A DNA stretch of 33,993 nt, taken from Bacteroidales bacterium (GTDB taxonomy: Bacteria; Bacteroidota; Bacteroidia; Bacteroidales; UBA932). The DNA lies in NCBI GenBank assembly GCA_017557535.1, contig JAFYYM010000130.1:1-33993 (forward strand). Direction: 5' to 3'. The first letter of the stretch is position 1. Every line of letters begins with the position of its first letter. This document shows, piece after piece, positions 1-33,993 of this stretch. The notes under the pieces are model-generated. The model was not told the DNA's origin. It did no database searches and saw only the letters and a program-made list of their open reading frames with translations. The position numbers were made by a program, and so were the translations under genes.

Positions 1-525
1 ATGAAGAAGTTCGGAGTGATTCTGGCGATTATGATCAACATGCTGATTGTGGGCATGTGGCACGAGGCGAACTGGACGTGCTTCTTTTATGGTCTTTACC
101 ATGGCCTGTTGTTCGTTCCGTTGATTCTGTCGGGAGCTTTCAACAAGCGTCAGAAACTGGAGACTACCAAGCTGGGCCTGCCCAAGCCGGGAGATTTCGG
201 CAAGATGCTGCTGACGTTCTCCTTGGTGACGTTGAGTTTCATCATCTTCCGGGCGGAGAGCATCGGACAAGCTTGGGACTTCTTGAAGGGACTTTTCCGT
301 GCGGACCTGTTCTCCCTCCCTTTCATCATCGTTGGAACGAAGAGAAGCATTTTCTTTGCGGTTATCATGATTCTGACGGAGTGGGTTTTCCGCAAGAAGG
401 AGTTTGCCCTGCAATTTGACAGCCGTTTTCCACGCTGGGCATCAGTCACGATTTGTTATTTGGTCATCGCCATAATCCTGGAATTTGGTGCTAACAGCCA
501 GTCTTTCGTTTATTTCCAGTTCTAG
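1..525 (+). CDS. MBOAT-family O-acyltransferase, C-terminal part (5' end outside window)
   Basis: Membrane-bound O-acyltransferase of the AlgI/DltB type, expected to move an acyl (usually acetyl) group across the inner membrane for O-acylation of the polysaccharide. Only the last 174 residues are present. They align without gaps over long stretches with the C-terminal third of the complete MBOAT at 1628-3061, including the MBOAT histidine in a WHEANW motif (His21 of the fragment; WHGANW in the paralogue), the FIIFRAESIGQAWD segment and the final YFQF. The ATG at base 1 corresponds to an internal position of the paralogue, so it is probably an internal methionine and the gene starts upstream. 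Several hydrophobic membrane segments are visible. The stop lies 3 nt before the ATG of the next gene, which indicates an operon. Confidence 0.88.
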   Translation: MKKFGVILAIMINMLIVGMWHEANWTCFFYGLYHGLLFVPLILSGAFNKRQKLETTKLGLPKPGDFGKMLLTFSLVTLSFIIFRAESIGQAWDFLKGLFRADLFSLPFIIVGTKRSIFFAVIMILTEWVFRKKEFALQFDSRFPRWASVTICYLVIAIILEFGANSQSFVYFQF

Positions 526-528
526 TTT

Positions 529-1533
529 ATGCGGTTGTTTCTTAAAAGGCTTTTACTGTTTCTGTTGATTCCGGTGTTGCTGCTGGCTGCAGTTTATCTG
601 GTGACAGACCCATATAAGACACTTCGCCCATTCTCTTTGGCGTACTTTGATGCAACAAACCGTGACTATCTGTCATCGGAATTGTTTTTGATGAATTATC
701 CGGAGCAGAAATACGATTCCTACATATTTGCGAGTTCAAGAGGGTGTGGCATCAATACATATCATTGGGCAAAGTATTTACCGGATGGGTCCAGGCAGTT
801 TTTGTTCCAAGCGTGGAGCGAATCGTTGGTGGGTATTGATCAAAAGGTGTCATACATCGATGAGCGTGATTATCCATTGAACAATGCGCTGATTCTACTT
901 GATATCCCAGATGTGTTTGATAAGAAGCAGGTTCAGACGGACGCCCTTTCCATCAAGGATCCAAGGATATCACATCAGTCTCGATGGATTCACCAGTCGA
1001 TTCTTTTCTATGATTTCGCCCAGAAGCCGTCTCAATGGTTACGAGCAGTTCAAAGATGGGTCTCTCCTTCGCCGACGATCGTTTCTTTTGATCCTGTAAC
1101 GAATGATTGGGATAAAGAGAATCACAATAAGGATTTGACCATTCCTCCAGTCAAAGACAGTTTATGTCAGATGTCTCCTCTGACGCGATCGGTTTTTTTG
1201 AAAGAGATTTCTGAAGCTCCGGACTCTTCATGGATGAGTCCTCCGTTGATAACGAAAGAGCATTTTATCACACTGAAGCACATTAAGGATGTCTTCGAAA
1301 AGAGAAGTACAGACTACAAAGTCGTTATCGCCCCCGGTTATTATCAGACCAGTCCGGCCATTTCTTCAAAAGATTTGGAATGCTTAAGGAGCATTTTCGG
1401 GGAAGATAAAGTATTTGATTTTTCGGGGAAAAATGATTTAACTGCGGACTACAATAACTTTTCTGACCCGGGTCATTTCGGCCTCTATGTCGGGTGGTAT
1501 ATGATTGAAGATATTTATGGGGGCGGGGTCTAA
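529..1533 (+). CDS. SGNH-hydrolase-like membrane-anchored protein paired with MBOAT
   Basis: A 334-residue protein with one N-terminal membrane segment (about residues 7-25) and a probably periplasmic domain. A divergent SGNH-type serine block is visible as FASSRG (candidate nucleophile Ser70), and a D-P-G-H block near the C-terminus (Asp313, His316) could supply the rest of a Ser/Asp/His triad. Such proteins commonly accompany MBOAT acyltransferases (AlgI with AlgJ/AlgX, PatA with PatB) and complete O-acetyl transfer to the glycan. The gene starts 3 nt after the MBOAT stop and is visibly richer in A/T than the following MBOAT gene. Its family is inferred from motifs and context; overall similarity to a named family is weak. 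Confidence 0.65.
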   Translation: MRLFLKRLLLFLLIPVLLLAAVYLVTDPYKTLRPFSLAYFDATNRDYLSSELFLMNYPEQKYDSYIFASSRGCGINTYHWAKYLPDGSRQFLFQAWSESLVGIDQKVSYIDERDYPLNNALILLDIPDVFDKKQVQTDALSIKDPRISHQSRWIHQSILFYDFAQKPSQWLRAVQRWVSPSPTIVSFDPVTNDWDKENHNKDLTIPPVKDSLCQMSPLTRSVFLKEISEAPDSSWMSPPLITKEHFITLKHIKDVFEKRSTDYKVVIAPGYYQTSPAISSKDLECLRSIFGEDKVFDFSGKNDLTADYNNFSDPGHFGLYVGWYMIEDIYGGGV

Positions 1534-1627
1534 TCGTTCGTTATATTCTCCGCAATAACTGTAAGAGCGATTCTCTAGAATACCGAAGAGGATTAACTCG
1601 GCTCCATCTCTCCTTCATAGTTGATAG

Positions 1628-3061
1628 ATGCTGTTCAATTCAATAGAATACTCTTTTTTCCTTCCAGTAGTTTTTCTGTTGTATTGGTTCGTTTTCAACC
1701 GTAACCTAAAGCTACAGAATCTATTCATTGTCATAGTATCCTGTTTTTTTTACGGGTGGTGGGACTGGCGATTCCTGGGGCTGCTTGTCTTTACTTCGCT
1801 TTGCACGTATGCGAGCGGGCTTCTGATCGAGAAATATAAGGACATACCCCGGAAGGCGAAGATGTTCAGCGCGCTGAATATCATCGTGAACCTGCTGATA
1901 CTGGGCGTTTTCAAGTATTATAACTTCTTTGCGACATCGTTTGCCGATGCGTTCCTGGGCGGGAAGACGGACGGACTGCTACTGAAAGCCATCCTGCCGG
2001 TGGGGATCAGCTTCTACACGTTCAAGGCGCTGAGTTACAGCATTGATGTCTATCGCGGAAAGCAGGAAGCCACACGTGATGTGATTCAATTGCTCGCCTA
2101 TGTAAGTTTCTTCCCGCAATTGTTGGCGGGGCCGATCGAACGGGCCACGAACCTTCTTCCGCAGTTCGGGAAGCCCCGGGTCTTCGAGTACGAGACGGGC
2201 GTGGATGGCTTGCGTCAGATCTTATGGGGGCTGTTCAAAAAAGTGGTCGTGGCCGACAACTGTGCGGTGTTCGTGAACCAAGTGTTCTCAAGCTACCAGA
2301 CCCAGAGCGGCAGCACGCTTCTGTTGGCGGCCGTTTTCTATGCTTTCCAGATCTATGGGGATTTCTCGGGCTATTCGGATATGGCCATCGGCACGGGAAA
2401 GCTGTTCGGTTTCAAGACGAAGCAGAACTTCAGTGTGCCGTATTTCAGTCGCGATATTGCCGAGTTCTGGCGCCGGTGGCATATCTCGCTGACAACCTGG
2501 TTCCGTGATTATGTGTACATCCCGTTGGGCGGCAGCCGCTGCTCCAAGGCGAAGATTGTCCGGAACACATTCATTATCTTTCTGGTGAGCGGACTCTGGC
2601 ATGGAGCCAATTGGACATTCATCGCCTGGGGCGCCTATCACGCCTTGCTGTTCCTGCCTTTGATCCTGTTGGGGAAGAACAGGAAGTATCGGGATGTGGT
2701 TGCTGTGGGACGACTGCTTCCGACAATCAAGGAACTGGGGCAGATGCTGCTCACCTTCTTCCTGGTCGTCATCGGTTGGATCATCTTCCGGGCCGACAGT
2801 ATCGGACAGGCATGGGATTATATGGGCAGGATGTTCAGCAGCAGCCTGTTCACCCGTCCGGATGCGGCCGGAGTGACGGGCTTCAGCGTGGCCATCTTCT
2901 GCATGATCCTGGCTGAATGGCTCCAGAGGACGCGTGAACATGGGCTTGACCTTCATTCTCTTCGCTATCCTGTCGTTCGCTATGCTTTGGATATGGTGGT
3001 CGTGTTCCTGGTCATCGTCTTGGGCGGGCACTCGGAGAACTTCATCTATTTCCAGTTCTGA
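1628..3061 (+). CDS. MBOAT-family O-acyltransferase (AlgI/DltB-like), complete
   Basis: A 477-residue polytopic inner-membrane O-acyltransferase, about the usual length of AlgI-type proteins. It begins with the typical MLFNSIEYSFFLPVVFLLYW membrane segment and carries QLLAGPIERA, DFSGYSDMAIG, FWRRWHISLT (His285) and SGLWHGANW (His325, the conserved MBOAT histidine). The predicted role is to pass acetyl groups across the membrane to a periplasmic partner that O-acetylates the polysaccharide. Its TGA overlaps the ATG of the next gene by one base (TGATG), so the two are translationally coupled. It is a paralogue of the truncated protein at 1-525. The 94 bases before it hold no clear promoter or hairpin. 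Confidence 0.93.
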   Translation: MLFNSIEYSFFLPVVFLLYWFVFNRNLKLQNLFIVIVSCFFYGWWDWRFLGLLVFTSLCTYASGLLIEKYKDIPRKAKMFSALNIIVNLLILGVFKYYNFFATSFADAFLGGKTDGLLLKAILPVGISFYTFKALSYSIDVYRGKQEATRDVIQLLAYVSFFPQLLAGPIERATNLLPQFGKPRVFEYETGVDGLRQILWGLFKKVVVADNCAVFVNQVFSSYQTQSGSTLLLAAVFYAFQIYGDFSGYSDMAIGTGKLFGFKTKQNFSVPYFSRDIAEFWRRWHISLTTWFRDYVYIPLGGSRCSKAKIVRNTFIIFLVSGLWHGANWTFIAWGAYHALLFLPLILLGKNRKYRDVVAVGRLLPTIKELGQMLLTFFLVVIGWIIFRADSIGQAWDYMGRMFSSSLFTRPDAAGVTGFSVAIFCMILAEWLQRTREHGLDLHSLRYPVVRYALDMVVVFLVIVLGGHSENFIYFQF

Positions 3062-4035
3062 TGAAAAAAAGATTTCTGATACGGGTCTTCATTTCGGCGG
3101 TTGTCCTGTTCCTCTTGGCGGGCGGGATGGATTTCGTTATCTGCCAGGGACTGCTGAAGATGGAAGACTATCGTTTCCAGGATTATGCGGCGATGCTGGA
3201 AGGTGGTATGGACCATGACTTGCTGGTCATGGGCAACTCGCGGGGAAAGTCACATTACGATCTGCGGATATTGGATTCCCTTCTTCATACGGATTCGTTC
3301 TGCATCGGGATCGGCGGTTATCCCTTCAATGTGCAGCTGTTGAAATACAATCTGTACCGCGAGCATAACAGGAAACCTAAGGTGATCGTGCAGGATATCG
3401 ACCCGGCAACGGTTTTCAATTTGTTTCCCGATGTCCGCCACCAGCATCAGTCCGAACAATTCTTCCCGCTGGTTTATGACCGGGAGATGCGGCGTGAACT
3501 GAAACGGGTCGGCTATGGCTCTGGGGACTTGAACCTTCCGATGTATCGTTTTTTCGGTTATCAGCAAGTGATCAAGAACGGGCTTCTGGAGGCTTTGCAT
3601 CTCAAGCATTATGTCTCGTCCCCTGCGTATAAGGGCCATCGTCCCGAAGACGGAAAGTGGGATGGCACTGAACTGAGGAAGAAGAAGATAGAAGAAATTG
3701 TCATGGATGAATCGAGGAAAGCGATGTTCGAAGCCTATTTGAATAGGTGTAAAGAGGACTCGATACAGGTCGTTCTGGTTTATTCTCCGATGTATTTCGA
3801 AGCTAGGGAGAAGATGAAGGGATTGGACAGCGCAAGAGCTTGTTTTTCCGAGATGGCCCGGCGGTACGGGTGTATCTATCTGGACTATCTGGACGATCCG
3901 ATTTGCCGGGATTCTGCCAATTTCTGTGTATCCGTGCACATGAATCCTGGGGCAACGGCCGCTTTTGCCCGTCGTTTGGGGCGTGATTTGGATTCGTTGC
4001 GGCTTCCCGCTTTGAACGCCGTAAAGGAAGAATAG
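3061..4035 (+). CDS. SGNH-like membrane-anchored protein, partner of the upstream MBOAT
   Basis: A 324-residue protein with an N-terminal membrane segment (about residues 6-24) followed by an extracytoplasmic domain. An SGNH-like block I is visible as MGNSRGKS (candidate nucleophile Ser60). Near the C-terminus, VHMNPGATAAF resembles the family's H-x-N-x-x-G-A block V, but the Asp normally three residues before the His is absent, so the catalytic dyad may be atypical. It overlaps the MBOAT stop codon by one base. Together they form a second MBOAT/SGNH pair after 1-1533. It probably transfers or accepts an acetyl group for polysaccharide decoration; enzyme activity is inferred, not shown. Confidence 0.65.
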   Translation: MKKRFLIRVFISAVVLFLLAGGMDFVICQGLLKMEDYRFQDYAAMLEGGMDHDLLVMGNSRGKSHYDLRILDSLLHTDSFCIGIGGYPFNVQLLKYNLYREHNRKPKVIVQDIDPATVFNLFPDVRHQHQSEQFFPLVYDREMRRELKRVGYGSGDLNLPMYRFFGYQQVIKNGLLEALHLKHYVSSPAYKGHRPEDGKWDGTELRKKKIEEIVMDESRKAMFEAYLNRCKEDSIQVVLVYSPMYFEAREKMKGLDSARACFSEMARRYGCIYLDYLDDPICRDSANFCVSVHMNPGATAAFARRLGRDLDSLRLPALNAVKEE

Positions 4036-4047
4036 AAGAATAATTGT

Positions 4048-4055
4048 TATCTTTG
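4048..4055 (+). promoter_or_regulatory. Candidate Bacteroidota -7 promoter box (TATCTTTG)
   Basis: The 41-base gap before the glycosyltransferase at 4077 contains TATCTTTG, an exact match to the Bacteroidota primary sigma factor -7 consensus TAnnTTTG. Transcription would begin roughly 15-20 nt before the ATG. I see no good -33 TTTG at the usual 19-22 nt distance, so this is a moderate-quality internal promoter. Confidence 0.5.
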
Positions 4056-4076
4056 TAAGATATTTCCTAATCGCCC

Positions 4077-4916
4077 ATGGTACTGACCATCATCACCATC
4101 AACCGCAACAATGCGGCCGGTCTGGAGAAGACGATGCAAAGCGTCCTCTCCCAGACCCGGACGGACTTTGAGTACGTCGTTGTGGACGGGGCCAGCGCGG
4201 ATGGTAGCGTGGAGATAATCCGCAGACATGCTGACCAATTCGGAGATCGTTTGAAGTGGATCTCTGAACCCGATAAGGGTATCTACAATGCCATGAACAA
4301 AGGGATTCGAATGGCTTCGGGGGAGTATTTGGAGTTCTTGAACAGTGGGGATTGTCTGGTATCAGAAACGGTTATCGCAAATATAGACCGAGCGCTGAAA
4401 AGCACAGGTTTTCCATCAATCCTTTATGGTAATATGCTTAAGGATTTACCAAAGAATCGTATTCGGAAGACCTCTCATTTCTCTGGTAAGGAGGAGTTTA
4501 CTTTGCTAAGGTTCTATTTCGGCACATTGAATCATTCCTCTGCTTTTATCCGGAAATCGTTGTTTGACAAGTATGGCTTGTATGATGAATCCTTGAAGAT
4601 TGTTTCCGATTGGAAATGGTTTCTACAAGCGATCATCCTTGGAGAGGAAAAACCGATATGTGCCAATGTCGATGTCTCCTTGTTCGATATGACTGGCGTT
4701 AGTGAGACAAATCCCGAATTGACAAAGAAGGAAAGAAAGGAGGTTTTGTCCACATTAATTCCAACTCCCATCCTTGCCGATTATGATGAATGGGCTTTCC
4801 AGTTGGAGCAGATGAATCGCTTGAAGCGTTATCCTTGGGCTTACAAGATGGTTTGGTTTTTGGAAAGGTGCCTGTTCAAACTTGAAAAGTGGAAGTGGGC
4901 GCGTAAGGGTTTCTAG
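4077..4916 (+). CDS. Family 2 glycosyltransferase
   Basis: A 279-residue GT-A fold glycosyltransferase of family GT2, expected to add one sugar to the lipid-linked repeat unit at the cytoplasmic membrane face. The N-terminus TIITINRNNA is the usual first strand. VVVDGASADGS (about residues 34-44) binds the nucleotide, EPDKGIYNAMNKG (64-76) follows, and NSGD (89-92) stands where the metal-binding DxD lies. The arrangement is similar to WcaE-type enzymes. A -7 box lies just upstream. Roughly the first 150 bases are G/C-rich while the rest is clearly A/T-richer, as if a recombination joint lies inside the gene. Donor and acceptor cannot be read from sequence. Confidence 0.9.
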   Translation: MVLTIITINRNNAAGLEKTMQSVLSQTRTDFEYVVVDGASADGSVEIIRRHADQFGDRLKWISEPDKGIYNAMNKGIRMASGEYLEFLNSGDCLVSETVIANIDRALKSTGFPSILYGNMLKDLPKNRIRKTSHFSGKEEFTLLRFYFGTLNHSSAFIRKSLFDKYGLYDESLKIVSDWKWFLQAIILGEEKPICANVDVSLFDMTGVSETNPELTKKERKEVLSTLIPTPILADYDEWAFQLEQMNRLKRYPWAYKMVWFLERCLFKLEKWKWARKGF

Positions 4917-4918
4917 AT

Positions 4919-5890
4919 ATGGCAGTAGTTCTCAGTATCATTGTTCCGGTATACAACGTCCGCCCTTACTTGGAGAAATGTGTCCAGAGTTTGTTGAATC
5001 AAGATCTCAGCCCGGATGAGTATGAGATTATCCTGGTCGATGACGGCTCGACGGACGGCGGGGGCGAATTATGCGAGCAAATAAAAAAGCAGAGGGATAC
5101 GATTCGCGTAATTCATCAGCCTAACCAAGGTTTAAGTTCGGCGAGAAATACGGGGATGCGCATTGCCCAAGGTAAGTATGTCCAGTTTGTTGATTCCGAT
5201 GACTGGATTGAACCTTGTGTCCTTCAGAAACTGGTCCGAAAGATGGATACGGAGGACCTGGATGTTTTGCGCTTTGATTATAGAAGGGTAGATGAGTTCG
5301 GGAGAGTTACCTATCAGAAGAATACAGCGACAGATGATGGGGCTGAAATAATACAATCGGGGAAAGATTTCCTGCTTAATCACCTCTGGTATTCTTGTTA
5401 TGCCTGTCAATTCATGCTCCGGCGGTTTTTTTTGATGGGAAATGCGTTGTTTTTCTTGCCGAACATCATTTTCGAGGATACAGAGTGGACTCCGAGAGTC
5501 CTGCAAATAGCCAATCGAGTTTGTGGTATTGGTTGCTTGGTTTACAACTACTTGGAACGATCTGGATCAATTACCAAGGGGATCGTTCAGAAAAGGCTTG
5601 ACGGTCATTTCAGGCTTATTGATGAGTTGAAATTTCAGATGAGTCAGGTTGAGGATAAGCGATGGTATCAAGGAATGATTGCCCAGATTGTCGTAACAGT
5701 GTTGACAACACTGGCTCTTGAGCTTTACGATAGCCGTAAAGTTTCTTTGGACAGGTTAAAGAAGGAACAGGTTTTTCCGCTTTCTTTGTATCAAGCCACG
5801 AAAAAGACACGTAGAAAAATCCGAATAATAAATGCATCTCCTGCTGGAGCATGCTTCCTGATACATGTTAGTAATCGGTTCATTCGATGA
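4919..5890 (+). CDS. Family 2 glycosyltransferase (EpsJ-like)
   Basis: A 323-residue GT2 enzyme with the textbook order: SIIVPVYNV at the N-terminus, LVDDGSTDGG (residues 39-48), NQGLSSARNTGM (69-80) and the metal-binding VDSDDW (91-96). The C-terminal 100 residues are basic and probably lie on the membrane. It starts 2 nt after the preceding stop and overlaps the following gene by 4 nt (ATGA), so it sits inside a coupled operon. Sugar specificity is unknown. Confidence 0.93.
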   Translation: MAVVLSIIVPVYNVRPYLEKCVQSLLNQDLSPDEYEIILVDDGSTDGGGELCEQIKKQRDTIRVIHQPNQGLSSARNTGMRIAQGKYVQFVDSDDWIEPCVLQKLVRKMDTEDLDVLRFDYRRVDEFGRVTYQKNTATDDGAEIIQSGKDFLLNHLWYSCYACQFMLRRFFLMGNALFFLPNIIFEDTEWTPRVLQIANRVCGIGCLVYNYLERSGSITKGIVQKRLDGHFRLIDELKFQMSQVEDKRWYQGMIAQIVVTVLTTLALELYDSRKVSLDRLKKEQVFPLSLYQATKKTRRKIRIINASPAGACFLIHVSNRFIR

Positions 5891-6600
5891 TACCCAAGAT
5901 AATACATTACTGTTGGTTCGGACGAGGGCCAATGCCGGATTTTGCTGTGAAGTGCATCGAATCGTGGCATCAGTTTATGCCGGATTATGAATATAAGCTT
6001 TGGAATGAGGACAATTTTGATATTTGTTCAAACACCTATGCCTATGAGGCATATAAGGCTGCCAAATTTGCTTTTGTGAGTGATTATGTGAGGTTGAAGG
6101 CTTTATATGAGGAGGGAGGAATATATCTTGATGTGGATTTCAAGGTGTATAATGCTTTTGACAGTCTTTTGGGATTTCATGCTTTTGCCGGATTTGAGGG
6201 GAGTAAGACCACCCCGGTCATGATGGGAGTCATTGCGAGCGAGCCTGGAGGACAGTGGGTGAAGGAACAGTTAGATTTGTACCATACTCGTCATTTCTTT
6301 GTGGATGGAAAACCGGACTTGACGACGAATGTCCGCTTTATTACGGACCATATGGTCTCAAAGGGGTTTGTTTCCAACGGAATTGAACAGGATTATGAAG
6401 ACCTGCATGTTTTTCCCGTTGATTATTTTTGTCCTCGATTGACAACTGGCGAGTATCTGTTCTCGGAGAATACATATTGCGAGCATCTTGGAGAGCATTC
6501 GTCATGGGCGGCGCAGTCTCTGAAGAGTTTCATCTTAAAACTCTTCCCGAACACATTCAGGACAAAACTGATATTACTGAAACGTAAATTATTAGGATAA
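5887..6600 (+). CDS. GT32-like glycosyltransferase (capsular polysaccharide synthesis, DXD sugar-binding)
   Basis: A 237-residue protein starting MIPKIIHYCWFG, the hallmark of the GT32/OCH1-like DXD glycosyltransferases found in bacterial capsule loci. The fold signature continues with CIESWHQFMPDYEYKLWNED, FVSDYVRLKALYEEGGIYLD, and the metal-binding DVD at residues 82-84. Length is normal for bacterial members. The ATG overlaps the previous stop by 4 nt. It probably transfers a hexose or hexosamine to the growing repeat unit in the cytoplasm. Confidence 0.92.
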   Translation: MIPKIIHYCWFGRGPMPDFAVKCIESWHQFMPDYEYKLWNEDNFDICSNTYAYEAYKAAKFAFVSDYVRLKALYEEGGIYLDVDFKVYNAFDSLLGFHAFAGFEGSKTTPVMMGVIASEPGGQWVKEQLDLYHTRHFFVDGKPDLTTNVRFITDHMVSKGFVSNGIEQDYEDLHVFPVDYFCPRLTTGEYLFSENTYCEHLGEHSSWAAQSLKSFILKLFPNTFRTKLILLKRKLLG

Positions 6601-6605
6601 CGGAT

Positions 6606-8012
6606 ATGATTCCCATTTTCCCCAAGAATATCGCAAAGCGAGCCATCACTATTTATTTGGTGTCATTGGCTCTTGTTTCAGTCATCTTCAATCAGTATAT
6701 GATGCTCTTTGGGTATATCGTTCTCGGAATTACATGGGTGGTTGGTTTTTTTCTGCTGACCAATCATTTGAGCATCATCTGGAGGAAGAATCCCGAAAAG
6801 AAGTTTCTTACCAACTTGTTCTGGCTGGCCTTCGCAATCAGATTAATCTGGGTGATTGTTTCTTATTTCTATTATATTTCTGTTGTAGGAGAACCATTTG
6901 AGTTTGATGCGGCTGATTCGATTGGATATCACGAGGAGGCAGAAGGGTTTTATGAGGTTGATTGGGCGGATATTTGGGATTATTATTTCGGGACTGGTGC
7001 TCATGGCTTCTCAGATGTTGGATATCCTTTGTACTTGACCGTTTTGTATAAGATTTTCGGACCCATTATCATTATACCTCGCTTAATCAAGGTCTTTTTG
7101 AGCGCGTATACTTGCATACTCTTGTATAAGGTTTCCGAGAGGACGTTCGGTGTTGATGTCGGGCGGATGGCAGGAATCATGTGCGCATTGATGCTCAATT
7201 TCGTGGTTTATTGCGGCTACCATTTGAAAGAAACGGAGATGATTTTTCTGGAAGTGGCGTTCTTGGAACGGGCGGACTATATGATTCGAAGTTCTAAAGT
7301 TAAGTTTTGGGATATATTTCTCACATCTTTCCTTGCTTGCAGTTTGTTCTTTTTCCGAACGGTATTGGGCGCTGCGGCGGTGTTTGCTTTAGCAACAGGT
7401 GTTTTACTTTCTAACGCACCTTCGATGAAGCGAGGTTGGAAGCGAGTTGCAATTATCGGCTGGGGCATTCTTTGTTTGGTCGTTGTCAGTGGCGGTACCA
7501 TCATGACAGAAATTGAAGGCTATTGGGAGGATAGAGACTCCAATGTGGAGGCCAAGCGTACGGAACAAACTTCCCGGGGAAATCAGTGGGCAAAATATGC
7601 GACCGGTTCAGTAATGGCTCCGCTTGTTGTGGTTCTGCCTTTTTCGACTATGGTAAATGTGGATGGCCAATATGCACAACAAACCAAGCATGCCGGCAAT
7701 TATATTCGTAATTTCATGGGCTTTTTTGTCCTTTTGGCTTTTTATGAGTCTTTTCGCCAAAAGAAGTGGCGGGATTTTGCCTTGGCGGGCTCTTTTGTCA
7801 TAGCCTATTTAGGCGTGGTCTCTCTTAGCGGTTTCAGTAATTCGGAACGATTCCTGCTGCCTGGGTTACCGGGCTTGATCATGATCTGGACGTTTGGTAT
7901 TTCGGCGTTACGAAAAGAGACTTTCAAGATTTTCAATCCTTGGTGCATAGGCGTCGTTTTGATGGAAGTAGGATGGGCTTACTTCAAGTTGGGTAGCCGT
8001 GGGCTTTTTTAG
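6606..8012 (+). CDS. Polytopic membrane protein resembling GT-C (GT39/ArnT-like) glycosyltransferases
   Basis: A 468-residue inner-membrane protein with about ten hydrophobic segments. After the first three helices a long acidic loop carries EFDAADSIGYHEE (Asp101, Asp104), then GYPLYLTVLYKIFG (residues 139-152). An acidic first extracytoplasmic loop followed by a GYP...Y..FG segment is typical of PMT/ArnT GT-C enzymes that use polyprenyl-phosphate sugars. It could add a sugar from the periplasmic side or act as the repeat-unit polymerase, since no other Wzy candidate is visible here. It begins 5 nt after the preceding stop and abuts the next gene directly (TAG then ATG). Family placement is by motif pattern only. 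Confidence 0.6.
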   Translation: MIPIFPKNIAKRAITIYLVSLALVSVIFNQYMMLFGYIVLGITWVVGFFLLTNHLSIIWRKNPEKKFLTNLFWLAFAIRLIWVIVSYFYYISVVGEPFEFDAADSIGYHEEAEGFYEVDWADIWDYYFGTGAHGFSDVGYPLYLTVLYKIFGPIIIIPRLIKVFLSAYTCILLYKVSERTFGVDVGRMAGIMCALMLNFVVYCGYHLKETEMIFLEVAFLERADYMIRSSKVKFWDIFLTSFLACSLFFFRTVLGAAAVFALATGVLLSNAPSMKRGWKRVAIIGWGILCLVVVSGGTIMTEIEGYWEDRDSNVEAKRTEQTSRGNQWAKYATGSVMAPLVVVLPFSTMVNVDGQYAQQTKHAGNYIRNFMGFFVLLAFYESFRQKKWRDFALAGSFVIAYLGVVSLSGFSNSERFLLPGLPGLIMIWTFGISALRKETFKIFNPWCIGVVLMEVGWAYFKLGSRGLF

Positions 8013-9017
8013 ATGAAGGTACTACAGATAGCCAATTTCCAGGATGGAGTTGGAGGGATTTCGGTTCAAGTCAAGTCTCTCAAAGAAAAACTGTGTAATG
8101 ACGGGGTAGTCTGTGATATCGTTAGCACAAAAGGCCCATTGTCGAACAGAATTAAAGGTATTGTATGCCTGTTGACTAAAGGGAAACGATATGATGTGTT
8201 CCATGTTCACGCTTGTTCATATCGGGGGTTTTTCCCTGCCGTGGTTGGCGTTTTTGTCGGTCGCTTGTATAAAAAGCGGGTTATCCTCACATACCACGGA
8301 GGTGGGGCTGAGTCTTTCTTCAGGCAGAGACGTGCGCTTGTCAAGTTTATTATGAACAAGACATCTTGTAATATTGTCCTTTCCGGATTCACAGGGCGGA
8401 TATTCGACAGGTATGGATTCCATTATACCATTATTCCAAATATCTTGGAATCGAGTGAGTGTTTCTATAGAGAACGTTCCAGTGTCACACCTCGGTTTAT
8501 CAGCATCCGTTCTTTCGCAGAAGCATATAATATAGGCTGTACTCTGCGTGCCTTCAAGATTGTTCAGGAGAAGTATCCATCTGCGGAACTAATTCTTTTG
8601 GGGGATGGGCCTTTGAGAGTTAACTTGGAGACATTTGTCAATGAAAAAGATATTCAAAATGTTTCGTTTGTCGGTCAGGTCCCTAATTCGGAAATATATC
8701 AGTATTTGAATAAAGCTGACATCATGGTGTCAGCTTCCCGGTTCGATAATATGCCGGTTTCTATTCTAGAGGGATTTAAGGCTGGTCTGCTTGTCATTGC
8801 CAGTAATGTGGGAGGCGTTCCATTTATCCTTCAGGATGGTAAGAATGGTATTCTTTTCGATTCGGATGATGCTGACATGATGGCTATTAAAATGATTTGG
8901 GCGATTGAACATCCAACCGAAGTCGCAGAAATGATAGTAAATGCAAGGAAATCTCTGGAATATTATTCCTGGAAAGAGATTAAAACCAAGTTGATTCCGA
9001 TTTATTCAAACGGCTGA
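8013..9017 (+). CDS. Family 4 glycosyltransferase
   Basis: A 334-residue GT-B fold glycosyltransferase. The N-terminal half has the glycine-rich loop GVGGISVQV, DVFHVHACSYRG and LTYHGGG. The C-terminal half has ELILLGDGPLR, VSFVGQVPNSEIYQYLNKAD and the nucleotide-sugar binding segment SRFDNMPVSILEGFKAG with the GT4 acidic pair, then ASNVGGVPFILQDGKNG. The length is typical for compact GT4 enzymes. The ATG follows the preceding stop with no gap. It is expected to be a peripheral membrane, cytoplasmic enzyme; the sugar is unknown. Confidence 0.93.
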   Translation: MKVLQIANFQDGVGGISVQVKSLKEKLCNDGVVCDIVSTKGPLSNRIKGIVCLLTKGKRYDVFHVHACSYRGFFPAVVGVFVGRLYKKRVILTYHGGGAESFFRQRRALVKFIMNKTSCNIVLSGFTGRIFDRYGFHYTIIPNILESSECFYRERSSVTPRFISIRSFAEAYNIGCTLRAFKIVQEKYPSAELILLGDGPLRVNLETFVNEKDIQNVSFVGQVPNSEIYQYLNKADIMVSASRFDNMPVSILEGFKAGLLVIASNVGGVPFILQDGKNGILFDSDDADMMAIKMIWAIEHPTEVAEMIVNARKSLEYYSWKEIKTKLIPIYSNG

Positions 9018-9022
9018 TTATT

Positions 9023-10345
9023 ATGGGTCTGGTAAAGGAATTTCTATTACTGGATTGTCTGTTTCCGCTTTCCGAAAAGATAATGGGAACATGCGCTTCC
9101 ATATGGTATGACAGAATTGGACGTATGGAATCATGGACGCGGTCGGATATCGAGTCTTGGCAAAACGCCCGACTGCAAGAGTTCATTCGACACGCATACA
9201 ACCACACGGTCTACTATCGGCAGCTGTTTGATCGTCTGGGCGTCAAGCCTGAAGATATCAAGTCAAGAGACGATTTGAGGCGGTTGCCTGTCATAACGAA
9301 AGAAATTATCAATGAGCATTACGAAGAGTTGATACCAGACAACCTCTCTTCCTTCAAATACCGTCTTAGCCGATCGGGGGGGACGACGGGTGTCCCCATT
9401 CAATACTATTGTGACGAGAATGTGTGGGGCTATGTGACGGCCGCCCGGATTTACCATTGGAAGAAGACAGGTTATCGCTACGGAGATGCTTTTATTGCAC
9501 TTGGAAGTGCCTCGCTCTTCTCGAAGGCCCCCTCTCTAGCCAGGCGATTGTATGACAAGATGCGGAACGAACATCCGTTAAACTGTGTAAATATGACGGA
9601 TGAGGTGTGCAAAGGCTATTGTGATTATATCCGTAAGAACCGGATTCATTTCATATATGGATATGCCGCAGCGATTTTCCTGTTTGCCAAGTATGTCCGG
9701 AAGAAGCTGGTTGAATTAGATGGAATTAGGGGTGTCTTTACCACTTCCGAGAACCTGACGGATCTTTATCGTGAGACAATTGAACAGGTTTTCCATTGTA
9801 AGGTGATGGATTGCTATGGGGCCCGTGATGCTGGAATCACTGGTTACGAAGACGGGTATCACCGGTATCGAATCGGATATAACACGATCGTTGAACTGAA
9901 CAATACAATTGATACGAACGTGGGAAGCGTCGTTTCAACCAATTTCCTCAATTATGCCTTTCCCTTGATTCGTTATCAGTTCGGCGACGAAGCGGAGCTT
10001 ATTCCCGACGGGGAAGTTGAAGGATACAATGGCCAGATGTTTCGCCGGATTCTCGGACGGTCATCCCATGTATTGCGGCTGGAGAACGGCCATCACCTGA
10101 CGGCAACGGGTATCTCAATGATTATGAAGGAATTCGACATCAAGGCATTTGATATCAGGAAAACCGGGACGAACCAGGTCCTGCTTCGGATTCAGACTAT
10201 CCTTGGCAAGTACACAGACGTTCAAGAGGCAGAAATTGTCAAGACTTTCCAGCGTTATTTGGGTGACGACTGCATGTTGGAATTGGAGTATGTGAAGGAG
10301 TTCGAGCCCAATGCGAACGGAAAGAGAACATATTTCATGGTATAG
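9023..10345 (+). CDS. PaaK/CapK-like adenylate-forming enzyme
   Basis: A 440-residue member of the phenylacetate-CoA ligase-like branch of the adenylate-forming superfamily; capsule-locus members are often called CapK. The ATP-binding loop SRSGGTTGVP lies at residues 116-125. Further on DCYGARDAG stands where relatives have YGxTE, followed by LIRYQFGDEAEL, which contains the conserved adenylation aspartate. Family members activate a carboxylic acid as its acyl-AMP and load it onto CoA or a carrier. The acyl carrier protein at 12024 and the acyltransferases nearby make loading of an acyl group for glycan modification plausible, but the acid is unknown. The gene starts 5 nt after the preceding stop. 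Confidence 0.85.
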   Translation: MGLVKEFLLLDCLFPLSEKIMGTCASIWYDRIGRMESWTRSDIESWQNARLQEFIRHAYNHTVYYRQLFDRLGVKPEDIKSRDDLRRLPVITKEIINEHYEELIPDNLSSFKYRLSRSGGTTGVPIQYYCDENVWGYVTAARIYHWKKTGYRYGDAFIALGSASLFSKAPSLARRLYDKMRNEHPLNCVNMTDEVCKGYCDYIRKNRIHFIYGYAAAIFLFAKYVRKKLVELDGIRGVFTTSENLTDLYRETIEQVFHCKVMDCYGARDAGITGYEDGYHRYRIGYNTIVELNNTIDTNVGSVVSTNFLNYAFPLIRYQFGDEAELIPDGEVEGYNGQMFRRILGRSSHVLRLENGHHLTATGISMIMKEFDIKAFDIRKTGTNQVLLRIQTILGKYTDVQEAEIVKTFQRYLGDDCMLELEYVKEFEPNANGKRTYFMV

Positions 10346-10351
10346 TATGCA

Positions 10352-11398
10352 ATGAGAATCCTGGTGTACCTCGGCCACCCCGCCCACTTCCATAATTACA
10401 AGAACACCATCGCCGCGTTGAAAGCGCACGGCCACGAGGTGGAGGTGCTCATCAAGAAAAAGGACATCCTGGAGAACCTGCTTCAGAATGCGGGGATCCC
10501 CTATCACAATATTCTGGAGGAGGGGCGGAAGGATTCCAAGACCGGCATTTTCCTGGGCATCGTCAAGCGGGCCTTGCGGCTCAATCGTTTCTGCCGGAAG
10601 TTCCACCCCGACATCCTGACGGGATCCAGCGTGGAGAATTCGTGGATCGGTCCGCTACGGCGGATTCCGGTGATCAGCATCGGTGAAGACGATGCCGACG
10701 TGGTGCCGAACTACGCGAAATTGACCTATCCGGGTGCCAGCGTCATCTTATGCCCAGATACTTGCGACTGCGGAAAATGGAATGACAAGGCCGTCAAGTA
10801 TCCCGGCTACCAGGAATTGGGCTATCTCCATCCGGAGAACTTCACGCCGGAGCGGGCGGTTGTGGCGAAGTATTTCAATCCCGACAAGCCCTATTTCCTG
10901 ATGCGGTTCTCCGGGCTTAACGCGCATCACGACGTGGGAATCCGTGGCATCGACAACCGGATCGCCGGGAAACTCATCAGCCTGTTGGAGCCGCACGGGC
11001 AGGTATATATTACATCTGAGCGTCCGCTGGGTACCGATTTCGAGAAATACCGGATTGCCATCAACCCGCTGGATATCCATCACGTGATGGCCTTCGCCGA
11101 CCTGTACCTCGGGGACAGCCAGACGATGGCGGCGGAGGCGGGCGTCCTGGGCGTCCCGTTCGTCCGTTTCAATGATTTCGTGGGGCGAATTGGGTATCTG
11201 TCTGAATTGGAGGACAAGTACGAGCTAGGCTATGGGATTAAACCGGACGAGGAGGGGCGGCTGTATGAGACCGTGGAGCGGCTTTTGGCTATGCCCGACC
11301 GCCAAGCCGTCTTCCAGCAGCGCCGGAAGCAGATGCTGTCGGAGAAAATCAACTTTGCCGACTTCCTTACGCAATTCATCGAAAACTATCGGAAATGA
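10352..11398 (+). CDS. DUF354-family protein (predicted GT-B fold glycosyltransferase)
   Basis: A 348-residue cytoplasmic protein with the DUF354 N-terminus MRILVYLGHPAHFHNYKNTI and the downstream GSSVENSW, SIGEDDADVVP and LGDSQTMAAEAGVLGVP segments. The last resembles the nucleotide-sugar site of GT-B enzymes such as UDP-GlcNAc 2-epimerase and MurG relatives. DUF354 genes recur in archaeal and bacterial polysaccharide loci, but their reaction is not firmly established. The gene is G/C-richer than the preceding glycosyltransferases and overlaps the following acyltransferase by 4 nt. It may transfer a sugar or remodel a nucleotide sugar. Confidence 0.8.
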   Translation: MRILVYLGHPAHFHNYKNTIAALKAHGHEVEVLIKKKDILENLLQNAGIPYHNILEEGRKDSKTGIFLGIVKRALRLNRFCRKFHPDILTGSSVENSWIGPLRRIPVISIGEDDADVVPNYAKLTYPGASVILCPDTCDCGKWNDKAVKYPGYQELGYLHPENFTPERAVVAKYFNPDKPYFLMRFSGLNAHHDVGIRGIDNRIAGKLISLLEPHGQVYITSERPLGTDFEKYRIAINPLDIHHVMAFADLYLGDSQTMAAEAGVLGVPFVRFNDFVGRIGYLSELEDKYELGYGIKPDEEGRLYETVERLLAMPDRQAVFQQRRKQMLSEKINFADFLTQFIENYRK

Positions 11399-12018
11399 AA
11401 GATTATCTTCCGCTGGAGTGGCAGGAACTGCCCCGTTACGAATCCGGATCGCTGTTCGGGTCGATGAGAAAGTCCGCCCGGGAACACGGTTATCGCTGTT
11501 CCCTGTGGTTCGGGCTCGTTCGGCTCAAGGACCATTGGTTTAACAATTGGTCCATGCGGGTTCCGTGGGGCGGCGTCCGGAAATGGCTGCAACGGAAACG
11601 GGGCGTCAAGATCGGGAAGAATGTCCACTGGGGAACGAATGTCGTCGTGGACTATCCGTTCCCGAACTTCGTCGTCGTCGAGGACGGGGCTTCCATCTCC
11701 GGAAACGATTATCTGCTGGCACACTGCAAGCCGCTGGCTTATCATGAGGGTTGTTCGGAGTCGCATGTCGCCCCGGTCATCGTCCACAAGCATGCCTGGA
11801 TTGCCATCAATGTGACCATCCTCCCCGGTGTCGAGATCGGGGAAGGGGCGATTGTTTCGGCTGGAAGCGTGGTCAGCAAGGACATCCCGCCGTTTACGGT
11901 TGCCAACGGCAATCCGGCCAAAGTCGTGGCCGATATCGCGGAATTGGTCCGGAAAAACTATGCGCCGGAAGATTTTGAACGATTATTGCAAGAGAGAAAA
12001 AAGAAATACAAGATTTAG
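11395..12018 (+). CDS. Left-handed beta-helix acyltransferase (hexapeptide repeat)
   Basis: A 207-residue acyltransferase of the LbH hexapeptide family. Imperfect hexapeptide turns run through IGKNVHWGTNVVVDYPFPNF, VEDGASISGNDYLLAH, the helix-capping HKHAWIAINVTILPGVEIGEGAIVSAGSVVSKDIPPFTVANGNPAK region, and an N-terminal extension of about 75 residues. The end of the helix is classic for WbbJ/maltose-acetyltransferase-like enzymes using acyl-CoA or acyl-ACP. It overlaps DUF354 by 4 nt and precedes the acyl carrier protein by 5 nt, so acyl-ACP is an attractive donor. Confidence 0.9.
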   Translation: MKDYLPLEWQELPRYESGSLFGSMRKSAREHGYRCSLWFGLVRLKDHWFNNWSMRVPWGGVRKWLQRKRGVKIGKNVHWGTNVVVDYPFPNFVVVEDGASISGNDYLLAHCKPLAYHEGCSESHVAPVIVHKHAWIAINVTILPGVEIGEGAIVSAGSVVSKDIPPFTVANGNPAKVVADIAELVRKNYAPEDFERLLQERKKKYKI

Positions 12019-12023
12019 AGACT

Positions 12024-12251
12024 ATGGAACTGGAAAAGTTTGTCAAGGATTTTGCCAATCAATTTGACGAGACTGATCCCGAAACGATCACGGCGGCAAC
12101 GGTCTATAAGGATCTGGACGAATGGAGCTCCCTCATCGCCTTCACGGTCATCGCGATGGTGAAGGTGGAGTATGACAAGACCGTTACGGGGGCGGAACTC
12201 CGGCACTGCGAGACGGTCGAGGACCTGTTCAATCTCGTCGCTGCCAAATAG
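12024..12251 (+). CDS. Dedicated acyl carrier protein
   Basis: A 75-residue acidic protein with acyl carrier protein size and pattern. The attachment-site region reads LDEWSSLIAF; Ser36 aligns with the Ser of the usual DSL motif that receives 4'-phosphopantetheine, with Asp replaced by Ser. The C-terminal helix ends TVEDLFNLV, as in ACPs. It is not the housekeeping ACP by context: it lies directly between an acyltransferase and a KAS III homologue, whose ATG immediately follows its stop. It presumably carries an acyl group destined for the polysaccharide. Confidence 0.9.
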   Translation: MELEKFVKDFANQFDETDPETITAATVYKDLDEWSSLIAFTVIAMVKVEYDKTVTGAELRHCETVEDLFNLVAAK

Positions 12252-13256
12252 ATGGAGGCCTTCCTGAGAGCCATCTCCTATGTCCTTCCCGAGGATACGC
12301 TGACCAACGAAGCGCTGGCCGCGGAATTCCCGGAATGGGACGTGGACAAGGTCTATAACAAGGTGGGGGTCCGGAGAAGGCATCTTTCCGGAAAGGACGA
12401 GACAGCCGGGGATTTGGCCGAAAAGGCCGCCCGGAAACTGTTCGAAGAGTACGGTGTCAGCCCAGCCGACATCGATTTCGTTTTGCTCTGTACCCAGAGC
12501 CCGGACCATTTCCTTCCATCGACAGCCTGCATCCTGCAGGACCGCCTCGGCATCCCTGTATCAGCCGGCGCCTTCGATTACAACCTGGGCTGTTCCGGGT
12601 GCATTTATGGTATGGCGGTGGCCAAGGGGCTGATTGCCGCCGGCCTGGCTTCGAACGTCCTTCTGCTCACGGCGGAGACCTATACGAAGTATCTCCATCC
12701 GCAGGATAAGAGCAACAAGACCATTTTTGGGGACGGTGCGGCTGCCTGCCTGATTTCCCGAGAGAAAGGGTTCTCCCGGATCGGGGACTTTGTCCTAGGA
12801 ACGGACGGCTCCGGTGCCGCGAACCTGATGGTCCGCAGCGGCGCCGCCCGGCAGCCGGAAAAGACCGGCCGGTTTACCACGGATGATGACGGTCATTCCA
12901 ATTATGAGGATTACCTGTACATGAATGGAAGCGCCATCTTCAACTTCACGCTGGAGACCGTTCCGCCGCTCATGAAAACGCTGCTCGCCAAGAGCGGACT
13001 GGAAAAGGCCGATGTGGACTATTTCGTTTTCCACCAGGCGAACAAGTATATGCTCAGCACGCTTCGGAAAGTGTGCGGAATCCCGTCCGACCGGTTCTAT
13101 GTGGACTTGGAGGAGACAGGAAATACGGTCTCATCGACCATCTTGATTGGCCTGAAGGAGTGTTTGGATGCAGGGAAGATCGTTCCCGGAATGAAAGTGA
13201 TGGTTTGTGGATTCGGTGTCGGCCTGTCTTACGGGGCCGCTATGCTGCAGTTTTGA
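12252..13256 (+). CDS. Beta-ketoacyl-ACP synthase III homologue (FabH-like)
   Basis: A 334-residue thiolase-fold enzyme with an intact KAS III triad: Cys114 in NLGCSGC, His261 in FHQANKYML and Asn291 in EETGNTVSST. The usual GDGAAACLIS and C-terminal CGFGVGLSYGAA segments are present. FabH enzymes condense an acyl-CoA with malonyl-ACP. FabH relatives in specialised pathways (for example CerJ) instead transfer acyl groups to hydroxyls or sugars. Its place beside a private ACP and two hexapeptide acyltransferases points to a specialised role in making or transferring a short acyl substituent rather than to bulk fatty-acid synthesis. It abuts the ACP with no gap. Confidence 0.9.
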   Translation: MEAFLRAISYVLPEDTLTNEALAAEFPEWDVDKVYNKVGVRRRHLSGKDETAGDLAEKAARKLFEEYGVSPADIDFVLLCTQSPDHFLPSTACILQDRLGIPVSAGAFDYNLGCSGCIYGMAVAKGLIAAGLASNVLLLTAETYTKYLHPQDKSNKTIFGDGAAACLISREKGFSRIGDFVLGTDGSGAANLMVRSGAARQPEKTGRFTTDDDGHSNYEDYLYMNGSAIFNFTLETVPPLMKTLLAKSGLEKADVDYFVFHQANKYMLSTLRKVCGIPSDRFYVDLEETGNTVSSTILIGLKECLDAGKIVPGMKVMVCGFGVGLSYGAAMLQF

Positions 13257-13258
13257 AC

Positions 13259-13990
13259 ATGGATTTTACGCTTGAGAAATACGCCTCCCTCCTCGACGCC
13301 CTGAAGGCTTACGGGTTCAACTCCCTCGTCCTCCGTCACGACGTGGACCTGCTGCCGGGGAATTCCCTTCGGACGGCCAAGATTGAGGCGGAGATGGGGA
13401 TGCGGGGCATCTACTACTTCCGGGCTGTACCGGAAAGTTGGGATGAGGGAATCATCCGGGAAATCGCAGCCCTGGGCCATGAGATCGGCTATCACTACGA
13501 GTCTCTGACGACTTGTGACGGAGATGTGGACAAGGCATACGAAGACTTCTGCCGGAATTTGGATGCGCTGCGGATACTTGTTCCCGTGAATAGCATCTGC
13601 ATGCACGGGAGCCCCCGGTCGCCATACGACAGCAAGGATATCTGGAAGAAGTTCGATTACCACGCGCTCGGAATCGAGAGCGAGCCGTACTTGGACACGG
13701 ATTTCTCGAAGGTGTTCTACCTCACAGACACCGGTCGCCGCTGGGATGGATACAAGGTGAGCGTTCGGGACAAGATCCCTCAGTATCAGGATGAATGGAC
13801 GGCCCGGGGACTGGTGTTCCATTCGACGGACGATGTCATCGACGGTCTCAGTCAGGGACGGATCCCGAAAGACCTGATAATCACGGTCCACCCCCAGCGC
13901 TGGAATCCGTTCGGCATCGCCTGGTGCAAGGAGTTCGTCCTTCAGAATGCGAAGAACATGGTGAAAAGAGTTATCATCCGGAAGAAATGA
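13259..13990 (+). CDS. Polysaccharide deacetylase-like protein (WbmS-type)
   Basis: A 243-residue protein of the NodB-homology superfamily. VLRHDVDLLPG near the N-terminus supplies the base and metal Asp residues, and LGHEIGYHYESL the histidines, followed by SICMHGSPRSPYD. This RHDVD...HEIGYHYE pattern is that of the WbmS-like deacetylase group seen in O-antigen loci. It is expected to remove an N-acyl group from a sugar or to hydrolyse a related amide, likely in the cytoplasm since no signal peptide is seen. The ATG at 13259 was chosen because it lies 2 nt after the ketosynthase stop and starts the conserved fold; an upstream in-frame ATG would overlap the ketosynthase by 184 nt. It overlaps the next gene by 4 nt. 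Confidence 0.82.
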   Translation: MDFTLEKYASLLDALKAYGFNSLVLRHDVDLLPGNSLRTAKIEAEMGMRGIYYFRAVPESWDEGIIREIAALGHEIGYHYESLTTCDGDVDKAYEDFCRNLDALRILVPVNSICMHGSPRSPYDSKDIWKKFDYHALGIESEPYLDTDFSKVFYLTDTGRRWDGYKVSVRDKIPQYQDEWTARGLVFHSTDDVIDGLSQGRIPKDLIITVHPQRWNPFGIAWCKEFVLQNAKNMVKRVIIRKK

Positions 13991-14532
13991 CTGAAGTTTC
14001 TGAACTGTCTGATTTCAAGACACTGTATAAGGCTGATTTGCATCGTTACGGCCATGCAAAGGTGTTGGTCTATATCCGGATTTGGCATTTCCTGCATCGG
14101 AAAGCGCAGACCCGGAAGAATCCGGTTTCCCGTTTTTTCTTCAAAACGCTGTTCCGTCTTCATTCAAGAAGGCGCGGTATCGAAATACCTACCTGCTGCA
14201 AAATAGGCAAAGGACTCTATGTCGGTCATTTTTATAATGTGACCATCAACGGAGGCGCCGTCCTGGGTAATAATTGTAATATTCATAAAGGAGTCACGAT
14301 CGGAGTGGAATGTCGGGGAGCCAGACGAGGCGCTCCGACCATCGGGAATTGTGTCAGCATCGGTGTCAATGCCACCATTGTGGGAAAGATTACGATTGGA
14401 GATGATGTCCTAATTGCGGCAAACTCATTTGTCAACTGTGACATTCCTTCTCATTCCGTCGTTCTCGGGAATCCTTGCATAATCAAACCTCGGGATCATG
14501 CGACAAAAGGTTATGTCGAGGCTTTAGTCTGA
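13987..14532 (+). CDS. Serine acetyltransferase-like hexapeptide acyltransferase
   Basis: A 181-residue acyltransferase of the CysE/colanic acid acetyltransferase type. The N-terminal segment TLYKADLHRYGH resembles the SAT N-terminus. The beta-helix follows with CKIGKGLYVGHFYNVTINGG, LGNNCNIHKGVTIGVECRG, PTIGNCVSIGVNATIVGKI and IAANSFVNCDIPSHSVVLGNP. The helix His (IHKGVTIG) is in place. It probably O- or N-acetylates a sugar or serine attached to the glycan. The start overlaps the preceding stop as ATGA; the longer in-frame extension upstream would overlap the deacetylase gene by about 200 bases and is rejected. Confidence 0.88.
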   Translation: MTEVSELSDFKTLYKADLHRYGHAKVLVYIRIWHFLHRKAQTRKNPVSRFFFKTLFRLHSRRRGIEIPTCCKIGKGLYVGHFYNVTINGGAVLGNNCNIHKGVTIGVECRGARRGAPTIGNCVSIGVNATIVGKITIGDDVLIAANSFVNCDIPSHSVVLGNPCIIKPRDHATKGYVEALV

Positions 14533-14540
14533 CGTCGGGA

Positions 14541-14574
14541 TTTGTGGGAAGTTTGAAATATTTCATTAACTTTG
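14541..14574 (+). promoter_or_regulatory. Bacteroidota-type promoter before the export genes
   Basis: The 66-base gap before the Wza-like gene contains TAACTTTG (14567-14574), an exact TAnnTTTG -7 box, with a TTTG at 14541-14544 as possible -33 element and 22 nt between them. This would start transcription about 15-20 nt before the ATG at 14599, separating the upstream operon block from the export genes. Confidence 0.6.
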
Positions 14575-14598
14575 TAGGCTGATTAAACGTAGTAAGCT

Positions 14599-15402
14599 AT
14601 GATTTTCACGAGAGAATTCCGGACGGTCATCGTCTTCCTGTTTGTCGCTTCGGCAGCGACTTCTTGTGTGACCAACCGAAAGATTGCCTATCTGCAGGAT
14701 ATGACGCATGGGACTCAGATTCAGTTGGAGGATAGATTTGAGGCTGTTATTGCTCCTTATGACGAATTAGACATCGTCGTATCCAGTTTTGATGCAGAGT
14801 TGGCGAGACCTTTCAACCTTGGATCAATTTCTCGGGAAACCAGTGGTAGTGGAGGCGGCATGAACCTTGCTTATCTGGTGGACCAATTTGGGAATATCGA
14901 GATGCCAGTCTTAGGAACTATCCACGCTGCTGGTCTTACTCGTCTCAAATTACAAGAGACAATACGGGACCTCCTTATTTCTGGTGGCTATATTAGCGAC
15001 CCATATGTGATGGCTCGCTTTCGCAATTATAAAATCTTCTTTATTGGTTCCAATGGTGGCAAGGCTATCACCATTCCCAATGAAAGGTGCACATTCTTGG
15101 AAGCCCTCGCCCTATCAGGCGACATCAATGTCTTCACGGACCGGAATAAAATTACTGTTATGCGAGAGATTGATGGAAAGATGGTGACTCGCTATTTGGA
15201 CCCACGTTCCTCCAAGGTCTTCAAGGACCCGTTCTTCATGATGCAGCAGAACGATTTCATCATTACCAGGAATACCCAGTATCGGAATTTCATGGAGTCC
15301 TATAGTTTATTGTCGCCCATTATTTCCATCTTCTCGCTGGGTACAGGATTGCTTTCCTTGTATATGACTTATCGAGTCTATTTGAATACGGGTCGTTTAT
15401 AG
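14599..15402 (+). CDS. Polysaccharide export outer-membrane lipoprotein (Wza/BexD-like)
   Basis: A 267-residue export protein. A lipoprotein signal peptide ends in the lipobox AATSC (Cys23). It is followed by the polysaccharide-export domain beginning IAPYDELDIVVSSFDAELARPF and a SLBB-like region around FFIGSNGGKAITIPNERCTFLEALALSGDI. A hydrophobic segment near the C-terminus (LLSPIISIFSLGTGLLSLYM) may insert in the outer membrane. It is shorter than E. coli Wza, as is normal for Bacteroidota versions. It forms the outer-membrane channel with the Wzc homologue encoded 21 nt downstream. Its own promoter lies upstream. Confidence 0.93.
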   Translation: MIFTREFRTVIVFLFVASAATSCVTNRKIAYLQDMTHGTQIQLEDRFEAVIAPYDELDIVVSSFDAELARPFNLGSISRETSGSGGGMNLAYLVDQFGNIEMPVLGTIHAAGLTRLKLQETIRDLLISGGYISDPYVMARFRNYKIFFIGSNGGKAITIPNERCTFLEALALSGDINVFTDRNKITVMREIDGKMVTRYLDPRSSKVFKDPFFMMQQNDFIITRNTQYRNFMESYSLLSPIISIFSLGTGLLSLYMTYRVYLNTGRL

Positions 15403-15423
15403 TCAGCCACAATTTTTCTCGCT

Positions 15424-17919
15424 ATGTCTTCTACGAACCAGGATGCCGAACTCGCCTTTCTCGAAAAGAAGGACGCTCATTCTCTCTCTCCCAAAGATAT
15501 CTTTTTCACCATCCTCCGGAACCTGCACTGGCTGATTCTCTGCGCTGCGGCGGGTGCGGTGATCGCTTATTTCCGGAGCGACAAGGCGGACCGGATTTAT
15601 GAGAGTCACGCCAAGATAAAAATCACTTCCGTCACCCGCAACCGCCTGGATAACGGCGCTTCGATGCTGGAAAACATCACAAACCGGCGGGTGGCTGTCA
15701 CCATGAACGCCCTCAATGACGAGATCATCGTCCTCAAGTCCGAGACGCCGATGATTGAGGTGGCCAAGCGGCTGAACCTCGGGATGTGGTACAAGTACCG
15801 GACGAAACTGATCAAGCGGGACCGCGACCTGTACCGCGAGTCCCCGGTTGCCGTTCGGATGCTCGATGTTAAAGAAACGGATTATGCGACCCTCATCGTT
15901 ACGGTGGCCAAGGACTCCTCCATCGTCGTTCAGATTGGCGAGTACGAACCTGTAAATGCGCATTTGGGTGATACGGTTACAACCTCCCTGGGACGTGTAG
16001 TTATCCAGCCTACCTGGGCCCTCCGGGAACTGTTCTATGACAATCCCATCACGGTTTCCCATCGGAATATCTATGACGTGGCGGAATCCTACCGGTACAA
16101 AGTGAATGTTTCTCGCAACAGCTCTTCCGACGGCATTATCAATTTCTCACTTCACGATACATCCCCGCAGCGAGCAGCCGATGTCTTGAACGAAATGATT
16201 GCCGTCTATAATGAAAATACCATCGAGGAGAAGAAGGAAATCATCCGGCAGACCTCGGAGTACATCAATACCCGAATTGCGCAGTTGGATGCCGAACTCG
16301 GTGCGAAGGAGTCGCAGATTGCCAGTTTTAAGCGGGAGAATAATCTGCTAAGCCTGCAAGATTATGGGCAGTCCTACTTGAGCGCCAGCAAAGAGTCCTC
16401 CGAAGAGTTGGAGCGCCTTCAGTTGCAGATTTCCCATGCGCAGTACTTGATACAGTTCACGAATTCCAATACGGAGAACAAGCTCTTCCCGGTTACGATC
16501 AACGTCGAGGACGAAAATATCCGGAGTACGATCCGGCGGTTCAACGAACTGGTGCTGAAACTGGACAAGTATAAGGAATCCGGTTCTTCCAACAACCCGA
16601 TTGTGCGGGACATGCTCCTGGAGCAAAGCGCCCTGAAGAGCAACTTGAACCAACTGCTGGTCTCCTATATCGGCGCTCTTCAGCAGAAAATGGGCTCCGT
16701 TCAGGCTATCAGCAACCAGGCGGCCGAGAAAATCCGCGAAGTCCCGGGCGGCCAGCTCTACATTGACAATATCTCCCGCGTGCAGGGCATCAAAGAGGGG
16801 TTGTATCTGAATCTGCTCAGCCGTCGTGAAGAACTCCTCATCAGCCAGCCTTCCATCGGCGGCAATGCCTATATCATTGACAAGGCGCGAGTGAACGCGA
16901 CCCCGATTTCTCCCAAGCCTAAGAAGAGCGCCATGATGGGTTTGCTGATTGGTCTTCTCATTCCGTTTGCGGTTTTCTTCCTCCGCAAGATGCTGGATAC
17001 GAAGGTCCGTTACCGTAAGGATGTGGAGAAATATGTCGATATCCCTATCTTGGGCGAAATCCCCTCCAGAGGCAAGGAGGATAATCGTGATATCGTCGTG
17101 GCTGACAAGGGCCGTGACTCGATGACGGAGGCCTTCCGAATACTCCGCAGTAACATCGAGTTCACGCGGATACCCGGTCAGAAGGCGACCACTTACCTGT
17201 TCCTGTCCCTGATGGAAGGCTCCGGTAAGACGTTCCTAACCACGAACCTGGCCGCTAGCCTCGCCATGGTGGAAAAGAAAGTCATCCTGCTGGATCTGGA
17301 CCTTCGCAAAGGAACGCTTACGCACAATGTCTCTTCCCGGAAGAATCCCGGTTTCTCCAACTACCTTTCCGGCAAGACGGACGATTTCGAGAGTATTATC
17401 TCCCACGATGTCTTCGCTCCCGGCGTGGATATGGTCACTTCCGGCAAGTTGCCGCCGAACCCGGCCGAACTGCTCTCCAGCAGTCGCCTAGACACCATGA
17501 TGGCATGGCTGCGCGAGCGGTACGACTATATCCTCATCGACGCCGTTCCGGCCGGAATCGTGGCCGATGCCACCATCCTCCGCCGTTTTGCGGACGTGAG
17601 CGTGTTCATCCTCCGTTCCAACCTGGTGGACAAGCGGATGCTGCCCGACCTGCAGGAACTCAAGGATCAGGACAAGTTCCCGAACATGATGATTATCCTC
17701 AACGGTGTCGAATACAAGAAGCATAGCGGTTACGGCAGTTATGGCTACGGCTACGGAGCCGGTTACGGCTATGGCTACGGATACGGCTATGGTTACGGAT
17801 ACGGCTATGGACAGCAGTACGGTTACGGCAATTCGGAAAAGGAAGAAAAGGGTATCAAGAAGTTATTCCACCGTAATCAGAAGCATCACGAGGAGGAGGA
17901 AGATACGGCCACCGATTAA
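15424..17919 (+). CDS. wzc: Wzc-like polysaccharide co-polymerase / tyrosine autokinase with Tyr-Gly tail
   Basis: An 831-residue inner-membrane BY-kinase. It has a Wzz domain with a first membrane helix (about residues 36-52), a long periplasmic coiled-coil region (about 250-440), a second helix (about 505-522) and a cytoplasmic kinase. The kinase shows Walker A MEGSGKT (597-603), Walker A' VILLDLDLRKG (620-630) and Walker B YILIDAVPA (702-710). The C-terminal tail holds 14 tyrosines between residues 770 and 801, almost all as Tyr-Gly dipeptides, followed by a charged end. Such tails are autophosphorylated and control chain length and export with the Wza partner just upstream. The gene is distinctly G/C-rich compared with wza. 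Confidence 0.95.
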   Translation: MSSTNQDAELAFLEKKDAHSLSPKDIFFTILRNLHWLILCAAAGAVIAYFRSDKADRIYESHAKIKITSVTRNRLDNGASMLENITNRRVAVTMNALNDEIIVLKSETPMIEVAKRLNLGMWYKYRTKLIKRDRDLYRESPVAVRMLDVKETDYATLIVTVAKDSSIVVQIGEYEPVNAHLGDTVTTSLGRVVIQPTWALRELFYDNPITVSHRNIYDVAESYRYKVNVSRNSSSDGIINFSLHDTSPQRAADVLNEMIAVYNENTIEEKKEIIRQTSEYINTRIAQLDAELGAKESQIASFKRENNLLSLQDYGQSYLSASKESSEELERLQLQISHAQYLIQFTNSNTENKLFPVTINVEDENIRSTIRRFNELVLKLDKYKESGSSNNPIVRDMLLEQSALKSNLNQLLVSYIGALQQKMGSVQAISNQAAEKIREVPGGQLYIDNISRVQGIKEGLYLNLLSRREELLISQPSIGGNAYIIDKARVNATPISPKPKKSAMMGLLIGLLIPFAVFFLRKMLDTKVRYRKDVEKYVDIPILGEIPSRGKEDNRDIVVADKGRDSMTEAFRILRSNIEFTRIPGQKATTYLFLSLMEGSGKTFLTTNLAASLAMVEKKVILLDLDLRKGTLTHNVSSRKNPGFSNYLSGKTDDFESIISHDVFAPGVDMVTSGKLPPNPAELLSSSRLDTMMAWLRERYDYILIDAVPAGIVADATILRRFADVSVFILRSNLVDKRMLPDLQELKDQDKFPNMMIILNGVEYKKHSGYGSYGYGYGAGYGYGYGYGYGYGYGYGQQYGYGNSEKEEKGIKKLFHRNQKHHEEEEDTATD
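17776..17811 (+). repeat. 18-nt tandem duplication inside the Wzc Tyr-Gly tail
   Basis: Two adjacent 18-base units (17776-17793 and 17794-17811) reading TACGGATACGGCTATGG plus one variable base encode six residues each (three Tyr-Gly). They differ only at their last base. They are embedded in a longer less perfect Tyr-Gly codon run from 17731 to 17829. The near-identity suggests recent in-frame duplication. Confidence 0.75.
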
Positions 17920-17922
17920 TTG

Positions 17923-18981
17923 ATGCATCCATTCCGAAATCTTCTCCTCATTTCCCTGGGCCGCGCTTCTTCCTTCCGGAAGGATCCCACGCCGGGGGAT
18001 TGGAGAATGATGTACCGGATGGCCCGCATCCAGGCTTTGCTCGGTGTGTGCTATCAGGGCGTCCAACGGTTGCCCGAGCATCAGATGCCACCGAAAGACC
18101 TCTTGGACCGCTGGGCCCACGTGGCGGAAAAGATTGCAGAGGTATATCATCTCCACCAGCAGCGAGTCAATGAACTGCGCGATATCCTGTCTCATTGCGG
18201 CCTTCAAGGGTGTATTCTCAAGGGAACCAGCCTGTCCGGACTCTATCCGGTGCCGGAAAGCCGGATGTGCGGGGATATCGATGTCTGGGTGAAGGGAACG
18301 CACGAATCCATCCTGGATGTCTTAGTTCCGGAATACCCGGTCCGTGGCATCATCTACCAGGAGTGCAAGGTGGATTTCTTCGAGGACGTGGAGGTAGAGG
18401 TCCATTTCCACCCTTCCAAGATGTACAATCCCTTCCTGAACGCCCGCCTGCAGCGATTCTTCAAACAGAATTTCCCGTTCCGCGATGGTGAGACCCTGAC
18501 TGCTCCCGACGCCCGCTTCAACGCCGTCTTCTGTATGGCCCACATGTTCCACCATTATCTGGAAGGAGGCATTGGCCTGCGGCAAATGATGGACTACTAC
18601 TATGTCCTGCGAGTTTTGGATCCTGCGGACCGGCAACCGGTAATGATGGAACTTCGTCGCTTGGGAATGGGGCATTTCACCGCGGCCATGATGGAATCCC
18701 TGCGCTTCAATTTCGGGTTGGAAGAAGAATACTTCCTGTGCGCCCCTGATGCCAAGCGGGGGAGGAAACTGATGGAAGCGACCATCCAGGGAGGCAATTT
18801 CGGCATCCTGGACAAGCGGAATTACGAAAAGGAGGACGAAAGCCGCCTGCATCGCTTCTTCCGCAAAAGCGGCCGTGTCCTTTCCTATTTCTTCCAATAT
18901 CCCCGGGAAGTGGCCTGGGCTCCCTATGCCCGGCTCTATCACTTTTTCTGGCGCTTATCCAAAGGATACCTGGCAAGCTAA
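17923..18981 (+). CDS. Nucleotidyltransferase-family protein (NTP_transf_5-like)
   Basis: A 352-residue soluble protein with a nucleotidyltransferase-like core: LKGTSLSGLYP (Lys100) followed by GDIDVWV (Asp118, Asp120), matching the family of uncharacterised nucleotidyltransferases sometimes annotated NTP_transf_5. EVEVHFHPSKMYNPF after it may supply the third acidic residue. The biochemical role is unknown; members often sit in polysaccharide loci or beside radical-SAM and peptide-modifying genes. The ATG at 17923 lies 3 nt after the wzc stop; a TTG directly upstream is a less likely start. Its codon use is G/C-rich like wzc, suggesting the two travel together. Confidence 0.75.
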   Translation: MHPFRNLLLISLGRASSFRKDPTPGDWRMMYRMARIQALLGVCYQGVQRLPEHQMPPKDLLDRWAHVAEKIAEVYHLHQQRVNELRDILSHCGLQGCILKGTSLSGLYPVPESRMCGDIDVWVKGTHESILDVLVPEYPVRGIIYQECKVDFFEDVEVEVHFHPSKMYNPFLNARLQRFFKQNFPFRDGETLTAPDARFNAVFCMAHMFHHYLEGGIGLRQMMDYYYVLRVLDPADRQPVMMELRRLGMGHFTAAMMESLRFNFGLEEEYFLCAPDAKRGRKLMEATIQGGNFGILDKRNYEKEDESRLHRFFRKSGRVLSYFFQYPREVAWAPYARLYHFFWRLSKGYLAS

Positions 18982-19011
18982 GAATAAGCCGAAACTGTCT
19001 GATAATCAAAC

Positions 19012-20124
19012 ATGAAAATGGATAGCAGGATAACTGTTACCTCGCCATTGCTGCCCGATCTGGACGAGTTTCATGAGATGCTCAAGGATATCTGGGCCAG
19101 CAAATGGATTACCAATAACGGCTCGTTCCACAAGAAGCTGGAAGCCGCCTTGGCCGAGTACTTGAAGGTGCCCTATATCAGCCTGTTTACCAACGGTACG
19201 CTGCCGCTCCTGACTGCACTTCAGGCATTACGGATTACAGGCGAGGTCATTACAACGCCATACAGTTTTGTCGCTACCACCCACGCCATCTGGTGGAACG
19301 GATGCCGTCCGGTGTTCGTGGATATCGACCCCGCGACCGGCAATATCGACCCGGACCGGATCGAGGCAGCCATCACGCCCAGGACGACGGCAATCTTGCC
19401 CGTCCATGTGTACGGGAATCCCTGCGACACGAAACGGATTCAAATGATTGCGGACAAGTATGGTCTGAAGGTTATCTATGATGCCGCCCATGCGTTCGGG
19501 GTGGAAGTCGAGGGGGAAAGCCTGTTGAACGCCGGGGATTTGTCCACGCTCAGTTTCCATGCCACCAAGGTTTTCAATACGATCGAGGGCGGCGCCATGG
19601 TGATGCACGACGCGGAGATGAAAAAACGGATCGACTATCTCAAGAACTTCGGCTTTGCCAATGAGGTCGAGGTCGTTGGCCCCGGCATCAACAGCAAGAT
19701 GGATGAAATGCGGTCCGCTTACGGCCTCCTGAATCTCAAGCAGGTCGATGCCGCCATCGAAGCCCGCCGTCAGGTCGCCCTCCGCTATCGGGAGGCCTTG
19801 AAGGATGTGGAAGGCATCACATTCTTCCAGGATTTGCCCGGGGTGCGGCATAATTATTCTTACTTCCCAATCTTCGTGGAGGCTGATAAATACGGGATGA
19901 CGCGGGACGAGCTTTACTTCAAGATGAAGGAAAAAGGTGTTTTGGGACGTCGGTATTTTTATCCGCTCATCAGTTCCTTCAGCACTTATAAAGGACTGCC
20001 TAGCGCGGCGAAGGAGAATCTTCCGCAGGCGCACAAGATGGCGGAGAGTGTCATCTGCCTGCCGATGCATCATGGACTTAATGATGAAGACATCAGCCGA
20101 GTGCTTGAAATGATCGTCGAGTAA
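19012..20124 (+). CDS. DegT/DnrJ/EryC1-family sugar aminotransferase
   Basis: A 370-residue PLP-dependent aminotransferase (fold type I) acting on a nucleotide-linked ketosugar. The TNGTLPLLTAL and TTPYSFVATTHAIWWNG segments bind cofactor phosphate and substrate. IYDAAHAFG carries Asp157, which pairs with the pyridine nitrogen, and SFHATKVFNTIEGG carries the Schiff-base Lys186. The arrangement is like that of WecE/VioA-type enzymes that make 4-amino-4,6-dideoxy sugars, though 3-amino products cannot be excluded. It is separated by 30 nt from the upstream gene and by 4 nt from the ATP-grasp gene, whose substrate may be the new amino group. Confidence 0.93.
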   Translation: MKMDSRITVTSPLLPDLDEFHEMLKDIWASKWITNNGSFHKKLEAALAEYLKVPYISLFTNGTLPLLTALQALRITGEVITTPYSFVATTHAIWWNGCRPVFVDIDPATGNIDPDRIEAAITPRTTAILPVHVYGNPCDTKRIQMIADKYGLKVIYDAAHAFGVEVEGESLLNAGDLSTLSFHATKVFNTIEGGAMVMHDAEMKKRIDYLKNFGFANEVEVVGPGINSKMDEMRSAYGLLNLKQVDAAIEARRQVALRYREALKDVEGITFFQDLPGVRHNYSYFPIFVEADKYGMTRDELYFKMKEKGVLGRRYFYPLISSFSTYKGLPSAAKENLPQAHKMAESVICLPMHHGLNDEDISRVLEMIVE

Positions 20125-20128
20125 TCCG

Positions 20129-21334
20129 ATGCAGAAACGATTAATGCTCCTTGGGGGAATCCGTTACTTGTTGCCGGTTATCGAGGCGGCACACAAGCAA
20201 GGCTATTATGTCATCACGGCGGACAATATCCCGGATAATATAGCTCATCGATACAGTGACGAATATGTTAATGTCAGCATTGTAGATAAGGAGGCTGTAT
20301 TGAAAGTGGCAAGAGAGAAGAAGATTGACGGAATCATGTCCTTTGGTGTCGATCCAGGAGTAGTCTCTGCCTCTTATGTCCAAAACCAGATGGGGCTGCC
20401 CTCGTTCGGCCCGTTCGAGTCGGTGGAAATACTGCAGAATAAGGACCGTTTCCGTGCTTTCCTGGCTCAGAATGGCTTCAATGTCCCAAAGGCGAAGGGG
20501 TACGGTAAAGCGGAGGAAGCACTCTCGGATGCGGATATTTGGGAATATCCTGTTATTGTGAAGCCGACTGATGCCGCTGGAAGCAAGGGGGTGACCAGGG
20601 TAGATAAATCGGAGGAGTTGGAAGATGCTGTACTGTATGCCTTTGACAAATCTATCTCCGGACATATCATCATAGAGGATTTCATTGAGAAAGCAGGATG
20701 TTCGTCCGATACCGACAGTATGTCCGTAGACGGGAAGTTGGCTTTTGTCAGTTTCTGTTCCCAACGTTTTGATGCTGCCGCCACGAATCCCTATACTCCA
20801 GCGGCATACTCCTGGCCCTCTACTTTTACAAAGGAACAAGAGGAATACCTGACTTCCGAGATTCAGCGCCTGATAACGCTTTTGGGCATGAAGACGGTGG
20901 TTTATAACATTGAGACTCGAATCGGAACAAACGGGAAACCATATATCATGGAACTGACACCTCGTGGTGGCGGTAATCGTCTTTGCGAGATGCTACGCTA
21001 TGCGACCGGTGTTGATATGATTACTGCCATTACCCGTGCCATGGTAGGTGACCCGATATTGGAACCTATTGAGCAGAAACCTTATAATGGTCATTGGGCG
21101 GAGATTGTTCTTCATGCGGACAAGGAGGGGAGTTTTGATCATTTGGTTATCAGTAAGGATCTTCCCGCACAAGTTGTAGAGAAAGACCTTTGGGTGAAGA
21201 CAGGTGATCGTGTGGAGCTTTTTAAGGGGGCCAATAATGCAATTGGGTCGCTGGTGCTTAGATTTGATGAGCAGAATAGTTTGGAAACCGCACTTGGCGA
21301 TATTCCGGCATGGTTGAGAGTTGCGGTTGAATGA
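20129..21334 (+). CDS. ATP-grasp ligase 1 (carboxylate-amine ligase type)
   Basis: A 401-residue cytoplasmic ATP-grasp enzyme. A Rossmann-like pre-ATP-grasp domain (MLLGGIRYLLP, TADNIPDN) is followed by NKDRFRAFL, the ATP-binding YPVIVKPTDAAGSKGV (Lys145) and the metal-binding IMELTPRGGGNRL (Glu275, Asn283). ATP-grasp enzymes of this kind join a carboxylate, via acyl-phosphate, to an amine or thiol. Next to a sugar aminotransferase, an amide-linked amino acid or other acid on an amino sugar is a reasonable guess. It overlaps the second ATP-grasp gene or lies 23 nt from it, depending on that gene's start. Confidence 0.9.
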   Translation: MQKRLMLLGGIRYLLPVIEAAHKQGYYVITADNIPDNIAHRYSDEYVNVSIVDKEAVLKVAREKKIDGIMSFGVDPGVVSASYVQNQMGLPSFGPFESVEILQNKDRFRAFLAQNGFNVPKAKGYGKAEEALSDADIWEYPVIVKPTDAAGSKGVTRVDKSEELEDAVLYAFDKSISGHIIIEDFIEKAGCSSDTDSMSVDGKLAFVSFCSQRFDAAATNPYTPAAYSWPSTFTKEQEEYLTSEIQRLITLLGMKTVVYNIETRIGTNGKPYIMELTPRGGGNRLCEMLRYATGVDMITAITRAMVGDPILEPIEQKPYNGHWAEIVLHADKEGSFDHLVISKDLPAQVVEKDLWVKTGDRVELFKGANNAIGSLVLRFDEQNSLETALGDIPAWLRVAVE

Positions 21335-21357
21335 GGTGCAGAGGAGTCCTGTCGGCT

Positions 21358-22656
21358 ATGAATAAATACAAAGGAAAGAAGTTGCTGTTGTTGGGCTCCA
21401 ACGTGGGCACTTTGGATTTGTTGGCTTATGCTAAAGCCGATGGCGCTTATACGATAGTCGCTGATAATCTTCCGTTAGAAAAGTCCATAGGCAAACAGTA
21501 TGCTGACAGCAATGCTTATATCAGCACCGGAGATTTCGAACAACTGAAGCGTTTTGTTCGGAGTGAGAAGATTGATGGCGTTTTTGCTGGAATCAGTGAG
21601 TTTAATCTCTTGAATGCATTGAGGATTTGTGAAGAGATGTCCCTTCCATTTTATTGTACAAGAGAACAGTGGGATAAGATAGAGAATAAAGAACGATTCA
21701 GACATCTATGTGAGCAATTCAGGGTCCCCGCACCCAAAACCTTTTATTCCGGATCTGATATATCATGTGTGGATTTGGAGCAGATCGATTTGCCGGTCAT
21801 CGTTAAACCAGTTGATTCTTGTTCTTCTATTGGCGTGTCCATCTGTAGAGAGAAAGAAGGGCTGAAGGCTGCCATGGAGGAAGCCAGGGCACATTCCCCG
21901 GGGAATAGTATTATTGTCGAGGAGTTGTTTGATGGCGAAGAGTTTACTGCTCATTATACGGTTGTCAATCATCGCGTATCGCTTTCGTGTATTGACAACA
22001 GGATTCCAGTTTGTGTGCATGATGGTAATGTCACGAGTATTCCGGTTGCAAGGGTTTATCCATCTTCTTTTATCAATGAGTATCTGAATCAAGTCAATGA
22101 AAGAATGATTGATTTGTGCGAATCTTTGGAGATGGAATGTGGCGTTTTGTTTGTACAAGGATTGTATGACAAACGGAAGAATAGATTTGCCGTTTTTGAG
22201 GCGGGTTTAAGGTGTGCAGGAGAGGCACCATATAGATTCTTGGAGAAAATCAATGGCGTCAATTTTATGAGGGCTATGCTTGATTATTCTTTGCTTGGGA
22301 GGGTGGATTCCTTCCCTTTGGAAAAGGATGATCCCTATCTGAAAGGAAGAATAGCCTGTGTCACATCTTTTGTTTCAAAAGGCGGAGTGATTGCAAAGAT
22401 TGATGGTTATGACTCCATTGAGAAAGATGTCCCTTCAATCATTGACAAAGAATGCAGATATCAAGTTGGAGATTGTACGCCGTCGGGAGATACGTTGCGT
22501 CAAATCGTTTTGAGGTTCGTGTTGATCTGTGATTCACAACAACAATTGATCAACGACGTTACAAGAATAAACAGGTCGGTAAAAGTGTATGACAGTGACG
22601 GGAACGATTTGTGTCATACATTCGATATCAGCCATTATTATACATCCAGGCAATGA
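21358..22656 (+). CDS. ATP-grasp ligase 2
   Basis: A 432-residue paralogue of the preceding protein with the same order: LLLLGSNVGTLD, VADNLP, ENKERFRHL and LPVIVKPVDSCSSIGV (Lys150), then IIVEELFDGEEF. Its metal-binding segment is divergent: VFEAGLRCAGEAPYRF has the Glu (Glu281) but lacks the PRGGGN pattern seen in the first copy, so metal binding or activity may differ. I chose ATG 21358, preceded by GAGGAG and beginning a sequence like the start of the first copy. ATG 21331, nine codons earlier and overlapping the previous stop, is an alternative. It overlaps the next gene by 4 nt. Confidence 0.87.
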   Translation: MNKYKGKKLLLLGSNVGTLDLLAYAKADGAYTIVADNLPLEKSIGKQYADSNAYISTGDFEQLKRFVRSEKIDGVFAGISEFNLLNALRICEEMSLPFYCTREQWDKIENKERFRHLCEQFRVPAPKTFYSGSDISCVDLEQIDLPVIVKPVDSCSSIGVSICREKEGLKAAMEEARAHSPGNSIIVEELFDGEEFTAHYTVVNHRVSLSCIDNRIPVCVHDGNVTSIPVARVYPSSFINEYLNQVNERMIDLCESLEMECGVLFVQGLYDKRKNRFAVFEAGLRCAGEAPYRFLEKINGVNFMRAMLDYSLLGRVDSFPLEKDDPYLKGRIACVTSFVSKGGVIAKIDGYDSIEKDVPSIIDKECRYQVGDCTPSGDTLRQIVLRFVLICDSQQQLINDVTRINRSVKVYDSDGNDLCHTFDISHYYTSRQ

Positions 22657-23525
22657 ATACTGTCCTGATAACGGGAGCCTCCGGTTTCTTGGGTTACCAT
22701 GTTGTACGGGAGTTGCTCAAGTATGATCGGTTTCAATTATATGCTGTCGGAGGAAAACCCGGTGACAAGGCCAATCCTTTGCCCAGTCACCCGAGACTGA
22801 CAGTTTATCCCCTGGATAGCCTTTTTACAAAGAATTGGGAAGGCATTGATACGGTGGTCAATTGCGCGTTTGCGCGCAGCAATGACCCGGGATTATTGGC
22901 AGAGGCGATTGATTTCACGGAGAAAGAGATAAGGTTATTTGAGGATAAGGCAGTTAAGTCGGTTATAAACATTTCATCTCAAGGGGTTTATCAACGACTT
23001 CCAGTAGGAGGATTATCCGATGAGAATTCTCCCATCGCACCCATTGATTTATACAGCATGGCGAAATATGCGTGCGAAAGAATGTTCTGCGTTTCGTCTA
23101 TTCCTTTTGTGACAAATGTCAGACTGGCGAGTCTTAATATGCCTCAGCGTTTCTTGTATTTCTTTGTCCAGAAAGCCAAGAGGAATGAGATGTTTACAGT
23201 TACTGCACCTCATCAGTACGCGGCTTTGCTTGATGTTACGGATGCTGCGTCTGGATTGGCGGCAATCGTTGCTAAGGATCCAGCGTCCAGGGCGGCAGTT
23301 TATAACTTGGGAGTAGGCACCCAGTATTCCTTGTTGGATTATGCCGAGACGGTGAAGGCGGTCGGAGATCGTCTGGGTTATCATGTCCGATTTGATGTTG
23401 TTGATAATGGAACAACTGTTTGTGCTGGAATGAGTTGCGGAAGATTAATGCGGGAAACAGGTTGGAAGCCGCTCTTGCTGAAAGAGGAAATGATTGAGAA
23501 GCTGTTCGACGAGACAGCGATTTGA
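22653..23525 (+). CDS. NAD(P)-dependent SDR-family epimerase/dehydratase/reductase
   Basis: A 290-residue extended SDR enzyme. The cofactor-binding TGASGFLG lies at residues 7-14 and the catalytic Tyr-x3-Lys at Tyr134 and Lys138 (YSMAK); INISSQGVYQ supplies the serine. The C-terminal half is smaller than in 4,6-dehydratases, fitting a 4-ketosugar reductase or epimerase acting on a dTDP- or GDP-sugar. The start at 22653 overlaps the previous stop as ATGA and begins the Rossmann strand; a longer in-frame ATG at 22611 would lie within the ATP-grasp gene. Substrate unknown. Confidence 0.88.
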   Translation: MNTVLITGASGFLGYHVVRELLKYDRFQLYAVGGKPGDKANPLPSHPRLTVYPLDSLFTKNWEGIDTVVNCAFARSNDPGLLAEAIDFTEKEIRLFEDKAVKSVINISSQGVYQRLPVGGLSDENSPIAPIDLYSMAKYACERMFCVSSIPFVTNVRLASLNMPQRFLYFFVQKAKRNEMFTVTAPHQYAALLDVTDAASGLAAIVAKDPASRAAVYNLGVGTQYSLLDYAETVKAVGDRLGYHVRFDVVDNGTTVCAGMSCGRLMRETGWKPLLLKEEMIEKLFDETAI

Positions 23526-23534
23526 CCGAAGACT

Positions 23535-24689
23535 ATGGAAAACAAAAGGTACAGTTTGCTTCTTATTGCGTTCTATTGTTATTCAGGACATACGAAAAGC
23601 GTGATAAAACACCTGAAAGCCGTCAATCCGCAGGTGGACATCACGCTTTTGACGAATAAGCCCGAAGACTTCAAGGACTCATTGGTGGATAGGATTGACT
23701 ATTATGATGTCCCACCTGTCAACATTAAATGGCGCTGGCTGCAATATGCGGTAATAATGCTCCGGCAATACAGATTCTTCGCAAAGTTTCACCGAGGCCG
23801 GCATTACGACATTGTAAATGTCCACTGTCCGAATGTGTTCATGGTGTATGTCTATCCGTTTCTGCGGGCCATGTCCCCTAGGTTGGTCGTAACTCCGTGG
23901 GGAAGCGACATTTTAAGGCGGGACAAAAAGTACTTGACGCGATTGGCCGCTTTGTATCGAAAAGCTGATTATATTGCCACGGAGCCCAAGAACCCTTTGG
24001 GTAACATGATAATCCGGGATCTTCATATCGGGCCGGCCAAACTGGTAGGCAATTTCTTCGGCTCGGAATTGGTGGATTATGTCTTGAAGAACCGCCCGTC
24101 CGTCACTACGGAAGAGGCGAAAGCTGTATTAGGTCTGTCCGGAAGATATGTCATTACTTGCGGTTATAACAAGAGGGAGTGTCAGCGGCATAAGGCGATA
24201 ATCTCCGCCATCGACCGTGTCAGAGGGCAATTGCCCGAAAACCTTTCTCTACTCTTCCCTATGCAGTATGGCATAGATACGAGGCCGGAGTATGTGGATG
24301 AGTGTAAAACAGAATGCGAAAGCAGGAACCTTCACGCTGTATTTGTCACGCGTTTCCAACCGGCCGAGGAGCTTTATTTACTGAGGATGGCAACGGATAT
24401 GTTCGTCCACATGCAAACAACGGATGCATATTCAAGTTCTGTCAGGGAGTACATCTTGTGTGACAAGAAAATCGTCCATGGCTCATGGATTAATTATGAT
24501 GACCTGGAAGCGTTCCCTCCCTTGTTCTACTACCCGGTTGACAGGCTGGAGGACTTGGGTGAGGTCATCGTCAACGCGTTTCATTCGGAAAAGATAGCGG
24601 TTTCTCAAGGGGTTTTGGATTTGGTCAAGAGCGGAGGCTGGGAAAGAAGGGCATCCAGGATGAATGATTTCTTTATGTCAATCGTATAA
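23535..24689 (+). CDS. GT-B fold glycosyltransferase (GT4-like)
   Basis: A 384-residue glycosyltransferase-like protein. The N-terminal half contains YDIVNVHCPNVFMVYVYPFLR and VTPWGSDILRRDKKY, typical of GT-B enzymes of capsule loci. The C-terminal half has the strands VITCGYNKREC and LSLLFPMQYGID, and a helix AEELYLLRMATDMFVHMQTTDA where the nucleotide sugar binds. The usual GT4 E-x7-E motif is not clear; TTDAYSSSVREYILCDKKIV occupies that place with one Glu. It lies 9 nt after the SDR gene. It probably acts late in repeat-unit assembly; sugar unknown. Confidence 0.8.
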   Translation: MENKRYSLLLIAFYCYSGHTKSVIKHLKAVNPQVDITLLTNKPEDFKDSLVDRIDYYDVPPVNIKWRWLQYAVIMLRQYRFFAKFHRGRHYDIVNVHCPNVFMVYVYPFLRAMSPRLVVTPWGSDILRRDKKYLTRLAALYRKADYIATEPKNPLGNMIIRDLHIGPAKLVGNFFGSELVDYVLKNRPSVTTEEAKAVLGLSGRYVITCGYNKRECQRHKAIISAIDRVRGQLPENLSLLFPMQYGIDTRPEYVDECKTECESRNLHAVFVTRFQPAEELYLLRMATDMFVHMQTTDAYSSSVREYILCDKKIVHGSWINYDDLEAFPPLFYYPVDRLEDLGEVIVNAFHSEKIAVSQGVLDLVKSGGWERRASRMNDFFMSIV

Positions 24690-24724
24690 TCTCGGTTTTA
24701 CTTCCGATATATAAGCTTATTGTT

Positions 24725-25645
24725 ATGACAGAAATTGAGAGAATCCTTGAAAAGGGAGTCATTAATGAGGATTTCCTGAAAGAAGAGATAAGAAATGGCT
24801 TTTTAGTCACTACTGAGCGCAAGAAATTGTGGGCGATCATGCTGGATATGACGCTGGAATTCGATAGAGTCTGTAAAGAACATGGCTTGAAGTATTTCCT
24901 ATGGGGAGGCAGCCTGTTAGGCGCTGTTCGCCATCAGGGAATCATCCCATGGGATGATGACATTGATGTTATCATGCCGCGGAAGGACTACGAAAAATTC
25001 TTGTTGTTGGGGGACGAGTTTAAGGAACCATATTTTTTCCAAACTCCTTATACGGATCCGGAGAGTTGCTATACATTCGCCAAAATAAGGAATAGCAATA
25101 CAACCGGTGTCATTGATTTGTTCAGATATCAGAAATTCAATCACGGTATCTGGATTTCTGTATTCCCATTGGATAATTGGAAATTGGAGGGTGGGGAGGA
25201 AAAGTTCAACCGGATTAAATCCCTTTCGCTGGATTGTTCGACCTTTATGAGGATGAAGAATCCTCATTTGTCTGACGACAATAAAAAACGAGTGGAGGGC
25301 TTCATTAATCGAAGAGTAAATCCCTTGAAAGCTTATGAAGAGATTTTTAGATTAACGGGAGAAAATCAAGACGACGCTTGCGAGTATGTGGCTTTCGATA
25401 GTTGCACTGTCTACTCCTATAGCAGAAGCATTTTTCCTGCGGAGGATTTTGCAAATCAAGTTTGGGTAGGTGTGGAAGGATTCCTGTTGCCTATTTCGAA
25501 TGGTTATGACAGAGTGCTGACCATTGTTTATGGTGACTATATGGTTTTCCCACCTGTGGAAGAGAGAGGGAGGTGGCACGCAGGGACAACTTTTAATCCG
25601 GATATTCCATATATGGAGTATTTGAGGAGCATATTAATCGATTAA
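24725..25645 (+). CDS. LicD-family phosphotransferase
   Basis: A 306-residue member of the LicD family. LKYFLWGGSLLGAVRHQGII is followed by the metal-binding PWDDDIDVIMPR (Asp77, Asp78, Asp79, Asp81), the family hallmark. LicD proteins move phosphocholine or similar groups from CDP- or CMP-activated donors to sugars. The next gene is a cytidylyltransferase/PEP mutase fusion, so here the likely donor is a CMP-activated phosphonate and the acceptor the capsule repeat unit. The 35 bases before it are A/T-rich with no recognisable promoter box. Confidence 0.92.
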   Translation: MTEIERILEKGVINEDFLKEEIRNGFLVTTERKKLWAIMLDMTLEFDRVCKEHGLKYFLWGGSLLGAVRHQGIIPWDDDIDVIMPRKDYEKFLLLGDEFKEPYFFQTPYTDPESCYTFAKIRNSNTTGVIDLFRYQKFNHGIWISVFPLDNWKLEGGEEKFNRIKSLSLDCSTFMRMKNPHLSDDNKKRVEGFINRRVNPLKAYEEIFRLTGENQDDACEYVAFDSCTVYSYSRSIFPAEDFANQVWVGVEGFLLPISNGYDRVLTIVYGDYMVFPPVEERGRWHAGTTFNPDIPYMEYLRSILID

Positions 25646-25763
25646 CCAATTTGTGTCCACAAGGTCCGGTTATATCCGGATATATAACAACGGTAATGAC
25701 ACGTCCAGATTACAGTTTTCAGTTCCGATTCGTTTTTTATTCATTTAGAGTAGTTCTTTCAAA
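25646..25763 (+). other. 118-nt intergenic region with a perfect palindrome
   Basis: The longest gap between genes in the window, between licD and the PEP mutase fusion. It contains the perfect 14-nt palindrome TATATCCGGATATA (25671-25684), flanked by GT and AC, which could be an operator or a short hairpin. A T-run at about 25731-25737 is too far from it to form an ordinary terminator. No clear TAnnTTTG box is visible. Confidence 0.5.
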
Positions 25764-27773
25764 ATGAGAGCTTTAATACTCAACAGCGGTCTGGGCCAGC
25801 GTATGGGGGTGATTACCAGCGAGCACCCCAAATGCATGACGGAGATTTCGTACAAGAATACGATCCTGAGCAGGCAACTGCAGATCCTGGTTTCGTTCGG
25901 AGTGGAAGAGGTTGTGATGACGACAGGATACTACGATCAGATTCTCGTCGATTACTGTAACGCCCTGCATTTGCCCCTGAAGTACACATTCGTCAATAAT
26001 CCCCTCTACGACAAGACCAACTATATCTACAGCATCTACTGCGCGAAAGAGCAGTTGAAGGATGATGACATCATCTTGATGCACGGAGACCTGGTATTCG
26101 AGAGCCGTGTAATGGAGGAAATCATCGATAGTCCCAATAGTTGCATGGTTGTCAGCAGTACGCTACCTCTTCCGGAGAAGGACTTCAAGGCTGTCATTAT
26201 TGGAGGAAAGATAGAGAAGGTGGGTATTGAGTTCTTTGATGATGCCATGGCGGCTCAGCCGCTCTACAAGATTCTGAAGGAGGACTGGCTCGTCTGGCTT
26301 CAGAACATTGAAAGGTTCTGTGAAGCAGGCACCAGAAAGGTGTATGCCGAGAATGCTTTTAATGAGGTCTCCGACAAATGCAATATCTATCCGTGCGATG
26401 TGAAGGATATGCTCTGTGCCGAGATTGACACTCCTGAAGACTTGAAGGTGGTGAGTCAGAAAGTGGCAGAGGTGAATGAGCGTACTGTATACATGTGCTT
26501 CAGTACGGAGTACCTACACAGCGGCCACATGGCAATCATCAACAAGGCTCGGCGCTTGGGGCGCCTCATCGTCGGTGTACTTTCGGATGAGGCGGTTTCC
26601 AGTTTCAAACGCTATCCTTTGATTCCCTTTGCAGAGCGCAAGGCTTTGTTTGAGAATTTGGCTGGCGTGGAGCGTGTTGTAACGCAGGACACACTCTCCT
26701 ACGCCACGAATCTGCGGGAACTGAAACCTGATTTCGTCGTTCATGGAAATGATTGGTGCGAAGGATTTCAGAAGCCTATCCGTCAGGAAGTCTGTGACGT
26801 ATTGGCCGAGTATGGCGGGGCATTGGTGGAGTATCCCTATAGCAACAATCCTGTCTACAAAGAATTGGATGCCAATCACAGGGCGGAAGCATCCATGCCG
26901 GATGTCCGTCGCGGGCGTCTGCGCAAGCTTATTTCGATGAAAGGGCTGGTCACTGCGCTGGAAGCTCATAGCGGCATCACCGGCCTGATTGTGGAGAATA
27001 CGAAAGTGCTTCAGGATGGAAAGACCTATCAATTCGATGCCATGTGGGTCAGTTCGCTCTGTGATTCGACTGCCAAAGGAAAGCCGGACATTGAACTGGT
27101 TGATATGACCAGCCGCTTCCGGACCATCGATGACATCATGGAGGTGACGACCAAACCTATCATTTTCGACGGCGATACCGGTGGCTTGACGGAGCATTTT
27201 GTCTATACAGTCCGTTCTTTGGAACGTATGGGCGTTTCCATGGTCATCATTGAGGACAAGACTGGATTGAAGAAGAATAGTTTGTTTGGTACCGAAGTTA
27301 AACAGACGCAGGCCTCCATTCCCGAATTCTGCGAGAAAATTATGGCCGGAAAGAAAGCTCAAAAAACCAGGGAATTCATGATTTGTGCCCGGATTGAAAG
27401 CCTGATTCTGGAGCGGGGAATGGAAGATGCTTTGGAACGCGCTTTCGCTTTCATCGAGGCTGGGGCGGATGCCATCATGATACACAGCCGAAAGAAGGAT
27501 CCTGCCGAGATCTTTGAGTTTGTGGCCAAGTTCCGCGAGAAGGATACGACCACTCCGATCGTTGTGGTCCCGACTTCGTTCAATACCGTAACCGAACAAG
27601 AGTTCAAGGATAGGGGCGTGAATGTGGTTATCTATGCGAACCAGCTTACCCGGACCGGCTTCCCTGCCATGCAGGATGCCGCCCGTACCATCCTGGAAAA
27701 CCACCGGGCCAAAGAATGTGATGATAAGTGTATGTCTATCAGGGATATCATCACCTTGATTCCGGAAGAATAA
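25764..27773 (+). CDS. aepX: Three-domain fusion: PntC/LicC-like NTP transferase + TagD-like cytidylyltransferase + phosphoenolpyruvate mutase
   Basis: A 669-residue cytoplasmic fusion. Residues 1-235 are a LicC/PntC-type nucleotidyltransferase (ILNSGLGQRMG, HPKCMTEI, MHGDLVF, AEIDTPEDLKVV). Residues 240-375 are a cytidylyltransferase-like fold with the HxGH motif HSGH (252-255) and PFAERKALFENL. Residues 388-669 are PEP mutase, with the diagnostic EDKTGLKKNS (497-506), which separates PEP mutase from isocitrate lyase relatives, and IIFDGDTGG. PEP mutase converts phosphoenolpyruvate to phosphonopyruvate, the entry step of nearly all phosphonates. The transferase domains probably activate the finished phosphonate with CTP for the LicD enzyme. 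The symbol applies to the mutase domain by analogy with B. fragilis. The next gene begins 14 nt downstream. Confidence 0.92.
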   Translation: MRALILNSGLGQRMGVITSEHPKCMTEISYKNTILSRQLQILVSFGVEEVVMTTGYYDQILVDYCNALHLPLKYTFVNNPLYDKTNYIYSIYCAKEQLKDDDIILMHGDLVFESRVMEEIIDSPNSCMVVSSTLPLPEKDFKAVIIGGKIEKVGIEFFDDAMAAQPLYKILKEDWLVWLQNIERFCEAGTRKVYAENAFNEVSDKCNIYPCDVKDMLCAEIDTPEDLKVVSQKVAEVNERTVYMCFSTEYLHSGHMAIINKARRLGRLIVGVLSDEAVSSFKRYPLIPFAERKALFENLAGVERVVTQDTLSYATNLRELKPDFVVHGNDWCEGFQKPIRQEVCDVLAEYGGALVEYPYSNNPVYKELDANHRAEASMPDVRRGRLRKLISMKGLVTALEAHSGITGLIVENTKVLQDGKTYQFDAMWVSSLCDSTAKGKPDIELVDMTSRFRTIDDIMEVTTKPIIFDGDTGGLTEHFVYTVRSLERMGVSMVIIEDKTGLKKNSLFGTEVKQTQASIPEFCEKIMAGKKAQKTREFMICARIESLILERGMEDALERAFAFIEAGADAIMIHSRKKDPAEIFEFVAKFREKDTTTPIVVVPTSFNTVTEQEFKDRGVNVVIYANQLTRTGFPAMQDAARTILENHRAKECDDKCMSIRDIITLIPEE

Positions 27774-27787
27774 GAAGGGACTACACC

Positions 27788-28912
27788 ATGATTAGACCTG
27801 AATTCTTTATAGAGAAACTGAGAGAGGGCGGTATCGATTGCTTCGCGGGTGTCCCTGACAGTCTGTTGAAGAACATCTGTGCCTATATTACGGACCATTT
27901 TGATTCCCGGCACAACATCATTGCAGCCAACGAAGGCGCCGCGGTAGGCCTGGCTGCCGGTCATTACCTCGCTACGGGTCAACCCGCCTGTGTATATATG
28001 CAGAACAGCGGCGAGGGTAATGCCATCAACCCGTTAGCCTCGCTGATGGACCCTGATGTATATAACATCCCCGTTCTCCTGCTGATTGGCTGGCGGGGCC
28101 GTCCGGGTGTTCACGACGAACCCCAGCACGTAAAGCAGGGCAAGGTGACAACGAGCCTGCTGGAAACGATGGGTATCAGCTACGATGTCCTGAGCAAGGA
28201 AGAAGACATTGCAGAAAAGCAGATTGCCCAAGCCATCGAAGCCCTCAAGCAGAAAGAAGTCTATGCCTTGGTAATCGAGAAGGATACCTTCGAGGATTAC
28301 AAGCTTCAAAACGTGGAACGGAATAGTCTCACGATGAGTCGTGAAGAGGCTATCCGGACGGTTGCCGCCGTCCTTGGCGAGAGAGACTGCATCGTAAGTA
28401 CCACGGGAATGATTAGCCGAGAGCTTTTTGAATATCGTACAGCGAGGAATCAAGGACATGAACGCGATTTCCTCACCGTGGGCTCCATGGGACACGCTTC
28501 CCAGATTGCCTTGGGCATTGCCCTGGCAAAGCCGGACCGTAGGGTCTGGTGTTTTGACGGAGACGGCGCCGCCATCATGCATATGGGCAGTATGGCGATC
28601 GTGGCGAACCAGGCTCCTGCGAATTATGTCCATGTGGTGTTCAATAATGGTGCGCATGATAGCGTGGGTGGGCAGCCGACGGTTGGTTTGAAGATGGATC
28701 TTCCTGCTGTTGCAAAAGCGGTGGGTTATCCTTATTGTTTTAGTGTGGATAATAAGGATGGGCTTTTAAGGACCTTGGATGAAGCAAAGTGTCTGGAAGG
28801 GCCTGTTCTGATTGAAGTAAAGGTGAAAAAGGGCAATCGTAAGGATCTAGGAAGGCCGACAACGACACCGATTCAGAATAAAGAGGCCCTGATGTCTTTC
28901 CTTGCGAAATAG
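27788..28912 (+). CDS. aepY: Phosphonopyruvate decarboxylase
   Basis: A 374-residue thiamine-diphosphate enzyme that drives phosphonate synthesis by decarboxylating phosphonopyruvate to phosphonoacetaldehyde. The N-terminal PYR domain has FAGVPDSLLKN and the cofactor-activating Glu49 in ANEGAAVGLAAGHY. The C-terminal PP domain has the ThDP/Mg motif GDGAAIMHMG starting at residue 258 and ending VVFNNGAHDSVGG. ATG 27788 was chosen because it begins the conserved IRPEFFIEKLREGGIDCFAGVPD segment; a longer in-frame ATG lies inside the fusion gene. Base composition becomes A/T-richer from about 28640 onward, unlike the first three quarters. Confidence 0.94.
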   Translation: MIRPEFFIEKLREGGIDCFAGVPDSLLKNICAYITDHFDSRHNIIAANEGAAVGLAAGHYLATGQPACVYMQNSGEGNAINPLASLMDPDVYNIPVLLLIGWRGRPGVHDEPQHVKQGKVTTSLLETMGISYDVLSKEEDIAEKQIAQAIEALKQKEVYALVIEKDTFEDYKLQNVERNSLTMSREEAIRTVAAVLGERDCIVSTTGMISRELFEYRTARNQGHERDFLTVGSMGHASQIALGIALAKPDRRVWCFDGDGAAIMHMGSMAIVANQAPANYVHVVFNNGAHDSVGGQPTVGLKMDLPAVAKAVGYPYCFSVDNKDGLLRTLDEAKCLEGPVLIEVKVKKGNRKDLGRPTTTPIQNKEALMSFLAK

Positions 28913-28916
28913 TATT

Positions 28917-30044
28917 ATGCAAAGGATCCTAAACGGAATAGCGAGCCTTCCGGAAATCCTCGATGAGGTCGGTTGCCAGAAACTGTTCTTGGTTATCGAC
29001 TCGTCCTTCCCATTTTTGAATATCAAGGATGCGATAGAATCGTTGCCAGTGGAGGAGAAGGTAACGTTTTCCGATTTTACCCCCAATCCTCTTTATGAGC
29101 AAGTGTGTAAAGGCATCGATTTGCTGAAAGCTTCCAACAGCGATGCCATCCTCGCTGTCGGGGGTGGCAGTGCAATAGATGTGGCCAAGTGCATCAAGTT
29201 GGCCGTGCTTGCACAGGAGGGGAATGCGGCGGTTATCCCACCGCTAGTGTCACAGATATTACATATTGATGGATCCAGGATTCCTTTCATTGCGATTCCT
29301 ACAACAGCGGGAACCGGAAGTGAATCCACACATAATGCCGTGATGTATTATGAGGGTGTCAAGCAGACGGTTACCAATGATGGTGTGCTTCCTGATTATG
29401 CGGTATTGGAACCTTCCGTACTGAAAACGTTGCCGCTCTATCAAAAGAAATGCACGATGATGGATGCCCTCTGCCAAGGCATCGAATCTTGGTGGTCGGT
29501 TAATTCAACCGATGAGAGCAAAGAATACTCCAGGAAAGCCGTTGAGCTCATTATGACGAACTGGCGGAAGTACATCTTTGATAATGATGATGAGGCTGCT
29601 GCGCAGATTATGCTGGCCGCAAACTACGGAGGGCGTGCTATAAACATCGCTCAAACTACCGCGGCCCATGCTATGAGTTACAAGATTACTTCATTGTACA
29701 AGATACCTCATGGGCATGCGGTAGCAGTATGTTTGCCGGAGATTTGGGATTATATGATAGACCATATGGACCAAGTTAAGGATTCACGTGGCCAGATGTA
29801 TCTGGCCAGAACATTCATGGACATCGCAGATGCTATGGACTCGGGAAATGCTCGGATAGCGATTTCCTCATTCCGTCAGATGATGCTCGACATGGGCTTA
29901 TCGAATCCTGTCTCAGAGAATAAGGAAGAGGATATACTCGTTTTGTCCCAGTCGGTCAATCCTGTCCGTCTGAAAAACAATCCGATTGGTTTGCGTGAAG
30001 AGGTAATCAGGGAATTGTATTCAATTATTGTCAAATACAACTAA
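28917..30044 (+). CDS. phpC: Iron-type alcohol dehydrogenase, probable phosphonoacetaldehyde reductase
   Basis: A 375-residue group III alcohol dehydrogenase. NAD-binding GGGSAID lies at residues 82-88, IPTTAGTGSE at 127-136, and metal ligands Asp183, His251 and His265 (TAAHAMSY, IPHGHAVAV). The second ligand of the canonical DxxxH is Gln187 in DALCQGIESWWS. Directly after phosphonopyruvate decarboxylase, the natural substrate is phosphonoacetaldehyde, giving 2-hydroxyethylphosphonate, as PhpC does in phosphinothricin biosynthesis. No AEP transaminase lies in the cassette. The ATG at 28917 is 4 nt after the upstream stop; an in-frame TTG at 28902 is less likely. Function is inferred from context and family. 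Confidence 0.8.
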   Translation: MQRILNGIASLPEILDEVGCQKLFLVIDSSFPFLNIKDAIESLPVEEKVTFSDFTPNPLYEQVCKGIDLLKASNSDAILAVGGGSAIDVAKCIKLAVLAQEGNAAVIPPLVSQILHIDGSRIPFIAIPTTAGTGSESTHNAVMYYEGVKQTVTNDGVLPDYAVLEPSVLKTLPLYQKKCTMMDALCQGIESWWSVNSTDESKEYSRKAVELIMTNWRKYIFDNDDEAAAQIMLAANYGGRAINIAQTTAAHAMSYKITSLYKIPHGHAVAVCLPEIWDYMIDHMDQVKDSRGQMYLARTFMDIADAMDSGNARIAISSFRQMMLDMGLSNPVSENKEEDILVLSQSVNPVRLKNNPIGLREEVIRELYSIIVKYN

Positions 30045-30054
30045 TTCACACATT

Positions 30055-31206
30055 TTGTACGATTATCTGATCATCGGCAGCGGCCTCTATGGCTCCACTT
30101 TCGCCCACTTCGCCAAGAAGGCGGGCAAACGCTGCCTTGTGCTTGAAAAACGATACCATCTCGGAGGGAATGTATACTGCGAGGATGTGGAGGGTATCCG
30201 GGTGCACAAGTACGGCGCCCACATTTTCCATACGTCCAACAAGAAGGTCTGGGATTTTGTCAATTCCATCGTGCCGTTCAACCGCTACACCAATTGTCCG
30301 GTGGCCAACTATCGTGGGGAATTGTACAACTTGCCGTTCAATATGAACACGTTCTATCAGATGTGGGGGGTGACCACACCTGAGGAGGCGAGATTCAAGA
30401 TTGAAGAGCAAAAAAAGGAAGCCTTGGAAAAGATGCAGGCTGGGGGAGTCTCGGAGCCCAGAAACTTAGAAGAGCAGGCACTATTGCTTGTTGGACGGGA
30501 TATCTATGAACGGCTGATCAAGGGATACACCGAGAAGCAGTGGGGCCGTCCTTGCACGGACCTTCCCGCATTCATAATCAAGCGGTTGCCGGTGCGTTTC
30601 GTCTATGACAACAATTACTTCAACGATGATTACCAAGGTATTCCGATTGGAGGCTATAATCGATTGATCGAAGGCCTTTTGGATGGGGTGGAGTGCCGGA
30701 CGGGCGTAGATTTCCTGGAGAACCGGGAATACTGGAGTTCATTGGCCGATAAGATTGTCTATACGGGGCCCATCGATGCTTTCTATGACTACCGCTTCGG
30801 TCATCTGGAATGGCGTACGGTGCGTTTTGAGCAAGAGACTTTGGATGTCCCCAATTATCAGGGTAATGCCGTGGTGAACTATACCGACCGGGAGACGCCT
30901 TGGACCCGCATCATCGAGCATAAGCACTTCGACACCTTCGGCGCCGCCGTGTATGAGAATCCCCGCACCGTCATCTCCCGCGAGTACAGCACGGAATGGC
31001 AGCCCGGGATGGAAGCATTCTACACCATAAACGACGAGCGCAACTCCGCACTTTACCAGAAGTACAAGGCTCTTGCCGATCAGGAAAATAAGGTTTTATT
31101 CGGCGGCCGTCTCGCGGAATACAAATATTACGACATGGCGCCGGTCATTGAAACCGTGATGGACCGGGTCTCTACAATGGCGTTACTTCCCCCCTCCCGA
31201 TACTGA
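30055..31206 (+). CDS. glf: UDP-galactopyranose mutase
   Basis: A 383-residue flavoenzyme that converts UDP-galactopyranose to UDP-galactofuranose, the donor for galactofuranose residues. The FAD-binding YDYLIIGSGLYGSTFAH starts the protein, and VHKYGAHIFHTSN, FNMNTFYQMWG, LIKGYTEKQWGRPC, RLPVRFVYDNNYFNDDYQGIPIGGYN and VNYTDRETPWTRIIEHKHF are UGM signatures. No ATG precedes the fold. The TTG at 30055, placed exactly before YDY, is the most natural start; a TTG at 30028 overlapping the upstream gene is an alternative. The last dozen residues extend beyond the usual UGM end and overlap the opposite-strand antiterminator by 35 nt. Confidence 0.95.
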   Translation: MYDYLIIGSGLYGSTFAHFAKKAGKRCLVLEKRYHLGGNVYCEDVEGIRVHKYGAHIFHTSNKKVWDFVNSIVPFNRYTNCPVANYRGELYNLPFNMNTFYQMWGVTTPEEARFKIEEQKKEALEKMQAGGVSEPRNLEEQALLLVGRDIYERLIKGYTEKQWGRPCTDLPAFIIKRLPVRFVYDNNYFNDDYQGIPIGGYNRLIEGLLDGVECRTGVDFLENREYWSSLADKIVYTGPIDAFYDYRFGHLEWRTVRFEQETLDVPNYQGNAVVNYTDRETPWTRIIEHKHFDTFGAAVYENPRTVISREYSTEWQPGMEAFYTINDERNSALYQKYKALADQENKVLFGGRLAEYKYYDMAPVIETVMDRVSTMALLPPSRY

Positions 31207-31633
31207 TCTTCGCGCACAGCAGCGTCTTGATGCGCACCATGAGGTGAGCCCCGTTCGGGGTTTCGACCACTTCTCCTTCCACGCCTTTCAGCGGTCCCCG
31301 GACCACACGGACCTTGTCGCCTTTGGCGATGGGGACGTCGGCCATGCATTCCGCCTCGGGATGCTCCATCACGCGGATGAAGTCTTCCATCTGCTTGTCG
31401 GGGACTTCCAGGAGGGTGTGGGTTTCGTGGTCGATGAGGAACCGGCCTTTCACCTCGCCGGCGTTCACGAGATTGAGCGCCAACGCTTTATCCGTGTGCA
31501 GGAAGAGCATGGTCCGATAAGCGGGCGGGATGTAGAACCCCACGTGCCGCTCGCCGAGCCTTTCGGCGACCTTCTTCCACTGCCCCCACCTTGTGATGAC
31601 GACGAACCAGGCGATATGCTTTGCGGAATCCAT
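31172..31633 (-). CDS. UpxY-like NusG-family transcription antiterminator
   Basis: A 153-residue NusG paralogue. The N-terminal NGN domain starts AWFVVITRWGQWKKVAERL, and a KOW motif follows at about residues 104-117 (KGDKVRVVRGPLKG). In Bacteroides such UpxY proteins are specific antiterminators that let RNA polymerase read through the leader of a capsule operon, and are normally the first gene of it. Here the gene lies at the 3' end, pointing back into the operon, and its end overlaps glf tail-to-tail by 35 nt. ATG 31633 was chosen; a TTG at 31645 lies within the predicted -7 box. Whether it serves this operon or another is not visible. Confidence 0.88.
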   Translation of the reverse strand: MDSAKHIAWFVVITRWGQWKKVAERLGERHVGFYIPPAYRTMLFLHTDKALALNLVNAGEVKGRFLIDHETHTLLEVPDKQMEDFIRVMEHPEAECMADVPIAKGDKVRVVRGPLKGVEGEVVETPNGAHLMVRIKTLLCAKISIGRGEVTPL

Positions 31634-31642
31634 GCTGCGGTG

Positions 31643-31650
31643 CAAAGGTA
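31643..31650 (-). promoter_or_regulatory. Candidate -7 box for the antiterminator gene
   Basis: On the minus strand TACCTTTG matches TAnnTTTG. It ends 9 nt before the ATG at 31633, so the transcript would have almost no leader. No clear -33 element is visible at the usual distance. Confidence 0.5.
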
Positions 31651-31662
31651 GTGATTTTTTCG

Positions 31663-31670
31663 TAACTTTG
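31663..31670 (+). promoter_or_regulatory. Candidate -7 box for the AraC-family gene
   Basis: TAACTTTG on the plus strand matches the -7 consensus exactly and ends 4 nt before the ATG at 31675, predicting a leaderless or near-leaderless transcript. It lies 12 nt from the opposing minus-strand box, so the two promoters are divergent and interlocked. Confidence 0.5.
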
Positions 31671-31674
31671 CCCC

Positions 31675-32553
31675 ATGAGCGACGTCCTGAAAGAAATCAC
31701 CCCGCTGTCGGAGAAGGATTTCTTCTACATCGTGGAGCGGCACAAGACCGAATTCAAGTATCCGGTGCACCAGCACAAGGAGTTCGAGCTGAACTTCATC
31801 GAGGGGGGCGCCGGGGTGCGGCGTATCGTGGGGGATAGCGTGGAAACGATCGGGGAGTATGACCTCGTGCTCGTGGGCGGACAGGATCTGGAGCACGCCT
31901 GGGAGCAGGGGGAGTGCCAGGCCAAGGATATCCGGGAAATCACGATCCAGTTCCCGCGGGACGTGTTTTCGCCGGTGCAGCTGGCGAAGAACCAGTTCGC
32001 CGCCATCGGGCGGATGCTGCAGCAGGCGGAACACGGCCTGGCGTTCCCGATGTCCACGATCGTGAAGGTCTATCACATCCTGGACGACCTGCCCCTTCAG
32101 AAGGACCGCTTCCAGCAGGTTCTCCAGTTTATGCATCTGCTCAATGAGCTGGCCTGCTCGGAGGGCGCTCGGGTGCTGGCCAGCACCTCTTTCGCGCACG
32201 CGGGCCAGAGTACCGAAAGCCGTCGCATCCTGAAGGTGAAGCAGTACATCGACGAACACAGCACGGAGGCGCTCAAGCTTGCGGACCTGGCCGGGATGGT
32301 GGGGATGAGCCCGTCGGCCTTCAGCCGGTTCTTCAAGCTGCGCACGGGGCGGACGCTGTCGGACTATCTGATCGACATCAAACTGGGCAATGCGGCCCGG
32401 ATGCTCGTGGATACGACGCGGAACATCGCCGAGATCGGCTACGAGTGCGGCTTCAACAACCTGTCCAATTTCAACCGCATTTTCAAGGCGAAGCGCGGGG
32501 TGACTCCGCGGGAATTCCGGGCGATGTACAAGAAGAACAAGGTGATTGTCTGA
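31675..32553 (+). CDS. AraC-family transcriptional regulator
   Basis: A 292-residue DNA-binding regulator. The N-terminal part looks like a cupin ligand-binding domain (FKYPVHQHKEFELNFIEGG, then GEYDLVLVGGQDLEHAW). The C-terminal hundred residues are a double helix-turn-helix: IDEHSTEALKLADLAGMVGM and SPSAFSRFFKLRTGRTLSDYL, then NIAEIGYECGFNNLSNFNRI and FKAKRGVTPREFR, the AraC signature. The likely ligand is a small molecule or sugar, not identifiable. It is divergent from the antiterminator and may regulate carbohydrate genes elsewhere or itself. Confidence 0.93.
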   Translation: MSDVLKEITPLSEKDFFYIVERHKTEFKYPVHQHKEFELNFIEGGAGVRRIVGDSVETIGEYDLVLVGGQDLEHAWEQGECQAKDIREITIQFPRDVFSPVQLAKNQFAAIGRMLQQAEHGLAFPMSTIVKVYHILDDLPLQKDRFQQVLQFMHLLNELACSEGARVLASTSFAHAGQSTESRRILKVKQYIDEHSTEALKLADLAGMVGMSPSAFSRFFKLRTGRTLSDYLIDIKLGNAARMLVDTTRNIAEIGYECGFNNLSNFNRIFKAKRGVTPREFRAMYKKNKVIV

Positions 32554-32562
32554 GAAAATTCC

Positions 32563-32570
32563 TATCTTTG
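32563..32570 (+). promoter_or_regulatory. Candidate -7 box for the lipoprotein gene
   Basis: TATCTTTG lies 24 nt before the ATG at 32595, just after the AraC-family stop. A TTG at 32546-32548 is closer than the usual -33 spacing, so support comes mainly from the -7 match. Confidence 0.5.
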
Positions 32571-32594
32571 TACATTGTTAGTACGATACAAGGG

Positions 32595-33068
32595 ATGAAA
32601 GTCTGGCGGAAAATAGGAATTGTCGCTGCGCTGGTGGCGGGCCTGCTGGCCGTCTCCGGCTGCGCCGTGACCAAGATCCGGGAGATCCGGATCACCTCCG
32701 TGGGCGTGAAATATGTCGTGCCCACGTCCACCCGCTCGCTCGACGCCGTCCTGCTGCTGGGCATCGACAATCCTTCCATCTCCTTCACGGCGCAGGACGT
32801 GTCCGGCGTCGTGAAACAGTACGGCCGCGAGATCGGCAAGTTCACCGCCGGTCAGCTGCCGGTCCAGGCCAAGAGCGTGCAGGTGTATGAGCTGCCCTGC
32901 ACGGTCGCCCTGTCGGAGAAGGTTTCGCTGCTGGACCTCCTGGCCATTGCCGCGCGGAGGTCGATGGAGGGAATGACGGCCGATGTGAAGCTCCGGGTCA
33001 GCCTCGGGCGGGGGAAAGGGACGACCCTGACTTTCAATGGGCTGGACCTGTCCCAATTCAGTCAATGA
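32595..33068 (+). CDS. Small lipoprotein of unknown function
   Basis: A 157-residue secreted lipoprotein. A basic start, a hydrophobic stretch and the lipobox AVSGC (Cys23) direct lipidation. The mature part is beta-rich (ITSVGVKYVVPTSTRSLDAV, LLGIDNPSISFTAQDVSGVV), loosely like LEA/WHy-type immunoglobulin-fold domains that start with an N-P-S segment, but I cannot assign a family with confidence. ATG 32595 is preferred because it begins the signal peptide and follows a -7 box; the in-frame ATG at 32445 would lie inside the AraC gene. It overlaps the next gene by 4 nt (ATGA). Confidence 0.75.
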   Translation: MKVWRKIGIVAALVAGLLAVSGCAVTKIREIRITSVGVKYVVPTSTRSLDAVLLLGIDNPSISFTAQDVSGVVKQYGREIGKFTAGQLPVQAKSVQVYELPCTVALSEKVSLLDLLAIAARRSMEGMTADVKLRVSLGRGKGTTLTFNGLDLSQFSQ

Positions 33069-33538
33069 GTATGAAGAAGTTTTTGATCATAGCCATCCTG
33101 GCGCTGCTTCCGGGCGTGATGCTCCGGGCGCAGGAATACCGCGTGGACAACGGCTCCGCGCAGGTGGACTCCACGCTCGTGGGCCGCAGCATCCTGTCGG
33201 TCCTGGGGTCCGGCGTCACCGTGAACCAGAGCCGGACGATGCAGTCCGCCCTGGACGGCTACATTGCCAACAACGCCGCCAAGAAACTGACGGGCTACCG
33301 GATCCGCGTCTATTTCGACAACGGGCAGAACGCCCGCGCGCGTTCCGAGGCCATCGCCCGGTCCATCTCCGGCGCGTACCCGGGTATCGGCGTTTACCGG
33401 ACCTTCGAGAGTCCCAACTTCAAGGTGACTGTCGGCGATTTCCGGACGAAGGACGAGGCGCTCAAGGTGTACCACGCCCTCAAATCGACCTATCCCACGG
33501 CGCTCCTGCTCAGGGACACCATCAATTATCCCAGGTAG
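33065..33538 (+). CDS. Secreted SPOR-like domain protein
   Basis: A 157-residue exported protein. A signal peptide probably ends near residue 22 (MLRA|QEYR). The rest has a repeat-like pattern typical of the SPOR/septal peptidoglycan-binding fold: YRIRVYFDNGQNARARSEA, then FKVTVGDFRTKDEALKVYHAL. Such proteins often bind denuded glycan strands of peptidoglycan. It begins within the stop codon of the lipoprotein gene (ATG 33065; ATG 33071 is possible) and ends 3 nt before rpoN. Probably periplasmic or outer-membrane associated; the exact role is unknown. Confidence 0.8.
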   Translation: MSMKKFLIIAILALLPGVMLRAQEYRVDNGSAQVDSTLVGRSILSVLGSGVTVNQSRTMQSALDGYIANNAAKKLTGYRIRVYFDNGQNARARSEAIARSISGAYPGIGVYRTFESPNFKVTVGDFRTKDEALKVYHALKSTYPTALLLRDTINYPR

Positions 33539-33541
33539 GTT

Positions 33542-33993
33542 ATGCCCACGGTCAAACAGGGACTCGAACAGAAGCTGCAACAGAAGCTCTCGCCGCTCCA
33601 GATCCAGACCATCAAGCTGATCGAGATGCCGGTGCAGGCCTTGGAGCAGCACGTCCGGGAGGTGATGAATGACAATCCGGTCATCGACGACACCCCCCAG
33701 GGCGGCGATTCCGACGAGCCCCGCGATATGTCCATCTCCGAGGTCGAGGACCGCGAGAACAGCGGCGGCTCCCTGGAGGACAACTACAACTCCTACTCGG
33801 ACGACGACGATCCCACCCCGTACTACAACCGTTCCGTCAACAACTGGGGCAAGGACGAACGCCCCGAGTACAACACCTTCTCCGTCAAGCAAAGCTTCAC
33901 GCAGAGCCTCCAGGAGCAGCTGGGCTACCGGAACCTGACCGAGCACCAGCGGGCCGTGGCCACCTTCATCATCGGCAGCCTGGACGACGACGG
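33542..33993 (+). CDS. rpoN: RNA polymerase sigma-54 factor, N-terminal part (3' end outside window)
   Basis: The first 150 residues of RpoN. Region I is clear: glutamine/leucine-rich LEQKLQQKLSPLQIQTIKLI and ALEQHVREVMNDNPVI, which contacts activator and core polymerase. It is followed by the acidic, low-complexity region II (DDDDPTPYY) and the start of the core-binding region (FTQSLQEQLGYRNLTEHQRAVATFIIGSLDDD). Sigma-54 directs enhancer-dependent transcription. The gene starts 3 nt after the SPOR-like gene, so it is probably co-transcribed, and it marks the return to housekeeping genes. Confidence 0.96.
   Translation, partial: MPTVKQGLEQKLQQKLSPLQIQTIKLIEMPVQALEQHVREVMNDNPVIDDTPQGGDSDEPRDMSISEVEDRENSGGSLEDNYNSYSDDDDPTPYYNRSVNNWGKDERPEYNTFSVKQSFTQSLQEQLGYRNLTEHQRAVATFIIGSLDDD

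Follow-up and report, generated by a model that had tools for sequence, protein, structure and literature searches.

The window analysed here, a stretch of 33,993 nucleotides from a Prevotella-like member of the Bacteroidales, contains a four-gene phosphonate set at positions 24725-30044 within a capsule locus, and our analysis confirms that this set is real. As originally predicted, the genes run in the order licD, cytidylyltransferase/PEP mutase, phosphonopyruvate decarboxylase and iron-type alcohol dehydrogenase (Fe-ADH), and 4/4 are open at these coordinates, together with the following features:

14599..17919, + strand: polysaccharide export protein and chain-length/tyrosine autokinase protein (PF02563, PF13807, PF13614 and TIGR01007 over cut-off)
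24725..25645, + strand: LicD-family phosphotransferase (PF04991)
25764..27773, + strand: triple-fusion PEP mutase, 669 aa (PF12804, PF01467 and PF13714 over cut-off; TIGR02320, 403 bits)
25764..26477, + strand: N-terminal nucleotidyltransferase domain (PF12804) with His107, from motif comparison with Treponema denticola PntC
26484..26880, + strand: Fom1-like CyT domain, HSGH kept, GISST region changed to NNPVYKEL (match to 5x3d, Fom1)
26916..27773, + strand: PEP mutase domain with the EDKTGLKKNS motif (TIGR02320, residues 386-668)
27788..28912, + strand: phosphonopyruvate decarboxylase, 374 aa from ATG 27788 (TIGR03297)
28917..30044, + strand: Fe-type alcohol dehydrogenase, predicted phosphonoacetaldehyde reductase, 375 aa from ATG 28917 (PF00465)
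30028..31206, + strand: UDP-galactopyranose mutase, the next gene (TIGR00031, 381 bits)

The second gene had been described as a cytidylyltransferase/PEP mutase; domains for both activities are indeed present, and we refine the description to a triple fusion of PF12804, PF01467 and PEP mutase (PepM). Its TIGR02320 score compares with a cut-off of 319.55, and the EDKX5NS motif is present, while the decarboxylase (Ppd) scores 516.5 bits against TIGR03297 (cut-off 312.5) and LicD 137.7 bits against PF04991 (cut-off 22.6). The decarboxylase and dehydrogenase (380 aa) reading frames as listed open at GTG 27728 and TTG 28902, and the ATG codons given above are, as read by eye, the likelier starts. 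Between licD and the PEP mutase gene downstream of it lie 118 bp, and a LicD 44-45% identical to that of the window occupies the same place in two other loci (L030 and L059). The predicted role of the window LicD is transfer of a CMP-bound phosphonate onto a glycan. The export and autokinase genes appear to form the capsule context of the phosphonate operon, and UDP-galactopyranose mutase belongs to the capsule locus, not to the phosphonate branch.

The dehydrogenase scores over cut-off for PF00465 and PF25137 and is the only Fe-ADH found in its own genome (E 1e-10). No NCBIfam equivalog is matched over cut-off (the best is lactaldehyde reductase, 145 of 523), and the profile for PsrA-type Phn_Fe-ADH (TIGR03405) yields 136.7 of 423.7 bits. 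Its predicted metal ligands are D188, Q192, H256 and H270 (numbering of the 380-aa frame), and Asp-Gln-His-His ligands occur in 74/74 dehydrogenase homologs; the Gln ligand was rejected as a diagnostic, given that a generic Fe-ADH (L175) has Gln too. The sulfoacetaldehyde reductase BkTauF (PDB 6jko), which works on the sulfonate analogue of phosphonoacetaldehyde, belongs to the same family and has the Asp-Gln-His-His Zn site in common with the window dehydrogenase, where Thr257 and the Phe265/Tyr substrate position are also retained, whereas the third substrate residue, Phe252, is Ile247. However, BkTauF serves a taurine pathway and the match is only about 107 bits; in the Fe-ADH tree (near-copies dropped, 89 to 43) BkTauF joins with weak support (81/60), as a partial sequence on a long branch.

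A search with the dehydrogenase alone recovered 56 loci, among which the decarboxylase is encoded in 54/56, PepM in 53/56 and the two together in 53/56, and the other 2/56 carry phosphonate-catabolism genes, one of them including a PhnX phosphonoacetaldehyde hydrolase over cut-off. This gene order of dehydrogenase, PepM and decarboxylase is not chance. Moreover, Ppd-FeADH fusions are found among relatives in two lineages (L073/L142 and L135), and an FeADH-LicD fusion in another relative (L080). Together, the relatives, the fusions and the active-site residues support phosphonoacetaldehyde as the probable substrate of the dehydrogenase, and the window Fe-ADH is encoded with PepM and Ppd, as expected of a PhpC/FomC-type reductase.

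The original prediction saw no AEP transaminase and took one encoded upstream as potential counter-evidence. In the window's own assembly (95% complete, 139 contigs) none is found over cut-off (best match 32.8 bits vs 360.8) and none lies beside the operon, so that neither the locus nor the assembled genome shows the transaminase of an AEP (aepXYZ) pathway. The window opens with the first base of its contig, and with that end of the contig missing, the search does not reach the sequence further upstream. Among the 29 other Fe-ADH genomes searched, 0/29 have an AEP transaminase over cut-off and 3/29 have a class V match under it (127-152 of 361 bits); the same genome search detected the enzyme over cut-off in 5/5 genomes with a transaminase locus. 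None was seen in the 56 loci recovered by the dehydrogenase alone, and the one class V-like protein of locus L028 scores 86 bits, true AEP transaminases scoring 298-882.

Because an Fe-ADH stands where the AEP transaminase would, 2-hydroxyethylphosphonate (HEP) is the expected product, as had been proposed, and the relatives, fusions and active-site residues agree. The sequence basis of a HEP pathway comprises the family assignments, the lack of an AEP transaminase over cut-off, the conservation of the gene set, the motifs and the fusions, and from it we consider it probable that the operon makes HEP and attaches it to the capsule. The lack of a second Fe-ADH match in the genome, the likeness of the CyT domain to Fom1 CyT and the RefSeq product name of the Segatella copri ortholog also favour this reading. 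We infer each catalytic step as follows. PEP mutase would convert phosphoenolpyruvate to phosphonopyruvate, the decarboxylase would convert this to phosphonoacetaldehyde, and the Fe-ADH, whose substrate this would be, would use NAD(P)H to reduce it to HEP in place of transamination to AEP. CMP-HEP would then be formed by the fused nucleotidyltransferase, with the N-terminal PF12804 domain carrying His107 most likely the working one, and LicD would transfer the phosphonate to its presumed acceptor, a polysaccharide hydroxyl.

PhpC and FomC are Fe-ADHs, and the primary paper on the HEP pathway of this type is said to be Shao 2008. The exopolysaccharide phosphonate of Glycomyces is reportedly HEP. 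The PepM-Ppd-PhpC/FomC pathway of Streptomyces antibiotics leads to HEP (PMC9381506); the window set resembles it in reaching HEP by three steps, the third catalysed by a dehydrogenase, yet lies instead inside a capsule locus with LicD. Phosphonoglycans of Glycomyces and Stackebrandtia (Yu 2014, as cited in PMC8931226) likewise bear phosphonate on exopolysaccharide, but these are actinobacteria, and the comparison made here is of product. AEP in the capsule of Bacteroides fragilis is the textbook example for the group, and CMP activation with LicD-type transfer has been proposed for AEP pathways (PMC6697681). The B. fragilis aepXYZ/PntC pathways have PepM and decarboxylase in common with the window set, whereas an AEP transaminase stands where the window has its Fe-ADH. 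Fom1 of the fosfomycin pathway is a CyT-PepM fusion, as in the window, but the window protein adds the N-terminal PF12804 domain and its CyT is without GISST. A polysaccharide locus of Segatella copri DSM 18205 (NZ_CP085933) holds the same triple fusion together with the decarboxylase and a dehydrogenase 71% identical to that of the window, although there the operon is followed by a TagF-like CDP-glycerol glycerophosphotransferase, and no LicD was detected in the 36.9-kb stretch.

Activation with CTP had also been predicted. The Fom1-like CyT, the obvious candidate for this step, lacks GISST in the window, and the N-terminal domain more likely performs it. In the PDB, the CyT is matched best by the Fom1 CyT (5x3d; 127 bits, 59/120 aligned positions identical), which makes CMP-HEP (PMC6697681). 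Where a Fom1-type CMP-HEP synthase has HxGH and GISST, the window has HSGH, with GISST, part of a CTP-binding motif of the CyT family (PMC8262930), replaced; we predict that this CyT is not the main activator. It may not be idle, however, because HxGH is retained in 45/47 distinct triple fusions. In the N-terminal domain, His107 occupies the position of Glu104 of Treponema denticola PntC, which contacts the AEP amine. Histidine is found there in 54/54 triple-fusion rows, Glu in 9/9 PntCs of AEP loci (T. denticola included), and the Asp109 and EID site is kept in 9/9 aligned.

These nucleotidyltransferase motifs appear to track the HEP and AEP branches, a new pattern that has exceptions and represents about three evolutionary events. 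Thus 47/47 distinct triple fusions are without the CyT GISST and have His in place of Glu, the CyT is intact in 32/32 double fusions of Fe-ADH loci, and 5/5 AEP loci of the window's order (B. fragilis itself left out) combine loss of the CyT HxGH with a Glu PntC. The CyT domain alone was rejected as a marker of HEP, since AEP loci also have CyT-PepM fusions. Identical CyT-PepM proteins were dropped before counting (98 to 91), as were identical PepM domains for the PepM tree (98 to 89); four loci whose PepM has no fused CyT (L083, L155, L156, L157) fall outside the CyT counts. PntCs were detected by profile search, the set taking in L100, L152 and L156, and four AEP loci come from genomes of another class of the phylum. 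For three loci (L099 of genome G196, L139 of G671 and L141 of G617) no AEP transaminase was found in the genomes (E 1e-30). With a profile of phosphonate-locus dehydrogenases, G617 has no Fe-ADH match and G196 and G671 have matches of 101 and 99 bits; generic Fe-ADHs score 96-146 bits and phosphonate-locus members at least 294, so that the G196 and G671 proteins resemble generic Fe-ADHs by score, unlike locus members. L099 and L139 end at contig ends, whereas L141 continues, with metallophosphatase and short-chain dehydrogenase genes instead.

A Bacteroidales version of HEP decoration had been expected to be unusual, and sets ending in an AEP transaminase to be the norm; neither expectation is supported. 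Two evenly drawn samples of the window's order gave 37 distinct genomes with pepM; the Fe-ADH is present in 29/37 and a transaminase in the locus in 4/37, which suggests that the Fe-ADH gene set is the common version in this group. This is far above the share of just over 20% of phosphonate-producing genomes for the reductase gene given in a published survey (PMC9381506). In RefSeq, the ortholog of Segatella copri already bears the product name phosphonoacetaldehyde reductase. A LicD or a TagF-like transferase, as a neighbour or as a fusion, occurs in 30/79 distinct Fe-ADH loci (L072, L074 and L079, without PepM in the piece examined, left out), and LicD adjacency was rejected as a general feature, with 34/79 having no LicD/TagF-like gene in the piece examined.

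Several alternative hypotheses may explain the locus. The most substantial, though still unlikely, is that HEP is made but the CyT makes CMP-HEP, with the N-terminal domain acting on phosphocholine, a sugar phosphate or similar. The identities shared with the Fom1 CyT and the widely retained HxGH would fit, and the CyT appears to suffice in the 32 double-fusion Fe-ADH loci; against this, the CTP-binding GISST is gone from every distinct triple fusion, and the N-terminal domain keeps its Asp109 and EID site. We regard it as very improbable that the substrate of the dehydrogenase is some other aldehyde of capsule synthesis and that AEP comes from an unlinked aminotransferase. In its favour are the versatility of Fe-ADHs, a non-exhaustive coverage of general aminotransferases and a DegT-type aminotransferase (19012-20124) in the locus; however, the DegT-type protein comes nearest to sugar transaminases (TIGR04427, 299 bits, under cut-off), the dehydrogenase adjoins the decarboxylase in nearly all loci it recovers, two lineages have this pair fused, no PhnW/AepZ exceeds cut-off in 30/30 Fe-ADH genomes, and the nucleotidyltransferase is without the amine-contact Glu.

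HepD- and MpnS-type enzymes require oxygen. There is equally little chance, in our view, that HEP is only an intermediate, which an unlinked enzyme converts to methylphosphonate or hydroxymethylphosphonate before use. In other organisms the products of MpnS and HepD derive from HEP (PMC9381506), and the window need hold only part of a pathway; yet the Pfam matches of 30 scanned window ORFs include no oxygenase-type family, the relatives live as anaerobes in gut and rumen, and the FeADH-LicD fusion of L080 points to direct use of HEP. Direct attachment of HEP to the capsule is our preferred reading. More tentatively, and with somewhat less conviction than would favour it outright, we propose that Bacteroidales usually carry HEP rather than AEP as their surface phosphonate, the choice being set by a matched pair of reductase or transaminase with a fitting nucleotidyltransferase. 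The window's triple fusion would then belong to a clade also present in Clostridia; in this clade, a Glu-to-His change would have retuned a PntC-type domain to make CMP-HEP in place of the fused Fom1-type domain, whose CTP motif was lost.

Orthologs in named strains (Segatella copri DSM 18205, Bacteroides propionicigenes NSJ-90, Bacteroides cutis Marseille-P4118 and Xylanibacter ruminicola D31d) allow direct testing of the HEP prediction, and the motif pattern, if valid, would allow sequence alone to hint at whether HEP or AEP is made. Cell-surface phosphonates withstand hydrolysis (PMC8931226) and may shape the encounters of capsules with hosts, phages and grazers. If most pepM-bearing Bacteroidales make HEP, their decoration would bear an alcohol in place of the amine of AEP, and the capsule would therefore not be made zwitterionic as it is by AEP.

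The licD, PEP mutase, decarboxylase and iron-type dehydrogenase genes on which the original prediction was built are real, and are placed as follows.

24725-25645: LicD
25764-27773: PEP mutase, triple fusion (curated profile, 403 bits over a cut-off of 320)
27788-28912: phosphonopyruvate decarboxylase, Ppd (curated profile, 516 bits over a cut-off of 312.5)
28917-30044: iron-type alcohol dehydrogenase, Fe-ADH, directly after the decarboxylase
Next gene after the Fe-ADH: UDP-galactopyranose mutase

The PEP mutase combines a PF12804 nucleotidyltransferase, a PF01467 cytidylyltransferase (CyT) and the PepM domain, a triple-fusion architecture published earlier for 42 of 1485 Ppm proteins (PMC6697681), and the operon lies in a capsule locus with glycosyltransferases, a polysaccharide export protein and a chain-length/tyrosine kinase protein. 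Directly behind the UDP-galactopyranose mutase gene is an UpxY-family antiterminator (31172-31645, minus strand; 93 bits against a cut-off of 100), encoded in the direction opposite to that of the capsule genes. Within the capsule locus, a CoA-ligase-like protein (91 bits, under its cut-off), hexapeptide proteins and a beta-ketoacyl-ACP synthase III (9023-14532) perhaps form an acyl decoration set.

An upstream AEP transaminase (PhnW/AepZ) had been named as evidence against 2-hydroxyethylphosphonate (HEP), yet none over the cut-off was found in the window's genome (G000, 95% complete; top score 32.8 bits against 360.8). The contig begins with the window's first base, so sequence farther upstream is unseen, and the genome-wide search answers this refuting condition as far as the assembly reaches. 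None of 29 other Fe-ADH genomes has a transaminase over the cut-off, the class V matches in three of them reaching 127-152 of 361 bits, and all five searched genomes with a transaminase locus do. G000 has a single Fe-ADH, the locus copy (PF00465 search, E 1e-10).

A scan of public genomes with the window Fe-ADH protein as sole query gave 56 loci, with Ppd in 54 and PepM in 53, and no AEP transaminase was seen among them, bar a class V-like protein of 86 bits in L028 (true ones score 298 to 882). The two without Ppd are phosphonate-catabolism loci, one of which, L079, encodes the phosphonoacetaldehyde hydrolase PhnX (344 bits against a cut-off of 220) along with a PhnD-like protein, and the other, L074, PhnM over its cut-off and PhnK- and PhnL-like proteins under theirs. 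Moreover, fusions of the Fe-ADH link neighbouring steps: with Ppd in L073 (same contig as L142) and L135, whose dehydrogenase belongs to the other sub-clade, and with LicD in L080, whose genome has its decarboxylase on a different contig.

Phosphonate-locus dehydrogenases (89, thinned to 43 tree rows) form one clade (support 97/99) against seven other Fe-ADHs and BkTauF (PDB 6jko, the second-best PDB match to the window Fe-ADH), which reduces the sulfonate counterpart of phosphonoacetaldehyde, sulfoacetaldehyde. The predicted metal ligands of the window enzyme (Asp188, Gln192, His256 and His270 of the 380-aa ORF) are identical in 74/74 homologs; those for Zn in BkTauF are Asp192, Gln196, His261 and His275, the Gln being termed atypical (PMC6616044). 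Window Thr252 and Tyr260 stand at the positions of BkTauF Thr257 and Phe265, the latter replaced by Tyr in some homologs, where T257A and F265A abolished activity, whereas Ile247 occupies that of Phe252, whose F252A mutant retained ~28% (PMC6616044). This likeness should not be over-read, because a generic Fe-ADH (L175) shares the Gln and the join of the phosphonate-locus clade to BkTauF has support of only 81/60.

Frequency was assessed by a PEP mutase search in evenly drawn genomes of the order, family and phylum, followed by neighbourhood reading. In the order sample, pepM occurred in 19 of 393 genomes, with Fe-ADH beside Ppd in 16, a transaminase in the locus in one and neither seen in two (in one the locus reaches the end of its contig, and G051 has an over-cut-off transaminase elsewhere). 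The family sample gave 19 of 398, with 14, 3 and 2 respectively (in L080 Fe-ADH is beside PepM only, and in L140 the transaminase is about 2.8 kb from Ppd). These samples overlap in one pepM genome, the window's, leaving 37 distinct: 29 with Fe-ADH, 4 with a transaminase in the locus and 4 with neither. Consequently, the supposition that a Bacteroidales HEP version is unusual fails; the window locus has the commonest arrangement in its order. Fe-ADH dominance is a matter of that order, since the phylum sample (pepM in 10 of 395, the window's included) gave 3 Fe-ADH against 6 transaminase loci, and 1 with neither.

The CTP-binding motifs of this cytidylyltransferase family are HxGH and RTXGISTT (PMC8262930), read as HPGH and GISST in the Fom1 CyT, which makes CMP-HEP (PMC6697681). 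Among 91 distinct CyT-PepM proteins, double fusions (CyT and PepM) in Fe-ADH loci keep both motifs (32/32); triple fusions, all 47 in Fe-ADH loci, have lost GISST (47/47) and mostly keep HxGH (45/47), which suggests that their CyT still has some role. In the AEP cytidylyltransferase PntC of T. denticola, Glu104 and Glu196 are positioned for contact with the AEP amine (PMC6697681). At the Glu104 position the N-terminal domain of triple fusions has His (47/47 distinct; 54/54 rows with duplicates), against Glu in 9/9 PntCs of AEP loci, T. denticola among them, and profile-profile alignment confirmed this column at 99.2% probability. In the window's order, HxGH has been lost in all five transaminase loci, each of which carries a PntC with Glu, free or transaminase-fused. 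A PntC profile gave these PntCs 364-434 bits, and nothing exceeded 42 bits among the 32 double-fusion loci with Fe-ADH, three of which had weak matches. Genome-wide (E 1e-15), three of three double-fusion Fe-ADH genomes tried gave no PntC-like match, and G000 gave only its own triple-fusion N-terminal domain.

In the PepM tree (INDEPENDENCE; 89 distinct domains) all triple fusions, Clostridia included, form one clade (100/100), so that the 47 rows amount to about one event. The nearest named kin of the window PepM is Xylanibacter ruminicola D31d (Prevotellaceae, Bacteroidales), followed by uncultured Prevotellaceae, and the window's order is taken as Bacteroidales on this basis. The order's transaminase loci fall inside Fe-ADH double fusions at two places, L100 on a long branch, and L134, L140, L138 and L082 with two loci assigned to neither branch (99/97), HxGH being lost and PntC present at both. 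By this tree, about three events, rather than dozens, underlie the motif pattern. Six loci from Clostridia (L061, L065, L068, L070, L071, L077) share the triple fusion but have the order PepM-FeADH-Ppd; they are nested among Bacteroidales rows and probably derive from horizontal transfer.

Exceptions exist. In another class of the phylum, four transaminase loci of one family, f142 (L149, L151, L152, L153), retain both HxGH and GISST and carry Ser in place of the KR-motif Lys, possibly marking an AEP-type CyT; the piece showed no PntC for three, and L152 has a partial one with Glu at the piece's edge. An extra nucleotidyltransferase occurs in two of the 47 triple-fusion loci, L042 (Glu) and L069 (Ser); that of L042 (9171-10982), a 604-aa protein with a PntC-like start (129 bits) adjoining the Fe-ADH locus, may provide a second activation, of phosphonate or phosphocholine. 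In L083 and L156, where a PF12804 domain is fused behind another type of PepM, the His/Glu position is occupied by Tyr or Phe. Three loci of the 91-protein set were assigned to neither branch. L141 (1-9288; G617), with PepM and decarboxylase, lacks Fe-ADH and transaminase, has a metallophosphatase, a short-chain dehydrogenase and, read by eye, a TagD-like/oxidoreductase fusion, and is perhaps a third branch.

Of 79 distinct Fe-ADH loci, 26 have an adjacent LicD, one a fused LicD and three an adjacent TagF-like CDP-glycerol glycerophosphotransferase; 15 have either type at another place in the piece, and neither was found in the piece for 34, some pieces being cut short while others may use other transferases. 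LicD and TagF-like transferases both use CMP-linked donors, which fits CMP-HEP. The predicted enzyme chain to HEP is well supported by sequence, and we consider it likely correct. Of CTP activation and LicD transfer, the latter is plausible; for the former, the N-terminal PF12804 domain appears a better candidate than the CyT, which is without GISST.

This kind of locus is already known: Segatella copri DSM 18205 has a 71% identical Fe-ADH ortholog named phosphonoacetaldehyde reductase in RefSeq, a published survey puts phpC at slightly above 20% of phosphonate-producing genomes (PMC9381506), and a PPM/PPD/adh1 cluster of Methanocorpusculum is in print (PMC10035134). The share of this arrangement within Bacteroidales was not found in the literature searched. 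New here are the Fe-ADH share in the order and the nucleotidyltransferase switch.
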